Origin: Pseudomonas sp. B21-040
GTDB lineage: Bacteria > Pseudomonadota > Gammaproteobacteria > Pseudomonadales > Pseudomonadaceae
Length of the DNA: 64,000 nucleotides
Assembly (NCBI RefSeq): GCF_024748695.1
Contig: NZ_CP087176.1
Span: 2,535,501-2,599,500, forward strand
Direction: 5' to 3'
Shown: piece after piece, positions 1 through 64,000 of the stretch
Layout of the letters: each line of letters starts with the position of its first letter
How positions within the stretch are numbered: the stretch's first letter is position 1
Notes under the pieces: model-generated
The model's input: the letters and a program-made list of their open reading frames with translations, nothing else
Told to the model about the DNA's origin: nothing
Database searches by the model: none
Position numbers and translations under genes: made by a program

Positions 1-835
1 CACCCATTAATCGTTGAGGCGTGGTGCCATCGACCACCGGTGTTGATTGTTGTGTAATTTCCACGATTCTTTCCGCAAGATTCCGGTGTACTTTCAAGGC
101 GACCCAAGCCTTGGTCTTTGGCGGCTTCGGCGCGATGTTTTCAGCCTTGCGATTTTGTCGCAAGTTCAGGGCGACCATCAGTGAGTTGACGCTTGCACTA
201 CCACCGGCAAGTACGAGTGCCGTCAGGAATCGTGTTTCAAAACTGGATGTTACCTGCGAAATATAGATGTTCATCAGGTCGGCAACGAAGTCGATATTGA
301 AACTTTTAATGATGAGATAAGCAGCAAGAAACATCACGACCGTGCGAACGCCGCGTCCATCAAAGAACTCCAGGAAGACTCGCCAGTTGAACACCACGGC
401 GAATGCCGATTCGAGTATCACTGCCAATATGAGCATTGCAAAAAGAAGCCGCGTTGTCTTGCCGATCAATGCGGGGTCTTGCGCAGTCGGAGTATTGGTA
501 ATTTCGAACAGGTTGGTTTTTGACGTTTCGCCTTGCTTAAAAGTGATGGGCACTTCGCCTGTTGAAGGAGGCGGGTTCGCGGCGGTATAGATCAGAACCC
601 AGTAATTGCTGGGTGTGCCTGTGGTGAGTACCCGTGCACCTGCAGGTGCTGTGCCCTCAATTTTGATCTCTTCGTTGCCTTGCGCCACGATGATCGTGGC
701 GCCGGGTTGTACAAACAAGCGGGCGACTTCAGCCTTTGCGGGCATGGCGATCGCCAGCCATGCGAGCAATGACAAGACGATTGCCGACAGCCAGTGATAC
801 TTGAAGTTCGTTGCTGTTAAGTGGGTGGTCCACAT
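1..835 (-). CDS. Membrane protein of unknown function, 3' end outside window
   Basis: An open frame runs without a stop from an ATG at 835 to the left edge of the window, so only the first 278 residues are visible. An AAGGAG ribosome site lies 8 bases upstream (844-849). The N-terminus has a hydrophobic segment ending in AMPAKA, a typical signal peptide, followed by a short beta-rich exported part (about residues 36-125). Two or three membrane segments follow (LLFAMLILAVILESAFAVVF, then VVMFLAAYLIIKSF, then LTALVLAGG), and a basic, proline-containing tail. I do not recognise the family. It is divergent from the metalloprotease gene cluster and could belong with it. Reality of the gene is well supported by signal peptide, RBS and open frame; function is unknown. 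Confidence 0.75.
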   Translation of the reverse strand, partial: MWTTHLTATNFKYHWLSAIVLSLLAWLAIAMPAKAEVARLFVQPGATIIVAQGNEEIKIEGTAPAGARVLTTGTPSNYWVLIYTAANPPPSTGEVPITFKQGETSKTNLFEITNTPTAQDPALIGKTTRLLFAMLILAVILESAFAVVFNWRVFLEFFDGRGVRTVVMFLAAYLIIKSFNIDFVADLMNIYISQVTSSFETRFLTALVLAGGSASVNSLMVALNLRQNRKAENIAPKPPKTKAWVALKVHRNLAERIVEITQQSTPVVDGTTPQRLMG

Positions 836-840
836 CGATA

Positions 841-1194
841 CTGCTCCTTCTTAGTTGAGGGGGACTCATGCAGCATCGAGCGCTAACCCGGTTCATGCGA
901 ACGCTGATGAAAATATAATCGCAAGTGGTGAATTAGCAAATTATGCGCAGGGATATAAACGTCGGTGTAAAGGTAACTTATCACTTGCTTTTCAATAATT
1001 TGCTGGTAATAGAACGCATAGCGAAATTTCATATGCCTTTCTTTGACATCAATCACTAAGCGCTCTTGACTGGTAGTCAATTGCCAATGGCTGATCCGAA
1101 GCCCGGCCACTTATATTGAGTTATGGCTCTATTCCCGGTTGGCAGTTTCTCGCGTTGTTGAATTTATACGGTTAGTCAGACAAGGAGATCGAGG
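841..1194. other. Divergent intergenic region, AT-rich
   Basis: This 354-base spacer separates the truncated membrane-protein gene from the metalloprotease gene. It is clearly richer in A and T than its flanks and should contain promoters for both directions. A TATAAT hexamer is present at 914-919 on the plus strand, but no convincing -35 partner sits 17 bases upstream. No repeat or RNA gene was recognised. Confidence 0.4.
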
Positions 1195-3147
1195 GTGGAC
1201 AAGTCCGACTACGCACCACCGGCCATGCGCAAACTGCGGGTGTATGCATTCGACCCACAAGCCTCGACTCAAATGGACACGGTGCGGATCAACCACGCCA
1301 CCATCGAATTGCCATGGGAGCAGCGTTGGGAACCCGATATCTTGCCGGGGCCGGTGAACGAGTACCTGGAGGTCATTGATGTCGATCCTACCAGCGGCCA
1401 GTTCTACAAACCGGTTAACTTGAATGACCCGCATGTGTTGGCCCAGGATGGCATCGCGCCTTCGGAGGGCGACCCGCGTTTCCATCAGCAAATGGTCTTC
1501 GCCGTTGCGATGAAAACCATCAAATTGTTCGAGCGGGCATTGGGGCGCAAAGTGTTCTGGTCACCCAGAGCTATCGAGGATAAGCGGACAAAGAAGCTGA
1601 CCTACGGCTATGTCCGCCGGTTACGTATTTATCCTCACGCCTTACGCGAAGCGAATGCCTACTACAGCCCGGCAAAAAAGGCGTTGTTGTTCGGTTACTT
1701 CAAGGCATCACTGAGCAACGCCGGGGTGAACTTGCCGGGTGGCTGGATATTCACGGCGTTGTCCCACGATATTGTCGCGCATGAAACCACACACGCCATT
1801 CTGGATGGCTTGCACCGGCGTTACATCGAATCCTCCAGCGTTGATAGCCTGGCGTTTCATGAAGCCTTCGCCGACATCGTTGCACTGTTGATGCATTTTA
1901 CGTTGCCGGAAGTGGTGTCCAGTCAGTTGGCCGCGCGCCGTGGGGATCTGACCGAGCGTTCCTGGTTGAGCGGCCTGGCCCGTCAGTTCGGCGAGGCGTC
2001 GGGGCGCTACTCGGCATTGCGCGATGCAATCGACGAAAAGGGCAAAGACGGCTTGCCTGACCCTACGCGGCTTGCACAATTGAGCGAGCCCCATGAACGC
2101 GGCGCGATACTGGTTGCGGCTGTGTTCGACGCATTCATCACCATTTACGAGCAACGTACGACCGATCTATTTCGGCTGGCAGGGCATGACAAGGCATCGA
2201 CGGCCAACCTGTCGACCGAATTGATCGCACGCCTGACCCGCGAAGCTGTGAAGGCTGCCGATCATGTCCTGAGGATGTGCATTCGTGCGTTGGACTATTT
2301 GCCACCCGTGGATGTGCACTTCGGCGAGTTTCTGCGGGCCATTGTCACCGCCGATAACGACCTTGTACCGGACGACCGCATGCACTATCGCCTGGCAGTT
2401 ATCCAGGCGTTCCGTCGGCGCGGCATTTTTCCGGACAAATGCTTATCACTGGCGCCGGACAGTTTGCTCTGGGAATCATTGAAGGGTTATCAGACAGAAG
2501 AGCTTTCCCTGACCGCCGATGACCTGCTGGCCTTTCAGGCACCGCCCAAATCCAATTGGCCAGGTGGCTCACTTGATTTAACGCCGCAGTACCTGCGGGG
2601 CAATGCATTTCTCCAGTCCGAGCACAATCGTCAAGTGGTGTGGAACTGGCTGATGGAAGAGTCAGACCATGACGCTGAATGGGAGAAGGTCTTGGGGATT
2701 TTCTTCATGGCCCATCCCGACGCAACCAAGAAGCAAGGGGCGTTGTTTGTAGGATGGGATAGTGTTCAACCTGCCGTGGAGGTGCATTCGGTCCGCACGT
2801 GTCGCAGGGCCGGGCCGGACGGGCAGGACCTTCGGCAACTGGTCGTGGAAATTACCCAGCGCCGTCGCGGTTACTTCGACAGCGCGCAACAACTCAAGGA
2901 AGATCAGCAAGCCCCGCGCAAGGATGATCGCCGTTCCTATGACTTCACGTTCCGAGGGGGCGCGACACTGATCATTGACCTGCGTGATGGCACCCTGCGC
3001 TATGTCATCCGCAAGCGCATCGATGACGATGAACGTCTGGATGCCCAGAGGCGCTTCCTGCAAACCGGCAACGACTCTCTGGCCATGACTTATCGAGAAC
3101 CGCGCGCGGACGATAACCCCTTTGCCATGACCCACCGTGGAGTCTGA
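1195..3147 (+). CDS. Zinc metalloprotease-like protein (gluzincin, HETTH)
   Basis: 650 residues starting at GTG, chosen because AAGGAG (1182-1187) stands 7 bases upstream. Residues 196-200 read HETTH, the zinc-binding HExxH motif, and about 22 residues later HEAFAD (222-227) supplies the glutamate third ligand seen in gluzincin (M4-like) peptidases. There is no signal peptide. The C-terminal 200 residues carry no motif I recognise. It is followed by an MBL-fold hydrolase and an SH3/amidase gene in the same direction with minimal spacing, so the three are probably co-transcribed. Peptidase fold is well supported; substrate is unknown. The combination of protease, hydrolase and amidase suggests a toxin or cell-envelope role, which is inference. 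Confidence 0.8.
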   Translation: MDKSDYAPPAMRKLRVYAFDPQASTQMDTVRINHATIELPWEQRWEPDILPGPVNEYLEVIDVDPTSGQFYKPVNLNDPHVLAQDGIAPSEGDPRFHQQMVFAVAMKTIKLFERALGRKVFWSPRAIEDKRTKKLTYGYVRRLRIYPHALREANAYYSPAKKALLFGYFKASLSNAGVNLPGGWIFTALSHDIVAHETTHAILDGLHRRYIESSSVDSLAFHEAFADIVALLMHFTLPEVVSSQLAARRGDLTERSWLSGLARQFGEASGRYSALRDAIDEKGKDGLPDPTRLAQLSEPHERGAILVAAVFDAFITIYEQRTTDLFRLAGHDKASTANLSTELIARLTREAVKAADHVLRMCIRALDYLPPVDVHFGEFLRAIVTADNDLVPDDRMHYRLAVIQAFRRRGIFPDKCLSLAPDSLLWESLKGYQTEELSLTADDLLAFQAPPKSNWPGGSLDLTPQYLRGNAFLQSEHNRQVVWNWLMEESDHDAEWEKVLGIFFMAHPDATKKQGALFVGWDSVQPAVEVHSVRTCRRAGPDGQDLRQLVVEITQRRRGYFDSAQQLKEDQQAPRKDDRRSYDFTFRGGATLIIDLRDGTLRYVIRKRIDDDERLDAQRRFLQTGNDSLAMTYREPRADDNPFAMTHRGV

Positions 3148-3151
3148 CGCC

Positions 3152-4594
3152 ATGACCAATGCAGATTTGCAGGGCAAGGTGGCGATTCGCATGTACCGCG
3201 GGATTTTGGGCGACTGCTTTCTGCTTCGCTATCTGGACGCCGGGATCACCCGCCACATCTTGATCGACTGCGGTGTGCTTCAAGGGGTGACGGGGGCCAA
3301 ACAGACAATGACGCGTATTGTCGACGACCTTCAAAAAACCACTGGCGGCTTGCTCGACCTGGTGGTGGTAACCCACGAGCATCACGATCACACGAGCGGC
3401 TTCCTGTATGAGCAAGCGCGCTTTTTTGGTGATGATTTTCGCATCGGTGAACTCTGGCTGGCCTGGACCGAGAACTCGAATGATTCCCAGGCCGTCGCAC
3501 TGCACGCCCGTTTCAAAAAGGCGAAAGTGGCATTGGCGGGTGTCGTCGGCCTTAGCGGGCGTGGCACCCCATTGCACCAGGATGCACGAATCAAAACCGT
3601 GCACGGCCTGTCGGCTTTCATCGACCCGCCGGCCAGTAAAGAAAAAGACAAGCGCACGACCATCGAGAAGCTCAAGGACAAGGCCGGATCGAAAGTGACC
3701 CGGTACCTGGAACCCGGTGATGTTGTGCGACCCGCCGCCATCGACGCGCTCAAGGCGTATGTCATGGGGCCACCGCGATCCGAAGAGCGCTTGCGCAAGG
3801 ATTTGCCGAGCAAGGGGGCGGGGAAAGAGGTGTACATGACCAGCCTGGATGAGGCCATGGCGCTGGAGGAACGCACGCTGCGACTCAAAGGCGAGGTTCC
3901 GGACAATGTCGACTCACCCTTCGCGCCGCCTTATCAGCGACCTTTCTCCAGGGTCGCAGATGAAACGGATACCCATGGCGGGGGGGATGAAGAGTCGAGC
4001 AGCGTCGAGCAGCGCTATTTTGGCAGCGTTGACCAATGGCGCTGCATTGAGGACGAATGGCTGGACGGCGCGGAAACCCTGGCCCTGAAAATGGATTCGG
4101 ACACCAACAACACCAGTCTGGTCCTGGCGTTCGAGTTGCCGGACGGCCAGATCCTGCTCTTTCCGGGCGATGCCCAGGTGGGCAACTGGCTGTCCTGGGG
4201 CGACCAGACTTACCCCAAAGACGCTATGTCAGGGAAGCCTCTGCCGCTGACCCGAGACGACATCCTCGCTCGGGTCACGCTTTACAAAGTCGGCCACCAT
4301 TGCAGCCATAACGCCACTGCTCGTGCCGCAGGATTGGAAAAGATGAATGATTCCAGGTTGGTGGCGATGATCCCGGTGGTCGCCGATGTGGCGAAAGGCA
4401 ATGACTGGAATATGCCTTACCCGGATCTCCTGAGTGCCTTGCAGCAACGTACCAGACAGCGGATCGTTTCCGGGGATGGAAACCCTGCAAGCGAAATCAA
4501 GGCCTTCGCCAACTCACCGACGGATCCGGCTAACCCGGTCACGTTAAGTTATGCGCCCGATGAGTTGTGGGTGGAGTTATTGATCCCGTACTGA
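3152..4594 (+). CDS. MBL-fold metallo-hydrolase
   Basis: Residues 75-80 read HEHHDH, the HxHxDH metal-binding motif of metallo-beta-lactamase-fold hydrolases, preceded by the usual hydrophobic strand LDLVVVT. A later segment (ILLFPGDAQ, about residue 335) supplies the conserved Asp strand, and YKVGHHCSHN (about 380-390) looks like the C-terminal His region, as in ComEC-like and RNase J-like MBL proteins. A GTG at 3137 is in frame, but GGAG at 3139-3142 is placed well for the ATG at 3152, so I use that. It begins 4 bases after the stop of the metalloprotease gene. No signal peptide is visible, so it is probably cytoplasmic. Substrate unknown. Confidence 0.82.
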   Translation: MTNADLQGKVAIRMYRGILGDCFLLRYLDAGITRHILIDCGVLQGVTGAKQTMTRIVDDLQKTTGGLLDLVVVTHEHHDHTSGFLYEQARFFGDDFRIGELWLAWTENSNDSQAVALHARFKKAKVALAGVVGLSGRGTPLHQDARIKTVHGLSAFIDPPASKEKDKRTTIEKLKDKAGSKVTRYLEPGDVVRPAAIDALKAYVMGPPRSEERLRKDLPSKGAGKEVYMTSLDEAMALEERTLRLKGEVPDNVDSPFAPPYQRPFSRVADETDTHGGGDEESSSVEQRYFGSVDQWRCIEDEWLDGAETLALKMDSDTNNTSLVLAFELPDGQILLFPGDAQVGNWLSWGDQTYPKDAMSGKPLPLTRDDILARVTLYKVGHHCSHNATARAAGLEKMNDSRLVAMIPVVADVAKGNDWNMPYPDLLSALQQRTRQRIVSGDGNPASEIKAFANSPTDPANPVTLSYAPDELWVELLIPY

Positions 4595-4639
4595 ATTCAC
4601 CTCACCCCGACCAATGACCAACAGGTACAGGAGGTAGCG

Positions 4640-5542
4640 ATGTCTTCGTATACAGTGACGGCCAGTACCCTCAACTTACGCAGCGAACCGAGTGTTGCAC
4701 CGAAAAATCGACTGGCTACTTTGCCCCAAGGGCAAAAGGTCGAGAAGCTGGGAGTGCACAGTACCCAAACTGACTGGTGGCAGGTCAGCACGATGCTCAA
4801 TGGTGTGTCGGTTACGGGGTATGTAAACAGTCAATACCTTGCGCCCGAAGGCGCCCCCGACAATCTCCCTGCCGCTACATCTATCAGTCCTGCTCACCTG
4901 ACACCCAAACACCCAATACTGCGCTCAGCAGCCGAGGGGCGGGCGTTCCCCTTGAACGAAAACGGTATGCCATCTCGTGCGCAGGGCAGTGCAACGGAAA
5001 AAGTCCGGGACTTGCATCGCATCATCGAGTGGTTGGGGGTGGCCAGTAACCCGCGCTATACGAAGTCAAAAAGTGAAACTTACTGCAATATCTACGCTTA
5101 CGACTTTTGCTGCCTTGCCGGGGTTTATCTGCCTCGTGTCTGGTGGACCCGCAAAGCCATTGCCGAACTCGCCAAAGGCAATCCTGTCGCGGTGCAGTAC
5201 GAAAAGACTGTGAGCGAGTTAAGTGCAAACAGCTTGAACAATTGGTTTGAGGAGTTCGGCAGTGATTTTGGCTGGACGCGATCATTCGATATCAATGAGG
5301 TTCAAGAAGCTGCAAACGCTGGAAGTGTCTGTTTCATTTCAGGTCAGCGAGTTGACTTGAACCAATCGGGCCATATCTGTGCGGTCGTTCCAGAAACGGA
5401 TGATCATCGCGCGCAGAGAAAAAACGGCGTGGTGGTGACCCCTTTGCAGAGTCAGGCAGGCAGCAACAATTTCAGCTATGGCGGGGTGGTCTGGTGGACG
5501 GCCAGCAAATTCAGGCGCTTTTCATTCTGGATTCATCCCTGA
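4640..5542 (+). CDS. SH3b domain plus papain-like amidase protein
   Basis: 300 residues; start supported by AGGAGG just upstream. Residues 4-68 form a bacterial SH3 domain (VTASTLNLRSEP, then DWWQVS and GYVNSQYL), a module that usually binds peptidoglycan. The C-terminal half has features of NlpC/P60- or CHAP-like cysteine amidases: ETYCNIYAYDF with Cys149 at a helix start, and SGHICAVVPE with His245. These are candidate catalytic residues; I infer the fold from motif order, not from a search. No secretion signal is seen, which would fit either delivery by a secretion machine or a phage-like origin. It is the last gene of the three-gene unit and is followed by a strong hairpin. Confidence 0.7.
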   Translation: MSSYTVTASTLNLRSEPSVAPKNRLATLPQGQKVEKLGVHSTQTDWWQVSTMLNGVSVTGYVNSQYLAPEGAPDNLPAATSISPAHLTPKHPILRSAAEGRAFPLNENGMPSRAQGSATEKVRDLHRIIEWLGVASNPRYTKSKSETYCNIYAYDFCCLAGVYLPRVWWTRKAIAELAKGNPVAVQYEKTVSELSANSLNNWFEEFGSDFGWTRSFDINEVQEAANAGSVCFISGQRVDLNQSGHICAVVPETDDHRAQRKNGVVVTPLQSQAGSNNFSYGGVVWWTASKFRRFSFWIHP

Positions 5543-5565
5543 GCGTTTTTAGTATTGATATGCAA

Positions 5566-5599
5566 AAAAGGAATAAATAGATAATTATTTATTCCTTTT
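5566..5599 (+). terminator. AT-rich hairpin terminator
   Basis: Perfect 14-bp stem (arms 5566-5579 and 5586-5599) with a 6-base loop, running into TTTTG. It lies 23 bases after the stop of the SH3/amidase gene and probably ends that transcript. Confidence 0.75.
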
Positions 5600-5677
5600 G
5601 TTGTTTGTGCGGGTGGTGCACTTTCAGGGCCTGCACCTTCGTACGCAGGTGCCCGACATCAGACAGGAAGCCTCAAC

Positions 5678-5893
5678 ATGACCATCAAAGCGATCAACGT
5701 CCGCAACCAGTTCAAAGGCGTCATCAAGGAAATCGTACAAGGCGAAGTGGTGTCCGAAATAGACGTGCAAACCGCCTCCGGAATCGTCACCTCAGTGATT
5801 ACGACACGCTCGGTGCGCGATCTTGAATTGCAAGTGGGCAGCGAAGTGATTGCCTTCGTTAAATCCACCGAGGTCTCGATCGCCAAGCTCTGA
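5678..5893 (+). CDS. Molbindin, molybdenum-pterin binding protein (Mop)
   Basis: 71 residues consisting of one Mop/TOBE domain: starts SAINVRNQFKG-like (here MTIKAINVRNQFKG), then GEVVSEIDV, TSVITTRSV and GSEVIAFVKSTEVSI, which match the family pattern throughout. Such proteins bind molybdate as oligomers and buffer it in the cytoplasm. AGGAAG precedes the ATG. It stands before an orphan ABC solute-binding protein with a REP sequence between them, so co-transcription is uncertain. Confidence 0.9.
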   Translation: MTIKAINVRNQFKGVIKEIVQGEVVSEIDVQTASGIVTSVITTRSVRDLELQVGSEVIAFVKSTEVSIAKL

Positions 5894-5925
5894 ATTCGTC
5901 AGCCAGTTCAGCCATCACGCACTTC

Positions 5926-5952
5926 GTAGCAGCAGGCTTCGCCAGCTGCTAC
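5926..5952. repeat. REP palindrome
   Basis: GTAGCAG and CTGCTAC arms around CAGGCTTCGCCAG; the Pseudomonas REP type that recurs at 18271 and elsewhere in the window. Confidence 0.75.
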
Positions 5953-6009
5953 GGATTGCGTCATTCCTTAACTTATCGGCATTGGCGTTTCCGTCACCCC
6001 GAGGTTTTC

Positions 6010-7029
6010 ATGACGACACTTTTCAAGCGCTCCACGTTGACCTTATTGGCCACTTCCGTGGCGGCGATGAGTGCGTTACTCAGCCCCGTTGTTCAGGCCG
6101 AAGGCACCATCAGCATTGCCCAGCAATTTGGTATCGGTTACCTGATTCTGGATGTGGTCCGTGACCAGCAACTCATCGAGAAACAGGGCAAGGAGCAGGG
6201 TCTCGACATCAAGGTCGACTGGAGCAGTATTTCCGGGGCCACCGCGATGAACGAGGCGCTGCTGGCTGGCGCGCTGGATGTGGTGTCTGCGGGTGTCCCG
6301 CCGATGCTGACGATCTGGGATCGGACCAAGGGCAAACAAAACGTCAAGGCGATCGCTTCGCTGGGGTCGATGCCCAACTACCTGCTGACCAATAATCCAC
6401 AGGTTAAAACGCTCGAAGACTTCACTGAAAAGGATCGCATCGCCGTACCGGCAGCGGGTGTCGGTTTCCAGTCGCGCACCCTGCAGATTGAAACGGCCAG
6501 ACAGTTTGGCGCGGACAACTTCAAAAAATTTGACGACATTTCGATCAGCCTGGCCCACCCGGACGCGACAGCGGCGCTGATCGCCGGCGGTTCGGAAATC
6601 AACGCGCATTTTTCCAGCCCGCCGTTCCAGTACCAGGAATTGCAGAGCCCCAACGTGCACAAAGTGCTGAGTTCCTACGACATATTGGGTGGCCAGGCCA
6701 CGTTTAACGTGCTGTACACCACTGAAAAATTCCACGACGAGAACCCGAAAACCTACAAGGCGTTTTACGCCGCACTGGCCGAGGCCGAACAGATTATCAA
6801 GGCTGACAAGCCCGCAGCCGCGCAGACCTATATCCGCGTGGAGCAATCGAAACTATCCTTGCCATTGGTTGAGAAAATCGTCGCCGATCCGGAAATCGAC
6901 TTTACCGTGGTGCCACAGCGAACCTATATCTACGCCGAGAAACTGCAGGCGTTGGGTGTGCTGAAAAACAAGGCTGATAGCTGGAAAGACTACTTCTTCG
7001 AGGAAGCACATGGCGGTGCAGGCAGTTGA
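6010..7029 (+). CDS. ABC transporter substrate-binding protein (NMT1/TauA-like), orphan
   Basis: 339 residues from the ATG at 6010, preceded by GAGG; a longer frame upstream runs through the REP element and is unlikely. The N-terminus is a standard signal peptide (LTLLATSVAAMSALLSPVVQA). The body has the SsuA/TauA/NMT1 pattern: IAQQFGIGYLILD, then the helix EALLAGALDVVSAGVPPML, and a ligand lobe with DRIAVPAAGVGFQSRTL. It should bind a small organic ligand in the periplasm. No permease or ATPase gene is next to it, which is unusual for this family. The rtcB frame begins close to or inside its end. Confidence 0.85.
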   Translation: MTTLFKRSTLTLLATSVAAMSALLSPVVQAEGTISIAQQFGIGYLILDVVRDQQLIEKQGKEQGLDIKVDWSSISGATAMNEALLAGALDVVSAGVPPMLTIWDRTKGKQNVKAIASLGSMPNYLLTNNPQVKTLEDFTEKDRIAVPAAGVGFQSRTLQIETARQFGADNFKKFDDISISLAHPDATAALIAGGSEINAHFSSPPFQYQELQSPNVHKVLSSYDILGGQATFNVLYTTEKFHDENPKTYKAFYAALAEAEQIIKADKPAAAQTYIRVEQSKLSLPLVEKIVADPEIDFTVVPQRTYIYAEKLQALGVLKNKADSWKDYFFEEAHGGAGS

Positions 7030-7045
7030 GAGCAAACCGGACATC

Positions 7046-8272
7046 ATGCAAGAACAGACCTACCAACGGCTGGACGTCGCCCACGGCAAACCGATCAAGC
7101 TCTGGACCGAAGGCGTCCCGGTTGAAGACGCCGCCAAACAGCAACTGATCAACACCGTCAGGATGCCGTTCATCTTCAAGCATCTGGCGGTCATGCCTGA
7201 CGTGCATTTGGGCAAAGGCTCGACCATCGGCAGCGTCATTCCAACTCAAGGCGCGATCATTCCGGCCGCGGTCGGTGTGGACATCGGTTGCGGCATGATC
7301 GCCGCGTGCACGACGCTGACCGCCAGGGATTTACCCGACAACCTGCATGGTTTGCGTTGCGCCATCGAGAAAGCGGTGCCCCATGGCCGCACCGGTGGCC
7401 GTGGCGCTCGCGACAAAGGCGCCTGGGACAACGTGCCGAAACAGGCCGATCAGGCGTGGTCAGCACTGGCCTCGCGCTTCAAGGCGATCACCGACAAGTA
7501 CCCGAAACTCGCCCAGACCAACAACCGTGGGCATTTGGGCACATTGGGCAGCGGCAATCACTTCATCGAGGTGTGCCTGGATGAAACCGACCGCGTCTGG
7601 TTCATGTTGCACAGTGGTTCCCGAGGTGTCGGCAACGCCATTGGCAACCTGTTCATTCAACTGGCCCAGGCGGATATGCGCGAGCACCTCGCCAACCTGC
7701 CGGACCGCGACCTGGCGTACTTCAAGGAAGGCAGCCGGCACTTCAACGACTACGTCGAAGCGGTAGGCTGGGCACAGGATTTCGCCAGGCAAAACCGTGC
7801 GTTGATGATGCACGCGGTGATCCAGGCGACCCGGCAAGTGATCAAAAAACCTTTCGAGGCTGCGCTGGAAGCGGTGAACTGTCACCACAACTACGTGCAA
7901 AAAGAGCGGCACTTCGGCGAGGACATCCTGGTGACCCGCAAAGGGGCGGTGTCGGCGAAGAAGGGCGAGCTGGGGATTATTCCCGGGTCGATGGGCGCGA
8001 AAAGCTTCATCGTTCGCGGCCTCGGCAACGAGCAATCGTTCTGTTCCTGCAGCCACGGTGCCGGCCGCACCATGAGCCGCACCCAGGCGAAAAGCCGGTT
8101 CACCGTCGACGATCAGATCCGCGCCACCGCCCACGTGGAATGCCGCAAGGATGCTGCGGTCATCGATGAGATTCCGATGGCCTACAAGAACATCGACGAC
8201 GTGATGCATGCCCAGCGCGAACTGGTCGAAGTGCTGCACACCTTGCGTCAGGTGGTCTGCGTCAAGGGCTGA
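7046..8272 (+). CDS. rtcB: RNA-splicing ligase RtcB
   Basis: About 408 residues covering the full RtcB family. It joins RNA 2',3'-cyclic phosphate or 3'-phosphate ends to 5'-OH using GTP and Mn2+. Visible motifs: HLGKGSTIGSV, the metal-binding Cys in GVDIGCGM, NNRGHLGTLGSGNHFIEV, LHSGSRGVGN, VNCHHNY and the guanylylation His in SCSHGAGRTMSR. An in-frame ATG at 7010 would overlap the preceding gene by 20 bases; 7046 gives the N-terminus MQEQTYQRLDV that I expect for the family. No rtcA or rtcR is adjacent. Confidence 0.95.
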   Translation: MQEQTYQRLDVAHGKPIKLWTEGVPVEDAAKQQLINTVRMPFIFKHLAVMPDVHLGKGSTIGSVIPTQGAIIPAAVGVDIGCGMIAACTTLTARDLPDNLHGLRCAIEKAVPHGRTGGRGARDKGAWDNVPKQADQAWSALASRFKAITDKYPKLAQTNNRGHLGTLGSGNHFIEVCLDETDRVWFMLHSGSRGVGNAIGNLFIQLAQADMREHLANLPDRDLAYFKEGSRHFNDYVEAVGWAQDFARQNRALMMHAVIQATRQVIKKPFEAALEAVNCHHNYVQKERHFGEDILVTRKGAVSAKKGELGIIPGSMGAKSFIVRGLGNEQSFCSCSHGAGRTMSRTQAKSRFTVDDQIRATAHVECRKDAAVIDEIPMAYKNIDDVMHAQRELVEVLHTLRQVVCVKG

Positions 8273-8293
8273 GCACTTCGACTGATCGCCAGA

Positions 8294-8722
8294 TCACTTG
8301 TACTTGATCACGATGCCTTTGAGTTTGCGTCCCTGAATCGTTTCAATGTCGCGGCTCCACAGCGGTCCGCTGACATAAGCGCCGACCGTCCCGATCTGGT
8401 CATAAACCACCACCACGGCATCACCGCCGAGCTTGGCGGTTTCTTCTTTCAGTTTTTCTTCGACTTGGGTAATCGGCGGGGCAGGGTCGATGCTGGCGTC
8501 GATCAATACTTCACCCAATCGAACAAACGGGCGAGCGGGCGCAGCACGCAGCACCACCACTTCGGCGGCCAGTGTCGGCGCGGGATGTTCCACACCGACA
8601 TACGCGGTGGTTTGGGCATCAATCGTGGCGCAACCGTTGAGCGCCAGCAGGGCGCCGACAAGGCCGCCCGCCAGCAACGTCATTTTGCAGCGGGTGGACC
8701 AGGGGGTGACTGGGGCAGGCAT
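8294..8722 (-). CDS. Putative lipoprotein
   Basis: 142 residues. The ATG at 8722 has GGAGG upstream at 8732-8736 and gives a signal peptide ending in LALNGC, a lipobox with Cys26-28 region lipidation. The remaining body (TAYVGVEHPAPTLAAEVVVL, then an EEKLKEETAKLGGDAVVVVY helix-strand unit) resembles small YbjQ/SH-like exported proteins but I cannot name the family. The longer upstream frame has no RBS and a very different composition, so it is not used. Confidence 0.75.
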   Translation of the reverse strand: MPAPVTPWSTRCKMTLLAGGLVGALLALNGCATIDAQTTAYVGVEHPAPTLAAEVVVLRAAPARPFVRLGEVLIDASIDPAPPITQVEEKLKEETAKLGGDAVVVVYDQIGTVGAYVSGPLWSRDIETIQGRKLKGIVIKYK

Positions 8723-8837
8723 AGCGGCTTTCCTCCGAACAATCCGTTGCCACGTGGCTAGTTGACGGTAGCAGACGGTCCGGGAGATGCCAGAAAGCCC
8801 AACCGCTACCGGCCGCGCTTTCTGATGCCTTGTCGTC

Positions 8838-9251
8838 TCACTGGTCTTTCTCGCAATTGACCATCCACGACACACCGAAGCGATCCACCAGCATGCCGAA
8901 ACGCGCCGCCCAGAATGTCTTTTCCAGCGGCATCTGCACGTTGCCGTCTTCCGACAAAGCAGCGAAGACGCGTTCCGCTTCAGCGATGCTGTCGACATTC
9001 AATGAGATGGAACACCCGCTCATGTCCTCCGTGGGCCGGTCCGGGGTGGTGTCCGAGCCCATGATCGCCTGATCGCCCACCACCAGGCGGGTGTGAAGGA
9101 TCAGGTCGTGGAGGTCTGTCGGCACGTGTTCGCCGGCCGGTGTTTCACCGAACGTCAACATGGCTTCGATTTCGCCGGGCAGGCTTTGCGCATAGAAAGT
9201 GAAGGCCGCTTTGCAGTTGCCATTGAAGATCAGGTAAGGATTGATTTTCAT
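8838..9251 (-). CDS. VOC family protein (PhnB-like glyoxalase fold)
   Basis: 137 residues matching the PhnB/3-demethylubiquinone-methyltransferase-like branch of the vicinal oxygen chelate superfamily: MKINPYLIFNGNCKAAFTFY at the N-terminus, DLILHTRLVVGDQAIMGSD in the middle, and FWAARFGMLVDRFGVSWMVN at the C-terminus. The enzyme activity of this branch is mostly unknown. It stands alone, with an RBS (GGGAG) before the ATG. Confidence 0.88.
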   Translation of the reverse strand: MKINPYLIFNGNCKAAFTFYAQSLPGEIEAMLTFGETPAGEHVPTDLHDLILHTRLVVGDQAIMGSDTTPDRPTEDMSGCSISLNVDSIAEAERVFAALSEDGNVQMPLEKTFWAARFGMLVDRFGVSWMVNCEKDQ

Positions 9252-9434
9252 GTTTTACTCCCGGTCACGGAAGGAGGCGGAGGGTGGCGGACTCAGTGCC
9301 GGCCCCGCAGTGATTGAACACAAACAGCAAAGCGTTAGAGGGCGGGTTTGGCAAAATTCGTTTAGACGTTTTTTCTATTGAAACGCGGCGTTTTATGGCT
9401 TCGGGTATGCGCGACCAGACATTGCGTCAGGTTT

Positions 9435-10037
9435 TCAGGCCACTGCGCGTGGCGCCGAAGGCCGCAGCAAGCGTTCGATGGCGCCGCTCACCAGGTTTTC
9501 CAGCATTTCATCGCGCTCATGGTCATTCAGCGGATGTTGCATCAGCCAACCGGGGGCACTGTTGAGCAAGTTGGCGATGGCGTGCGCTGTGGCACGTTGC
9601 GCCTGTTCGCCGACCCGGGTTTTGCTGCCGAGCATCAGCAGCAACCGGTGTTCGTATTGTTCGCGCAATTGCCGGACTCGCGCCTGTTGCTCGTCATTGA
9701 GGCAACCGCTGTCGCGTTCCGCCAGGCGAAAATGCCAGGGCATTTCCCGGTGCAAATTCAAATGCGCGCGGATCAGCAGCTGCAGCTTGTCGCGTTTCGC
9801 CGAGCCCTTTTGATCGAGGCGGTCCAGGGTCGACAGCAGCTCTTCGTAGAACTCTTCGATCAAGTCGAGCAGCAAGTGCTGCTTGCTCGGGTAATGGTGG
9901 TACAACGAGCCTGGGGAGAGCCCCAGGCACGTCGCCAGCTCACGCATGCCGACCTGACCGAAACCCTTGCTGGCGAACAACTCCAGCACGGTGTCCCGGT
10001 ATTCGGCAAAGCGCGAGCAACGCTCAGGCATAGGCAT
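9435..10037 (-). CDS. TetR/AcrR family transcriptional regulator
   Basis: About 200 residues. The N-terminal HTH is typical: VLELFASKGFGQVGMREL then CLGLSPGSLYHHYPSKQHLL. The C-terminal ligand domain is all helical. The start at 10037 (MPMPERC) or 10031 overlaps the end of the upstream hydroxyacyl-CoA dehydrogenase gene by 8-14 bases, so the two are translationally coupled and the regulator probably controls this operon. Confidence 0.88.
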   Translation of the reverse strand: MPMPERCSRFAEYRDTVLELFASKGFGQVGMRELATCLGLSPGSLYHHYPSKQHLLLDLIEEFYEELLSTLDRLDQKGSAKRDKLQLLIRAHLNLHREMPWHFRLAERDSGCLNDEQQARVRQLREQYEHRLLLMLGSKTRVGEQAQRATAHAIANLLNSAPGWLMQHPLNDHERDEMLENLVSGAIERLLRPSAPRAVA

Positions 10038-10875
10038 GGAAGCCACGTCCTGTCTTGCGCCCCAGATAGCCGGCGGCAACCATTTCCTTGAGCAACGGAG
10101 CAGGGCGGTATTTGCTGTCGTTAAAGCCGTCGTAGAAGGCTTCCATGATGGCCAGCAGGGTATCCAGACCGATCAGGTCCGCCAGGGCCAGCGGGCCGAT
10201 TGGCTGGTTGCAGCCCAGGCGCATGCCGGCGTCGATATCCTCGGCACTGGCCAGGCCTTCCTGAAGCACCAGAACGGCTTCGTTGATCATCGGCACCAGA
10301 ATCCGGTTGACCACGAAGCCCGGGCGGTTGCCGGCGGTGATCGCGGTTTTGCCCAGGGTGGTCGCCATGTCCAGGGCCAGCGCATGCGTGGCATCGCTGG
10401 TTTGCAGGCCGCGAATCACTTCAATCAGGCCCATCACCGGCACCGGGTTGAAGAAATGCAGGCCGATGAAGCGCTCAGGTTGGCTGACGCTGGCGGCCAG
10501 TTGAGTAATCGACAGCGACGACGTGTTGGAGGCAATCACGCACTCGGCACTGACCTGCGCGGCAATTTGTTGCAGCACGCGCAATTTCAAGTCGAGGTTT
10601 TCGGTGGCCGCTTCGATCACCAGTTGCGCGTTCTGCAGGCTGGCGTAATCGGTGCTGGTGCGAATCTTGTCGAGGGCGGCGAGTTTCTGCTCCTGGCTCA
10701 GCGTTTCCTTGGCGACCTGACGATCAAGGTTTTTGCCGACGGTCGCCAGGGCCTTTTGCAGGGCACTCTCGGAAATATCGATCAGGGTCACGTTGAAACC
10801 GGCCAGCGCACAGACCTGCGCAATTCCGTTGCCCATGGTGCCCGCGCCGATCACCCCAATGTTTTGCAGATTCAT
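10024..10875 (-). CDS. 3-hydroxybutyryl-CoA dehydrogenase
   Basis: 283 residues, the usual length for the short-chain family. The N-terminal NAD site is GVIGAGTMGNGIAQVCA; catalytic-region motifs include IASNTSSLSIT, FIGLHFFNPVPVMGLIEVI (catalytic His) and GFVVNRILVPMINEA. It oxidises (S)-3-hydroxybutyryl-CoA to acetoacetyl-CoA with NAD(P). The TetR gene overlaps its end, and an AraC regulator gene is divergent from it. Confidence 0.92.
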   Translation of the reverse strand: MNLQNIGVIGAGTMGNGIAQVCALAGFNVTLIDISESALQKALATVGKNLDRQVAKETLSQEQKLAALDKIRTSTDYASLQNAQLVIEAATENLDLKLRVLQQIAAQVSAECVIASNTSSLSITQLAASVSQPERFIGLHFFNPVPVMGLIEVIRGLQTSDATHALALDMATTLGKTAITAGNRPGFVVNRILVPMINEAVLVLQEGLASAEDIDAGMRLGCNQPIGPLALADLIGLDTLLAIMEAFYDGFNDSKYRPAPLLKEMVAAGYLGRKTGRGFHAYA

Positions 10876-11042
10876 GTTCCCGTCCTTACGGTCAAACCTT
10901 GCGATACCTTGGCCGTTGCTACGGTCGAAGGCGTACTATTGGCCGCGAGTCTAGAACCGGCAGGTCGGTTGTCCTATGCCGCAACTGTTCAACGGTGCTG
11001 GTGTTTTTTGCCATTTCAAGTGATAGGGAGCGAAACGTTCAC

Positions 11043-12062
11043 ATGCGGGAAAAGGACTCGGTCGCGGTTTATTTCGTGCAGGCAATGATCCATGCGCTGG
11101 CGCAGCATCCACAGCGCCTGAACGCAGCGTTGGAACAGGCCGGTATCGACCCGGCGTTGATGGATCAGCCTACGGCGCGGGTGCCGGCCAGCGCGTTTGC
11201 CGCGCTGTGGCTGATTCAGATCCGTGAGTTGGACGACGAGTTTTTCCGCCTCGACTCCCATGGCATGCCGCCGGGCAGTTTCGCCTTGATCTGTCGCGCC
11301 TTGATTCAGGAACCCGACCTGCACAAAGCCATGCGCCAGTGCCTGGCCAATTTCGCCCTGTTCCTGCGCGACTTTCGTGGCACGCTGACCGTGCGCGGCA
11401 AGCGCGCGATCATCAGCCTCGACACCCACGCGCAAAACGACGACGTCAGCCGTTTTGGCGAAGAGACGTTCCTGGTGCTGATGATCAGCCTGTTGTGCTG
11501 GCTGGGCGGGCGGCGCATCCCCATCGACCGCGCGGACTTTCGTCACGAGCGCGTGTCCCTCAGCGACGACCGTTTATTGTGGGGCCCCAACCTGACCTTC
11601 GGCGCCGAGCGCACCGAAATCGAATTCGCCAGCCACTACCTGCGCCTGCCGGTGGTGCAGGACCTGGCTTCACTCAAAGTCTTTCTGCGCACGGCCCCGC
11701 AATGGCTGGTGATCCGTTTCCGCAACCAGCATGGCCTTGCCTCGCAAGTCCACCAGCGCCTGCGCAACAGCGATTACAGCGAATGGCCGACCTTGCAGGC
11801 CTTCGCCCTCGAACAACACCTGAGCCCCAGCACCTTTCGCCGCAAACTGGAGCGCGAAGGGTGCTCGTATCAAGAGATCAAGGATGAAGTGCGCCGTGGC
11901 GTTGCCTTCGAGCAGTTGCGTGAGAGCCGCGCGAGCATCAGCGACATCGCCGAACAACTTGGCTTCCAGGAACCGAGCGCGTTCCATCGGGCGTTCAAGA
12001 AGTGGACGGGGGAGAGTCCGGGGCGGTATCGGGCGCGGTTTCAGGTGGAGTGTCCGGATTGA
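11043..12062 (+). CDS. AraC family transcriptional regulator (arabinose-binding-like N-terminus)
   Basis: About 339 residues from ATG 11043 (GGGAG 12 bases upstream, slightly far). The first 200 residues match the OruR/ArgR-like regulators with an Arabinose_bd-type effector domain (VYFVQAMIHALAQHP). The C-terminal 100 residues form the double HTH: LEQHLSPSTFRRKLEREG and ISDIAEQLGFQEPSAFHRAFKKWTG. It is divergent from the 3-hydroxybutyryl-CoA dehydrogenase gene, so a role in its control is plausible. Its 3' end overlaps the frame of the ABC exporter. Confidence 0.9.
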   Translation: MREKDSVAVYFVQAMIHALAQHPQRLNAALEQAGIDPALMDQPTARVPASAFAALWLIQIRELDDEFFRLDSHGMPPGSFALICRALIQEPDLHKAMRQCLANFALFLRDFRGTLTVRGKRAIISLDTHAQNDDVSRFGEETFLVLMISLLCWLGGRRIPIDRADFRHERVSLSDDRLLWGPNLTFGAERTEIEFASHYLRLPVVQDLASLKVFLRTAPQWLVIRFRNQHGLASQVHQRLRNSDYSEWPTLQAFALEQHLSPSTFRRKLEREGCSYQEIKDEVRRGVAFEQLRESRASISDIAEQLGFQEPSAFHRAFKKWTGESPGRYRARFQVECPD

Positions 12063-13873
12063 ACCTTGCTGTTGACCGCCTCACCACCTTACTCGACCAG
12101 GCCCGACGCGCTCTGCTGCTGGTCTGGGGTACCTCTCGCGGTCTATTCCTGGGCCTGGTCCTCGCCACCCTGATCGCCGGTGTACTCCCGGCGCTGGCCG
12201 CATGGCTGGGGCAGCGCATTGTAGACGCGGTGGTCCACGCGATGCAGTTGCATGCGCAGCAGGGCAGTGCGCCGTTATGGCCGGTGGTGCGTTATGTACT
12301 GATGGAGGCGGGGGTGTTGGCGTTGTTGTCGGCGACTCAACGGGCATTGTCGGTTCAGCAGTCGCTGTTACGCGTGCAGTTGGGGCAGAAGGTCAACACG
12401 ATGATTCTGGAGAAAGCCCAGACGTTGTCGTTGGTGCAGTTCGAGAACTCCGAGTTTTACGACAAGCTGGTACGGGTGCGGCGCGAGGCTTCGACGCGGC
12501 CGCTGGCGCTGGTGATGAAGTCGTTGGGGCTGATCCAGAACCTGATTGTGCTGATCAGCTTTGGCGTGTTGCTGGTGCACTTTTCACCGTGGGCGCTGGT
12601 GCTGTTGGTGGTGGGTGCATTACCGGTGTTCTTCGCCGAAGCGCATTTTTCCGGGGATGCTTTTCGGCTGTTCACGCGTCGGGCGCCCGAGAGTCGGCAG
12701 CAGACTTACATTGAGACGCTGCTCTCCCACGAGGGCTATATCAAAGAGGTCAAACTGTTCGGCTTCGCGCCGCTGTTGTTGCAGCGTTACCGCGACACGT
12801 TTGCCCGTCTCTACGCCGAAGACCGTCGCTTGACGTTGCGTCGTGATAGCTGGGGATTTGTCCTCGGCCTGCTCGGTACAGCGGCGTTTTACCTGGCCTA
12901 TGCGTGGGTGGTGGTCGATGCCGTTCACGGCAACATCAGCCTGGGGCAAATGACCATGTACCTGGTGTTGTTCAAACAGGGGCAAACCGCGGTCAGCAGC
13001 AGTTTGAGCGCCATCAGCGGTCTGTATGAAGACGGTCTGTACCTGTCCAGCCTTTATGAATACCTGGCCGAACCGGTGGTTGCCGATTCCGGGTATCTCA
13101 CCGAGGGCGCCGTGCCCGGCGATGGTCTGCGTTTCGAGAGCGTCGGCTTCCGTTATCCGGGGGCGAGTCGTGCGGCGCTGGAAGGCATCGACCTGCACCT
13201 GGTTCCTGGGCGCAGTCTGGCGCTGGTGGGGGAGAACGGGTCGGGCAAGACTACGCTGATCAAATTGCTGACCCGCCTGTATCGGCCCGATCAGGGCCGA
13301 ATCCTGCTCGACGGCAGCGACTTGCAGGCATGGAAAGAGGACGCGCTGCGCCAGCGCATCGGGGTGATTTTTCAGGATTACATCCGCTACCAATTCTCGG
13401 TCGGCGAAAACATCGGCGTCGGCGACACGCTGGCGTTCAACGATGAACAGCGCTGGCAAGACGCAGCGGCGCAGGGCATGGCCGCGCCGTTCATCGAGCG
13501 TCTGGATCGAGGGTATGCCACGCAGTTGGGACGCTGGTTTGCCGGTGGGCAGGAGCTGTCCGGCGGGCAGTGGCAAAAGATCGCGCTATCGCGCGCCTAC
13601 ATGCGTCGCGACGCCGACATCCTGATACTCGACGAGCCGACATCAGCCCTCGACCCGGCAGCGGAAGCGGCGGTGTTCGAGCATTTCAGCGAGCACACCG
13701 AAGACCGGATGACGTTGCTGATTTCCCACCGGTTTTCCAGCGTGCGTAACGCCGATCACATCATCGTGCTGGACCAGGGGACCATCCTCGAACGTGGCGA
13801 TCACGACACGCTGGTGAACGCCGGTGGGCGCTACGCGCAGCTATTCAACCTGCAAGCCCGGGGTTACCGCTAG
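12002..13873 (+). CDS. ABC exporter, fused permease and ATPase
   Basis: Up to 623 residues. The first 330 residues hold about six membrane segments; the C-terminal ATPase has Walker A GENGSGKTT, Q-loop IGVIFQDY, signature LSGGQWQKIALSRA, Walker B ILILDEPTSALDP and the switch His in LLISHRFSS. This is a half-size exporter that dimerises in the inner membrane. The start is uncertain: the frame opens at GTG 12002 inside the araC gene, but GTG 12050 or TTG 12059 (with GGTGGAG upstream) would remove a repetitive Gly/Ser/Val leader. Substrate unknown. It ends 29 bases inside the convergent hydrolase gene. Confidence 0.9.
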   Translation: MDGGESGAVSGAVSGGVSGLNLAVDRLTTLLDQARRALLLVWGTSRGLFLGLVLATLIAGVLPALAAWLGQRIVDAVVHAMQLHAQQGSAPLWPVVRYVLMEAGVLALLSATQRALSVQQSLLRVQLGQKVNTMILEKAQTLSLVQFENSEFYDKLVRVRREASTRPLALVMKSLGLIQNLIVLISFGVLLVHFSPWALVLLVVGALPVFFAEAHFSGDAFRLFTRRAPESRQQTYIETLLSHEGYIKEVKLFGFAPLLLQRYRDTFARLYAEDRRLTLRRDSWGFVLGLLGTAAFYLAYAWVVVDAVHGNISLGQMTMYLVLFKQGQTAVSSSLSAISGLYEDGLYLSSLYEYLAEPVVADSGYLTEGAVPGDGLRFESVGFRYPGASRAALEGIDLHLVPGRSLALVGENGSGKTTLIKLLTRLYRPDQGRILLDGSDLQAWKEDALRQRIGVIFQDYIRYQFSVGENIGVGDTLAFNDEQRWQDAAAQGMAAPFIERLDRGYATQLGRWFAGGQELSGGQWQKIALSRAYMRRDADILILDEPTSALDPAAEAAVFEHFSEHTEDRMTLLISHRFSSVRNADHIIVLDQGTILERGDHDTLVNAGGRYAQLFNLQARGYR

Positions 13874-14783
13874 GCCCGGCCACTTGCGTTGGTTTGGTTT
13901 TCATCAAGCGCTCGATGGCCTGGCGATATTGCGTACCGCCCAGACTCATGCTGTTGTTGTGCGTCCCGCCGGGCACCAGCAGCAGGCGCTTGGGTTCATT
14001 GGCGGCGTTGAACAATTGCTGGCTGAAGCGCGACGGCATGAACGCATCGGCCAGGCCATGGACCACCAGCAGCGGCATGTTGATGTCGACAATTTTGTCG
14101 ATGGAATCGAATTTCTGCGACACCAGCCAACGCACCGGCAGCCAGTTCACCGGCAGGTTGCTGTCGGCCACTTGGGCCACGGCATCGCCCAGCGAAGTGA
14201 ACGTGGACTCGATCACCAGGCCGCGCACCGGCACCTCGGCGTGTTGTTTTTTTGCTTGTGCGGCCAGGTCTGCCGCGAGGTCTATGGCCACTGCGCCGCC
14301 CAGGGAGTGGCCGTAGATCAGGCGCTTATTGGCGTCTGGTTGCATCTGGGTGAAACGCTCCCAGGCAACGCGGGCGTCTTCGTAGACACTGGCTTCGGAC
14401 GGTAAATCACCTTTGCTCTGGCCAAATCCACGGTAATCGATGGCCAGCACTGAATAGCCCATGGCGCGCAATTGCTCGATGCGAAACGCCTGGCCCGTAA
14501 GGTTCCAGCGCACTCCGTGCAGGTAGAGGATCGACGGTGCATCACGGCGTGCGGCCGGCCACCACCACGCATGCAGGTTTTGCCCGGCCTTGAAACTGGC
14601 GGGTTTGATGTCGAACTCCTGGACATCGCTCGGCAAGCCGCGATACCAGCCTGCCGTGCCCGGTTCGATGCGAAACAACAGCTCGCGCTCTTTGTACTTG
14701 AGCACGCCGCAACTCACTGGCAGGCCAACGATCACTAGGGCCATGCACAGCAGCGGCAGCCAGCGTCGGCGAAAGCGATTCAT
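13845..14783 (-). CDS. Alpha/beta hydrolase, membrane-anchored
   Basis: 312 residues from ATG 14783 (GAG 5 bases upstream); ATG 14798 or 14846 are alternatives. A hydrophobic N-terminal anchor (WLPLLCMALVIVGLPVSCGVL) precedes the hydrolase fold. The nucleophile elbow is GHSLGG, the oxyanion-side strand SILYLHGVRWN, and the acid/His region MPLLVVHGLADAFMPSRFS and VPGGTHNN. The family contains BAAT/FrsA-like esterases and thioesterases. Its 3' end overlaps the convergent ABC exporter gene by 29 bases. Confidence 0.85.
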   Translation of the reverse strand: MNRFRRRWLPLLCMALVIVGLPVSCGVLKYKERELLFRIEPGTAGWYRGLPSDVQEFDIKPASFKAGQNLHAWWWPAARRDAPSILYLHGVRWNLTGQAFRIEQLRAMGYSVLAIDYRGFGQSKGDLPSEASVYEDARVAWERFTQMQPDANKRLIYGHSLGGAVAIDLAADLAAQAKKQHAEVPVRGLVIESTFTSLGDAVAQVADSNLPVNWLPVRWLVSQKFDSIDKIVDINMPLLVVHGLADAFMPSRFSQQLFNAANEPKRLLLVPGGTHNNSMSLGGTQYRQAIERLMKTKPTQVAGPSGNPGLAG

Positions 14784-14909
14784 CAAACTCGACAACATGC
14801 GGCGTCCGGAAAGTGGGCAGGAAAGGACGGTTTTTAACAGATGCATGCCGGGGGTGGGAACAATTTCGACGGTCGTATGAAACTGGGTGGTGAATTATAG
14901 CGCCACAAC

Positions 14910-14977
14910 GCGGGGCAAGCCCGGCTCCTACAGTGCTCACAAAACCACTGTAGGAGCCGGGTTTGCTCGCGATGGGG
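14910..14977. repeat. REPIN (inverted REP pair)
   Basis: Arms 14915-14935 and 14946-14966 are near-perfect inverted copies of the GGAGCCGGGCTTGC type REP, separated by 10 bases. Confidence 0.8.
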
Positions 14978-15002
14978 CCATCACTGCCTAAACCCATCTC
15001 GA

Positions 15003-16001
15003 TCAATCCACCGTCAACACAATCTTGCCCACATGATAACCACCCTCCATCCGCGCATGCGCCAGCGACGCATCGGCAAGCGCATAGACCTTGTCGATCA
15101 TCGGCAGGCACCGCCCGGCGGCGAGCACTGGCCAGACGTATTCACGCAGTTGCTCGGCAATCGACGCCTTTTCTTCGCGGGTGCGTGAGCGCAACAGGGA
15201 GCCGGTAATGATTGCGCGTTTGGCCATGATCGCCAGCAGGTCGACATCCTTGGCATGAGCGCCGCCGAGAAACCCCAGCATCACCAGTCGACCCTCCATG
15301 CCCAAGGCGGCGATGTTCGGGTTCAGGTATGAGCCGCCCATGATGTCGAGGATCACGTTCACGCCTTTGCCAGCGGTTTTTTGCGCGATGACGTCGGCAA
15401 AATCCTGATCGCGGTAGTTGATCGCCTCAGCCCCCAACTGGCGGATCACCGCACACTTTTCCTCACTGCCGGCAGTGGCGAATGCCTTGACGCCGAACTC
15501 GCGACACAGCATCAACGCGGTGGTGCCGATGCCACTGGTGCCGCCGTGAATCAATGCGCGCTGGCCTTTGCTGGCGCCGCCCATGTCGAACAGGTTGGCC
15601 CACACCGTGAAAAAGGTTTCCGGGATCGCCGCCGCGTGCACCCAGTCCATCCCTTGCGGGATCGGCAGCGTCTGGCTGGCCGGTACCACGCAATATTGTG
15701 CGTAGCCGCCGCCGTTGGTCAGCGCGCAGACCTTATCGCCAACGATAAACTCGCTGACGTCCGTACCGATCGCCACCACTTCGCCGGCCACTTCCAGCCC
15801 GGGGATCGGACTCATGCCGGGCTTCATCGGGTACTTGCCGGCGCGCTGGATCACGTCGGGGCGATTGACCCCGGCAGCGTGCACGCGAATCAGCACTTCG
15901 CCCGCACCCGGGGTCGGCACCGGCTCCTGGCGCGGTTTCAACACCTCGGGGCCGCCGGGCTCGGTGATTTCAATCAGGGTCATGGTTTGGGGCAATGTCA
16001 T
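15003..16001 (-). CDS. NAD(P)H:quinone oxidoreductase, zinc-less MDR family
   Basis: About 332 residues from ATG 16001 (AGGA upstream). The quinone oxidoreductase/PIG3 pattern is clear: VLIRVHAAGVNRPDVIQRAG, PGLEVAGEVVAIG, and the NADP-binding ALIHGGTSGIGTTA followed by FATAGSEEKCAVIRQLGAEA. No zinc-ligand cysteines are present at the usual ADH positions. Probably reduces quinones or enals with NADPH in the cytoplasm. It is 58 bases downstream of the MFS gene on the same strand and may share its transcript. Confidence 0.9.
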   Translation of the reverse strand: MTLPQTMTLIEITEPGGPEVLKPRQEPVPTPGAGEVLIRVHAAGVNRPDVIQRAGKYPMKPGMSPIPGLEVAGEVVAIGTDVSEFIVGDKVCALTNGGGYAQYCVVPASQTLPIPQGMDWVHAAAIPETFFTVWANLFDMGGASKGQRALIHGGTSGIGTTALMLCREFGVKAFATAGSEEKCAVIRQLGAEAINYRDQDFADVIAQKTAGKGVNVILDIMGGSYLNPNIAALGMEGRLVMLGFLGGAHAKDVDLLAIMAKRAIITGSLLRSRTREEKASIAEQLREYVWPVLAAGRCLPMIDKVYALADASLAHARMEGGYHVGKIVLTVD

Positions 16002-16058
16002 GTCGAATTCCTGGAACGAAGAAGTCATAAAGTGGGACCGCATCAAGGTGTCGGTGAT

Positions 16059-17270
16059 TCAGTTCAAAGCGGGCAGCAAACCCTCACGACGGTTCAGTAA
16101 CCGCGTGACGTGTTCCAGCAACAGTGCAACCACAATCGCACCGGCTGCGATGACAAACAACATGGCGTGATGACCGCCGCTGGCGTTAAACAGTGCCGAA
16201 TAGGCAAACCCGGCGATGGCCTGAAACGTTGCAAACGAAACCGTCGCACGACTCCAGGCCATTTGCTGCTGGTGATGCTGGGGAATCAGTTCGTGAACCC
16301 GTGCCAGCGCCAGCGGGACGATGCCCGGCGGGAACGAGCCGATAATCACCGCCAGCAACGCCAAAGCGGTAAAGGAGCTGGAAATCGACAGCAGGCCAAC
16401 GGCAATCGCCTGCACCACCAGCACCAGCCGAATACTCATCTTCGCGCCCAGTTGATCCGCCAGAAATCCGTAACTCACCGGCCCGATAATCGCGCCAAGG
16501 CCATACATCACCCAAATCAGCGCACCGACGTGCGGCCCGGCACCGAGGCCACGAGCCACGTAATCCACCAGGAACACCATGGCTGGCACCAGCCCGGCGG
16601 CCATGAGCGCGTATTGAGCGAACAACAGGTAAACGTTCCGGTCAGTGGCTGTCTTGGGTTCCTCGACGGAGGGCGTGACGGCGGTGTGGTGAGTGTCTGA
16701 CGGCCAGCCGAACCAACTGGCAGCGGTCAGCAACAAGGACAGCAGACCAAGCCCGAACCAGGTCTGTTGCAAACCGAGGCTCAATAACGGCGGGACAATC
16801 GTCCCCGAACCGGCAATGCCCAGGCCAATACCCAGAAAAATCGCACCACTGGCCAGCCCCCGGCGGGATGCCGGGACATGCGGCAAGACGGTGGCGGCCA
16901 CCAGCACCATGATCGCGCCACCGGCAATGCCCGACAGCAGGCGCCAACCGAAGAACCAACTCACCGACAGGGGAAAGCCACAAGCAAAGAATGACAAGGT
17001 CACGGCCACCATCATCAGTCGCAGCGCGGTTTTGTTGGAGGTGCGTTGCGCGACGGGGCGGCCAATCAGGGCGCCAAACAAATAGCCGACCAGATTGGCG
17101 GCACCGAGGTAAACCACGTCGCGGGTGGAAAACCAGTGCGCCTGGATCAGCGATGGAATCAGTGGCGTGTACGCGAACCGCGCCAGGCCAATGCTGACCA
17201 GGCTGGCGCTGAGGCCGGCGAAGATCGGCAGCCAGATCGCGCTGCGCGGGGGAGTCGATGTGCTGTGCAT
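16059..17270 (-). CDS. MFS transporter, YbfB/YjiJ family
   Basis: 403 residues with about 12 hydrophobic segments. The N-terminal GLARFAYTPLIPSLI and the loop NLVGYLFGALIGRPVAQR are characteristic of YbfB/YjiJ-type MFS proteins. Located in the inner membrane; substrate unknown. It is divergent from a LysR gene with a compact operator-like region between them, so it is the likely target of that regulator, and the quinone oxidoreductase follows it. Confidence 0.88.
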   Translation of the reverse strand: MHSTSTPPRSAIWLPIFAGLSASLVSIGLARFAYTPLIPSLIQAHWFSTRDVVYLGAANLVGYLFGALIGRPVAQRTSNKTALRLMMVAVTLSFFACGFPLSVSWFFGWRLLSGIAGGAIMVLVAATVLPHVPASRRGLASGAIFLGIGLGIAGSGTIVPPLLSLGLQQTWFGLGLLSLLLTAASWFGWPSDTHHTAVTPSVEEPKTATDRNVYLLFAQYALMAAGLVPAMVFLVDYVARGLGAGPHVGALIWVMYGLGAIIGPVSYGFLADQLGAKMSIRLVLVVQAIAVGLLSISSSFTALALLAVIIGSFPPGIVPLALARVHELIPQHHQQQMAWSRATVSFATFQAIAGFAYSALFNASGGHHAMLFVIAAGAIVVALLLEHVTRLLNRREGLLPALN

Positions 17271-17321
17271 GAGAAGGGTCCAGTGAGGTGGATGCTGGCC
17301 TTCAGCCTATCGCGATTGATT

Positions 17322-17369
17322 GATGCAATAACGCAGCGATTTTGCGTTATCGTGATGCGAAATTGCATC
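17322..17369. promoter_or_regulatory. Nested inverted repeats between MFS and lysR genes
   Basis: ATAACGCA (17328-17335) is repeated inverted as TGCGTTAT (17343-17350), and GATGCAAT (17322-17329) as ATTGCATC (17362-17369). This pattern in a 113-base divergent region suits a LysR binding site controlling both genes. Confidence 0.6.
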
Positions 17370-17383
17370 GCTAGGGGCGCCGC

Positions 17384-18259
17384 ATGAACTGGGATGACGC
17401 ACGGGTATTTCTGGCGGTGTGCCGAGAATCGACCCTTCGGGGTGCGGCGCGGGTGCTGGGGGTCGATCAGGCCACGGTGGGCCGGCGCATCACAGCGCTG
17501 GAAAAGTCATTGAGTGCCACGTTGTTTCTGCGCACTTCTGAGGGCTATGCACTGACCGCAGTCGGCGAGGCGGCGTTGGCGGCAGTGGAAAAAATGGAGC
17601 GCTCGGCGCTGGAACTGCAGCGTCAGATTCAAGGGCTGGACGACCGGTTGACCGGCCTCGTCCGTGTCACCACCACGGATTCGATGGCCATCGACTTCCT
17701 GATCCCGGCCATTGCGCGCCTGCATCAGCAGCATCCCGATGTGCGGGTGCAACTGGACGCCTCGACGCAGTTTCTCAGCCTGTCGAAACGCGAAGCGGAC
17801 ATCGCTGTGCGCAACACCCGACCGGATAACCCGGACCTGATCGCCCGACGAATTGCCCGCTGGCCGGTGGGGCTGTTTGCGTCCCGGGCGTATGTGCAAG
17901 CCAACGGGGTGCCGGAGCCGGGCTCGGCGTTTGAAGGGCATGATCTGGTGGTGTATCAGCCGTACCTGCAAGGCAACAAGGAGATGACGCTGGTGTCGGA
18001 ACCACTGGCGCGCGGGCGGATTGTGTCGAGCCTGAGTTCCAGCCTGCTGGTGCGTCGCTCCATCGCGGCGGGGATCGGGTTGGGGGAAGTGCCAGTGTAC
18101 TTGGGGGAGAGGGACGGGCTGGTCAGGCTCTGGCCGGAGCGCACGCGACCGCTGCCGTATGACATCTGGCTGGTGACCCACGCCGACTTGCGGCACACCG
18201 CGCGGGTGCGGGCGGTCATTGATGAAATTGTCGCGGGGTTTTCCGGTACGGGAGAGTGA
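17384..18259 (+). CDS. LysR family transcriptional regulator
   Basis: 291 residues. HTH at the N-terminus: MNWDDARVFLAVCRESTLRGAA is the dimer/HTH start followed by LGVDQATVGRRITALEKSL; the effector domain follows with the SSLSSSLLVRRSIAAGIGLGEVP segment. It is of the short-arm group resembling regulators next to MFS genes. Divergent from the YbfB-like MFS transporter. Confidence 0.92.
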   Translation: MNWDDARVFLAVCRESTLRGAARVLGVDQATVGRRITALEKSLSATLFLRTSEGYALTAVGEAALAAVEKMERSALELQRQIQGLDDRLTGLVRVTTTDSMAIDFLIPAIARLHQQHPDVRVQLDASTQFLSLSKREADIAVRNTRPDNPDLIARRIARWPVGLFASRAYVQANGVPEPGSAFEGHDLVVYQPYLQGNKEMTLVSEPLARGRIVSSLSSSLLVRRSIAAGIGLGEVPVYLGERDGLVRLWPERTRPLPYDIWLVTHADLRHTARVRAVIDEIVAGFSGTGE

Positions 18260-18270
18260 CCGCACACAAC

Positions 18271-18303
18271 CTGTAGCAGCTGGCGAAGCCTGCGGCTACA
18301 GGG
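18271..18303. repeat. REP palindrome
   Basis: CTGTAGC...GCTACAG arms around AGCTGGCGAAGCCTGCG, the standard Pseudomonas REP, between the converging lysR and pirin genes. Confidence 0.8.
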
Positions 18304-18317
18304 ATCGTGGGTGACGG

Positions 18318-19040
18318 TTACGGCATTTCAGGCAGTTCTTGCGGGCGCAGGTCGAACACCAGCACTTCGGCATCCACGCCGTTGTTCAACGTCAGCACCT
18401 GCTCATCGCGAACCCGCACGCCGTCGCCTGCCTGCAGCGACACACCGTTGAGTTCGACACTGCCACGGGCCACATGCACATAGGCATAGCGGTTGGCGGC
18501 CAGCTCAAGCGTGGCGTTTTCCTTGCCATCAATCAGCGCGGCGTACACCCGGGCATCCTGGCGCACTTTCAGCGAGCCCTTGGCGCCGTCCGGGGAAATG
18601 ATCAGTTGCAGGCGTCCGCGTTTCTTTTGCGTGCTGAAGTGCTCTTGCTGATAACGCGGTTTGGCGCCGCTCACTTCAGGCACGATCCAGATCTGCAGAA
18701 AGTGCACGGGGCGTGTTGCCGAGTGGTTGTACTCGCTGTGCGCCACGCCACTGCCGGCGCTCATCAACTGCACGTCACCCGGGCGGATCACCGAACCGGT
18801 GCCCAGGGTGTCCTTGTGTTCCAGTGCGCCGTCGAGCACGTAGGAGAAAATCTCCATGTCGCGGTGGGGGTGCTGGCCAAAGCCTTTGCCGGCCGCCACG
18901 CGGTCATCGTTGATCACCAACAGATCGGAAAAACCCTGTTCTTTCGGGTTGCGATAGTTGGCGAAGGAAAAGGTATGGAACGACTTCAACCAACCGTGAT
19001 TGGCCGCGCCGCGATCAGAGGCTTTGCGAAGGGTCAGCAT
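18318..19040 (-). CDS. Pirin family protein
   Basis: 240 residues in the pirin/YhhW bicupin family. The metal-binding cupin box is visible as GFGQHPHRDMEIFSYVLDG, followed by HKDTLGTGSVIRPGDVQLMSAGSGVAHSE; His, His, His and Glu ligands are all present. Some members are quercetin 2,3-dioxygenases; the physiological substrate here is unknown. Divergent from a GlxA-type regulator. Confidence 0.93.
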   Translation of the reverse strand: MLTLRKASDRGAANHGWLKSFHTFSFANYRNPKEQGFSDLLVINDDRVAAGKGFGQHPHRDMEIFSYVLDGALEHKDTLGTGSVIRPGDVQLMSAGSGVAHSEYNHSATRPVHFLQIWIVPEVSGAKPRYQQEHFSTQKKRGRLQLIISPDGAKGSLKVRQDARVYAALIDGKENATLELAANRYAYVHVARGSVELNGVSLQAGDGVRVRDEQVLTLNNGVDAEVLVFDLRPQELPEMP

Positions 19041-19375
19041 GATGAAATCTCCTGTTGGGACGTTGATTCGTCCGAGTGAGGAGAAGGTTAATGGTTACTG
19101 GTGGGTGCAATAAGTAGATGAAAATTGAAATACTGTCTCTTTCAGGTTGACAGTTATGTGCAAAGGATCACGGACGCCAACGCCACGATTAGCCATAATG
19201 CACAGCATCCTTTTAATGCCGTACCCCTAACCCTGTGGGAGTGAGCCTGCTCGCGATAGCGGAGTATCAGTCGACATCAATGTTGACGTTGCCGACGCCA
19301 TCGCGAGCAGGCACGCTCCTACAGGGACCGGTGTCTGGCCAGTATTCTTTTTTTGACTTCAGTGACTCTTAGCCC
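19041..19375. other. Divergent spacer, pirin / GlxA-type regulator
   Basis: This 335-base region holds the promoters of both genes and a REPIN in its right half (see separate entry). No other feature was recognised. Confidence 0.4.
19231..19326. repeat. REPIN
   Basis: Inverted pair of the GGAGTGAGCCTGCTCGCGAT REP type: left arm from 19231, right arm ending at 19326, about 45 bases apart. The same type occurs at 44141-44233. Confidence 0.85.
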
Positions 19376-20326
19376 ATGAAAACCGTAGCTGTAGTGTTGT
19401 TCCCGGGCTTCCTCCTGCTCGACATGGCCGGTCCCATGGAGGTGTTTTCCATCGCCAACCGATACCTGGCGCCGGCTGATTGTTACGAGCTGACGACCAT
19501 CGGCACCGAGGCTGGCGCGCTGCGTGCCTCCAACGGCGTTCGCGTTCAGGCCGATTTGCACATTGATCAGGCGATCGAGGGTTACGACTTGCTGCTGGTG
19601 CCGGGCGGTCCCGGTGCCTATAACGAAAAACATCCGCCGTTGCTCGCCTGGCTCAAGGGCGCCGTAAGCCGTGCCGGGCGCTACGGTTCGATCTGCACCG
19701 GCGCCTTTGTCCTGGGGCATGCCGGTTTGCTGGACGGTTACCGCGTGACCACCCACTGGCACTACACCGAACGTTTGATCAAAGGCTTTCCCAAGGCCAC
19801 GGTGGAGACCGATCAAATCTACGTTCAGGACCGCAATCTAATCACCTCCGGCGGCGTGACCGCCGGCATTGACCTGGCGCTGGCGGTCGTGGCCGAAGAC
19901 CATGGCAAGAAAGTCGCGCAGGACGTGGCCAAAGTGCTGCTGGTGGTGATGAAACGTCAGGGCGGGCAGGCGCAATTCAGCCCATTGATGGCCACGGTCG
20001 CCCCGCATGAAACGCCGATTACCCGGGTGCAGAACTATGTACTCGAACACCTGGATGAAGCGTTCAGCATCGAACGCATGGCCAGCCTGGCAACCATGAG
20101 TGCGCGGCATTTCACCCGGGTGTTTGCCCGGGAAGTGCATATGACGCCGATGGAGTTCCTGCAAAACGCGCGCATCGACCACGCCCGCAGCTTGCTGGAA
20201 ACCTGCGACTCACCGCTCAAGACCGTGGCTTTCAAAAGCGGCTTTGGCAGTGTGCGGCACATGCGTTTCCTGTTCAGTGAAAAACTCGGTTTGACCCCCA
20301 GCCAATACCGCGAACAGTTCAGCTAG
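19376..20326 (+). CDS. GlxA family transcriptional regulator (DJ-1/PfpI plus AraC HTH)
   Basis: 316 residues. The N-terminal 190 residues are a DJ-1/PfpI amidase-like domain (VVLFPGFLLLDMAGPMEVF; the elbow YGSICTGAFVLG keeps the Cys). The C-terminal 100 residues are an AraC double HTH (FSIERMASLATMSARHFTRVF, then FKSGFGSVRHMRFLFSEKLG). Such regulators sense small nitrogenous metabolites. Divergent from pirin. Confidence 0.92.
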   Translation: MKTVAVVLFPGFLLLDMAGPMEVFSIANRYLAPADCYELTTIGTEAGALRASNGVRVQADLHIDQAIEGYDLLLVPGGPGAYNEKHPPLLAWLKGAVSRAGRYGSICTGAFVLGHAGLLDGYRVTTHWHYTERLIKGFPKATVETDQIYVQDRNLITSGGVTAGIDLALAVVAEDHGKKVAQDVAKVLLVVMKRQGGQAQFSPLMATVAPHETPITRVQNYVLEHLDEAFSIERMASLATMSARHFTRVFAREVHMTPMEFLQNARIDHARSLLETCDSPLKTVAFKSGFGSVRHMRFLFSEKLGLTPSQYREQFS

Positions 20327-20512
20327 AGTGTTGTGTCCGTTGCACGCACCCTGATGGCCGTGACGCTCCCTCCGTGGCAGTTGTACCGTCACGCAGGCCT
20401 GCCAAGATACCCCCTGAACTCTTTGCGATGGAGGTGCGGGAGCCTGGAGGGCGAGTGCGATGGACGATTGCAGCACGTTAAGCCGGGCCAGGTTTTCAGC
20501 ACGCGAACGTGC

Positions 20513-21972
20513 ATGAACAGCCTCAGAGATTTAAACAGCGAAGCGGTGCTGCATTTCGGCCCCTACGCGTTTCACCAGCACCAACGGCTGATTCTCGACG
20601 GTGAACGGCCGCTGCGCATGGGTGGGCGGGCCCTGGATATTTTGCAGGTGCTGGTCGAGCGTGCCGGGACGGTGGTCAGCAAAGACGAATTGATCGCCCA
20701 GGTCTGGCCGACGTCGGTGGTCGAAGAAATCAACCTGCGCGTGCACATCGCCGCGCTGCGCCGCGCCCTTGGCGACGGGCAGAATGGTCAGCGCTATATC
20801 GTCAATATTCCCCAGCGCGGGTACAGCTTTGTTGCCCCGGTGCAGCACCTGCCGGCGGGCGCACCCATTGCGATTCAGACCGTTCAGAACGCTCAGCACA
20901 ACCTGCCTGCGCGGCTCATGCCGGTGACCGGTCGAGACTCGATTGTCGGCAGTCTGGTCCGGCAATTGCCGGTGCGACGCCTGATGACGCTGGTTGGTCC
21001 CGCCGGCATCGGTAAAACCACCGTGGCATTGCGCGTTGCCGAGCTGCTGTTGCAGCACTATGAGGACGGCGTCTGGCTGGTGGATCTGTCGACGATTGAT
21101 GATCCGGCGCAAGTGATTGCCCACCTGGCGCGCACCCTTGAACTGGACGTCGGGGCTACTCTCGAGGTGTTGGCGCAACGCCATACGTTGCTGGTGCTCG
21201 ACAACTGCGAGCACCTGCTGGAGCGCTGTCGCACATTGGTCGAAAGCTTGCTGGTTGCGGCGCCCCGGCTGTCGATTCTGGCCACTAGCCGTGAACCGCT
21301 GCGGGCCTCGGGGAAACCATCCTGCATCTGCCGCCATTGGCGGTGCCGCCCGCTGGCGCTGTACTCAGTGTCACCGAAGTCATGGGCTATTCAGCCGTGC
21401 AACTGTTCGTCAGTCGCGCCCGTGCCCGTCAACAAGGCTTTGCCCTGCGCGAACAAGACCTCATGGCCGTGTGTGAAATTTGCCGCCGGCTCGATGGTTT
21501 ACCGCTGGCCATTGAACTGGCCGCCGCGCAAATCGATGCATTGGCGCTGGTCGGCTTGCAAGCCCAGCTCGACAACTGTTTCCAGCTACTGACCCAGGGC
21601 CGGCGCACCGCCGTTCCCCGGCATCAAACCTTGAAAGCTGCGCTGGACTGGAGCTATGAACAGCTGAGCCCGTTGGAGCAAACGGTGCTGCAACGCCTGG
21701 CCGTATTCAAAAAGGCCTTCACCCTGGACGCCGCCATGGGAGTGATCAGTTGTGCGGTGTGGCAACCCGGTCGCTTGATCGAAGCGATGCAACACCTAGC
21801 GCTCAAATCGCTGTTGTCGCGGGAGCAGGGCAGTGGGGTGACCCGTTACCGGCTCCTCTACACCACCCGCGCGTACGCCCTGGAAAAGCTCGAACACGGT
21901 GGTCAATTGCCCGAAGTCGAAAGGCGCTACACCCGTTACATCAACCGGGCGCGCAAAGTGTCAGGCAGGTAG
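20513..21972 (+). pseudogene. Frameshifted, truncated winged-helix/NB-ARC regulator
   Basis: The reading frame from ATG 20513 encodes an OmpR-type winged helix (LHFGPYAFHQHQRLILDG to QRGYSFVAP, residues 10-105), then an NB-ARC-like ATPase with Walker A VGPAGIGKTTVA and Walker B LLVLDNCEHLL. At about 21309-21316, in a run of four G, the frame shifts: the continuing protein (LHLPPLAVPP onward) is read in another frame to 21972. Adding one G restores continuity with the paralogue at 21961-24765. The protein also lacks the whole C-terminal repeat region that the 934-residue paralogue has. A sequencing error could explain the shift but not the truncation. Confidence 0.8.
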
Positions 21973-24765
21973 ATGGCGTTGCAACTCGTCGAGTAACCGG
22001 CGGACTTTTGTCAGGTCCGGCGTGGAAAAGCCTTCGGTGAATCGCTGGTAAATCGGCTCCAACAGCTCATGGGCTGGCCGATAGCGGCCCTGACGCTGCC
22101 AAAGCTGTGCCAGCGAGGTGGCGCTGCGGAGTTCCCAGGCGAGAGCGCCCTGGGTTCTGGCGACATTCAGGGCCCTGATCAGCACGGCCTCGGCGGCCTC
22201 GGTTTTCAGCGGGCAATCCTCGGTCAGCAGCGCGCTCGCCCTGGCCCGCAGGATTTCTGCGGTGCTCCAGCCTGCGGTGCCGGTATCTGCTCGCTGCTGC
22301 AAGGCGTCATCGACGAAACCGCTGTCCAGCGTGACCATGATGTCCTTGATCAACCCGCTGCCCGGTGGGGGCGGCAAGTGCGCTTGGGTCTGGTCAATCA
22401 CCTGCGCGTAGTGCCGCGCCCACGTGTGGAACAGCAGCACCGAATGTTTCTGCGCTTGTTCCAGCAGCAGGCGCAGGAGTTCGCGGGCAGTGCGGGTGTC
22501 GCCGTTGTAGTGGGCGATCAGGCAACCGGCCAGGGCCAGGGTGTAGCAGATGGAGGTGCCATGGTTGATCTGGATCGCGATGTCCAGTGCCTGCCGGGCG
22601 GTGCGCCAGGCCTGTTCCGGTCGGCCCTGCAACCACAGGATGCGCGCCAGAATCGTCAGGGCGGCAACGCTCTGATCGTATTGCACGCCAAAACCATGGG
22701 TGAAGCGGTTGAGGTGGCCGCTCTGGGCCATACGCTGGATCACTTGTTCGGCATTCATCCGTGCTTGTTCTTGATCACCCGAAAAATGCAGGGCCAGCAC
22801 GCGTAAACGGTGTGTGCTCAGCGACAGCACGGTGTCGTCATGTTTGCCCAGCCGTTTGAACTGCAGGCTCTGTTCCAGTGCCATTTGATAGTTGCCGCAA
22901 CTGAGATTGACCGCCATGTACCCGGACAGCGCTCGTAGTTGACCGGTCAAGTCACCACACTGATTGGCGAGGGCTCGGGCGCCGACGAAGGCGTCGATGG
23001 TTTCAGCGGTCCCCCCCTGGAGGTGGTAGCAGGAGGCGCCGAGGGCAAGCTTCAGGTTCATGTGCAGATGACAGCAGGGCTCGGGCGTCGCATCGAGCAA
23101 TGCCAGCGCCTTGCGCACATAATCGCCGTGCTCCTTGAGCAACGACAGTTCCTGCCAGAGCGGCGTCGACGTTGCGACAAGGCGAATCGCCAGGGCCTGT
23201 TGGCGTTGCGTATTCAACCCCCAGTCGAGGGCCGAACGAATGTCTTCCAGGGTCCGGGCATAACGCTCGATCCACAGGCGGGTTGGGATGTGTTCCCAAT
23301 CGCTCCGGGCCTGATGCATCAAGGCCAGGCAACGTTCGGCATGGCGTACGCGGGTGTCCGGCAAGTCGGCGGCCTGGTCGAGTTTTTCCAGGGCATAGTG
23401 GCGCGTGGTGTCGAGCAGGCGGTAGTACACGTCTTCGTCGCCCACTTCCACGCTCAACAGCGATTTGGCCACCAGTTGGGTGATTACGCCAAAGACCCTG
23501 TCGGGATCGATGTGTTCGCCGACGATCACCGCCGCCGCTGATTCCAGGGTGAAGCCACCCCGGAATACGCCGAGTCGGCGCAGGCAGGTTTGCTCGCACG
23601 CCGTCAACAGGTCGAAGCTCCAGTCGAGCGTAGCGCGCAATGTCTGGTGTCGGCCCAATGCCGGCTGACACCCTTGGGTCAGCAGGCGAAAACTGTCCTG
23701 TAGCTGATCCAGCAATCCGCTCAAGCCAAAGTGGCCGACTTGCGCGGCGGCCAGTTCGATGGCCAACGGAATGCCGTCCAGGCGATGGCAGATGTCGACC
23801 AGCAACGGTAGGTCTGCATCGCTCAGTTCAAAGCTGTCGTGGCTGGCCATCGCCCGCTCGACAAACAATTGCAGGGCCGAAAACGTCAACGCCTGAGCGC
23901 GGTCCAGCACTGCTATGGGTGGCGGACAGTCCAGCGATTCAAGACGCTGAACATATTCGCCTTCAGCCCGCAGGCTTTCGCGACTGGTGGCCAGAATGTG
24001 CACCTGCGGCGCGCCACGCAGCAGGGTTTCGCAGAGCACCGCGAGGGTGTCGACCAGGTGTTCGCAGTTGTCGATCACCAGCAACATTTGCCGGTCGCGC
24101 AGGAACATCGCCAGGCCGTTCATGGGGTCGGCGTCGGGCAAGGACACCTCCAGCAGCGTCGCCAGATGACTGCTGATCATTCTCGGGTCGTTGATCGGGG
24201 CCAGGTCCAGCAAGCGAATGCCGTCCCGGTAGCGTCCGATCAATTGTTCGGCGACGCGCAGGGCCACGGTGGTCTTGCCGATGCCGCCGGGGCCGACGAG
24301 GGTGATGAACCGCAGGTGAGCCAATCGCGAGACCAGACTGTCAACCAAGGGTTGGCGACCGATCAGGCGGGTACGGCGCACAGGCAGGTTATGGCCGCTC
24401 GGCGCCGGCCCTTGGCGTACAGGCGGTTGTTCGATCAGCTCCAGCGAGAAGGGCGCGACAAAACTGTAGCCGCGTTGTGCCACGGTGATGATGTAGCGCT
24501 GGCCTGCCTGACCATCGCCGAGGGCTTTGCGCAGCGCCGCCATGTGCACCCGCAGGTTGATGTCTTCCACCACGCTTCTGGGCCAGACCGCCGCGATCAA
24601 TTGCTGCTTGCTGACCACATTCCCGGCGTGCTCCAGCAGGATCAACAGAATGTCCATGGCACGCTTGCCCAGGCGCAAAGGCTGGTCCGCCTCCATCACC
24701 AGACGTTGTCCGGGATAGATCCGGTAAGGGCCGAAATGCACAACCTGTTCAGGGGAAAGGGTCAA
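21961..24765 (-). CDS. Winged-helix regulator with NB-ARC ATPase and TPR-like C-terminus
   Basis: 934 residues. Residues 1-105: OmpR/PhoB-type winged helix (VHFGPYRIYPGQRLVM, DINLRVHMAALRKALGDGQ, QRGYSFVAP). Residues 140-450: STAND/NB-ARC-like ATPase with Walker A GPGGIGKTTVALRVAEQL, Walker B MLLVIDNCEHLV and the LATSRESLR sensor. Residues 480-934: helical repeats, probably TPR-like, for ligand or partner sensing. Such proteins work as ATP-dependent switches. It is tail-to-tail with a broken paralogue, sharing 12 bases at the 3' ends. Its promoter region contains the GTTAA-N5-GTTAA element, suggesting autoregulation (inference). Confidence 0.88.
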   Translation of the reverse strand: MTLSPEQVVHFGPYRIYPGQRLVMEADQPLRLGKRAMDILLILLEHAGNVVSKQQLIAAVWPRSVVEDINLRVHMAALRKALGDGQAGQRYIITVAQRGYSFVAPFSLELIEQPPVRQGPAPSGHNLPVRRTRLIGRQPLVDSLVSRLAHLRFITLVGPGGIGKTTVALRVAEQLIGRYRDGIRLLDLAPINDPRMISSHLATLLEVSLPDADPMNGLAMFLRDRQMLLVIDNCEHLVDTLAVLCETLLRGAPQVHILATSRESLRAEGEYVQRLESLDCPPPIAVLDRAQALTFSALQLFVERAMASHDSFELSDADLPLLVDICHRLDGIPLAIELAAAQVGHFGLSGLLDQLQDSFRLLTQGCQPALGRHQTLRATLDWSFDLLTACEQTCLRRLGVFRGGFTLESAAAVIVGEHIDPDRVFGVITQLVAKSLLSVEVGDEDVYYRLLDTTRHYALEKLDQAADLPDTRVRHAERCLALMHQARSDWEHIPTRLWIERYARTLEDIRSALDWGLNTQRQQALAIRLVATSTPLWQELSLLKEHGDYVRKALALLDATPEPCCHLHMNLKLALGASCYHLQGGTAETIDAFVGARALANQCGDLTGQLRALSGYMAVNLSCGNYQMALEQSLQFKRLGKHDDTVLSLSTHRLRVLALHFSGDQEQARMNAEQVIQRMAQSGHLNRFTHGFGVQYDQSVAALTILARILWLQGRPEQAWRTARQALDIAIQINHGTSICYTLALAGCLIAHYNGDTRTARELLRLLLEQAQKHSVLLFHTWARHYAQVIDQTQAHLPPPPGSGLIKDIMVTLDSGFVDDALQQRADTGTAGWSTAEILRARASALLTEDCPLKTEAAEAVLIRALNVARTQGALAWELRSATSLAQLWQRQGRYRPAHELLEPIYQRFTEGFSTPDLTKVRRLLDELQRHLPA

Positions 24766-24951
24766 CGGGTCACTCCTGCCTGCATCCGTCTAGTACGCGG
24801 TTTCCGAGCATACTCCTCAGGTTTTCGCGGCAACGCAATGCGCGGCGCGAGTGACTGCGGGGTGTCCGCCCCGACGGCCGCTACCGGCCACGCGGCAGAG
24901 GCCGTGTTTACGGTAACAAAGCCGGGGTTACGGCTTTTGGTGCGCCAGGGA

Positions 24952-24972
24952 AAATTAACAACGTTTAACTCG
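24952..24972 (-). promoter_or_regulatory. GTTAA-N5-GTTAA element, copy 1
   Basis: On the minus strand the 21 bases are identical to 28782-28802. The core is two GTTAA half-sites 10 bp apart, the geometry bound by OmpR-type winged helices. It points toward the NB-ARC regulator gene, 187 bases upstream of its start. Confidence 0.6.
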
Positions 24973-25014
24973 TGTTGAGTCTGGTCCGCGCCCAAAACTC
25001 TCGTCCCATGGGAC

Positions 25015-25096
25015 CTGTAGCCGCTGTCGAGTGAAACGAGGCTGCGATCTTGGCGATCAAAAATCGCAGCCTCGTTTCACTCGACAGCGGCTACAG
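25015..25096. repeat. REPIN with perfect 34-bp arms
   Basis: Arms 25015-25048 and 25063-25096 are exact inverse complements with a 14-base loop. The arms contain the GTAGCCGCTGTCGAG REP family seen also at 28084-28280 and 36110-36256. It lies in the leader of the flavodoxin gene. Confidence 0.85.
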
Positions 25097-25133
25097 CGCC
25101 TTCAAGGATTCAATTTGTCATAAGGACGCCGGA

Positions 25134-25709
25134 ATGAGCAACGTAGTGGTGGTCTATCACAGCGGCTACGGGCACACCCGCGTCATGGCGCATGCCGTCG
25201 CCCAAGGAGTGGAGCGCCACCTGGGCAGCACCTGCCAGTTGATCCCGGTCGAGGAAGTGCAAGACCACTGGGATCAACTGCACCATGCCGACGCCATCAT
25301 CTTCGGCGCTCCGACTTACATGGGCAGCGCTTCGGCGCCGTTCAAAGGGTTCATGGAGGCCACCGCGGCGTTTTACCTGGCCCAACCCTGGCGCGACAAA
25401 CTGGCCGCCGGGTTCACCAACTCCGGCAGCCTGTGCGGCGACAAACTCAACACCTTGCTGCAGATGGCGGTATTCGCCGCCCAGCACTCAATGATCTGGG
25501 TCGGTCTCGACCTGCTGCCGGCGCGCTCCGGCACCGGCGTGTTCGATGGGCAGATGAATCGCCTGGGCAGCTCGCTGGGGGCCATGTCCCAGTCGAATGT
25601 CGAACAACCTCCCGAGCTGGCCCCGCCGCCCGAAGATCGCTGCACCGCCGCGCACCTGGGCGAGCGCGTTGCACGGCTGGCCGCACGCATGAATTCCTCA
25701 CCGCTTTGA
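25134..25709 (+). CDS. Flavodoxin/WrbA-like NAD(P)H:quinone oxidoreductase
   Basis: 191 residues from ATG 25134 with TAAGGA upstream; the longer frame starts inside the REPIN and is rejected. FMN-binding signature: [19 protein letters not shown], then [22 protein letters not shown] and the second loop [15 protein letters not shown]. Probably a cytoplasmic FMN enzyme that protects from quinone stress. It heads a likely plus-strand run with the chloroperoxidase-like hydrolase (31 bases downstream) and catalase. Confidence 0.9.
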
Positions 25710-25740
25710 TACACCCCGACACTCACTAAGGAGCAATCGC

Positions 25741-26565
25741 ATGAGCACGTTCACCACTCGAGACGGCACCGAGATTTACTACAAGGATTGGGGCACGGGT
25801 CAGCCCATCGTCTTCAGCCACGGCTGGCCGTTGAACGCTGACAGTTGGGAGTCGCAGATGTTGTTCCTGGCCTCCAAAGGTTACCGGGTCATCGCCCATG
25901 ACCGCCGTGGTCACGGGCGCTCCAGCCAGCCGTGGACCGGCAACGACATGGACACCTACGCCGACGACCTGGCGCAATTGATCGAGTTGCTGGACCTGCA
26001 AAACGCCGTGCTGTTCGGTTTCTCCACCGGGGGCGGTGAAGTGGCGCGCTACATCGGTCGCCACGGAACGGACCGGGTGGCCAAGGCCGGGTTGATTTCT
26101 TCGGTGCCGCCGCTGATGCTCAAGACCGAAGCCAACCCCGGCGGCCTGCCGATCGAGGTGTTTGACGGCATTCGCCAGGCATCGCTGGTCGACCGTTCGC
26201 AGCTGTACATCGACCTCGCCAGCGGCCCGTTCTTCGGTTTCAACAAACCGGGCGCGAAGCCGTCACAGGGCATGATCGACTGGTTCTGGATGCAAGGCAT
26301 GACCTCCGGCCACAAGAACGCCTACGACTGCATCAAGGCTTTTTCCGAAACCGACTTCACCGAAGACCTGAAGAAATTCGACGTGCCGACCCTGGTGGTG
26401 CACGGCGATGCGGACCAGGTGGTGCCGATCGAAGCGTCGGGCATTGCTTCGGCAAAACTGGTCAAGGGATCTACGCTCAAGGTCTATCCGGGCGCCCCCC
26501 ATGGATTGACTGATACCCACAAGGATCAGCTCAACACTGATTTGTTGGCGTTTCTCAAGGGTTGA
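25741..26565 (+). CDS. Alpha/beta hydrolase, cofactor-free chloroperoxidase type
   Basis: 274 residues matching non-heme haloperoxidase/arylesterases throughout: [28 protein letters not shown], nucleophile elbow [17 protein letters not shown], acid residue in [12 protein letters not shown] and the catalytic His in [17 protein letters not shown] precedes the ATG. These enzymes hydrolyse esters and can make peracids. Neighbours (flavodoxin, catalase) suggest an oxidative-stress setting. Confidence 0.93.
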
Positions 26566-26637
26566 TGTCCCCGGCGCGGGCGTAGATCCGCGCCGGTTTT
26601 CGCTCCTGATGAGCAGCAATCCATCGAGTACATGATC

Positions 26638-28080
26638 ATGAAAAAGCTGACCAACGCCACCGGCGCCCCGGTGGTCAATAACCTTAATATCCAGACCGCC
26701 GGCCCCCGCGGCCCGGCACTCCTGCAAGACATCTGGTTGTTGGAAAAACTCGCCCACTTCGACCGCGAGGTCATCCCCGAACGCCGCATGCATGCCAAGG
26801 GCGCTGGCGCCTACGGCACATTTACCGTCACCCATGACATCAGTGACTACACCAAGGCCAGTATCTTCAGTGCCGTGGGCAAGCAAACACCGCTGTTCGT
26901 GCGTTTTTCCTCGGTGGCCGGCGAGCGCAGCGCAGCGGATGCCGAGCGTGACATCCGGGGTTTTGCGGTGAAGTTCTACACCGACGAAGGCAACTGGGAC
27001 ATCGTCGGCAACAACACGCCGGTGTTCTTCTTCCGCGATCCGCTGCGTTTTGCGGACCTTAATCATGTGGTCAAGCGCGATCCGCGTACCGGCCTGCGTA
27101 ACGCCACCAGCAACTGGGATTTCTGGAGCCTGCTGCCCGAGGCGCTGCACCAGGTGACCATCGTGATGAGTGATCGCGGGATTCCCACCAGCTTTCGCCA
27201 TATGCACGGCTTTGGCAGTCACACCTTCAGCCTGATCAACCGCGACAACAAACGGGTGTGGGTGAAGTTTCATTTTGTCTGTCAGCAAGGCATCGAGAAC
27301 CTCTCGGATGCCGAGGCGCAAGCGGTGGTCGGCAGGGACCGCGAAAGCAATCTGCGCGACCTGTATGAAGTCATCGAACAGGGCAATTTTCCGCGCTGGA
27401 AACTGTGCATCCAGGTGATGGAAGAAGAGCAGGCCAACACGTACCGGCACAACCCGTTCGACCTGACCAAGGTGTGGCCTCACGGCGAGTTTCCGCTGAT
27501 CGAGGTCGGCATCATGGAGCTCAATCGCAACGCCGAGAACCACTTCGCCGAAATCGAACAAGCGGCGTTTTCGCCAGCCAACGTGGTGCCGGGCGTGAGT
27601 TTTTCGCCCGACCGCATGCTCCAGGCGCGGCTGTTTTCCTATGGTGATGCCCAACGCTATCGCCTCGGTGTGAATTTCAATCACATCCCGGTCAACGCAC
27701 CGCGCTCCCCGGCGAACAGCTACCACCGCGACGGCGCCATGCGCACCGATGGCAACCTCGGTGGCACTGCCAGTTACTTCCCCAACAGCGTGGGCGAGTG
27801 GCAGGATTCGCCAGAGCTGGCCGATCCGCCGCTGCCAGTGGAAGGCTTCGCCCAGCACTATGACCATCGGCTGGAAAATGACCACTACGAGCAACCGGGG
27901 AACCTGTTCCGGTTGCTGGACCCGGTGCGCAAGCAGTTGCTGTTTGACAACACCGCGCGGGCCATGAATGGCGTGCCACGGGCGATTCGTCAGCGCCATA
28001 TCGAGAACTGCACCAAGGCAGATCCGGCGTATGGGTTCGGCGTGGCTGAGGCGTTGGAACGTCTGGTCCCGCTGGGTTAA
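26638..28080 (+). CDS. Monofunctional heme catalase
   Basis: 480 residues, the small-subunit (about 480-500 aa) class. Visible: the distal-His region [37 protein letters not shown], the Asn in [23 protein letters not shown] and the heme-Tyr region [14 protein letters not shown]. It converts H2O2 to water and oxygen. I prefer the second ATG (26638) because the GAG at 26626 is better spaced; ATG 26632 is also possible. No signal peptide. A REP-rich spacer follows. Confidence 0.94.
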
Positions 28081-28083
28081 CCC

Positions 28084-28280
28084 TGTAGCAGCTAGTTCGG
28101 CTTGTAGCAGCTGTCGAGCTTGCGTTCGGCTTGTAGCAGCAGTCGAGCTTGCGAGGCTGCGTCCGGCTGCGAAGCAGTCGTAAAATCAGCCAACGCGGTG
28201 TTTCAGGTAGACCGCGCTGTCAGGTTTCACGACTGCTTTGCAGCCGGACGCAGCCTCGCAAGCTCGACAGCTGCTACACC
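28084..28280. repeat. REP cluster and REPIN after the catalase gene
   Basis: Three partial tandem copies of TTGTAGCAGC(T/A)GTCGAGCTTGCG occur from 28084, followed by a long inverted repeat (about 28134-28190 against 28227-28280). The right arm runs into the araC gene and provides its stop codon. Confidence 0.8.
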
Positions 28281-28729
28281 TGCCACAAAGTGTTCGGCTG
28301 CGCTTGAGCGGTACAGACGGGGCGGCGGGGCTGAGCGGGTACAGCACGGCAACGCCAGGCAAACGGGTTGATGCCTTCGCTGCGGGTGAAGATGTGGCAG
28401 AAATGCGCTTGATCGCAGAAGCCGCATTCGAGGCTGATTTGCGTGAGGCTCAAATCGGTCGTGCGGATCAGTTCCTTGGCCCGGGCAATACGTTGGTGAC
28501 GAATCCAGTCCTGGGGCGAGTAACCGGTGCTGCACTTGAACGCGCGGGAGAAATGACTGCGCGAGAGGGCGCAGGCGTGGGCCAGCTCGGTCACTTCAAC
28601 CGTTTCACCGAGTCGATCCAGAATCAGTTGTTTGGCCAGGTTTTCTCGCCATGGGGTCAGGCCGCCGGTGGTCTTCTTTCGCGTATCAATAACTGCCGCG
28701 CGGGCAGTGTTTTGCTGAGAATGAGCCAT
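28274..28729 (-). CDS. Short AraC family regulator (HTH domain only)
   Basis: 151 residues, half the size of a normal AraC protein: no effector domain, only the double HTH (VTELAHACALSRSHFSRAFKC, then LTQISLECGFCDQAHFCHIF). GFCDQAHFCHIFTRSEGINP is the family signature. The TAG stop lies inside a REP palindrome (28274-28276), so the natural C-terminus may once have been different. It is divergent from the exported MBL hydrolase gene. Confidence 0.88.
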   Translation of the reverse strand: MAHSQQNTARAAVIDTRKKTTGGLTPWRENLAKQLILDRLGETVEVTELAHACALSRSHFSRAFKCSTGYSPQDWIRHQRIARAKELIRTTDLSLTQISLECGFCDQAHFCHIFTRSEGINPFAWRCRAVPAQPRRPVCTAQAQPNTLWQV

Positions 28730-28781
28730 GACAAATGTCCGTGTCGGTGAGCTTCATTCTTGGTCGCGGGGCGCTGGCAGG

Positions 28782-28802
28782 CGAGTTAAACGTTGTTAAT
28801 TT
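28782..28802 (+). promoter_or_regulatory. GTTAA-N5-GTTAA element, copy 2
   Basis: Identical over 21 bases to 24952-24972 (opposite strand). Half-sites GTTAA at 28785-28789 and 28795-28799. It lies 138 bases before the MBL hydrolase start and 53 bases from the divergent araC start. Confidence 0.6.
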
Positions 28803-28939
28803 CCTGGTTTTGTCCATATCGAGTAACCGCTCTAACTCAGCACATCGCTGCAATTTTCCGTGGGCGAGGTGCCGGCACAATCGGCATCATCCGGCGGCGT
28901 GTCTGTGGCCGTTTTTCTGATTCGATCAAGGGTGAACAC

Positions 28940-29926
28940 ATGAAACATTCGTTGGTTTGCGCGATAGGGCTTTCGGTAGCGCTGGCGTCCGGCATTTCCT
29001 CGGCTCAGGCACCGGCGCAGGTCGGCACCCAAGTGCCGGGTTACTTCCGTTTGGCGGTGGGCGATTACGAAGTGACGGCGTTGTTCGATGGCTACAACGA
29101 CCTGTCGCCCAAGCTGCTCAAAGGCCTGAGCCAAAGCCAGATCCGCGCGCTGCTCGCCCGGCGCTCGATTGAAACACCGGGCGTGCAAACCGCGTTCAAT
29201 GCGTTCCTGGTCAACACCGGCAAGCAGTTGATCCTGGTGGACACCGGCGCCGGCCAGTGCATCGGCGCCACCGCCGGCATGCTCTCGGACAACATGAAAG
29301 CCGCCGGCTATGAACCGTCTCAGGTTGACGCGATTCTGTTGACTCACCTGCACCTGGACCACGTCTGCGGGCTGGTCGATGCCGAGCAAAAACCGGTGTT
29401 CGCCAATGCCACGGTGTATGCGGCCAAGGCCGAGGCCGATTACTGGCTTGACCCTCAGGCCATCGCCAAGGCCCCCGAGGGCGCAAAACCGTATTTCAAA
29501 ATCGCCCAGGATTCCACGGCGCCTTACGTCGCACAGGGTCGCTTCAAAACGTTCGACGCCGGTCAGTCACCCGTGCCAGGCGTGGTCGATGCCGAGCTGG
29601 AAGCCGGGCACACGCCGGGCAGCACCACCTACCGTTTCACCTCTCAGGGCCAGAGCATTTTGTTCATGGGCGATCTGGTGCATAACCTCGCCGTGCAGTT
29701 CGAACACCCTGAAGTGTCGATCGGTTTTGACGTCGACAGCCAGCAAGCGATCAAACGCCGCGCCAAGGTGTTCAGCGACGCGGTGGCCAGCAAGACCTGG
29801 GTCACGGCGGCGCACCTGCCGTTTCCGGGCATCGGCCACATCGCGGCGGAGGGCAAGCACTTCCAATGGGTGCCGGTCGAGTACGGCCCTTACAAACGAG
29901 CAGCCAACGTACCGCTGATCGAGTAA
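28940..29926 (+). CDS. Exported MBL-fold hydrolase
   Basis: 328 residues from ATG 28940 (AAGGGTG upstream). A signal peptide ends at SGISSAQA. The metal-binding motif is LLTHLHLDHVCGL (HxHxDH), with later ligands in ELEAGHTPGSTTYRF, FMGDLVHN and TAAHLPFPGIGHI. This branch includes periplasmic quorum-quenching lactonase-like and PNGM-type enzymes; the substrate cannot be read from sequence. Divergent from araC and followed by lysR. Confidence 0.9.
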   Translation: MKHSLVCAIGLSVALASGISSAQAPAQVGTQVPGYFRLAVGDYEVTALFDGYNDLSPKLLKGLSQSQIRALLARRSIETPGVQTAFNAFLVNTGKQLILVDTGAGQCIGATAGMLSDNMKAAGYEPSQVDAILLTHLHLDHVCGLVDAEQKPVFANATVYAAKAEADYWLDPQAIAKAPEGAKPYFKIAQDSTAPYVAQGRFKTFDAGQSPVPGVVDAELEAGHTPGSTTYRFTSQGQSILFMGDLVHNLAVQFEHPEVSIGFDVDSQQAIKRRAKVFSDAVASKTWVTAAHLPFPGIGHIAAEGKHFQWVPVEYGPYKRAANVPLIE

Positions 29927-29973
29927 AGTCCCAGCGCTTCGTGCCTGTCTGAACTCACAAGGGAGCCATGCCT

Positions 29974-30897
29974 ATGAACCGTAACGACCTGCGCCGTGTC
30001 GACATGAACCTGCTGGTGATTTTCGAGGCCTTGATGTTCGAAAAAAACCTGACCCGTGTTGCTGAAAAACTGTTCATGGGCCAGCCGGCGGTGAGTGCGG
30101 CATTGGGGCGGTTACGGGATTTGTTCGACGATCCATTGTTGCTGCGCAATGGCCGCGGCATGGAGCCGACCGGGCGGGCGCTGGCGATTCTCAAGGAGTT
30201 GCAGCCGGCGATGGATGTGATCTCCGGCGCGGTCAGTCGCGCCAAGGAGTTCGAGCCGGCCAGCAGTTGCGACGTGTTTCGCATCGGGCTGTCGGACGAT
30301 GCTGAATTCGGTCTGTTTCCGCCGCTGCTGCGACAGCTTCAGGAAGAGGCGCCAGGGATCGTGATTGTGGTGCGCCGCGCCAATTACTTGTTGATGCCGG
30401 CGTTGCTGGCGTCCGGGGAGATTTCCGTGGGTGTCAGCTATACCACCGAATTGCCGGCGAATGCCAAGCGCAAAAAACTGCGCGACATTCCCTGCAAGGT
30501 GCTGCGTGGGGACAAGCGTCCCGGCACTCTGACGCTGGATGAATACTGCGAGCGGCCGCATGCCATGGTTTCGTTTTCCGGCGATCTGAGTGGCAACATC
30601 GATCTCGACCTGGCCAAGCTTGGTCGTAGTCGGCGTGTGGTGTTGGGGGTGCCGCAGTTCAGTGGTTTGCGTGCGATCCTTGCTGGCACCGAGATGATTG
30701 CCACGGTGCCGGATTATGCGGCGTGTGCGTTGGTGGAGGGGTGTGGGTTGCGTGCTGAGGACCCGCCGTTTGCCATTGATGCGGCGCAACTGTCGATGGC
30801 GTGGAGTGGGGTGCATGATAATGATCCGGCGGAGCGATGGTTGCGGTCGCGGATCAGTGAGTTTATGTCTGGGCCTTTGCCTGTGGTATCTGCTTGA
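29974..30897 (+). CDS. LysR family transcriptional regulator (NodD-like group)
   Basis: 307 residues. The ATG at 29974 has GGGAG 8 bases upstream; ATG 29968 is too close to it. HTH: VDMNLLVIFEALMFEKNLTRVAEKLFMGQPAVSAALGRLR pattern, split here as LLVIFEALMFEKNLTRVAE and MGQPAVSAALGRLRDLF. The effector domain follows to the end. It stands between the MBL hydrolase gene and a repeat-rich spacer; a target could be either side. Confidence 0.9.
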   Translation: MNRNDLRRVDMNLLVIFEALMFEKNLTRVAEKLFMGQPAVSAALGRLRDLFDDPLLLRNGRGMEPTGRALAILKELQPAMDVISGAVSRAKEFEPASSCDVFRIGLSDDAEFGLFPPLLRQLQEEAPGIVIVVRRANYLLMPALLASGEISVGVSYTTELPANAKRKKLRDIPCKVLRGDKRPGTLTLDEYCERPHAMVSFSGDLSGNIDLDLAKLGRSRRVVLGVPQFSGLRAILAGTEMIATVPDYAACALVEGCGLRAEDPPFAIDAAQLSMAWSGVHDNDPAERWLRSRISEFMSGPLPVVSA

Positions 30898-31500
30898 ACG
30901 TGGCGGCCTTTGGGCCGACCAAGTTGTTGTTTTTGGTGTACATATCCGTTGCTGCGGTAACGGCGGCTTAGGGTTTCGCCCTTACGGCGACTCACTTTTT
31001 TTTCAAACGCCAAAAAAAAGTAAGCAAAAAAAGGCTCGCCCCGAGCGTCCGGCCCCTCGCTGGGGCTCGGCGTTCCTTCGCTCCGGTATCCCTCCGGGGA
31101 CACTGCCCTCCGGTCGGCTTCGCTTCGACCTACATGCAGCGTGTTCGACTGCGTCGAACGGCGCTACGCGCCACTCCCCGGATGAACACCTCCACTCAGC
31201 CTCCCGAAGGGGCGGGTGGATCAAGATCAAAAGCTGCAGGCGAGCTAACGCTCGGCCTGGTGAGTGGTGAGGGGCAAGAGCGGGTGTGGGGTGTTTTGCT
31301 TTTTGTGGGAGCGGGCTTGCCAGCGATGGCGGCCTGCCAGCCGACCGATCTCTTGCCGGTGTACCCATTCCCTGTAGGAGCCGGGCTTTTCCGCGATGGC
31401 GGCCTGGCAGCCGACCAACCTCTAGCAGATGGACCCGCTCCGACAGGGAATGTGCACTCATCCAAGCACTCCGTTTAATGGTGTTTAGCGTTACTTCCTG
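30898..31500. repeat. Repeat-rich Pseudomonas intergenic module
   Basis: No credible gene. The left part (30950-31260) contains the T/A-run segment (ACTCACTTTTTTTTC, then GCCAAAAAAAAGTAAGC) and CG-rich arms that I recall as a common intergenic module of fluorescens-group genomes, producing spurious ORFs on both strands. The right part (31306-31430) contains two direct copies, about 70 bases apart, of a REP-like unit ending GCGATGGCGGCCTG(C/G)CAGCCGACC. The identification of the first module as widespread is from memory. Confidence 0.6.
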
Positions 31501-31607
31501 AAAGCCACAGAACCTTGCGCCGTTGCCTACGACTGCGCCAGAATCCGCCGGCTTGTGCGCTTTGACCCTGAACTCTATCGTTTCCGCATCGCTGCCAATC
31601 AGCGATC

Positions 31608-31813
31608 GGGTTTAGCGACCTGATCAGGTATAAGCGCAGCAACGCTCCGTCTTTATTGCAGGCATTGCATGTCTGTAGTTTCGATATGGTGGCTGTGCGC
31701 GGGAGGCCCTCGGGTCTGCCGGGTCTTATACCTCTCGGTTCGCTAACCTGCGTACAGCCGCCACCCTTACTTGTTTAGCGACAGGTTCTGGTGGCTCCAT
31801 CAGGTATAAGGAG
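31608..31813 (+). promoter_or_regulatory. Structured leader with three repeat copies before the DUF6124 gene
   Basis: A box of the form GTTTAGCGA-spacer-AGGTATAAG occurs directly at 31608-31634, inverted at 31725-31748 and directly again at 31773-31810. The last copy runs into the Shine-Dalgarno AAGGAG (31808-31813). A hairpin pairs GGTGGCTGTGCGC (31688-31700) with 31750-31765. In RNA, the inverted copy can pair with either direct copy (9 bp at AGGTATAAG/CTTATACCT), and pairing with the last copy would mask part of the ribosome site. Confidence 0.55.
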
Positions 31814-31820
31814 CTTCACC

Positions 31821-32180
31821 ATGTTCAAAATCACACCCAATCCGCCAGAACCCGACGACGTTTCCCCCTACGAAACCACCGACTCCAAAAAGCTAAATAC
31901 CGCCGCCGACCGCGCCCTCGATTTCTACCTCAAACCCGTCATCCCCAAAGACACGCCACGCAAACCCAGCACGATTTACCTCGTCGATCCCGAAACCGGT
32001 AACGAAACCCTGCTGGTCAACGCCTGCGAGTCATTGGCGTCCGCCAGCGTCATGCTGAGCGATTTCGCCGGGCAACTGAGCAGCCCGCAACGCCACCCCC
32101 TGCTCGGTATTCAACAGTCCGTGATGTTGGGTGAACTGGCGGTGAACCGGATGTTGGATAATTTCGATCCGCAGGGCTAA
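31821..32180 (+). CDS. DUF6124 (DUF3077-like) small protein
   Basis: 119 residues; ATG 31821 has AAGGAG 7 bases upstream. The N-terminus MFKITPNPPEPDD and the body with TIYLVDPETGNETLLVNACE and SASVMLSDFAGQL match a family that is abundant, often multi-copy, in Pseudomonas and has no assigned function. It carries a long repeat-bearing leader and ends before an intrinsic terminator, so it is probably a single-gene transcript. Confidence 0.85.
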   Translation: MFKITPNPPEPDDVSPYETTDSKKLNTAADRALDFYLKPVIPKDTPRKPSTIYLVDPETGNETLLVNACESLASASVMLSDFAGQLSSPQRHPLLGIQQSVMLGELAVNRMLDNFDPQG

Positions 32181-32195
32181 CGACGTATCTGTACC

Positions 32196-32226
32196 GATCG
32201 TTCCCACGCAGAGCGTGGAAACGATC
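32196..32226. repeat. Interspersed palindrome GATCGTTCCCACGC
   Basis: GATCGTT-CCCACGC and its inverse GCGTGG-AAACGATC around AGA. This sequence type recurs between genes in many pseudomonads (from memory). Confidence 0.6.
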
Positions 32227-32231
32227 AAAAG

Positions 32232-32257
32232 AACGGCCTCACCAGAGGCCGTTTTTT
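32232..32257 (+). terminator. Rho-independent terminator
   Basis: AACGGCCTC pairs with GAGGCCGTT around ACCA, followed by TTTTTT. It ends the DUF6124 transcript. Confidence 0.9.
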
Positions 32258-32290
32258 GTGCCTGCAAGAAACCTTCCGGCAAAGCAGGTT

Positions 32291-32386
32291 CCTGTGGGAG
32301 CCGGGCTTGCCCGCGATGGCGCAGGGTCAGTCAACATCTGTATTGACTGGAAGACCGCCATCGCGGGCAAGCCCGGCTCCTACAGA
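32291..32386. repeat. REPIN
   Basis: Inverted pair of GGAGCCGGGCTTGCCCGCGATGG type REPs, left arm from 32291, right arm ending near 32386. Confidence 0.85.
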
Positions 32387-32523
32387 GATCTACGCAGGTA
32401 GGTAGCGGCGGGGCATCCACAAAAAGAGCACGTACATCCAATTTTTTGCGTCCCCCCACCGGCACTATCGAATCAAGTCCCGGCGCATCGCTGCCGGTGG
32501 TTTTTCATTTGTGCAGGTAGCCC

Positions 32524-32940
32524 ATGAACGCATCGCGGTGGGATGAACAGGCTGAGGATTGGGGCCTGCTTTTTTTGCGGATCAGCAGCAGTTTGTTTTT
32601 GCTGTGGGTGCACGGTTTGCCGAAGCTGCTTAACTACAGCGCTCAACTGCAAGTCATCGAAGACCCTTTTCACATGGGCGTGAGCCTCACGCTGATGCTG
32701 GCGATTTTCGCCGAGGTGCTGTGCCCGCTGCTGATCATTGCCGGGGTGTTGGTGCGTTTGGCGTGCCTGCCGATTTTGACGTTGCTGCTGGTGGCGCTGC
32801 TGATTGTGCATCCGCAATGGAGTGTTGAAGAAGGGCAGTTCGGCTGGCTGCTGTTGATCCTGTTCACCAGCATTTTTATCGCCGGGCCGGGACGGCTGGC
32901 GCTCAATGTCCGATTCGCCGGAGTGTTGCGTTATGCCTGA
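32524..32940 (+). CDS. DoxX family membrane protein
   Basis: 138 residues with four membrane segments (LLFLRISSSLFLLWVHGLPK, SLTLMLAIFAEVLCPLLIIA, LACLPILTLLLVALLIV, FGWLLLILFTSIFIAGPG), the DoxX fold. First gene of a four-gene run with 4-8 base overlaps to the next genes. DoxX proteins accompany oxidoreductases in many operons; exact role here is unknown. Confidence 0.9.
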   Translation: MNASRWDEQAEDWGLLFLRISSSLFLLWVHGLPKLLNYSAQLQVIEDPFHMGVSLTLMLAIFAEVLCPLLIIAGVLVRLACLPILTLLLVALLIVHPQWSVEEGQFGWLLLILFTSIFIAGPGRLALNVRFAGVLRYA

Positions 32941-33526
32941 ATCCAATCGTTTCGAAGAAGTCGTGACCCTGGTCATCAAGCACCGGGTCAAGGCTGGATT
33001 TGAAGTGCCCTATGAAGCCTGGCTGCGCAACATCGTGAACATTGCCGGGCAACAGGAAGGGCACCTGGGCGTGGATGTGATGCGCGGTAAAAGTGCCGGG
33101 CTCGACATGTACACCTGCGTATTACGCTTTTGCACCACCGACGCGATGCAGCGCTGGCTCGACTCGCCGCAACGGCTGGCACTGGTCCAGGAAGCCACGC
33201 CGATGCTCGCCGACGGCGACCAGACCGAAGTCAACCCGGTCAAGGAATTCTGGTTCGCGCCGCAGGCCGACACCGCATCGCCACCGCCGCCGCGCTGGAA
33301 GCAAGCCGTGGTGACGCTGTTGGTCATTCTGCCGCACACCTTGCTGGTGCCACTGATCTGGGGGCCGCTACTACAGCTCAATGCGTTCCTCTCCAACTAC
33401 GTGGTCGCGACGTTCCTGATCACGCTGACCATTGTCGTGTCGGTGGTGTACCTGTTCATGCCGATGGCGACGCGCCTGTTCGCGCCCTGGTTATCTCCTT
33501 CCACTCAGCCCAAGGAAACGCGATGA
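32933..33526 (+). CDS. ABM-type monooxygenase domain with C-terminal membrane segments
   Basis: 197 residues from ATG 32933 (GGAG upstream), overlapping the DoxX gene by 8 bases. Residues 10-105 form an antibiotic biosynthesis monooxygenase-like ferredoxin fold (VVTLVIKHRVKAGFEVPYEAW, then GHLGVDVMRG and LRFCTTDAMQRWLDS). Two membrane segments follow (AVVTLLVILPHTLLVPLIWG and VVATFLITLTIVVSVVYLF). This membrane-anchored form is known as an ABM/DUF fusion; the reaction is unknown. Confidence 0.88.
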   Translation: MPESNRFEEVVTLVIKHRVKAGFEVPYEAWLRNIVNIAGQQEGHLGVDVMRGKSAGLDMYTCVLRFCTTDAMQRWLDSPQRLALVQEATPMLADGDQTEVNPVKEFWFAPQADTASPPPPRWKQAVVTLLVILPHTLLVPLIWGPLLQLNAFLSNYVVATFLITLTIVVSVVYLFMPMATRLFAPWLSPSTQPKETR

Positions 33527-35361
33527 ACGCCGATCTGATTTTGTTCAATGGCCAATTTCATACCGTTGACCGTGAAAACCCGCGCGCCAGTGCTGTAGCG
33601 ATCCGCGACGGTCGTTTCGTCGCGGTCGGTACCGATGCCGAGGCCATGGCCCTGCGCGGCTCGGGTACGCAGGTCATCGACCTCAAGGGTCGCTGCGTCA
33701 TTCCCGGCCTCAACGACTCGCACCTGCACCTGATTCGTGGCGGTTTGAACTACAACCTCGAACTGCGTTGGGAAGGGGTGCCGTCGCTGGCCGATGCATT
33801 GCGCATGCTCAAGGACCAGGCCGACCGCACGCCGACGCCGCAGTGGGTGCGGGTGGTCGGTGGCTGGAACGAATTCCAGTTCGCCGAAAAACGCATGCCG
33901 ACCCTTGAAGAGCTCAATCAGGCCGCGCCGGATACGCCGGTGTTTGTGCTGCACTTGTACGACCGCGCCTTGCTCAACCGTGCCGCATTGCGCGTGGCCG
34001 GGTACACGCGCAACACGCCGAACCCGCCGGGTGGCGAGATTGTGCGAGATGCCAACGGCGAACCGACCGGCATGCTGGTGGCGCGACCCAATGCGATGAT
34101 TTTGTACTCGACGCTGGCCAAGGGACCGAAGTTGCCGCTGGAGTATCAGGTCAACTCGACTCGCCAGTTCATGCGCGAACTCAACCGTCTGGGCCTGACC
34201 AGTGCCATCGATGCCGGCGGCGGTTTCCAGAATTACCCGGACGATTATCAGGTGATCGAACAGTTGGCCAAAGACCAGCAATTGACCATCCGGATCGCCT
34301 ACAACCTGTTCACCCAAAAGCCCAAAGAAGAACTCACCGACTTCAATAACTGGACCAGCAGCGTGACCCTGCACCAGGGCGACGATTACCTGCGGCACAA
34401 CGGCGCCGGGGAAATGCTGGTGTTTTCGGCAGCGGATTTCGAGGACTTCCTCGAACCCCGCCCGGACCTGCCGCAGACCATGGAAGCCGAGCTGGAGCCG
34501 GTGGTGCGCCACCTCGTCGAGCAGCGCTGGCCGTTCCGGTTGCACGCCACCTACAACGAATCGATCAGCCGCATGCTCGACGTGTTCGAGAAGGTCAACC
34601 GCGACATCCCGTTCAATGGTTTGCCATGGTTTTTCGACCATGCCGAAACCATCACCCCGCAGAACATCGAGCGGGTGAGGGCGTTGGGCGGTGGTATTGC
34701 GATTCAGGACCGGATGGCGTTTCAGGGCGAATATTTTGTCGAGCGCTACGGCGCCAAAGCGGCCGAAGCGACGCCGCCGATCAAGCGCATGTTGGCCGAA
34801 GGTGTGCCGGTCGGCGCCGGCACCGATGCGACGCGGGTGTCGAGCTACAACCCATGGACTTCGCTGTACTGGATGGTCAGCGGCCGCACGGTCGGCGGCC
34901 TGGAATTGCACGCAGAAGGACTGTCGCGCCAGACCGCGCTGGAACTGTTCACCCACGGCAGCGCCTGGTTCTCTTCCGAGCAGGGCAAGAAAGGCATGAT
35001 CAAGGTCGGCCAGCTGGCGGACGTGGCGGCCCTGAGCGCGGACTTTTTCAGTGTCGATGAAGAAGCGATCAAGTGGATCGAGTCGGTGTTGACCGTGGTC
35101 GGCGGCAAGGTGGTGTACGCCGCCGGGGATTTCGAAAAACTCGGCCCAGCCAGCGTACCGGTGCTGCCGGACTGGTCGCCGGTGGTCAAGGTGCCGGGTC
35201 ACTGGCGGCCAACGTCGCCGATGCAGGCGCAGGTTCACCATTGCAGCGGGCCGTGCGGCGTGCATGCCCACAGTCATGAGAAGGCGCGTTTGTCGAACGC
35301 GCCGGTCAGCGACTTCGCCGGTTTTTGGGGCGCCTTTGGCTGCTCGTGCTTTGCGTTCTGA
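33523..35361 (+). CDS. Amidohydrolase (YtcJ-like) with Cys/His-rich tail
   Basis: 612 residues; ATG 33523 overlaps the preceding stop as ATGA. Family marks: VIPGLNDSHLHLIRGG (HxH metal ligands), VGGWNEF, LTSAIDAGGGFQNYPDD, WFFDHAETITPQNIERV, GAGTDATRVSSYNPW (terminal Asp ligand) and GQLADVAALSADFF. The N- and C-terminal beta-sandwich is complete. Unusual is the last 50 residues, with HHCSGPCGVHAHSH and GCSCF, which could bind a metal. It probably hydrolyses an N-acyl or amide compound; substrate unknown. Confidence 0.9.
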   Translation: MNADLILFNGQFHTVDRENPRASAVAIRDGRFVAVGTDAEAMALRGSGTQVIDLKGRCVIPGLNDSHLHLIRGGLNYNLELRWEGVPSLADALRMLKDQADRTPTPQWVRVVGGWNEFQFAEKRMPTLEELNQAAPDTPVFVLHLYDRALLNRAALRVAGYTRNTPNPPGGEIVRDANGEPTGMLVARPNAMILYSTLAKGPKLPLEYQVNSTRQFMRELNRLGLTSAIDAGGGFQNYPDDYQVIEQLAKDQQLTIRIAYNLFTQKPKEELTDFNNWTSSVTLHQGDDYLRHNGAGEMLVFSAADFEDFLEPRPDLPQTMEAELEPVVRHLVEQRWPFRLHATYNESISRMLDVFEKVNRDIPFNGLPWFFDHAETITPQNIERVRALGGGIAIQDRMAFQGEYFVERYGAKAAEATPPIKRMLAEGVPVGAGTDATRVSSYNPWTSLYWMVSGRTVGGLELHAEGLSRQTALELFTHGSAWFSSEQGKKGMIKVGQLADVAALSADFFSVDEEAIKWIESVLTVVGGKVVYAAGDFEKLGPASVPVLPDWSPVVKVPGHWRPTSPMQAQVHHCSGPCGVHAHSHEKARLSNAPVSDFAGFWGAFGCSCFAF

Positions 35362-35431
35362 CGATTACCAAAAAAGCGCCAGCCACCGCGGCCAGCGCTT
35401 TGAGCGATAAACATCCACCGAGGAGTTTCAC

Positions 35432-36058
35432 ATGAGCAACGTTCCATACAAGCGCCTGAACAAAGACGACGCTGTTGTCCTGCTGGTCGACCACCAGACC
35501 GGCCTGATCTCGCTGGTCCAGGATTTCTCGCCAAACGAGTTCAAGAACAACGTGTTGGCTCTGGGCGACGTGGCCAAGTTCTTCAAACTGCCGACCATCC
35601 TCACCACCAGTTTCGAAAACGGCCCGAATGGCCCGATGGTGCCTGAGCTCAAAGAACAGTTCCCGGACGCGCCGTACATCCCGCGTCCAGGCCAGATCAA
35701 CGCCTGGGACAACGAAGATTTCGTCAAAGCCGTCAAAGCCACGGGCCGCAAGCAATTGATCATCGCGGGCGTGGTCACTGACGTTTGCGTGACCTTCCCG
35801 ACACTGTCGGCGCTGGCCGAAGGGTTTGAAGTGTTCGTCGTCACCGACACCTCGGGCACGTTCAACGAAACCGTGCAGCAAGCGGCGTGGGCGCGCATGG
35901 CGGCGGCCGGTGCTCAACTGGTGAACTGGTTCTCGGTGGCCTGCGAGCTGCAAGGCGACTGGCGCAACGACATGGAAGGCCTGGCGAACCTGCTGTCGCC
36001 ACGCATTCCCAACTACCGCAATTTGATGAACAGCTACTCGGTGCTGACGTCGAAGTAA
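35432..36058 (+). CDS. Isochorismatase-like cysteine hydrolase (YcaC type)
   Basis: 208 residues with the YcaC-like arrangement: catalytic Asp in AVVLLVDHQTGL, Lys in RKQLIIAG, and Cys in GVVTDVCVTFP. GAGG precedes the ATG. It is the fourth gene of the DoxX operon (70 bases after the amidohydrolase) and is closed by an intrinsic terminator. Substrate unknown; the order amidohydrolase then amide/ester hydrolase suggests stepwise degradation of one compound. Confidence 0.9.
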   Translation: MSNVPYKRLNKDDAVVLLVDHQTGLISLVQDFSPNEFKNNVLALGDVAKFFKLPTILTTSFENGPNGPMVPELKEQFPDAPYIPRPGQINAWDNEDFVKAVKATGRKQLIIAGVVTDVCVTFPTLSALAEGFEVFVVTDTSGTFNETVQQAAWARMAAAGAQLVNWFSVACELQGDWRNDMEGLANLLSPRIPNYRNLMNSYSVLTSK

Positions 36059-36074
36059 GTTCTGCCCCAATGAA

Positions 36075-36104
36075 AAATGCCCGCCAATGTGCGGGCATTT
36101 TTTT
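36075..36104 (+). terminator. Rho-independent terminator
   Basis: AAATGCCCGC pairs with GCGGGCATTT around CAATGT and runs into TTTT; 16 bases after the isochorismatase-like gene. Confidence 0.92.
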
Positions 36105-36109
36105 GCCTT

Positions 36110-36256
36110 GTAGCAGCTGACGAGCAGCGCGAGGCTGCGTTCGGCTGCGGAGCAGTCGTAAAACCTGAGTGCGAGTTTTGTCTGACACACCGCATTGTTT
36201 GATTTCACGACTGCTTCGCAGCCGAACGCAGCCTCGCAGGCTCGACAGCGGCTACA
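36110..36256. repeat. REPIN
   Basis: Left arm TTGTAGCAGCTGACGAG...GAGGCTGCGTTCGGCTGC and its inverse (CGAACGCAGCCTCGCAG...GACAGCGGCTAC) enclose about 50 bases. Same family as 28084-28280. Confidence 0.85.
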
Positions 36257-36338
36257 CGGGCCAGGCGCGAGATTAATGAGGGTGTCGATAATTCAGAAAG
36301 CGGCTATAAAGTGTTCGACTGTCAATCAGGCTGTGACA

Positions 36339-37235
36339 ATGAACCCGTTCGAAGATATGCGTATTTTTTGCCAGGTCATGGACTCCGGCAGCTTCACGGC
36401 TGCGGCAGATCAATTGGGGCTGTCCAAGCAATTTGTCAGCCGGCGCCTGATGCAACTCGAAGAGCGCCTGGGCGTGCGCTTGCTCAATCGCTCGACCCGG
36501 CGACTGGACGTCACGCCGCTGGGGCAAAGTTATTACGAATCGGCCTTGCGCCTGCTCGGTGAAGTCGAGCAAGTGGAGCAGGGCATCGCCGGCCAGACCA
36601 CCGAGCCACGGGGCACGATTCGCATCAGCGCACCCTTGTCGTTTGCACTGGCGCATTTGGGCAGCCTGCTGCCGGTGTTTTTGCAGCGATATCGTGATGT
36701 CACCGTGGAAGTGGACCTGAGTGATCGCCCGGTGGACTTGCTCGGCGAAGGCTACGACCTGGCCTTGCGCATCGGCATTCTGGAAGACTCGACGCTGATC
36801 GCCCGGCGCATCGCGTCGATCCAGCGCGTGTATTGCGCCAGCCCGACGTACCTGGCCGAGCGCGGCACGCCGCTCAAACCCGAAGACCTGCACAGCCATG
36901 ACTGCCTGCCGTATGGCCACAGTCGTCAGGTGCAATGGCGATTCGACGGGCAGGGCAAACCGCTGACCGTCAATGTCACAGGCCGGATGCGGGTCAACAA
37001 CGGTGATTTGCTCAAAGACGCGGCGATTGCCGGGATGGGGATTACTTACTTGCCGACGTTTATCGTCGGTGCAGCCTTGAAGGACGGCAGGCTGGTGCCG
37101 GTGCTGGACGCGTTTCGGCCTGAGCCGCTGAGGTTGTCGGCGGTGTATCCGCAGCACCGCCAGAGTTCGCGGCCGGTACAGGCGTTTATCGAGTTTTTGC
37201 GTGAGCGGCTGGATCGGGTGGAAGAGGGGGGTTAA
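36339..37235 (+). CDS. LysR family transcriptional regulator, site of island insertion
   Basis: 298 residues; ATG 36339 begins MNPFEDMRIFCQVMDSGSF, a classical LysR start, and the longer frame overlaps the REPIN. HTH: FTAAADQLGLSKQFVSRRLM. The effector domain ends with GMGITYLPTFIVGAALKDGR and FIEFLRERLDRVEEGG. The last 69 codons (from 37009) are duplicated almost exactly at 43899-44105, flanking a six-gene AT-rich island. Thus the present 3' end was either brought by the island or left by it; the two copies differ in their last eight residues. Confidence 0.92.
   Translation: MNPFEDMRIFCQVMDSGSFTAAADQLGLSKQFVSRRLMQLEERLGVRLLNRSTRRLDVTPLGQSYYESALRLLGEVEQVEQGIAGQTTEPRGTIRISAPLSFALAHLGSLLPVFLQRYRDVTVEVDLSDRPVDLLGEGYDLALRIGILEDSTLIARRIASIQRVYCASPTYLAERGTPLKPEDLHSHDCLPYGHSRQVQWRFDGQGKPLTVNVTGRMRVNNGDLLKDAAIAGMGITYLPTFIVGAALKDGRLVPVLDAFRPEPLRLSAVYPQHRQSSRPVQAFIEFLRERLDRVEEGG
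37009..37215 (+). repeat. Island-flanking direct repeat, left copy
   Basis: 207 bases at the 3' end of lysR, matched at 43899-44105 with two mismatches (at 37144 and 37152, approximate). Both copies end at GGATC, after which the sequences diverge. Confidence 0.9.
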
Positions 37236-37250
37236 GGTTGACGTTACGAC

Positions 37251-37272
37251 CTGTGGGAGCGAGCTCCCACAG
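37251..37272. terminator. Hairpin between lysR and the island operon
   Basis: CTGTGGGAGC pairs with GCTCCCACAG around GA, between converging genes. It lacks a T-run, so termination is uncertain; it may be a collapsed REPIN. Confidence 0.5.
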
Positions 37273-37308
37273 AAAGGCGTCAGTTAACACGTTTGTCACA
37301 CTCGAATC

Positions 37309-37995
37309 CTATATCTCGTTGAGTACGCTCTGTACCGCACTAACCGCTCTATCAAGCACAGCTTCCTCACAGAGGTCGGTCGTATCGATCCTCACACAAT
37401 TTGCCATTCCACATTGCTCATAGCTGGATCGAACCCTATTTTGATACGCAATGAAACTTTTTAGGCGGTCTTCATTACCGCCATCATAGGCGCCGCTCTC
37501 ACTAAGGCGGAAAGCACCCTTTCTTTGTGCTGCGAGTGCGGGGTCAACATCCAGGAAAATGATGGCGTCCGGTTTTCTAATTGTTGAGAATGTTGTTAAA
37601 GCTTCTTCAGCTAAGTTTTTATCTTTAAGTAAAAAGCGTGCTAAGTATTTATAATACCAACCATCAGCGATGCAACTAATGCCGGAGCTTATTAGCGGTC
37701 TGATGGCGGCATAGTCTGTGGCATGAAACCAGGCGGATATTAAACTTATCCAATGACTATCACCCAATTGGTCCAGAGGGGCGTTATCCGGATAATCCCA
37801 AAGAACTTCACGTAGACGAGACATGTGAAACTCTGTATAGCCTGATGATACCGGTGGTCGGTTTTTATCTATATAGTCGATTTTTGAGTGGGATTCAAAA
37901 ACTCTGTCAAAAGTTGCTCTCGCTATAGTTGATTTTCCTGCTCCGTCAGTGCCTTCGAATGCGATAAATATTGGTTGGCCAGATGAACCGCTCAT
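37309..37995 (-). CDS. Thymidylate kinase-like P-loop kinase
   Basis: 228 residues, near the length of bacterial dTMP kinase. Walker A is FIAFEGTDGAGKST, and the strand AIIFLDVDPALAAQRKG matches the Tmk region preceding the lid. The usual DR(Y/F) element is replaced by IADGWYYKYLAR, so the substrate may not be dTMP. The ATG overlaps the stop of the radical SAM gene as ATGA, so it is translationally coupled to it. It is the last gene of the island operon. A chromosomal tmk is expected elsewhere, so this is probably a pathway-specific kinase. Confidence 0.8.
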   Translation of the reverse strand: MSGSSGQPIFIAFEGTDGAGKSTIARATFDRVFESHSKIDYIDKNRPPVSSGYTEFHMSRLREVLWDYPDNAPLDQLGDSHWISLISAWFHATDYAAIRPLISSGISCIADGWYYKYLARFLLKDKNLAEEALTTFSTIRKPDAIIFLDVDPALAAQRKGAFRLSESGAYDGGNEDRLKSFIAYQNRVRSSYEQCGMANCVRIDTTDLCEEAVLDRAVSAVQSVLNEI

Positions 37996-39128
37996 GCAAA
38001 TCCCCCTAAGTAGGCTTCAGTATCTAAAGAGTTTCTGCCACTACCTTCGATTAATGGTTGAAATCCTTCTCTGTGATATATATCCGACATTGTTTTCCCA
38101 ACCTTCTTCAGGAAGTCTATTGATGGACGCTGTCGGTTAGAGTATTGAGAGCCTGCGTCAGGGTGAAATACTGCTACAGCAGGTACCACTCCCATCTCCC
38201 CAAAAAACTCAATGCCCTCAATGATTGACTCCAGCGGTTCCATCCCTGCGACAAATCCTGCATATACATTGCCACGACCTAGAACTTCGACAGCCGCTTC
38301 AAAAGCGGATAAAAATAGTTCGCGAGTGTAATCTCGAGATTTTCCAGGGCAAACTTCATTGAATAAAATTGGATTGAATACTTCTATGCTCATCGACATA
38401 TTGTTGCCATTTTTTTTAAAGCGATCAAAAAGGCGAAAATCCTTAGGAGGCATAGAAATCAAGTGGTAGTCCAAGGTGCTCTGAAGGTTGTATTCTTTTA
38501 CTCGCTCCAGTAAATCCAAGTGTATTGAGTACCCTTTGTCATAGTTTGGAATCGTTCCACCGTTTAATAGGACCCTTTTATATCGTCCGTGCTCTTCTTT
38601 GATTGCGGTAGCTACAGCTTCACCAGCGATATCACCTTTTATTCGCATTTTATGGTCTGATAATGATTCTCTTGCTGATCCCATGGAGCAAAACTTGCAT
38701 TCACTACCGGTGTTAAAGTAATAACAGTGGCCCGGGGAAAAGATTCCGAGGGTCGAATTTCCGTATACGGTTATATGTTTTTCAAATAATTCGCTATTGC
38801 TGAGGTGCATTCCATAAGATTTAGGTCTCTTGGGGAATGTAATTTTAATAGTGTTATCTCCAAGCTTTAGGACAGGAATTTGTTCTTCTAAGGAGATCCG
38901 GTAGTTCGAGTCTGGATTATAATTTGCAGCACAAATAATCTGTCCGCCTAAAATTATCTCTTGCGGAGTGCGAGTGATCGAGTTGAGAATAATGCTATCT
39001 CCTGTCCCGTAAGCTCGCCTCTTTTCAATATGCTCCGTTCGGGATTGGAAATCCTCTAAGAACTCTTCAGAAAAATTAACTCCATTGCACAATAGTTCAA
39101 GTTTCAATCTCACAGTTTCGGATAGCAT
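37992..39128 (-). CDS. Radical SAM enzyme with C-x8-C-x2-C cluster motif
   Basis: 378 residues; GGAG before the ATG. The cluster region is GHCYYFNTGSECKFCSMG, spacing C-x8-C-x2-C instead of the canonical C-x3-C-x2-C; the alternative is that only the last two cysteines of this stretch are cluster ligands with another partner. VLLNGGTIPN resembles the GGE-like SAM-binding motif. MSMSIEVFNPILFNEVCPGK and YAGFVAGMEPLESIIEGIEF follow the barrel pattern of biotin-synthase-like radical SAM proteins. No B12-binding domain is seen. The reaction is unknown; it is the most likely chemistry-defining enzyme of the island. Confidence 0.85.
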   Translation of the reverse strand: MLSETVRLKLELLCNGVNFSEEFLEDFQSRTEHIEKRRAYGTGDSIILNSITRTPQEIILGGQIICAANYNPDSNYRISLEEQIPVLKLGDNTIKITFPKRPKSYGMHLSNSELFEKHITVYGNSTLGIFSPGHCYYFNTGSECKFCSMGSARESLSDHKMRIKGDIAGEAVATAIKEEHGRYKRVLLNGGTIPNYDKGYSIHLDLLERVKEYNLQSTLDYHLISMPPKDFRLFDRFKKNGNNMSMSIEVFNPILFNEVCPGKSRDYTRELFLSAFEAAVEVLGRGNVYAGFVAGMEPLESIIEGIEFFGEMGVVPAVAVFHPDAGSQYSNRQRPSIDFLKKVGKTMSDIYHREGFQPLIEGSGRNSLDTEAYLGGFA

Positions 39129-39156
39129 GGTTTTCTCCAGTTAAGTTAAACGTACA

Positions 39157-39993
39157 CTACAAGATAAGTCGTATCAGTTCTGGGGAGGACAAGGCAATCA
39201 CAGTTCCTGAGTCTGACAGGGCTGCCGGTGAGGGAGGCAGGGAGTGTCTAGGGTTTCCTGCTTTATCGAATAGAGCACCTCCCGCTTCTCTTAAAATCAA
39301 CTCTGCTGCGGCAATATCACAACTACGCTCATGTCCTGGTGTATCGATATCAATAAAGGCGTCAAGTACCCCGGCGGCGATGAGACATATTTCTAGTGAG
39401 GAGCATGAGTAAATGCGAATTTTTCTAGCTGACCATATAAGCTTTTGAATTGTGTTTTTTGCTCTATCTTCTTTTGGGCGATGGAAGGATATGTGCATGT
39501 CTTCTATACGGTTGACGTTGCGGGCATAAAGTCTTTTCAATATGATCGGCGACTGAAGGTAGGATCCCTCGCCCAATGCAGCGGTATAGACCAAATCTCT
39601 TGATAGATCATAAATCCAGCCAAATATATACGCATCTTGGTGGTAAAGAGCCACGCTTGATGTATACGCTGGAAATCCTAAAACTGCGTTGTGTGTTCCA
39701 TCTAGAGGGTCTATAAGTAGGTAGAAATTTTCATTTTCGCCAAAAGTAGTTGCTGAAGTGCTTTCTTCGGAATAAATTGTTATTCGAAAACTTATATTGG
39801 AGAGGCAGTCATATAATATTCTCTGACAATCTAAGTCATGCTGTGTCTGTGAGTCGTTCCAGTGTTTTGTATTTGTGGTGACAACGGGCAAGCCGGCCAG
39901 AGTTCCCGCCCAGTAACGGCGCAGTTGTTTTCTCGCTTCGTAAAGGCATTCCTCAATTTCGGCAATATACTGATGCTTGAATAATGGTCTCAT
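39157..39993 (-). CDS. Inositol monophosphatase-family phosphatase
   Basis: 278 residues from ATG 39993, which overlaps the preceding stop as ATGA; a longer frame (40053) would run further into the upstream gene. Metal-binding motifs of the IMPase/FBPase/CysQ superfamily are complete: IYSEES (Glu), LLIDPLDGTHNAVLG (DPxDGT) and SCDIAAAELILREAGG (CD-xAA in place of WDxAA). It should remove phosphate from a sugar phosphate, nucleotide or PAP-like compound using Mg2+. Within the operon it may act on an intermediate made by the neighbouring kinase or phosphoribosyltransferase-like enzyme (inference). Confidence 0.88.
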   Translation of the reverse strand: MRPLFKHQYIAEIEECLYEARKQLRRYWAGTLAGLPVVTTNTKHWNDSQTQHDLDCQRILYDCLSNISFRITIYSEESTSATTFGENENFYLLIDPLDGTHNAVLGFPAYTSSVALYHQDAYIFGWIYDLSRDLVYTAALGEGSYLQSPIILKRLYARNVNRIEDMHISFHRPKEDRAKNTIQKLIWSARKIRIYSCSSLEICLIAAGVLDAFIDIDTPGHERSCDIAAAELILREAGGALFDKAGNPRHSLPPSPAALSDSGTVIALSSPELIRLIL

Positions 39994-41048
39994 GTCGATT
40001 CTTCCATTATCAATTGTATATGCCACAGGTTCCTGTTTAATCTCGGAGCACAAGACTTTACTTCAAATAGTTTTCCGGCGTAAACGGCGTAATCCGCGCT
40101 CATGAAGGCACTGAAGGATTTAGGGAATAGCGCTACAGTTTTAACCTCAATATGATAGCCAAGTTTTTTCCTGATTGTGTTTGCTGCCTGCTTGAGGCTT
40201 CCTCCGGTATAGGCTTTGTCTATAATGAGCCATGGTTCGTTCGATGATGTTAGAGGAGGGAAAATATCTTGGAAAGCATTAGTTCGGCTCAATAGGCTAG
40301 AGTCATTTTGCCGATGAACCTCCGAGAAAAAAATATTGGAATCTCCGGTTGCTGCCAAGTAGCCAAGCGCAATCGGTAAACCTGCCGAGAGTAAAAAAAG
40401 TTTATTTGTTGATATTTTTTCGATTTGCGACCAGATAGTATGGTCTTCGTAAATATACCTGGTGTTGAGCACGGAACAGCTATCCCAATGGTCGTGTGAT
40501 ATGTACTTACTATAAAAAGCACAAAATCTATTGTGGAATTCTAAGGTTTCGTTGCTTGTGTTTATAAGTGGCCGATTTTTAGTAATGCCGCGGGTGGTTT
40601 TGTTTATAAGGGCTGGTGGCACGTCTCGACGAGTGCGCGTAAATGCTTCGTTAACAAGCTTGTTTTTTAAGATTCTAAGTTGCGTTTTTGATGGGCCAGA
40701 AATTGCTATTTCTGGTGATAGGCCGTCGCCATTGATTCTACATGCCTCTGTGGCCGAAATTTTTCTTGTGCTTAAATTTAAGTAGTCCCATATGCGCACG
40801 ATTTCCTGACCAGACATGCCGTTATAAATGGGGTCGAGGTTGCTTAAATCGCAAATCATTTCTTCAGGGTGTCGAAGTTCGAACGACGCTCTTTGAAGAT
40901 GACAACCATTGAGTATGGCGTTGCGATAAGTGTAATAATCGTTTGTTTGTACGCCACTTAATGTTCGCCAGCCATGATGCTCACTGATTATTGTGATGGA
41001 GTTTGTACGCTGGTTTAGGGAATGCAGTGCGGGATTTTCCTGGTGCAT
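39990..41048 (-). CDS. Phosphoribosyltransferase-like protein
   Basis: 352 residues; GAGGAG before the ATG. The only clear motif is PWLIIDKAYTGGSLKQAANTIR near residue 280, corresponding to the PRPP-binding loop of type I phosphoribosyltransferases (hydrophobic strand, acidic residue, TGG). The upstream LFLLSAGLPIALGYLAATG could be the matching nucleotide-loop strand. The N-terminal 200 residues are unfamiliar. Overlaps the IMPase gene as ATGA. The function, if PRTase, would be joining a base or acceptor to a phosphoribosyl unit. Confidence 0.65.
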   Translation of the reverse strand: MHQENPALHSLNQRTNSITIISEHHGWRTLSGVQTNDYYTYRNAILNGCHLQRASFELRHPEEMICDLSNLDPIYNGMSGQEIVRIWDYLNLSTRKISATEACRINGDGLSPEIAISGPSKTQLRILKNKLVNEAFTRTRRDVPPALINKTTRGITKNRPLINTSNETLEFHNRFCAFYSKYISHDHWDSCSVLNTRYIYEDHTIWSQIEKISTNKLFLLSAGLPIALGYLAATGDSNIFFSEVHRQNDSSLLSRTNAFQDIFPPLTSSNEPWLIIDKAYTGGSLKQAANTIRKKLGYHIEVKTVALFPKSFSAFMSADYAVYAGKLFEVKSCAPRLNRNLWHIQLIMEEST

Positions 41049-41087
41049 GGTTAACTCCTCTCAGCAGTGGAAGAATAGACAGTTAGT

Positions 41088-42425
41088 CTAAAAAATGTAT
41101 TTAGTGTCTTGTCTTAACTCCTGATTAACTGGCTGTCCGCTATTTTTTAAAACGCTACGTAACCGCCAGAGCAGAAGCAGCATCAGGCAAAATGAACAAA
41201 AAACTAGCGCTACAAATAGGGAGTGCACGCTATAGTCGTAAAGTGATAGCAGTCCGATTGAAATTATTAGTCCAAGAACATTGAGTGAAAATATAGTTAG
41301 CAGCGTAGGGATCCAAAAATCGTTCATGCTTCTCAAAGTCATTCGAGTTACGACATAAACGTATTCAAATATTAAGAATGGGATCGCGATGAAAATGTTT
41401 TCCTCAATCAATCGTCTGGTTGGCGCATCGTTTGTGTAAATTGCTGATATGTCTTCTTTTAAGAAAAAGCATGCTAGTAAAAATGGAGTCAATATTAATA
41501 GTCCGAGCTTTAGTCCCTCAGAATAGGTCGCTCTCAACAGTCGGAACTCTCGTAGACCATAGTGCCGCGCGGCTACAATTCCCGTTGCGTTTCCCACTCC
41601 TATTGAGATCATATATACGATACTTAAAAAATGAAGCGATGCCTGATATGCCGATACGCTCGTGTCGCCTATGGTTTTTGAAATAAGAGAGAACATGAAA
41701 TATAAAAAGCTTTCGCCTCCAAAGCAAATTGCCATCGGTAGGCCTTTGATGAAGTAATTCACATATATGGTTTTTGCGATATGTTGTGAGTGTCTAAATT
41801 TTGAAATGTGTTGATGGATTTTTAAATTAAAAAGCAAGATTGCAATGCTAGCGAAAAAGTATCTCAAGCCTGAGTATGTCAGGGCGAAATAAATAATATT
41901 GCTATTCGAGTTTGTCAAAACTAATAGTGTGCAGGCTAAGGCGAGAGTGGCAATGAATGCCCATGTGTATATCAGTTCATATTTGGTTATTTTTATTGCG
42001 TTGAAAAAGTTAAAGATAACTATCTGTGCGTATATGGCGGGAAGTGAAAGGGATAGTGCTAGTAAGGCTTTAATGCCTTCGAGTTCCCCGTTGTCTGTAA
42101 GTGATCTCGATGCGACGATGCCAAGCAAAACTATAGCGAAAACGATAATTACCCCTAAGAATATTGCTATTCTAAATGAGGTAATTAATTCGATTTCAAT
42201 TTCGTCCGTATTTAGATTAGTCGATCTAGCTATTGTTACCAGCGAACCTGAGAAAAATCCGATTGCTACCACGGTTAGAAAAGAAATCAGCGCCCATGCG
42301 AGTGATGCATGACTAAGTGAATTAACTATGTAATGTCCAATGAACGAAAAATAAAGTAGTGAGGCAATCATCTCTCCTATTCTGGAAGATATCAGCGGGA
42401 TGGCTATCCGGGTAATTTCCATATC
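41088..42425 (-). CDS. MATE-type multidrug/metabolite exporter
   Basis: About 445 residues from ATG 42425, where CAGGGG lies 8 bases upstream and TM1 begins directly (MEITRIAIPLISSRIGEMI); the open frame extends to GTG 42515 overlapping the preceding gene. Twelve hydrophobic segments are visible, with the MATE-like repeats FFSGSLVTIARS, GVGNATGIVAARHYG and FEYVYVVTRMTLRSMNDFW. As the only transporter in the island it probably exports the pathway product. Confidence 0.85.
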   Translation of the reverse strand, partial: DMEITRIAIPLISSRIGEMIASLLYFSFIGHYIVNSLSHASLAWALISFLTVVAIGFFSGSLVTIARSTNLNTDEIEIELITSFRIAIFLGVIIVFAIVLLGIVASRSLTDNGELEGIKALLALSLSLPAIYAQIVIFNFFNAIKITKYELIYTWAFIATLALACTLLVLTNSNSNIIYFALTYSGLRYFFASIAILLFNLKIHQHISKFRHSQHIAKTIYVNYFIKGLPMAICFGGESFLYFMFSLISKTIGDTSVSAYQASLHFLSIVYMISIGVGNATGIVAARHYGLREFRLLRATYSEGLKLGLLILTPFLLACFFLKEDISAIYTNDAPTRRLIEENIFIAIPFLIFEYVYVVTRMTLRSMNDFWIPTLLTIFSLNVLGLIISIGLLSLYDYSVHSLFVALVFCSFCLMLLLLWRLRSVLKNSGQPVNQELRQDTKYIF

Positions 42426-42505
42426 TGGCAGCCCCTGTTCGTTAAAAAATACAATGAAGGCCTGAAGTGAAATAAAGCCTGTTGCGCTGGAAAAATATAC
42501 TCTCC

Positions 42506-43564
42506 TCAATCCCACTGTTTGAGTAGACTAATCAAAGGTGGAGTACCCTTCGCAGCGAAATATTTTTTCCTGAAAAAGTATTCGCACGTTGATATTTTGT
42601 GTTTGGTTTGTTTTCGTTTGTTGAACTCTTTATCTAGGGCCGAAAGAGATTTTTGTGTTGATGGGTAAACTTTGGACGTTTTTAGAAGTCCTTCAATGGC
42701 TAGAAATACCTGGTCCATGTATATCAGCGTGTCTTCAATATATGATCTGCATTCAGTTTCTGTGATTGCACCTCGTCTGGATAAGGAGAAAAAGCTGGCT
42801 TTTATACTTTCGTATCCGTCCACTCTGAAGATATTTGAATACACCCACTTGTAGTGTTTGTTTGTTGTGCCTGTTAAGTAGGTGAAGCTCATTGTTGTTT
42901 TTAGCATCATGTCCCGGGCTATTTCACAACCCATCCAAAGATTTCCCGACTGCCAGCAACCCTGGATATCTTGAAATGCATAAAATACGGGGAGTTTTTC
43001 ACGATGAGCGACATAGATGTGTTTTTCTACAGGTATCCTGGATTTCAGTTGGGTAAATGTTTCCTCGTTTTCTAATGCGTATCCAATCAATGATCGATGG
43101 ATGACGTTGTTCTCTGTGTTTGACAGCACTGGACCATAGAGAAACCGCTGATCGTCAGAGATCTCATCAAATGCTGTCTCAATTTTGGTAATGATGTTTT
43201 CCAATTCGGAAAATGTTATGTAATCAGCATCAATGTGAATGCTTGTTTCGCCATAAAAATTGGTGGTGTTATGAACTTCTTCGTCTTGAGTTATGTAGTG
43301 GTAATTTATATCTGTAACCAGCGCGTGTTCGGATTTTTTTATGCTGCTTGCTTTAGGTCGTTGTTCGCACAAAATGATGCAGTCGATATCGGAATGAATG
43401 GTACCAATTCCCTCGATCAAAGAGCCTGAGATGACGAGGATGCTAGAGTTCTCTAAAAAAGCCCTTTCTCGTAAATATTTTTTTGGGATTGAAATTTTTC
43501 CATTTAATATAGATATCTCATTTTCTGAAATTTTTGACTGCTCGGTTTTGATTAACGGGATCAT
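42506..43564 (-). CDS. DNA polymerase beta-like nucleotidyltransferase
   Basis: 352 residues; AAGGAG 8 bases before the ATG. Near residue 45 VISGSLIEGIGTIHSDIDCI gives the nucleotidyltransferase signature GS-x10-DxD (here SDID), and a third acidic residue may lie in IHIDADYITF. The C-terminal 200 residues are helical and unfamiliar, resembling the accessory domain of aminoglycoside nucleotidyltransferases in length only. First gene of the island operon. It could tailor the product or give self-resistance by adenylylation; both are inference. Confidence 0.8.
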   Translation of the reverse strand: MIPLIKTEQSKISENEISILNGKISIPKKYLRERAFLENSSILVISGSLIEGIGTIHSDIDCIILCEQRPKASSIKKSEHALVTDINYHYITQDEEVHNTTNFYGETSIHIDADYITFSELENIITKIETAFDEISDDQRFLYGPVLSNTENNVIHRSLIGYALENEETFTQLKSRIPVEKHIYVAHREKLPVFYAFQDIQGCWQSGNLWMGCEIARDMMLKTTMSFTYLTGTTNKHYKWVYSNIFRVDGYESIKASFFSLSRRGAITETECRSYIEDTLIYMDQVFLAIEGLLKTSKVYPSTQKSLSALDKEFNKRKQTKHKISTCEYFFRKKYFAAKGTPPLISLLKQWD

Positions 43565-43898
43565 ATGGGTCGCTCCTTGCGTAAGTGTGAGCAGATATAA
43601 GGTGTGTTGTGGTAAGTGTGAGCATGGTGATTTGAATAGCGTCAGCTGTGTAAGTGTCTTAGTTTAGGGTTGATGGCTTTTTCGTACTAAAACCCTAGTG
43701 TCGATCTTGGCGAGTCGTCAATGTTTGTATAGAAAATCAGAATGGTCTTACGCGTATTGAAGTCCTGGGGTTTAAACAGCGAAAGAAACTTCCTTTTTTG
43801 TTGAGAGATTGTTCCTACAGAGTTGGCGCCCGAGAGCGTGGGGTTGTTCAAGGCAGCAGGCTTTTGATCTTTATCCCTGAAGGCATAAAGAGGTGAAC
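43565..43898. promoter_or_regulatory. Island operon upstream region with three GTAAGTGT repeats
   Basis: GTAAGTGTGAGCA occurs at 43581-43593 and 43612-43624, and a shorter copy GTAAGTGT at 43650-43657; spacings are 31 and 38 bases. They sit just upstream of the first island gene and look like regulator sites. The rest (43680-43898) holds only a weak 72-codon TTG-start frame that I reject. Confidence 0.45.
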
Positions 43899-44125
43899 TG
43901 CTCAAAGACGCGGCGATTGCCGGGATGGGGATTACTTACTTGCCGACGTTTATCGTCGGTGCAGCCTTGAAGGACGGCAGGCTGGTGCCGGTGCTGGACG
44001 CGTTTCGGCCTGAGCCGCTGAGGTTGTCGGCGGTCTATCCGCTGCACCGCCAGAGTTCGCGGCCGGTACAGGCGTTTATCGAGTTTTTGCGTGAGCGGCT
44101 GGATCAGACTGAAGACGGACTCTAA
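43899..44125 (+). pseudogene. 3' fragment of lysR, right island repeat
   Basis: Bases 43899-44105 duplicate 37009-37215 with two mismatches, one changing Gln to Leu. The frame runs LLKDAAIAGMGITYLPTFIV to RLDQTEDGL and stops at 44125. No HTH or start precedes it. It is likely the original 3' end of the lysR gene separated by the island, because the REPIN following it is the normal Pseudomonas downstream context. Confidence 0.88.
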
Positions 44126-44140
44126 GCCTCACACAGTTCC

Positions 44141-44233
44141 CCCTGTAGGAGTGAGCCTGCTCGCGATGGCGGAGTGTCAGACGACATCAATGTTGAATGA
44201 CATATGGCTATCGTGAGCAGGCTCGCTCCTACA
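44141..44233. repeat. REPIN
   Basis: Inverted pair of GTAGGAGTGAGCCTGCTCGCGAT type REPs flanking about 40 bases; same type as 19231-19326. Confidence 0.85.
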
Positions 44234-44265
44234 TTGATGTGTGGATGACCTGGGCTTAGTGGTTA

Positions 44266-45240
44266 TCAGGTCCTTTTGTCATCGCCGTTGACATGAACAC
44301 CGCGGTCATCGCCGACTTCGCCGTTGGCATGAACACCTCGGTCATCACCGACTTCGCCGTTGGCATGAACACCGCGGTCATCACCGACTTCACCATTGGC
44401 GTGTACGCCACGGTCGTCGCCGATTTCGCCATTGGCGTGAACACCATTTTGGTTGTGGGATACTTCACCCGAGCGATGAGCGCCATTTTGGTTGTGGGAC
44501 ACTTCGCCGGAGCGATGAGCGCCATTTTGGTTGTGGGACACTTCGCCGGAGCGATGAGCGCCATTTTGGTTGTGGGACACTTCACCGGAGCGATGAGCGC
44601 CATTTTGGTTGTGGGACACTTCGCCGGAGCGATGAGCGCCATTTTGGTTGTGGGACACTTCACCGGAACGATGAACCCCATGGTCGTCGCCGATTTCACC
44701 GGCACGGTGAACGCCATGATCGTCGCCGATTTCACCGGCACGATGAACGCCATGATCGTCGCCAGGTTCGGCGTGCGTGCCATTGCGCCCGGAGTTGGAG
44801 GAGGCTGTGTTGCCGGCATTACCCGGGCCATGGTCGCTGCCGCTGTGACTGCTGCCGCTGTTGCCGCCGCTGCCACTGCCACTACTGCCGCCACTGCCGC
44901 TTCCACCGTGACCACCGCTGTTGCCACCGCCACCGCCACCACCATTACCGCCGCCACCACCGCCATTACCGCCGCCGCCACCGCCATTACCACCGCCGCC
45001 ACCACCATTGCCGCCGCCACCACCACCATTGCCGCCGCCGCCACCACCATTGCCACCGCCGCCATGACCTCCGCCACCGCCGCCACTACCGCCACCGCCA
45101 CCACCGCCCCCTCCGCCACCACCACCACCATCCTTGGCCTGAGCGGTCGACATGCTGGACAGACTGTCCGGTATCAATACGGTAGACGCCGACAGGACTG
45201 CGCCAATAGCTACTGCAAGTAAAAGCTTGTTGATGTGCAT
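44266..45240 (-). CDS. Secreted glycine-rich, histidine-containing repeat protein
   Basis: 324 residues from ATG 45240 (GGAG 6 bases upstream). A signal peptide (LLLAVAIGAVLSAS... STAQA) is followed by about 100 residues of GGGGGN/GGGGGG repeats, a Ser/Gly/His linker, then 13 tandem units of 12-13 residues: three GDDHGVHR(A/S)GE(I/V), six SHNQNG(A/V)H, and four GDDRGVHANGEV-type. Each unit has a conserved His and acidic residues, which could bind metal ions, including calcium or manganese. No enzyme motif. Its position before gspF/gspG and near mnxG suggests a secreted matrix or metal-binding partner, which is inference. The overlapping opposite-frame ORFs are artefacts of low complexity. Confidence 0.8.
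   Translation of the reverse strand: MHINKLLLAVAIGAVLSASTVLIPDSLSSMSTAQAKDGGGGGGGGGGGGGGSGGGGGGHGGGGNGGGGGGNGGGGGGNGGGGGGNGGGGGGNGGGGGGNGGGGGGGNSGGHGGSGSGGSSGSGSGGNSGSSHSGSDHGPGNAGNTASSNSGRNGTHAEPGDDHGVHRAGEIGDDHGVHRAGEIGDDHGVHRSGEVSHNQNGAHRSGEVSHNQNGAHRSGEVSHNQNGAHRSGEVSHNQNGAHRSGEVSHNQNGAHRSGEVSHNQNGVHANGEIGDDRGVHANGEVGDDRGVHANGEVGDDRGVHANGEVGDDRGVHVNGDDKRT
44284..44770 (-). repeat. Tandem 36- and 39-base repeats
   Basis: Within the glycine-rich gene: six 39-base units (44445-44690) nearly identical to one another, flanked by 36-base units on both sides (four left, three right). Prone to copy-number change. Confidence 0.9.
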
Positions 45241-45272
45241 GTCGTTCTCCGTCTTCTTGTTCAGGGTTGGAA

Positions 45273-45367
45273 CGTTGATGAACAATGCAACGTGCTGCTG
45301 GATTCAGTTAATGAACACCCCAGCGTTCAGATTTATTCAGTTGTATCGTTGATAAAAAATGCAACGT
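45273..45367 (-). promoter_or_regulatory. Two CGTTG-N11-CAACG operators before the Gly-rich gene
   Basis: Sites at 45273-45293 and 45347-45367 share the sequence CGTTGAT-N7-ATGCAACGT with only three differences and are each imperfect palindromes. They start 33 and 107 bases upstream of the Gly-rich gene and fit regulator binding. Confidence 0.5.
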
Positions 45368-45391
45368 ACCGCTCGAACCTGTTGCAGAGGG

Positions 45392-46579
45392 TCAGTGAAT
45401 GCTGGAGGCCAGCTCGAAAATCGGCATGTACATCAGGATCACGATGACCCCGATCAACAAGCCGATGAAGGTCATGAGCAGCGGTTCAAACAGTCGTACA
45501 AACCATTCGATCCAGCGACTGATTTCTTCGTCGTAGAAGTCGGCGCTGCGTTCCATCATTTGCCCGAGGTTGCCGGACTGCTCGCCAGCGCGCAGCAAGC
45601 GCAGGGACACTGGGGTCACGAGGTGATTGAGCTCGAGCGCGGCCGACAGCGATTGGCCCTCACGCACCCGTTCGCAGGCTTCGTCCAGGCGTGTGCGGGA
45701 GGCCACGGTGAGCAGGCCCCGCACCATGCCCATGGCCGTGACGAGGGGAATGCCGCCTTGCAGCAAGATCCCCAGCGAGCGGTAGAAGCGCGCCAGTTCA
45801 TACATGAAGATGCGTTGATGGACTGCCGGGAGTTTTTCGATCAGGCGGTCGACGCCCCGACGAAAGGCCGGTTGGCGCTGGAGGAAGGTGAGGGCGACGA
45901 TGAGCGCCAGCAACCCGCCGAAGAATTCGCCCTGGTGCGCATGAAGGAACATCCCGCTGCTCATCAGGACTTGTGACATCCACGGCAGGTTCGACCCCAA
46001 GCCTTCGAACACCAGGCTGAAGCGCGGCACCACATAGCCCATCAAAAACAACACCACGCCACCTCCCACCACCAGCAACAGCATGGGGTAGATCGAAGCG
46101 CTGACGATTTTCTGCCGGACTTCGTCCATGCGCTGGCGATAGCTGACATAACGGCCCAGCGCTTCGCCCACGGCACCGGTCTTTTCACTGGACTGGACCA
46201 GCGCCACGTACAACGGCGGGAACACCGTCGACAACTGGCCCAATGCCTGGGAGAACGACTTGCCCTCATACAGCAGGCGCACCAGTTCACTTAAGGTTTT
46301 ACGGGCCTGTGGCGCGGTTTCTTTTTCGGCCAGGCTTTCCAGCGCATCGATCAGCGGCAGGCCCGCATTGAGCAACGTGGTCAGCTCCTGGCTGAACAAC
46401 ACCAGGTTGAAGGTCTCGCGCTGGCGAAACTGCAGCGAGAGGAAATGCCGCTCGGCATGCAGGCTGACCACCCGCAGGCCCTGGTCCTCGACGATGCGCC
46501 GGGCTTCGCTGTGGCCGGGGGCCTCGACTGTCATCGAGACCACGCCGGCTTTACCCACGGCTTTGAGATGAAAGCGCAT
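45392..46579 (-). CDS. gspF: Type II secretion inner-membrane protein GspF
   Basis: 395 residues, the normal GspF/PilC length. Two T2SSF domains: FSQELTTLLNAGLPLIDALE and YELARFYRSLGILLQGGIPL, each followed by the EGKSFSQAL/EGQSLSAAL and SSEKTGAVGEAL/AGEQSGNLGQMM pattern. Three membrane segments (YPMLLLVVGGGVVLFLMGYV, FFGGLLALIVALTFL, LLMTFIGLLIGVIVILMY). It is the platform protein of a type II system. It is 12 bases after gspG on the same strand; the remaining assembly genes are at 60.5-64 kb. Confidence 0.95.
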   Translation of the reverse strand: MRFHLKAVGKAGVVSMTVEAPGHSEARRIVEDQGLRVVSLHAERHFLSLQFRQRETFNLVLFSQELTTLLNAGLPLIDALESLAEKETAPQARKTLSELVRLLYEGKSFSQALGQLSTVFPPLYVALVQSSEKTGAVGEALGRYVSYRQRMDEVRQKIVSASIYPMLLLVVGGGVVLFLMGYVVPRFSLVFEGLGSNLPWMSQVLMSSGMFLHAHQGEFFGGLLALIVALTFLQRQPAFRRGVDRLIEKLPAVHQRIFMYELARFYRSLGILLQGGIPLVTAMGMVRGLLTVASRTRLDEACERVREGQSLSAALELNHLVTPVSLRLLRAGEQSGNLGQMMERSADFYDEEISRWIEWFVRLFEPLLMTFIGLLIGVIVILMYMPIFELASSIH

Positions 46580-46591
46580 GGTCGTCCCCCG

Positions 46592-47026
46592 TTATTGCCA
46601 GCTGGTGATTTCGGCGTTTTCGCCTTCGCCACCGGGTTGTCCGTCCTTGCCCATGGACAACAGGTCGTATTCACCGTTTTCACCGGGATAGCGGTAGGTG
46701 TAGTTACGGCCCCACGGGTCTTGCGGCAATTTTTTCTGTAAGTAAGGGCCGGTCCAGTGCGTTTCATCGCTGGGCGCGGTGACCAGCGCCTGCAAGCCCT
46801 GTTCGGTCGACGGGTAGTGACCGACCTCCAGGCGATACAAATCCAGCGCCTTGCCCAGGCCTTCGATTTGCGCCTTGGCGACTTTGACCTCGGAACGGCC
46901 CAGTTGGGCGAAATATTTCGGCGCGACGATGCCAGCCAACAACCCCAGCACCACCAGCACCACCAACAGTTCGAGCAGGGTGAACCCGCGTTGCATACGC
47001 GGGGCATAACACAGACGTTGATTCAT
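46592..47026 (-). CDS. gspG: Type II secretion major pseudopilin GspG
   Basis: 144 residues; ATG 47026 with TGAGG upstream, or ATG 46996 (MQRGFTLLELL). Prepilin peptidase site RGFTLLELLVVLVVLGLL, with the conserved Glu5 and the hydrophobic helix. The body YFAQLGRSEVKVAKAQIEGLGKAL, YRLEVGHYPSTEQGLQALV, and DPWGRNYTYRYPG (calcium-site region) are diagnostic. It forms the T2SS pseudopilus. First gene of the gspG-gspF pair. Confidence 0.96.
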   Translation of the reverse strand: MNQRLCYAPRMQRGFTLLELLVVLVVLGLLAGIVAPKYFAQLGRSEVKVAKAQIEGLGKALDLYRLEVGHYPSTEQGLQALVTAPSDETHWTGPYLQKKLPQDPWGRNYTYRYPGENGEYDLLSMGKDGQPGGEGENAEITSWQ

Positions 47027-47134
47027 GATGACCTCACACAGTCGGCAGAAGGGTCGCAATAAAGATTTATGCAATTGCCATGCTCAGCCTTGGGCAACCT
47101 TCTGGACCCCCCGTGCCAAGGCCTTTTGCGCTTA

Positions 47135-47150
47135 CGGCACAGTGCTTGCG
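47135..47150 (+). promoter_or_regulatory. Sigma-54 promoter, lytic transglycosylase gene
   Basis: CGGCACAGTGCTTGCG: GG at 47136-47137, ten bases, GC at 47148-47149. It matches the -24/-12 consensus TGGCAC-N5-TTGC with one mismatch and points toward the gene at 47222. Confidence 0.7.
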
Positions 47151-47174
47151 TATGGCTGATTTACGATCGGCCAC

Positions 47175-47196
47175 TGGGGCATTATCCCCATTTTTT
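47175..47196 (+). promoter_or_regulatory. TGGGG-CCCCA hairpin with T-run in the leader
   Basis: TGGGG and CCCCA around CATTAT, followed by TTTTTT, between the sigma-54 promoter and the start codon. It could act as an attenuator, or be another G-box of the type before mnxG. Confidence 0.45.
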
Positions 47197-47221
47197 GGGG
47201 CCGGCCAGGGGAGGAAAAACA

Positions 47222-47830
47222 ATGAAAACACTCACCGCTGGATTGATCGGATGTCTGTTTTTGACCGGTGTCGCACAGGCCGATGTATTCGTTTCCGTGG
47301 ACGCCAAGGGCAGCTACGTGCTGTCCAATGTCCACCGTCCCGGTCGTACCTATGAGCGGGTCATTCACGAGCCAACGGCGGCTGTTGTCAGCCTCGATCA
47401 GCAACCCCAGATGATCGCCGCACAACCCTATGCCGAGCTGGTTTCGGCAGCAGCCACGGCCAATGAAGTACCGGCTGCGCTGCTGCACGCGGTTATCCGC
47501 GCCGAGTCCCGCTACAACGCTGACGCAACGTCCGCCAAAGGCGCTGGCGGGCTGATGCAATTGATGCCCGATACCGCGCGGGAGATGGGGGTCAAGGATG
47601 TCTACGATCCGAAGGCCAACATCCAGGGCGGCGCCAAATACCTCAAGCGTTTGTTGACCCTGTTCGACAACGACATCGCACTCGCGGTAGCGGCCTACAA
47701 CGCCGGCCCGCAAGCCGTGCTCAGCCGTGGCGGGGTGATCCCGCCGTTCGCCGAAACCCAGCGCTACGTGCCGGATGTTTTACGCCAATACCGCCGTCTG
47801 CAGGGCTTGGCCGTGGATGCGCCGTTGTAG
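47222..47830 (+). CDS. Periplasmic lytic transglycosylase (SLT domain)
   Basis: 202 residues from ATG 47222, with GGGGAGG immediately upstream. Signal peptide ends at TGVAQA. The SLT fold is complete: LHAVIRAESRYNADATSAKGAGGLMQLMPDTARE in pieces VIRAESRYN (catalytic Glu) and GAGGLMQLMPDTAREMG, then VAAYNAGPQAV. It cleaves peptidoglycan between MurNAc and GlcNAc. An N-terminal DUF4124-like stretch (DVFVSVDAKGSYVLSN) precedes it. Placed between T2SS genes and mnxG with its own sigma-54 promoter, it may open the wall for the secretion machine. Confidence 0.93.
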   Translation: MKTLTAGLIGCLFLTGVAQADVFVSVDAKGSYVLSNVHRPGRTYERVIHEPTAAVVSLDQQPQMIAAQPYAELVSAAATANEVPAALLHAVIRAESRYNADATSAKGAGGLMQLMPDTAREMGVKDVYDPKANIQGGAKYLKRLLTLFDNDIALAVAAYNAGPQAVLSRGGVIPPFAETQRYVPDVLRQYRRLQGLAVDAPL

Positions 47831-47852
47831 TCGAACACCACGCGCCGGCTCC

Positions 47853-47914
47853 CCCCAATAGTGGGGAATGATGGCCCCGGCAGAAAAGTGGGGAATAAGT
47901 GGGGAATATCCCCC
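47853..47914 (+). promoter_or_regulatory. Three AGTGGGGAAT boxes upstream of mnxG
   Basis: Identical decamers at 47860-47869, 47887-47896 and 47898-47907, two of them within CCCC-GGGG inverted repeats. They lie 60-115 bases upstream of the sigma-54 promoter, the normal place for NtrC-type activator sites. A matching box is at 59726. Confidence 0.65.
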
Positions 47915-47964
47915 GAGTTATTAAGTCGTAAACGTAAAGCACTGAAAAAAAAGAAAAATATATT

Positions 47965-47980
47965 TGGCATGAGGATTGCT
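47965..47980 (+). promoter_or_regulatory. Sigma-54 promoter of mnxG
   Basis: TGGCATGAGGATTGCT: GG 47966-47967 and GC 47978-47979 with a ten-base spacer, an excellent -24/-12 match. It lies 58 bases before the mnxG start. Confidence 0.8.
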
Positions 47981-48037
47981 CAAGGGCATTCAGTCGAGAA
48001 TTATTCCCTGTGAGCATTTAAAACGAGGCCCGTGATT

Positions 48038-51000
48038 ATGTCCGGCATACCCCACGCTCATCATGTGTTTAACCTGTTGTTGTTTTTCGCACCGATGCTC
48101 GGTATCGAGCTGGCCGAAGCGGCCGCGCGCTGCGAACGCAATCTGGTGGCGAACGTCGTGGCACTGGATCAGCCGCTGATGTTCAACCGCCTCGGTGCAC
48201 AGAACGCCAACGGCATGATGTTCGCCTTGCGCCGCGATGTCGTTGACGATCGCAATATGTCCCTCGCCCAGGGTGGCGCGGCAGTGCCGGGCAAAGTCTC
48301 GCTGCGGCCCGACAAGCGTCCGCGCCCACTGGTGCTGCGAGTGGCCGCCGGTGATTGCCTGACGATCAATCTGCAAAACCTGCTGACGTATCAGGCCAAC
48401 CCCGGCAAACACGAAGGCGCGGAGCCCGAGGGGGAGGAAGGCAATGAAGTTGGCAATGTGGACGACTTCAAGGTCGATGAGCAAGTCACAGACCGGCATG
48501 TCGGCTTCCAGGTCAACGGCCTGCAAGCCGTCAACAGCATTGACGACATCGCCTCCTTTACCGGGCGCAACGCCAACTCCCTGATCCCGCCAGGCGCCAC
48601 CCGTTCCTACACCTTGTACGCCGAGCGTGAAGGCGCGTTTGCCGCCAGCAGCCGTGGTGCCACTTTTGGTGGGGAGGGCGATGCGGGCAACGTGGCCAAC
48701 GGCCTGTTCGGCGAAGTGGTGGTGGTGCCCAAGGGTGGCCGCACCTATCGCAACACCGTGACCGAAGAAGAGATGCGCCTGGCCAGCACCGGCCGCACTC
48801 CGGCCGGTCAGCCGATTGTCGATTACCAGGCGCGCTATCCGCAGCGCGAACCGTGGATCCGTGAAGGCAAGGCCGGCACGCCGATCATCAACATGGTCGA
48901 CGGCAACGAAATCATCTCCAGCGAGAGTGACGCGATCGTGATGGGCAGCAACGCCGACGGCAGCTTCCCGCCCTCGACTTATCCGCTGGAAGCCATCGGC
49001 AAGCGCAATCCGGCGCTGCCCAATAGGCTGGAACCGTTCCGCGATTTCGCCTCGCAGTTCCAGGATGAAACCGCCGCGACCCAGGCATTCCCTGCGTACT
49101 GGGCAGACCCGGTAATGGCCCACGTGCTGGAGCCGACCCGCGACTCGTTCATGATCAACTACGGCTCTGGCGGCATGGGCGCCGAGGTGGTGGCCAACCG
49201 ATTGGGCGTGGGGCCGATGCACGATTGCCTGTCGTGCGCCTATGAAGAATTCTTCCTCAGTTCCCACACCGTGGGGGACGTGGCGATGCTGGTGGACGTA
49301 CCGGCCAACGCCGGCCTGGAAAACATTCGTCCGGGTGAAACACCACGTGCCGATCAGGTCGGGGTCAAGGCGACCATGGCGCTGTATCCGTCCGAACCCT
49401 CCAACGTCAATCACAGCTACATCGGCGACTTCGTCAAATTCCGCAACACGCACAACGGCCACGAGCAGCACATCTTCCACCTGCACGGGCATCAATGGCT
49501 GTTCAACCCCAACGACGACAATTCGGACTATGTCGACGCCCAAGGCATTGGCCCAGGTGCCGGCTACACCTACGAAATCGCCAACGGTGGGTCGGGCAAC
49601 CGCAACCGCGTGGCGGGCGATGCGATCTATCACTGTCACTTCTACCCGCACTTTGCCCAAGGCATGTGGGCCATGTGGCGGGTACACGATGTGTTTGAGG
49701 AAGGCACCAAACTCGAAGTGTCCCAGCAGGGTGCCGACGGTTATCACAGCGAACCGTATGCCTTGCGCAGCGGTAAACCGGCGTCGGGCGCACGGGCCTT
49801 GCCCGATGGCGAGATCATTGCCGGTACGCCGATTCCAGCCGTCGTGCCGTTGCCGGGCAAAGCCATGGCGCCGATGCCGGGCAAAGTCGCCGTCGTGCCG
49901 AAGATCGGCGAAAGCCTGGTGGCCAGTCATGGCGACGATGATGAGGAGGGCGATGACGACGGCGAACATCACGGTGGCAGCGGTGGTGTGCAAGCCATCG
50001 GTTCCCTGGCATTGGTGGACCGCAGCGAAGCCAATCGCAATGCCGACGGCAGCCTGAAAAACCCGGGCTATCCGTTCTGGATCGGCGGCATGGAAAGTTC
50101 GGTCGGCCAACGTCCGCCAACCCCACCGCTGGACATGCTCGACGCCGCCAAGGCGCAAACCCTGAAAAGCAGTGGCAATGCCTTGTGGGCCAACCTTGAC
50201 CCCGCGCAGTCCGGTGGTTGGGACGGCGGTTTGGGTCGCCACTCACTGGACGGTTTCTCCTCCGGTGGCCAAGCGCACACCGTGACCACCTCCCTGGATT
50301 TTTCCAAGGAAGTGACTCGCGCCAAACCGATTTACATGCCTGAAGAAGGCACTGAAGTCGAACAGGCAGCTATGGCGTTCCATGCCAAAAAAGAACACCC
50401 CAGCTACGCCGTTCTGCCGGGCAATCAGGTGGTGGCGCGTAACTTCCGCACCAACGGTGCATTGCCAACGGCGGGAGCGCCGTATTACGAACCGTGCATG
50501 GATGACCGGCAAAAACGCCTGACCAGCAGTGCCGGCACCGGCGAATTCAATAGCGGTGAAAAGGCCGACGGCCTGTCGTTCACCGGTGCCTCGACCTTCA
50601 CCGCCGACCGGCCGCGCATCTATAAAGCGGCCAACATCCAGTTCGACGCGGTGTACAACAAGGTCGGTTACCACTTCCCGCAGGCACGCATCCTGGCGCT
50701 GTGGGAAGACGCCTGGCCGGTGATTACCAAACAGCGTCCGCCAGAACCTCTGGTGATGCGCATGAACACCTTCGACTGCGTGCAGTACCAGCAAACCAAC
50801 CTGGTGCCGGCCACCTACGAGATGGACGACTATCAGGTGCGCACGCCCACTGACGTTATCGGTCAGCACATTCACTTGCCTAAATGGGACCTGACGGCGG
50901 CTGACGGTTCGGCCAACGGCTGGAACTACGAAGATGGCGTGCTTTCCCCCGGTGCCGTGCAAGAGCGCATCCACGCCATTCGCCAGTTCAACCAGTGCGA

Positions 51001-53860
51001 AGGCGCCGACCCGCGTGACGGCACGCCAGCCTGCCCAGTGGCCAAGTCGCATCCGTTCTTTGGTCAATATGGCCGGGCCGACTGGGTGGGTGCGCGCACG
51101 GCGATGCAGCGCTGGTTCGTCGACCCGGTGGTCAACACCAAGGGCGTCGACCGTGGCCTGGGCACCATTTTCACCCACGACCACTTAGGCCCATCGACGC
51201 ACCAACAGATCGGTCTGTACGCCACCGTGTTGGCAGAACCGGCCGGTTCCACCTGGTTCCACGCCGAAACCGGCGAGCCTTTGTACAGCGGCGCGCGGCA
51301 GGACGGCGGGCCAACGTCGTGGCAAGCGGTGGTGTCCACCGGTGACCTGGACGGCGACGGCAAGAACGACAGCTTCCGTGAGTTCTTCCTCGAATACAGT
51401 GACTTCCAGCACGCCTATGAAGCCGGCGTGTACGTGGGCGCCGGCCCGAATGGCGTGCCCAATGCGCAAGCGTTCCCGGCCACCGCCGACAGCTTCCGCT
51501 ACGCGATCAATCCGCCGGTGCGCAAGGAAGCCGAGACCCTGCTTGAGCAGGTGGTTGAAGCGCGCGGTGGACTGACGCCCGGCTGTCCAAGCCGGCCGTG
51601 CCCGCAAGCCATCTCGGTGGATGATCCGGGGATGTTCGTGGTCAATTACCGCAACGAACCGCTGGCCCTGCGGGTGTACGACCCGAACAAGATCGGCCCG
51701 GACGGCAAGCGCGGAATGCAGGCCGACGGCCTCGGCGGCGACCTGGCGTATGCCATGCAAAGCCGTACCGACCGCGCGATCCCGGCGATGAACCTGGCGC
51801 CGAACCTGATCACCGCAGCGACCGGCCCGACCGGTGGCACCACGCAGTTCCCGCCGCACATCAACAAGGGCGGTGCGGAACCGGGTGACCCGTTCACCCC
51901 GATGCTGCGCACCTACACCGGTGACAATGTGCGGCTGCGGGTGCATGCCGGCGGTCATGAAGAAGAGCACAACGTGACCCTGCATGGCGTGAAGTGGCTG
52001 CAAAGCGGTTCCGGTTTCGGCAACAGTTCCAACTCCGGTTGGCGCTCGTCGCAGATGATCGGGATCTCGGAGCAGATGGGCTTCATCGCGCCGGTCTCGA
52101 TGCTGTCCAGTTCGGCGGCGACCACCGGGGATTATCTGTACTCGATGGACGCTTCTCTGGAAGGTTACTGGAGCGGCATCTGGGGCGTGATGCGCAACTA
52201 CACCGCGCAACGCAACGACCTGTTCGCACTGCCGAACAACGCGAAACCGGCCGGCATGCGCAACACCGTGGCCTTCGAGGGCACTTGCCCACGGATCGGC
52301 GCCAACCCGAACGGCATCGGCACTCGGCCCACTGTGCAACGCAACTATGAAGTGGTCGCGGCGCTGGCCAACGACATCCTCGGCAATCCGCTGAACCTGT
52401 CCATCGCTGATCCGGAAGGGCTCGGCCAGCATGTCGGCGGGCCGCTGAATCCGGCGGGCGGTACGCTGGTGTACAACTCGCGTGCGGTGAGCATTCCCCA
52501 AGTCACCGTGACCGACCCTGAAGATGGCGAGACCTTCACCATCGGCGGGCAGAGCGGGCCGTTGCATGATCCGACCGCGATCCTGTACGTGCGCAAATCC
52601 GATCTGGACCCGGTCAGCGGCAAGCTCAAGCCTGGTGTGCCTGTCGAGCCGCTGGTGCTGCGTGCGGCGGCGGGGGATTGCATCAACATCACCCTGGAAA
52701 ACCGCTTGCCGACGGTCATGCCGGACCTGGCGCAGATGGCCTCGGTGATGGGCATGGTCAAGCGTGACCGCAACGGTGGCGAAGGCTCCACCACCTTCAG
52801 CAATAACCTGTTGCGGCCGTCCAGTACAGTGGGGCTGCACGCACAATTGCTGGCTTACGACATCACCAAGTCCGATGGCACCAACGTCGGCACCAACCCG
52901 ATCCAGACCGTCCCGCCACGCGTTGGCAACACCGGGGCGTACCCGACTCGTACCTATCAGTACTACGCCGGGCACCTGGAGCGTGAAGGCAAGCCGATCA
53001 CGCAACTGGGGCGCAGTGTCGACAACATCAATGCCACGGCGATCGAGTTCGGCGGGTTGAATTTCACCCCGGCGGACGTGATCAAGCAGCCGCAAAAAGG
53101 CCTCGGTGGAGCGATGAGCATTCTGCCGATGGGCGCGACCTGGGTTGAAGACGCACGCAAGGTCAATGCGACGGTCACCGCGCCGGGGCAAACCACCTAC
53201 CGTGACTTCGCGATGGTCTGGCAGAAGGCGTTGAACATGCGCTGGGCCAATGGTCGTCCGGTGGAAGGTATTGCCGCAGAAGCCGGCGTGCCGACCGATC
53301 CGCAGGACAACTCCAGCATGGCCATCAACTACAAAACCGAACCGATGTGGTTCCGCTTTGGCCTGCCCCCTGACGCGCCATTCGGTCACGCCGGCGGCTA
53401 CGGCTACGGCGATGTCCCCAACGCGCACATGGCCTACAGCAATGCGTTGGTGGGGGGCGATCCGCAGACGCCGGTGCTGTATGTCAAACCGGGGCAACCG
53501 TTCCGTACCCACATTTTGATGCCCACCGGTGGCAGTCGTGGTTCGACCTTTCAGCTGGACGGTCACGTCTGGTCGGTCAACCCGTTCCAGTCGGAGAAGA
53601 GCGACACCGGCGGTTACCCGATGGCAACCCCCGGCGTGGGTTCAGTGCGGTTCGGTTACAACCCGATGTCGATGTACATCGGCGCCCACGAAAGCATCCT
53701 GCCGGCGGCGCACTTCAGCTTCATGCACCCGAGTGCCGGGGGCAGCAACGCGATACCGGGCGACTACCTGTTCCGTGATTACGCGGCTTACGGCAATACG
53801 GCTGGGTTGTGGGGATTGTTGCGGGTGACCAACGAGCCAGAGCCGGCTCCGGCACCTTAG
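48038..53860 (+). CDS. mnxG: Giant multicopper oxidase, MnxG-type Mn(II) oxidase
   Basis: 1940 residues; ATG 48038 is preceded by GAGG at the correct distance, better than GTG 48032. A signal sequence ends around AEAAA. Copper sites: HIFHLHGHQW (about 475-485) and HCHFYPHFAQGM (about 531-542), the HCHxxxHxxxxM T1/T3 signature. Further histidine clusters: THDHLGPSTHQQ (about 1047), HEEEHNVTLHG (about 1308) and FSFMHP (about 1890). Cupredoxin starts LRVAAGDCLTINL and LRAAAGDCINITL occur near residues 105 and 1545, so the protein has an internally repeated multi-cupredoxin architecture. Size, motifs, and SCO neighbours match Pseudomonas MnxG, which oxidises Mn(II) to Mn oxide outside the cell. 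Probably T2SS-exported. Confidence 0.88.
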   Translation: MSGIPHAHHVFNLLLFFAPMLGIELAEAAARCERNLVANVVALDQPLMFNRLGAQNANGMMFALRRDVVDDRNMSLAQGGAAVPGKVSLRPDKRPRPLVLRVAAGDCLTINLQNLLTYQANPGKHEGAEPEGEEGNEVGNVDDFKVDEQVTDRHVGFQVNGLQAVNSIDDIASFTGRNANSLIPPGATRSYTLYAEREGAFAASSRGATFGGEGDAGNVANGLFGEVVVVPKGGRTYRNTVTEEEMRLASTGRTPAGQPIVDYQARYPQREPWIREGKAGTPIINMVDGNEIISSESDAIVMGSNADGSFPPSTYPLEAIGKRNPALPNRLEPFRDFASQFQDETAATQAFPAYWADPVMAHVLEPTRDSFMINYGSGGMGAEVVANRLGVGPMHDCLSCAYEEFFLSSHTVGDVAMLVDVPANAGLENIRPGETPRADQVGVKATMALYPSEPSNVNHSYIGDFVKFRNTHNGHEQHIFHLHGHQWLFNPNDDNSDYVDAQGIGPGAGYTYEIANGGSGNRNRVAGDAIYHCHFYPHFAQGMWAMWRVHDVFEEGTKLEVSQQGADGYHSEPYALRSGKPASGARALPDGEIIAGTPIPAVVPLPGKAMAPMPGKVAVVPKIGESLVASHGDDDEEGDDDGEHHGGSGGVQAIGSLALVDRSEANRNADGSLKNPGYPFWIGGMESSVGQRPPTPPLDMLDAAKAQTLKSSGNALWANLDPAQSGGWDGGLGRHSLDGFSSGGQAHTVTTSLDFSKEVTRAKPIYMPEEGTEVEQAAMAFHAKKEHPSYAVLPGNQVVARNFRTNGALPTAGAPYYEPCMDDRQKRLTSSAGTGEFNSGEKADGLSFTGASTFTADRPRIYKAANIQFDAVYNKVGYHFPQARILALWEDAWPVITKQRPPEPLVMRMNTFDCVQYQQTNLVPATYEMDDYQVRTPTDVIGQHIHLPKWDLTAADGSANGWNYEDGVLSPGAVQERIHAIRQFNQCEGADPRDGTPACPVAKSHPFFGQYGRADWVGARTAMQRWFVDPVVNTKGVDRGLGTIFTHDHLGPSTHQQIGLYATVLAEPAGSTWFHAETGEPLYSGARQDGGPTSWQAVVSTGDLDGDGKNDSFREFFLEYSDFQHAYEAGVYVGAGPNGVPNAQAFPATADSFRYAINPPVRKEAETLLEQVVEARGGLTPGCPSRPCPQAISVDDPGMFVVNYRNEPLALRVYDPNKIGPDGKRGMQADGLGGDLAYAMQSRTDRAIPAMNLAPNLITAATGPTGGTTQFPPHINKGGAEPGDPFTPMLRTYTGDNVRLRVHAGGHEEEHNVTLHGVKWLQSGSGFGNSSNSGWRSSQMIGISEQMGFIAPVSMLSSSAATTGDYLYSMDASLEGYWSGIWGVMRNYTAQRNDLFALPNNAKPAGMRNTVAFEGTCPRIGANPNGIGTRPTVQRNYEVVAALANDILGNPLNLSIADPEGLGQHVGGPLNPAGGTLVYNSRAVSIPQVTVTDPEDGETFTIGGQSGPLHDPTAILYVRKSDLDPVSGKLKPGVPVEPLVLRAAAGDCINITLENRLPTVMPDLAQMASVMGMVKRDRNGGEGSTTFSNNLLRPSSTVGLHAQLLAYDITKSDGTNVGTNPIQTVPPRVGNTGAYPTRTYQYYAGHLEREGKPITQLGRSVDNINATAIEFGGLNFTPADVIKQPQKGLGGAMSILPMGATWVEDARKVNATVTAPGQTTYRDFAMVWQKALNMRWANGRPVEGIAAEAGVPTDPQDNSSMAINYKTEPMWFRFGLPPDAPFGHAGGYGYGDVPNAHMAYSNALVGGDPQTPVLYVKPGQPFRTHILMPTGGSRGSTFQLDGHVWSVNPFQSEKSDTGGYPMATPGVGSVRFGYNPMSMYIGAHESILPAAHFSFMHPSAGGSNAIPGDYLFRDYAAYGNTAGLWGLLRVTNEPEPAPAP

Positions 53861-53870
53861 CAACATGGCC

Positions 53871-53898
53871 GTGGCGAGGGCGCAAGCGACCTCGCCAC
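53871..53898. other. Intergenic hairpin after mnxG
   Basis: GTGGCGAGG pairs with CCTCGCCAC around ten bases, without a T-run. It may partly terminate or stabilise the mnxG transcript. Confidence 0.5.
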
Positions 53899-53944
53899 AG
53901 GATCAGGGTTCGAAGGCAGACACAGATCTGAAGGGGAGAGCGGG

Positions 53945-55897
53945 ATGACCAGGACTATCAAGTTGGCCGGGTTCGCGCTGGTGGCGGGGTCGGCACTGAT
54001 CTGGCTGGGCGTGTGGCGCACGATGCCGCCGGACATGCTCAGCGAGGTCGCGCTGCCGGATACCTGGAGCGGCCAGAACCTGTCGCGTGACGGGGTCTCC
54101 GTAGCGCTTGAAGTCAAACCGCTGGCCAAGGACGGTGTACTGCGCGAAGGCGAATTTGCCGATGTGCAGTTCCGGGTCAATGACAGCGCCTCGGGCCAGC
54201 CGTTGTCGGGCGTCAACCCCGGCGCCTGGCTCGACCCCGAAACCGTCGCCGCCGACCAGGCCCAGGGCCGCGAACAAAGCTGCAAATCGCGGGTCGGAGT
54301 GTTCCTCAAATCGAGCATCGGTGCGCGGCCACTGCTGGACTTGAACAGCTACTTCCTGCTGGTGATGAACCGCGATGCCAGCGTTTCGGTGGTCGACCCG
54401 TCGGTGTCGGTGGGCGGCATCACCAGCACCATGGCGCGGATCAACATCAAACAACCGCCAATGGACTGGATCACTCCGAAGGACAACAAACGCGTCTTCG
54501 TGTCGATGCCAACGGCTGGGGAAGTGGCCGTGATCGACAGTGAGCAATTCAAGTTGCTGGAATCGGTGGCCGCTGGCAGCAACCCGGTTCGCGTGGCCCT
54601 GCAACCCGATGAGCGCCTGCTGTGGGTTGGCAACAATGCGTCGAAAGCGGAGGAGTCCGGGGTCACGGTGATCGACACCCGCAGCCTCAAGCCCCTCAAA
54701 CACCTGGCCACTGGCGCCGGCCATCACGAAATTGCTTTCAGCAAGGACAGCCGGTTTGCCTTCGTCACCAACCGCGACGACGGCACGCTGAGCATCATCG
54801 ACATCGCCAGCCTGACCCTCAGCAAGCAGCTCAAGACCGGCTCGCACCCGTTGTCGGTGGCGTACTCGCTGCTGTCTCAGGCGGTGTATGTCGCCGATGG
54901 CAAGGACGGCACCGTGACCGTGGTCGACGGTGCCAGCCTGGACGTGCGCCGGGTGATCAAGGTCAGGCAGGGCCTTGGGCCGATGGGGTTCAGCGCTGAC
55001 GGTCGATTCGGCATCGTGCTCAATACGCTGGAAAACCAGGCCTCGGTGATCGATGCCGCCACCGATTCGCTGATCCATGAACTGAACGTGTCGACCGAGC
55101 CCTATCAAGTGGTGTTCACCAAGGCCTATGCCTATGTGCGCGGGCTCGCCTCGGCCAAAGTCACGATGATCAACCTGTCATCGCTGGGGCAAGGTCGCAC
55201 GCCGATCAGCCAGGGTTTCGAAGCCGGCCCGCAGGCGCCACGGCTGGCCGGTGATCTGCCACTGGCGTCGAGCCTGGCGGTGTCGCGGGACGACAACGCG
55301 GTGTTCGTGGTCAACCCGGTGGACAACACCACCTATTTCTACGCCGAAGGCATGAACGCGCCGATGTCCGGTTACCCCAACCGCGGGCAAGTGGCGCGGG
55401 CGGCGATGGTCATCGACCGCAGCTTGCGCGAGGTTGAACCGGGGCTGTACAGCGCGCGGATCAAGTTGCCGGCGGCCGGGCGGTTCGACGTGGCGTTCCT
55501 GCTCAATCAACCGAACATCATCCATTGCTTCACGGCGCTGGTTGAACCCGACAAGCAACTCGCCTCACACCCCGGCGTGCCGAAAGTGGAGTTCATGCTC
55601 GACAAGTCAACGGCCGCCCTCGGCAGTCCTTATGTGGTGCGCTTTCGTATCGTTCAGGGCCAGCAGAAGGCCCAGCGCAGCGGGGTCAAGGATGTTCAGG
55701 TGCGCTACTTCCGCGCCCCGACTTCACGGGCTCAGGAAGTCGCCGCCCTCGAAGTGGGTAACGGCATTTATGAAGCCCCGGTGACCCTGGACCAGAACGG
55801 CGCCTGGTACCTGCACGTCCGTGCGGCGTCGTTGGGGGCGAACTTTGACGACAAGACTTTTGCCAGCGTCCGGGTTCTGCCCGGCAATGCGAACTGA
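53945..55897 (+). CDS. YVTN-type beta-propeller protein with membrane anchor
   Basis: 650 residues; AAGGGGAG before the ATG. A hydrophobic N-terminal segment (FALVAGSALIWLGVW) anchors or exports it. Residues 170-450 contain about six YVTN-like propeller strands: RVFVSMPTAGEVAVID, RLLWVGNNAS, FAFVTNRDDGTLSIIDIAS, AVYVADGKDGTVTVVD, and FGIVLNTLENQASVID. The C-terminal 150 residues form a beta-sandwich-like domain. It may assist copper loading or Mn oxide binding, by its place 84 bases downstream of mnxG and before two SCO genes; that is inference. Confidence 0.85.
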   Translation: MTRTIKLAGFALVAGSALIWLGVWRTMPPDMLSEVALPDTWSGQNLSRDGVSVALEVKPLAKDGVLREGEFADVQFRVNDSASGQPLSGVNPGAWLDPETVAADQAQGREQSCKSRVGVFLKSSIGARPLLDLNSYFLLVMNRDASVSVVDPSVSVGGITSTMARINIKQPPMDWITPKDNKRVFVSMPTAGEVAVIDSEQFKLLESVAAGSNPVRVALQPDERLLWVGNNASKAEESGVTVIDTRSLKPLKHLATGAGHHEIAFSKDSRFAFVTNRDDGTLSIIDIASLTLSKQLKTGSHPLSVAYSLLSQAVYVADGKDGTVTVVDGASLDVRRVIKVRQGLGPMGFSADGRFGIVLNTLENQASVIDAATDSLIHELNVSTEPYQVVFTKAYAYVRGLASAKVTMINLSSLGQGRTPISQGFEAGPQAPRLAGDLPLASSLAVSRDDNAVFVVNPVDNTTYFYAEGMNAPMSGYPNRGQVARAAMVIDRSLREVEPGLYSARIKLPAAGRFDVAFLLNQPNIIHCFTALVEPDKQLASHPGVPKVEFMLDKSTAALGSPYVVRFRIVQGQQKAQRSGVKDVQVRYFRAPTSRAQEVAALEVGNGIYEAPVTLDQNGAWYLHVRAASLGANFDDKTFASVRVLPGNAN

Positions 55898-55910
55898 AGA
55901 GGACATGGAC

Positions 55911-56567
55911 ATGAACCGTTTCGCAAACCGTGGATTGCTGATGTTGTGTCTGTTGACTGCCGGTCTGGGTCAAGCCCTGGCGCACTCGACGGACGAGCAT
56001 GCCGGACACGACATGCCGGCCAAAAGCGCCAGTTCCGAGAGCGCCCAGGTGAAGTTCGCCGATGTGGCGCTGGTGGACCAGAACGGTAAACCGGTAAGCC
56101 TGGAAAAGGACCTGGTACGTAACAAGATCGTGGTCATGAGCTTCATCTATACCAGCTGCACCACGGTGTGCCCGGTGGTGTCCTCGATCATGGGCAAGGT
56201 GCAAAAGCAGCTCGGTGCGCGGGTCGGTGGTGAGGTGCAACTGGTGTCGATCAGTGTTGACCCGCAGCGCGACGACGCCAAACGCCTGAACGACTACGCC
56301 CGCAATTTTCAGAACGGCCCGGGCTGGAGCTGGCTGACCGGCAGTTCGCAGTCGATCAATGAAACCCTCAAGGGCCTGGGCTCGTTCAATGGCGACTTCA
56401 AGAACCATCAGCCGTTGATTCTCGTCGGCGACGGCAACAGCCGTCACTGGACACGCTACTACGGCTTTACCGACCCGGCGGTGCTGACCCGTGAGGTCGA
56501 GAAACTCAGCGGCCAGCGCAATGTCCACGCCAAACACACCGCCATTGCCATGGAGGAGCAGCCATGA
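55911..56567 (+). CDS. SCO1/SenC copper chaperone 1
   Basis: 218 residues from ATG 55911 (GAGG 8 bases upstream; ATG 55905 is too close). Signal peptide ends at GQALA. The copper-binding motif is YTSCTTVCPVVSS (CxxxC), and a later His appears in GDGNSRHWTRYYGF. The thioredoxin-like fold KIVVMSFIYTSC and VQLVSISVDPQRDDAKRL are typical. It probably delivers copper to MnxG in the periplasm. ATGA overlap with the next SCO gene. Confidence 0.93.
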   Translation: MNRFANRGLLMLCLLTAGLGQALAHSTDEHAGHDMPAKSASSESAQVKFADVALVDQNGKPVSLEKDLVRNKIVVMSFIYTSCTTVCPVVSSIMGKVQKQLGARVGGEVQLVSISVDPQRDDAKRLNDYARNFQNGPGWSWLTGSSQSINETLKGLGSFNGDFKNHQPLILVGDGNSRHWTRYYGFTDPAVLTREVEKLSGQRNVHAKHTAIAMEEQP

Positions 56568-57184
56568 AAACTCTCGACCGGATTGCCCTGACGGTGGCTG
56601 TTTGTCTGTTCAGTTCACTGGCACTCGCCCACGAAGGGCACGAAGAACCCGCGCCAACGGTGGCTGGCGCACAACCGGCGACCGGCACGCACGACGCAAA
56701 AACCTGGTTCACCGACACGCCGTTACAGGACCAGAACGGCGAAACCCTGCGTTTCTACAGTGACGCGTTGCAAAACCGCGTGGTGCTGCTGAACGTGATG
56801 TTCACCAGCTGCAACGATGCCTGCCCGCTGATCACCCGCAAACTCAAGGAAGTGCGTGAGTTGCTGGGTGACAAGGCGGATGGCATCACCTTTATCTCCC
56901 TTACCAGTGACCCGCTGCGCGATACGCCAGCGGTACTCAAGGCTTACACCTTGAAACAGGGCGTCGATGGGCCCCACTGGTTTTTTCTTACCGGCGACAA
57001 GGCGCAAATGGACCTTGTCCTGGGGCGCATCGGCCAGATCGTGCCGACCCCCGAACAGCATTCAACGCAGTTGATCGTCGGTGATGTGGCCAACAAGCGC
57101 TGGAGCAAAATCCGTCCCGATGCTCCGGCTGCCGCCATTGCTCAGCGCTTGCAGTTGCTGACCATGCCCGTGGCCGGTCGCTGA
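56564..57184 (+). CDS. SCO1/SenC copper chaperone 2
   Basis: 206 residues, coupled to the first SCO gene by an ATGA overlap. Signal peptide ends at SLALA, followed by His/Glu-rich HEGHEEP, which may bind copper. Motif FTSCNDACPLITRKL (CxxxC); ITFISLTSDPLRDTPAVL matches the SCO fold. The expected C-terminal His region is weak (PEQHSTQLIVGD). Two different SCO proteins in one mnxG operon agree with what I recall for Mn-oxidising Pseudomonas. Confidence 0.92.
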   Translation: MKTLDRIALTVAVCLFSSLALAHEGHEEPAPTVAGAQPATGTHDAKTWFTDTPLQDQNGETLRFYSDALQNRVVLLNVMFTSCNDACPLITRKLKEVRELLGDKADGITFISLTSDPLRDTPAVLKAYTLKQGVDGPHWFFLTGDKAQMDLVLGRIGQIVPTPEQHSTQLIVGDVANKRWSKIRPDAPAAAIAQRLQLLTMPVAGR

Positions 57185-57191
57185 GCGCGCC

Positions 57192-58742
57192 ATGAAAACT
57201 GTCCTGATTCTCGGCCTGTTGCTCCTGGGCGGCGTCCCTTTCGCCGTCCAGGCGTTGACGCTGAGCCCGAGCGAAAGCGCGGGCAAGCGGCTGTACCGCG
57301 AAGGTGTGTCCGAGAGTGGAGAGCCGGTCATGGCCCGAGTGGGTGCGGCCGATATGGTGCTGCCCGCCAGCAGCCTGCCGTGCGCCAACTGCCATGGGGC
57401 CGACGGACAGGGACGGCCGGAAGGCGGGGTGCGACCACCGGACATCAGCTGGTCGCGCCTTTCCAGCCGCTACGGCCAGGAACAGATCAATGGCCGCGAT
57501 TATCCGGCCTACACCGAGGGTGCGTTGGCGCGTGCCATTCAGGAAGGTCGCGATTCAGCCAACAATCGGCTCGACCCGGCAATGCCCCGGTTCGTGCTGT
57601 CGATGAAGGATCAGCGCAACCTGACGGCGTACCTCAAACGCGTGGCCGATGACCGCGATCCCGGTTTGACCGCTGACACGTTGCACCTGGGCACGTTGTT
57701 GCCGAGTCAGGGACCATTGGCGCAAGAGGGCGCAACGGTGGCGGCCGTGCTCAAGGGCAGCGTGCTGCGGATTAATGCGGCGGGGGGGATTCATGGCCGG
57801 CAATTGCGCCTGACCATCCTCGATCCTGGCCCCACCCGCGCCAGTGCCGAGAAGGCGCTAGGCCAGTTGATTGAACAGGAACAGGTGTTCGCCCTGATCG
57901 CACCGCTGGCGCCAGCGCTGGATTCGGACCTGGCGGCACGCCTGGAACAGGCCGGAGTCCCGTTGATCGGGCCGCTTTCGTTGCAAGGCTCGGCGCAGTC
58001 CAGCCGGCAGATTTTCGAACCGCTGCCGGGTCTTCGCGAACAGCTGATCGCCCTGGCTGACTACGCCGCCACCAGTTTGCGTGTGCTCCAGGGCCCGACG
58101 CTAATTACCTACCCGGACGAACCAAACCAGCGGCTGGCGGCGCAGAACCTCGGCCAATACCTGCAAGATCACGCCTGGCAACACGTGCGGTTGCAAGCCT
58201 ACGACTCTGCGCAGGACGACCTGCCGCTGGGCTCGCGCTCGGTGTTTTACCTGGGCAGCGGCAGTCACTTCAGTCGTTTGGCCGAGCGGTTGCAGACGGC
58301 GGGGCAGGTGCCTTACCTGTTTGCGGCTTCGAATCAGGTGGCCGGTGACGTGTTGCAAGTGCCCAGCGGGTTTTCCCGGCGGTTGTTTTTGGCCTACCCG
58401 TTCGTGCCCAGTGACTGGACGCTGGCCGGGCGCCTGGCGCTGACGCAATTGCGCGAAAACCAGGGGCTTGGCGGTCAGCACGCGGTGCTGCAAGTGGGCG
58501 CCTTCAGTTCGATGCTGCTGCTCAGCGAAGGCATGAAGCAGGCCGGACGTGATGCCAGCCGCGAGAAGCTCATCAATGCCCTGGAAGGTCTGCACGACTT
58601 CGATACCGGCCTGACCCCGCTGATCAGCTTTGGCCCGGGCCGTCGCCTGGGCTTGCGCGGAGCACACGTCGTCACGGTGGACCTGCCCGACCAGCGCTTT
58701 TTCCTGGTTGCCCCCTACAAACCCATTGCCGCCATGCCCTGA
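57192..58742 (+). CDS. Cytochrome c fused to a type I periplasmic binding domain
   Basis: 516 residues with signal peptide (LGLLLLGGVPFAVQA). Residues 60-150 form a mono-heme cytochrome c: SSLPCANCHGADGQGRPEGG (CxxCH) and a distal Met in PAMPRFVLSMKDQ. From residue 155 to the end the protein follows the branched-chain amino-acid receptor-like fold: LHLGTLLPSQGPLAQEGATV, GGIHGRQLRLTILDPG, VFALIAPLAPALDS, LQGPTLITYPDEPNQRLAAQ. The fusion is unusual. It may accept electrons from Mn or copper oxidation, or sense a ligand (inference). Eight bases after the second SCO gene. Confidence 0.87.
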   Translation: MKTVLILGLLLLGGVPFAVQALTLSPSESAGKRLYREGVSESGEPVMARVGAADMVLPASSLPCANCHGADGQGRPEGGVRPPDISWSRLSSRYGQEQINGRDYPAYTEGALARAIQEGRDSANNRLDPAMPRFVLSMKDQRNLTAYLKRVADDRDPGLTADTLHLGTLLPSQGPLAQEGATVAAVLKGSVLRINAAGGIHGRQLRLTILDPGPTRASAEKALGQLIEQEQVFALIAPLAPALDSDLAARLEQAGVPLIGPLSLQGSAQSSRQIFEPLPGLREQLIALADYAATSLRVLQGPTLITYPDEPNQRLAAQNLGQYLQDHAWQHVRLQAYDSAQDDLPLGSRSVFYLGSGSHFSRLAERLQTAGQVPYLFAASNQVAGDVLQVPSGFSRRLFLAYPFVPSDWTLAGRLALTQLRENQGLGGQHAVLQVGAFSSMLLLSEGMKQAGRDASREKLINALEGLHDFDTGLTPLISFGPGRRLGLRGAHVVTVDLPDQRFFLVAPYKPIAAMP

Positions 58743-58755
58743 CCGGAGGCCGATC

Positions 58756-59709
58756 ATGAAACTCAACACGGTACTGATACTGCTGACGATGTGGGTCCCG
58801 GTGGCGTTCTGCACTAACGGCCCGGCTGCCGCGCGGGTCAATGGCGAAGAGATTTCCGAGTTTCGCCTGGAGCGTTACTTCGCCGAATTCCTGGAGGATC
58901 AGGGCCGGGCGGTGGGCAATATTCGTAACCCCAAGGCATACAAACAATTGCGGCAGAAAGCGCTGGAAGCGCTGATCGACAAGGAATTGCTGTGGCAGGA
59001 AGCGGTCAAGCGTGGCGTGGTGATCAGCGATACGGAAGTGCAGAGCCAGGTCGAACAGACCCGGCAAGCGATTGGCGGCCCCGAGGTATTTGCCCGCAGG
59101 CTCCAGGATGCCGGGTTTGACGAGGCCAGCTTTACCGAATACACCCGCCGGGAGCTGGCGGCCCAGCGAATCTTTGCCGACCTGATCCAGGTGGGCCAGC
59201 CGGATGAACAACAGGTCCGGGCGTTTTACCAGGAACATCGCGCCGACATGGGCCGGCCCGAAGAAATCCAGGCCCGGCACATCCTGATCAAAGTGCCCCA
59301 GGGCGCCGATGCCGCCACGGTTGAAGCGGCACGTCTACGCTTAAGCGCGATGCGCGTGAAAATCAGCCAGGGTGAAGACTTTGCCAGCGTTGCCCGGGCC
59401 GGCTCCGAAGACGCTTCTGCCAGTGAAGGCGGCGATCTGGGCTATTTCCCTCGTGGGCGCATGCTGCCTGAATTCGAAGCGGCAGCGTTTGCCCTGGCGC
59501 CGGGTGCCGTCAGTGAGCCCGTGCGCACGTCATTGGGCTGGCACTTAATACTTCTTCAGAACCACGTGGAGGCGGCCGATGTCTCAGAGCAGCAGGGTCT
59601 TGAAATGGTCCGGGCCTACCTTGCCCGACAACATCAGGCCCAGGCTCGCCTACAGGTTTTGGCGCAACTTCGATCAAGTAATCGAATCGAGCGGATTGAT
59701 GATGATTGA
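58756..59709 (+). CDS. Parvulin-type peptidyl-prolyl isomerase
   Basis: 317 residues from ATG 58756 with GGAGG upstream. N-terminal signal/anchor (LILLTMWVPVAFC), a SurA/PpiD-like helical domain (FRLERYFAEFLEDQG, ALEALIDKELLWQEAVKRG) and one rotamase domain (EEIQARHILIKVPQGAD, EDFASVARAGSEDASASEGGDLGYFPRG shown by GGDLGYFPRGRMLPEFE, SLGWHLILL). A periplasmic folding helper, probably for the giant oxidase. Last gene of the mnxG operon. Confidence 0.92.
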   Translation: MKLNTVLILLTMWVPVAFCTNGPAAARVNGEEISEFRLERYFAEFLEDQGRAVGNIRNPKAYKQLRQKALEALIDKELLWQEAVKRGVVISDTEVQSQVEQTRQAIGGPEVFARRLQDAGFDEASFTEYTRRELAAQRIFADLIQVGQPDEQQVRAFYQEHRADMGRPEEIQARHILIKVPQGADAATVEAARLRLSAMRVKISQGEDFASVARAGSEDASASEGGDLGYFPRGRMLPEFEAAAFALAPGAVSEPVRTSLGWHLILLQNHVEAADVSEQQGLEMVRAYLARQHQAQARLQVLAQLRSSNRIERIDDD

Positions 59710-59718
59710 ATGTACTCC

Positions 59719-59777
59719 CCCCAAAAGTGGGGAAAGCTTGCGCGTAAATTCAAGCGCTTCCCCGTGTTTGGGGGAAG
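59719..59777 (+). promoter_or_regulatory. AGTGGGGAA-type activator boxes before the response-regulator gene
   Basis: CCCCCCAAAAGTGGGGAAA (59718-59735) contains the same box as 47860. A second inverted repeat is CTTCCCC (59757-59763) with GGGGAAG (59771-59777). Both are 70-130 bases upstream of the sigma-54 promoter. Confidence 0.6.
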
Positions 59778-59847
59778 GGGTACGCGGGCGAAAAAGATTT
59801 GTCACGGAAATCAAAGAGATGAGTCGGCGAAAAACCGGCTCCGAGTC

Positions 59848-59862
59848 TGGCATGAAGTGTGC
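59848..59862 (+). promoter_or_regulatory. Sigma-54 promoter of the response-regulator/T2SS operon
   Basis: TGGCATGAAGTGTGC: GG 59849-59850 and GC 59861-59862 with a ten-base spacer. The -24 half is identical to that of mnxG (TGGCATGA). It lies 68 bases before the TTG start at 59930. Confidence 0.75.
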
Positions 59863-59929
59863 GTTAGCCTGATTGAAGGCGCGTACTCCCAGGCACGAAT
59901 TTCGGACCTGCGGTTACAAGGAGTCGACC

Positions 59930-60463
59930 TTGTTGAACAAAATACTGGTTGTTGATGACGAGCAACTTCTTGCGGAAAACCTCCAGGGTTACCTGCAGGC
60001 GCAAGAGTTGGAGGTCCGGATTGCTCACGATGGTGCACAAGGAATCGTAGAGGCTGACGATTTCGCACCCGATGTGATGGTGTTCGATTACCGCTTGCCG
60101 GATATGGAAGGCTTTGAGGTGCTCGATGCCATCCGCCAGAAACAGAAGTGTCACTTTGTGCTGATTACAGGGCATCCAACCGCAGAGGTATGCGAGCGGG
60201 CCCGGCAACTGGGAGTCAGCCACATTCTGTTCAAACCGTTTCCATTGGCGGAATTGGCGCGTGCAGTACTTGATCTTCTGGGGAGGCAACGCGAACCCAA
60301 AGCGGGTGTGAGCAGTTCTGAAGGCTTCGTCGAACGACGCCAGAGCAGGACCGAGAGTTTCCCGCTGCAGTTGTACGACGGTAGTTGGGTGCTTGCGGAT
60401 CGCCGACGTAGTACATCGGCCTCCATGGCGCCAGACGACGAACAACTGCTCACCGGGGAGTAA
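59930..60463 (+). CDS. Single-domain response regulator with C-terminal extension
   Basis: 177 residues. No ATG is in place: AAGGAG (59918-59923) precedes two TTG codons (59930 and 59933), so a TTG start is very likely. Receiver motifs: ILVVDDEQLL (acidic pair), VMVFDYRLPD (phospho-acceptor Asp, about 54), LITGHP (Thr) and LFKPF (Lys). The last 50 residues (ERRQSRTES onward) are low-complexity with no DNA-binding domain, so it acts by protein interaction. First gene of the T2SS operon, with a sigma-54 promoter. It might regulate secretion or the GspE ATPase. Confidence 0.87.
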   Translation: MLNKILVVDDEQLLAENLQGYLQAQELEVRIAHDGAQGIVEADDFAPDVMVFDYRLPDMEGFEVLDAIRQKQKCHFVLITGHPTAEVCERARQLGVSHILFKPFPLAELARAVLDLLGRQREPKAGVSSSEGFVERRQSRTESFPLQLYDGSWVLADRRRSTSASMAPDDEQLLTGE

Positions 60464-60547
60464 TGGCGCGACAAGACGTTCCGGCATCCGCCGCGATGAC
60501 TCGCCGCGCCGACAGGGCTCAAAGCCCCGGGCGTTGGAGAGCTTGCC

Positions 60548-62254
60548 ATGGACCGTCTATTGGTTGCCGTCGAACCGGCGTTGTTGGACTGTGTGCCGTC
60601 TCGTTTTTCCAGTGAGCAATTGGCTCAGGCGCGAGCCTTGGCCAGCAGTTCCGGCGAACGGGTCCTGGACGCCCTCGGGGAGTTATGCGAACTGGCCCCG
60701 ATGCCCTTCATCCAGTGCCTGGGCACCACCCTGCATTATCCGGTGCTCGACACCGACAGCCTGTTCAAGTCCACCCCGGTATTCGACCGGGTCACCCTGG
60801 CCCAATGCCTCAAGCGCGAATTCATTCTGCTGCGCCACGACGATGCGGTCATTGGCGTGTTTGCCGACCCGTTTGATACGGCGCGCCTGGCCTGGATCGA
60901 CGACTGCCTGCACGGTGCGCCGCTGTACCTGGTGCATGCCGATGACCTCAAGGCCTACCTGGCCCGTCACGAAGAAAGCTTCCACGCGGTGGAGTCGCTC
61001 AATGCCCAATCCGATGGCACCATCGAAATCGATAACCTGCAAAGCCTGTCCCTGACCAGCATCAGCGAAGACTCCAGCGTCGTCGTCAAACTGGTCAACT
61101 CGACCCTCTACGACGCCTTGAAAATGCACGCCAGTGACATCCACCTGGGCACTACCGGCAGCGGTCTGGTGATCAAGTACCGGATCGATGGCGTGCTGAA
61201 CAACATCAGTAAAATCCAGGGGTGCGAGTTCGCCGAGCAGGTCATCTCCCGGGTCAAGGTCATGGCCGAACTGGACATCGGCGAAAAACGCGTGCCCCAG
61301 GACGGTCGCTTCAAGATCGGCATCAGTGGCCGGCAAATCGACTTCCGGGTATCGATCATGCCGAGCATTTTCGGTGAAGACGCCGTGTTGCGGGTGCTCG
61401 ACAAACAGGACCTGGCCGACAAGGTCAGCGGCGTGCAATTGCAGGCGCTGGGCTTCGAAGAAGAAACCCTGCGCCAACTACGGCGCCTGGCCAGCGAACC
61501 TTATGGCATGGTGCTGGTCACCGGGCCTACCGGTAGCGGTAAAACCACCACGTTGTACGCGATGATCACCGAGATCAACCACGGCGTGGACAAGATCATC
61601 ACCATTGAAGACCCGGTGGAATATCAACTGCCGGGCGTGCTGCAAATCCCGGTCAACGAAAAGAAAGGCCTGACTTTCGCCCGTGGTTTGCGCTCGATCC
61701 TGCGTCATGACCCGGACAAGATCATGGTCGGTGAAATCCGCGACCCTGAAACCGCGCAAATCGCCGTGCAATCGGCGCTCACCGGGCACCTGGTGTTCAC
61801 CACCATCCACGCCAACAACGTGTTCGACGTGATCGGCCGTTTCACCCAAATGGAAATCGACCCCTACAGCCTGGTGTCGGCCCTCAACGCGGTGCTGGCG
61901 CAACGTTTGATCCGACTGGTCTGCGCCAGTTGCAGCGCGCCTGTCACCCCTACCGACGATGAATTGCTGGCTTCGGGCCTCGACCCTCAACAGGTCGGGC
62001 ATTACCAGTTTGTGCATGGCAAGGGCTGCGGCCACTGCCGGGGCACGGGCTATCGCGGGCGCAGTGCGATCGCCGAGCTGCTGCACCTGGACGACGAGCT
62101 GCGGCAAATGATTGTCGAGCGCCAACCCATTTCGAAAATCAAGGCCCACGCCTGCAAACGTGGCTTGCGCCTGCTGCGCGAGTCGGCACTGGAACTGGTG
62201 CAGCAGGGGCGGACCACGCTGGAGGAGATCAATCGTGTCACTTTTATCTCGTGA
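60548..62254 (+). CDS. gspE: Type II secretion ATPase GspE
   Basis: 568 residues. The N1E domain (to about 150) is followed by the ATPase: Walker A VTGPTGSGKTTTLYAM, Asp box IITIEDPVEYQLPG, Walker B LRHDPDKIMVGEIRDPETA, His box ALTGHLVFTTIHANN, and a zinc site of paired CxxC (LVCASC and GCGHC). It powers pseudopilus assembly. AGCTTGCC before ATG 60548 contains a weak site only. Overlaps the following PilM-like gene. Confidence 0.95.
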   Translation: MDRLLVAVEPALLDCVPSRFSSEQLAQARALASSSGERVLDALGELCELAPMPFIQCLGTTLHYPVLDTDSLFKSTPVFDRVTLAQCLKREFILLRHDDAVIGVFADPFDTARLAWIDDCLHGAPLYLVHADDLKAYLARHEESFHAVESLNAQSDGTIEIDNLQSLSLTSISEDSSVVVKLVNSTLYDALKMHASDIHLGTTGSGLVIKYRIDGVLNNISKIQGCEFAEQVISRVKVMAELDIGEKRVPQDGRFKIGISGRQIDFRVSIMPSIFGEDAVLRVLDKQDLADKVSGVQLQALGFEEETLRQLRRLASEPYGMVLVTGPTGSGKTTTLYAMITEINHGVDKIITIEDPVEYQLPGVLQIPVNEKKGLTFARGLRSILRHDPDKIMVGEIRDPETAQIAVQSALTGHLVFTTIHANNVFDVIGRFTQMEIDPYSLVSALNAVLAQRLIRLVCASCSAPVTPTDDELLASGLDPQQVGHYQFVHGKGCGHCRGTGYRGRSAIAELLHLDDELRQMIVERQPISKIKAHACKRGLRLLRESALELVQQGRTTLEEINRVTFIS

Positions 62255-63038
62255 TCGATATGTCGCCGTACTCGGCGCCAGTGGTGTTGGCCTTGGCCAG
62301 CGCCGTGGCAGCGAAACCCTGTGGCTGGGCAGCGTCGGCTTCATCGACGAAGGCTTCCATGCCTGGGCCGTCGCCCTCGAAACCCTCGACCGTTTGCTGG
62401 GCGAGCACGCGCCTGCCGGTGCGGAGCTTTGCGTGGTGATCTCCGGACACTTCAGCCGTTTTTGCCTGGTGCCCTGGAGCGAAGCGATCAGCAGCCCCGA
62501 CGAACTGCTCGGGTTCGCCCAACTGTGCTTCGAAGACCTTTATGGTGTTCCCACCCAGCCCTGGAGCATGGTGCTGTCGGCCGAGCCTGCGGGTTACGAC
62601 CGCATCGCCACCGCACTGCCGCAAGACCTGCTGACACGCCTGCGCAGCCTGGTCAGCGGTCGCGGTCTGCGTTTGCGTTCGGTGCAGCCGTACTTGATGG
62701 CCGCGTTCAACCACTTCGACAAGAGTTTTGACCACGGCGACTTTCTGTTTGTGGTCGCCGAACCGGTGCGCAGTGTGTTGTTGCTGGCGCGGGAAGGGCG
62801 CTGGGTGTCGGTGCGTTCGGTGGGCAGCAGTGACAGCGATGCCGCACTGACCGCACTGATCGGTCGTGAAAGCCAATTGCAGGCCTCCACCAGCGAACGG
62901 CCGCTCCATCTCTACCTGCATGCGCCGGCCCGCATCGACTCACATCCAGACGTGCCGGGCGTGCAGTTGCGCACCCTTGAAGAAGACCAGGCATCCGTAC
63001 GCGACAGTTTGTACGTCATGTCCCGGGCGGTGGCCTGA
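62235..63038 (+). CDS. PilM-like (GspL cytoplasmic-domain-like) assembly protein
   Basis: 267 residues from GTG 62235, with GGAGGAG just upstream, overlapping gspE by 20 bases. The protein has an actin-like N-terminus (YVAVLGASGVGLGQRR) and strands LCVVISGHFSRFCLVPW and FLFVVAEPVRSVLLLARE. There is no membrane segment, so it corresponds to PilM or the soluble part of GspL. Position gspE-pilM-pilN-pilO-like supports this. Confidence 0.75.
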   Translation: MSLLSRDRYVAVLGASGVGLGQRRGSETLWLGSVGFIDEGFHAWAVALETLDRLLGEHAPAGAELCVVISGHFSRFCLVPWSEAISSPDELLGFAQLCFEDLYGVPTQPWSMVLSAEPAGYDRIATALPQDLLTRLRSLVSGRGLRLRSVQPYLMAAFNHFDKSFDHGDFLFVVAEPVRSVLLLAREGRWVSVRSVGSSDSDAALTALIGRESQLQASTSERPLHLYLHAPARIDSHPDVPGVQLRTLEEDQASVRDSLYVMSRAVA

Positions 63039-63039
63039 C

Positions 63040-63585
63040 ATGCGCCCGCTGATGCTCGACTTCCAGCCGCGTCGCCGTTCCGGTCCATTGGGCTGGAGCT
63101 TGCTGGGCGGTGGCGTGGTACTGGCGCTGGTGTGCGTCTTCGTCCAGCAACACCTCAATGACGAGGCCTCGCAGCAGCAAGGACATTTGCAGCACGCCCA
63201 GCGTGTCCTCACCGGAGACACCGGCAGCAAACCCACGCTGACCCCGGCCGAAACCCGCGAGCAGGCACAGAACCTGGCGGAAATGCGCAAGGTTTCACAG
63301 CAACTGCGCCGGCCATGGGAGCGTCTGTTCGCCATGCTCGAAGCCATGCCGCGCGACAACATCGCCTTGCTGGCGCTGACCCCGGACGCACGCAAAGGTC
63401 AGGTGCGGATCAGCGCCGAGGCGCGGGATCTGGAAGCCATGCTCGAATTTCACCAGCGTCTGGAAGCCAGCGAAGAGCTGTCCGACGTGTCGTTGCTCAG
63501 CCACGAAATCGTCGCCAACGTGCCGGAACACCCGGTGCAATTCAACCTGTCGGCCAGTTGGGAGATCGGCGATGCGAATCCCTAG
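63040..63585 (+). CDS. PilN-like / GspL periplasmic-domain-like protein
   Basis: 181 residues beginning one base after the preceding stop. After a short cytosolic start (MRPLMLDFQPRRRSG) there is one membrane segment (LGWSLLGGGVVLALVCVFVQ), then a coiled helical part and a ferredoxin-like fold (IALLALTPDARKGQVRISAEA, LEAMLEFHQRLE). This is the PilN pattern. Overlaps the next gene by 14 bases. Confidence 0.78.
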   Translation: MRPLMLDFQPRRRSGPLGWSLLGGGVVLALVCVFVQQHLNDEASQQQGHLQHAQRVLTGDTGSKPTLTPAETREQAQNLAEMRKVSQQLRRPWERLFAMLEAMPRDNIALLALTPDARKGQVRISAEARDLEAMLEFHQRLEASEELSDVSLLSHEIVANVPEHPVQFNLSASWEIGDANP

Positions 63586-64000
63586 ATTGATCGTCCACGA
63601 ATACCTGCAAGGCCTGGGCGTTCCTGGTCTGGCGGGCATGGCGCTGCTGGTGGTCGGCTTGGTGTATGGCCTGGGCGCGTTGATGCCGGACTGGCAAGCG
63701 CTGCAACAGCTGAGCCAGCAAACCCGCGAAGCCGGCGAGTACCTGGCCAAGGTTGAAGACGGCAGCGTCGCCGCCCCGGTGGTGCCGCAGCGCCAACTCG
63801 ACGACTTCCGCAGCAAACTGCCGGCCCAGCCTCAGGCCACCGTGGCCATCGACAAAATCTACGCACTGGCCACGCAGGAACACATCACCCTGAGCCGCGG
63901 TGAGTACTCACTGGGCATCGACCCCAAGACGCACCTGGCCCGTTACCAGATTCTGCTGCCGGTGCGGGGCAGCTATCCGCAACTGCGGCGCTTCCTGCAC
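63572..64000 (+). CDS. PilO-like / GspM-like protein, 3' end outside window
   Basis: The open frame from ATG 63572 runs to the window edge (143 codons seen). One membrane segment (LAGMALLVVGLVYGLGALM), then a coiled stretch (LQQLSQQTREAGEYLAKVE) and the start of a PilO-like fold (HITLSRGEYSLGID, YQILLPVRGSYPQLRRFL). It overlaps the PilN-like gene. Other T2SS genes, including the secretin, probably follow outside the window. Confidence 0.78.
   Translation, partial: MRIPRLIVHEYLQGLGVPGLAGMALLVVGLVYGLGALMPDWQALQQLSQQTREAGEYLAKVEDGSVAAPVVPQRQLDDFRSKLPAQPQATVAIDKIYALATQEHITLSRGEYSLGIDPKTHLARYQILLPVRGSYPQLRRFLH

Follow-up and report, generated by a model that had tools for sequence, protein, structure and literature searches.

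An AT-rich six-gene island between lysR-end repeats in Pseudomonas: a possible horizontally moved operon whose small-molecule product, of nucleotide type, would be exported

RESULTS

Architecture of the island

In the window, i.e. the whole 64-kb stretch of Pseudomonas sp. B21-040 DNA that was analysed, an island filled nearly completely by six ORFs, all on the minus strand, lies between two direct copies of a lysR 3' end:

37009..37215, plus strand: lysR 3' end, the copy that completes the intact lysR, with its own tail next to it
37309..37995, minus strand: Tmk-like P-loop kinase, 228 aa (PF02223, 33.5 bits, cut-off 27)
37992..39128, minus strand: variant radical SAM enzyme, 378 aa, with a CX8CX2C motif (NF045502, 323.6 bits, cut-off 125)
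39157..39993, minus strand: inositol-monophosphatase-family phosphatase, IMPase (PF00459, 112.6 bits, cut-off 27)
39990..41048, minus strand: PRTase-like protein PRT, 352 aa, C-terminal half weakly UPRT-like
41088..42422, minus strand: MATE-family exporter (PF01554, 89.2 bits, cut-off 24.9)
42506..43564, minus strand: Pol-beta-fold nucleotidyltransferase NT, 352 aa, assigned from its predicted structure
43687..43742, minus strand: conserved promoter-like upstream element with a TCTGATTTT box, TTGACG and ACTAGGGT
43899..44105, plus strand: lysR 3' end, second copy, detached from the gene

The 207-bp repeats differ by 2 mismatches in 207 aligned columns, and the sequences beyond them are divergent. 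GC content in 1-kb windows is 0.39-0.44 from 38 to 44 kb and 0.49 in the 37-38 kb window, which straddles the island edge, while the remaining 1-kb windows show 0.57-0.67, save four at 0.50-0.56 within the first 7 kb; the host chromosome has ~61% GC, against 39-44% across the six genes. Alignment, GC windows and ORFs confirm the sequence-only reading, which had described two 207-bp lysR-end repeats around six same-strand, AT-rich genes. Either lysR-end copy may be the native one: the tail after the detached copy resembles L026, L060 and L066, whereas L059 starts closer to the other copy.

The proposed coupling of several genes by ATGA overlaps was upheld in part. The radical SAM and Tmk-like genes overlap in this way. 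The IMPase probably starts at 39993, because its matches in L027 and L028 begin at query residue 20-21 (a TTG at 40053 is also possible), and with this start it would overlap PRT by ATGA as well. The MATE gene probably starts at the ATG at 42422 rather than at the less likely GTG at 42515, since the similarity to L028, L030, L031 and L036 sets in at query residue 32 (earlier in other loci), and the apparent overlap with NT would therefore not be real.

Pfam and NCBIfam profiles matched no recombinase among the six genes, unlike what an integrase-borne genomic island would show, and tRNA-targeted integration was rejected, the 64-kb window having no tRNA gene. From 36000 to 45400 no Rfam RNA, riboswitches included, reached its gathering threshold; silence of Rfam, PADLOC or NCBIfam, like the non-listing of a structural match, is not proof of absence. 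Upstream of NT, the TCTGATTTT box with TTGACG recurred in 12 of 17 upstream regions and TTGACG with the downstream element in 13 of 17, using patterns that were set after viewing those sequences and without a shuffled control. A repeated CACACTTAC motif upstream of NT was discarded as a conserved element, being present in the window but not conserved in the 16 other upstream regions.

The encoded proteins

No Pfam or NCBIfam model matches NT above its threshold. Its structure model (pLDDT 92.9) matches ANT(4'), AadA and LinB, with defence nucleotidyltransferases ranking lower, and S46, G47, D59 and D61 are invariant in 23 aligned sequences. NT thus combines the Pol-beta fold with the GS...DxD motif of ANT-like enzymes, and the predicted structure backs the earlier nucleotidyltransferase assignment. 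In its modelled fold it resembles antibiotic adenylyltransferases; a small-molecule acceptor is putative.

PRT likewise lacks a Pfam or NCBIfam match above cut-off. Its C-terminal half contains a PRPP-loop-like LIIDKAYTGGS, and hhalign against uracil phosphoribosyltransferase (UPRT) gave E 0.0012 with the loops in register at a probability of 19.5%. Profiles of Prs and Hpt gave no signal, the sets being script-picked and one Prs row perhaps in the wrong frame. A structure model from a shallow 6-row alignment reached pLDDT 35. The PRTase-like label is tentative, the similarity of PRT to UPRT being weak.

The variant radical SAM enzyme exceeds the cut-off of NF045502 (variant_rSAM), a broad model that gave a signal in 7 of 14 control genomes and passed its cut-off in 1. 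The cluster cysteines C135, C144 and C147 are invariant in 24/24 aligned sequences. The protein falls short of the MSMEG_0568 model (97.4 bits, cut-off 303.7), and we know of no reaction for its subfamily.

The IMPase passes the gathering threshold of PF00459, and none of the 12 NCBIfam equivalogs it matched reached its cut-off. The Tmk-like protein scores 39.6 bits against the dTMP kinase model TIGR00041 (cut-off 83.25), whereas the housekeeping dTMP kinase, encoded elsewhere in the genome, scores 180.7 bits; by these scores the island kinase is not the housekeeping enzyme. The host's second Tmk-like gene was rejected as a further cluster, its surroundings (L139), judged by eye, having no visible NT cluster.

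The MATE protein passes the gathering threshold of PF01554 and stays below the cut-off of TIGR00797 (84.8 bits, cut-off 147.4). An exporter belonging to the cluster, as had been suggested, is present in the window and intact in 9 of 13 complete loci, but split in two (L028, L030) and absent from two (L007, L008).

Distribution and transfer

Does the island travel as a unit? Of the 398 genomes sampled from the genus, 16 carry NT, and 11 have the operon whole or almost whole (2 of these 11 read in part). The order NT, PRT, IMPase, radical SAM, Tmk-like was the same in 13/13 complete loci inspected, and the island genes evolve jointly, under purifying selection. The proposed check for joint recurrence of the six genes was positive for these five enzymes and failed for MATE in the four loci named above; the five enzymes were not found scattered among unrelated neighbours, the outcome that would have spoken against a unit. 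The cluster occupies six chromosomal sites, two of them with a variant cluster. The comparison with strains lacking the island, proposed earlier, yielded empty lysR and PNPOx sites in relatives, and two genomes have at the PNPOx site a duplicated gene end resembling the lysR case. Because of its foreign GC, patchy distribution, six sites and island-free sites in relatives, we consider the island an imported unit, in agreement with the sequence-only reading.

The proposed check for recurrence on plasmids was negative for PRT: it, or its Pontibacillus homologue used as query, had no match in 72,556 plasmid records. Radical SAM plasmid matches were relatives at 23-39% among the matches listed, the best of them (L068) in a different gene context; one phage record gave a partial match at 26%; and for NT, two plasmids of rhizobial origin matched at 23-24%. 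No PRT relative was confirmed in viral contigs, of which 24 candidate stretches were considered. Plasmid or phage carriage was rejected on these grounds. Across 369 genomes of the class, PRT as query returned G000 itself alone, and a radical SAM search at E 1e-60 across 275 genomes of G1136's order returned one match, 24% identical to the window's enzyme and in an unrelated context.

Variant clusters keep part of the set. L032 and L036 retain NT and MATE together with a different core. Sister NT clusters encode exporters and enzymes of the aminotransferase, ATP-grasp and formyltransferase types; the last and the first of these are both present in L075, and genes for nucleoside phosphorylase and ABC transport lie close by in L069. 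In other proteobacteria, distant NT relatives lie near nucleotide-kinase-type genes and exporters, and in a single case (L148) one overlaps a phosphonopyruvate decarboxylase gene. Homologues of the radical SAM enzyme also occur in Bacillus, Listeria, Mammaliicoccus, Photorhabdus and Musicola. PRT and the radical SAM enzyme appear to be the deepest pair, and NT, a phosphotransferase and an exporter look like a second, reusable module.

DISCUSSION

Based on its foreign GC content, its patchy occurrence, the joint evolution of its genes under purifying selection, the NT and radical SAM motifs and the duplicated lysR end, we read the island, with a probability of about 0.47, as a biosynthetic operon that has moved horizontally and whose small-molecule product, ribosyl or phosphate-bearing and of nucleotide type, is exported; the product is putative, and a nucleotide- or sugar-phosphate-derived one is suggested by the enzyme families.

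We speculate on a pathway whose order is inferred. PRT, possibly UPRT-like and carrying an extra ~200-aa N-terminal part, would move ribose 5-phosphate from PRPP onto a base-like acceptor (step 1), and the variant radical SAM enzyme would remodel the resulting phosphorylated intermediate (step 2). The IMPase-family phosphatase would take off one phosphate (step 3); phosphate would then be put back and a nucleotidyl group added by the Tmk-like kinase and the ANT-like NT (step 4). This nucleotidyl group could belong to the final conjugate, or act as a cap that keeps the compound inactive in the producer. Export would follow by MATE, or by another transporter where MATE is absent (step 5).

A different role for NT and MATE, which we regard as unlikely, is that of a self-protection pair only: NT would adenylylate a toxic product in the producer and MATE would pump it out, while PRT, IMPase, radical SAM enzyme and kinase make a product that need not be a nucleotide. 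The resemblance of NT to antibiotic adenylyltransferases would fit such a pair, as would the persistence of NT with MATE under core replacement (L032, L036). However, NT lies furthest upstream in the island and ranks with its best-conserved genes (75-88% to the window copy), whereas MATE is the most divergent and is missing from L007 and L008, which keep NT.

More improbable still is an intracellular defence or stress island, in which the radical SAM enzyme and the nucleotide kinase would make a chain-terminating or signalling nucleotide, or NT would be a defence nucleotidyltransferase. Viperin is a precedent for a radical SAM-made chain-terminating nucleotide in defence, but the island protein belongs to variant_rSAM, an exporter is usually present, no PRT relative was confirmed in viral contigs, and ANT-type matches of the NT model rank higher. 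Indeed, PADLOC gave weak kinase matches alone (12-24 bits) and, at E 0.1, none for the five other proteins, i.e. no viperin-type or catalogued defence system.

Least probable is that the operon serves to salvage, break down or detoxify some unusual nucleotide or sugar phosphate and that MATE works as an efflux pump of the drug type: the IMPase, PRTase-like and kinase families include salvage enzymes, L069 also has its phosphorylase and ABC transporter genes nearby, and MSMEG_0568, the nearest named radical SAM family, adjoins a Nit6803-family nitrilase on many plasmids, but the island has no importer or regulator gene and the sister NT clusters look biosynthetic.

Beyond the exported-product operon, a wider reading is conceivable, albeit rather doubtful: NT would mark a widespread, undescribed class of natural-product clusters in which NT and an exporter go with a phosphotransferase of Tmk, NDK or acetate-kinase type and with exchangeable cores; in Pseudomonas, a pair of a new PRTase and a radical SAM enzyme would make an unprecedented ribosyl scaffold; and the clusters would move from strain to strain as integrase-free cassettes, each with a duplicate of the 3' end of the gene it targets.

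If the operon reading is true, its compound lies outside the NRPS, PKS and RiPP classes sought by common predictors, and standard natural-product searches probably miss such a cluster. PRT and NT are named here as protein families that have no Pfam model, and an NT profile can serve as a probe for further clusters. Cluster-bearing isolates, empty-site relatives and natural core swaps provide a test system at hand.

Comparison with known systems

Our searches of open-licence PubMed Central papers showed no matching cluster among the results listed, and the earlier statement that no cluster with such a gene set has been described held up within them. The gvg cluster of Pseudomonas makes 4-formylaminooxyvinylglycine (FVG), a small antimetabolite, and shares with the island its host genus and a patchy distribution (PMC8064604, main text). 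Identity with gvg, raised by the formyltransferase and aminotransferase of L075, was rejected because none of the terms nucleotidyl, kinase and radical SAM occurs in that main text.

At the level of single proteins, ANT(4'), AadA and LinB have the overall fold of the NT model in common, but at about 7-14% identity; NT is longer and sits within an operon of biosynthetic-type enzymes. MSMEG_0568 members belong to the same enzyme family as the island radical SAM protein, at about 23-29% identity among the plasmid matches listed, and the nitrilase they adjoin is missing from the six island genes.

FR-900098 and fosfomycin are CMP-tagged phosphonates, in which a small molecule carries a nucleotidyl group during its biosynthesis, as proposed here. 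The L148 relative of NT touches on this chemistry through its phosphonopyruvate decarboxylase gene, but the window cluster has no phosphonate gene, and the cytidylyltransferases of these pathways have a fold other than that of NT. Octosyl acid and polyoxin-type nucleosides come from actinobacteria, and their pathways, whose genes differ from those of the island, include to our knowledge no PRT, NT or Tmk-like gene. These pathways are reported to proceed by radical SAM chemistry and then dephosphorylation toward the nucleoside (PMC5365060), a precedent for our proposed steps 2 and 3.

Results

The island and its gene layout

The genome that carries the window is a single contig of 6.75 Mb, of which the window spans positions 2,535,501-2,599,500. 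On re-analysis, we saw again the arrangement described in the sequence-only reading, i.e. two 207-bp copies of a lysR 3' end, differing at two positions, around six AT-rich genes on one strand. The GC content of the island is 0.39-0.44, against about 0.61 for the surrounding chromosome region. Its minus-strand genes are transcribed in the order nucleotidyltransferase (NT), MATE exporter, PRTase-like (PRT), inositol-monophosphatase family (IMP), radical SAM (rSAM) and thymidylate-kinase-like (tmk).

Features in and beside the island (window coordinates)
36129-36237: inverted repeat immediately upstream of lysR (arms of 35 nt, 94% complementary)
37009-37215: lysR 3' end, one 207-bp copy
43899-44105: lysR 3' end, the other 207-bp copy
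44266-45285: glycine-rich protein adjoining the island, with tandem repeat families (22 and 6 copies); beyond it lie genes resembling, by eye, type II secretion or pilin genes

ATGA overlaps, also noted in the sequence-only reading, are present at PRT/IMP and rSAM/tmk with the likely starts; the apparent NT/MATE overlap probably disappears with another MATE start, one supported by several homologues.

Recurrence in Pseudomonas

A collection scan with PRT returned five Pseudomonas loci beyond the window (L004-L008). With the window genome counted in each case, PRT was present in 3 of 194 genomes of relatives and NT in 16 of 398 genomes of the genus. All six genes occur in ten of the latter (MATE split in two); one lacks MATE, two carry a different core, two are degraded and one has a distant NT alone; for G114 and G044, which were read from NT to the rSAM start only, tmk was assumed from the matching loci L006 and L007. 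Pooling both search sources, we obtained 13 distinct complete loci, all with the order NT, PRT, IMP, rSAM, tmk. MATE, located between NT and PRT, is intact in nine, split in two and absent from two; joint recurrence is constant for the five enzymes but not for the exporter. L029 and L037 are degraded clusters: after internal deletions, they retain NT and tmk together with fragments of MATE and rSAM.

Insertion sites and mobility

The NT-side flanks of 16 loci define six sites.

Insertion sites by NT-side flank
PNPOx-like gene (named from its sequence): ten loci
lysR: window and L029
Single-locus sites: L007, L008, L032 and L036, one each

Two of these sites (L032, L036) are occupied by a variant cluster. 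GM21, the small contig of L004 (L026 in reverse), likewise ends in lysR. The tmk-side flanks group less tidily, with L005 and L006 split from the other eight PNPOx-site loci. The comparison with strains lacking the island, suggested from the sequence, yielded empty sites both at lysR (L059, L063 and L064, among seven lysR stretches of relatives) and at the PNPOx-like gene (L142, L143). The cluster is mobile within Pseudomonas.

Duplicated gene ends were also found at the second site: 196 bp of the PNPOx gene in L005 (84.7%) and 40 bp of its end in L033 (92.5%). The far copy in L033 is followed by sequence that lies natively downstream of the gene in L142 and L143, whereas L005 gives no answer on which copy is native, since its similarity beyond the gene falls within a dispersed repeat. 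No such duplication was seen in the remaining 11 of the 14 loci compared, save two weak short matches in L030. The simplest account would be one homologous crossover integrating a fragment or circle that carried the island and the donor's gene end, or alternatively entry through an integrase since vanished. GM21 does not fit neatly with this account: its tmk-side lysR copy (L026 1-260) bears the tail type found on the NT side of the window, and the contig terminates within the repeats.

Variant cores and distant relatives

In L032 and L036, NT is retained at 74 and 65% identity, respectively, and MATE at 59 and 49%. Between these genes (L032 10545-13784; L036 6292-9540), PRT-IMP-rSAM-tmk is replaced by an acetate-kinase-like protein (by Pfam in L032, by resemblance in L036), a 176-185-aa protein without a match in the family search and an NAD-fold protein weakly similar to AdoHcyase; L036 additionally has a HIT-like gene, below cut-off.

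More widely, NT was found in 3 of the 349 phylum genomes searched (window genome counted), in 4 of the 283 genomes from the order to which G1040 belongs (itself counted) and in two plasmid records. Among these wider matches we read L069, L070, L074, L075, L147 and L148, leaving out G1556.

Neighbours of NT relatives
L038: TauD-like, DegT, NDK
L069 (annotated): dTMP kinase, MFS, OMP decarboxylase, ATP-grasp, aminotransferases, NUDIX, nucleoside phosphorylase
L070 (unannotated; by eye or blast): Tmk, OMP decarboxylase, ATP-grasp, second NT
L074: NDK-like (below cut-off), C26 amidotransferase, aminotransferase; MFS by eye
L075: Tmk, NDK, class III aminotransferase, formyltransferase, GGACT; MFS by eye
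L147: aminotransferase, GMC oxidoreductase, sulfotransferase, ATP-grasp-like; MFS and flanking transposases by eye
L148: phosphonopyruvate decarboxylase (TIGR03297, 347.1 bits, cut-off 312.5), MFS, P-loop protein without family match

In L148, the match to NT is partial (E 5e-9). The matching gene overlaps that of the decarboxylase (7353-9391), and no PEP mutase gene was recognised by eye in the printed part of this stretch. The L147 cluster (204-11799) has about 0.48 GC, with transposase-like genes on either side by eye.

The window tmk resembles its L075 counterpart (30%, E 8e-27) more than the dTMP kinase of the host itself (26%, E 3e-6). A second Tmk-like protein of the host (L139 7614-8279) adjoins very large phage-tail-like proteins, as judged by eye. 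PRT and rSAM also have relatives outside Pseudomonas. For 10 of 18 PRTs (identity <=54%), the longest contig has a length that recurs for an rSAM hit, which indirectly suggests PRT-rSAM linkage there; no NT was seen on these contigs. On an Agrobacterium pusense plasmid (L068 7723-12638), two radical SAM genes, NUDIX and GalE stand in a row, one radical SAM sharing 33% identity with the window enzyme.

Discussion

Protein distances of all six genes correlate pairwise with r of 0.86-0.96, a range uncorrected for shared host ancestry. The median dN/dS of the five enzymes is 0.07-0.13 (10-36 pairs each, all >80% identical), and that of MATE, from one pair, is 0.185. Judged by selection on these sequences, the cluster is functional.

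We read the island as a horizontally moved biosynthetic operon for an exported nucleotide-type small molecule, to which we give a probability of slightly under one half (about 0.47). The import proposed in the sequence-only reading agrees with the foreign GC content and the mobility, while the product class, taken from enzyme families, is putative. That the island instead serves defence is unlikely, although NT matches defence proteins; these matches, together with poor PRTase controls, raised our estimate for defence and slightly lowered that for the biosynthetic operon. A biosynthetic role is the most likely one for the cluster.

Based on families and linkage, we speculate that PRT would use PRPP to form a ribosyl 5-phosphate, which rSAM would alter and IMP would dephosphorylate. 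Renewed phosphorylation and nucleotidylation could be provided by tmk and NT, the nucleotidyl group either remaining in the final product or acting as a protective cap, and MATE would export the product.

In line with the sequence-only reading, our searches of open-licence papers found none on the six-gene set; a description is possible in subscription journals, which lay largely outside these searches. Genomic islands that carry a biosynthetic gene cluster are already known in principle. For the rSAM-IMP order, octosyl acid biosynthesis (PMC5365060) offers a precedent, in which a radical SAM step is followed by a phosphatase.
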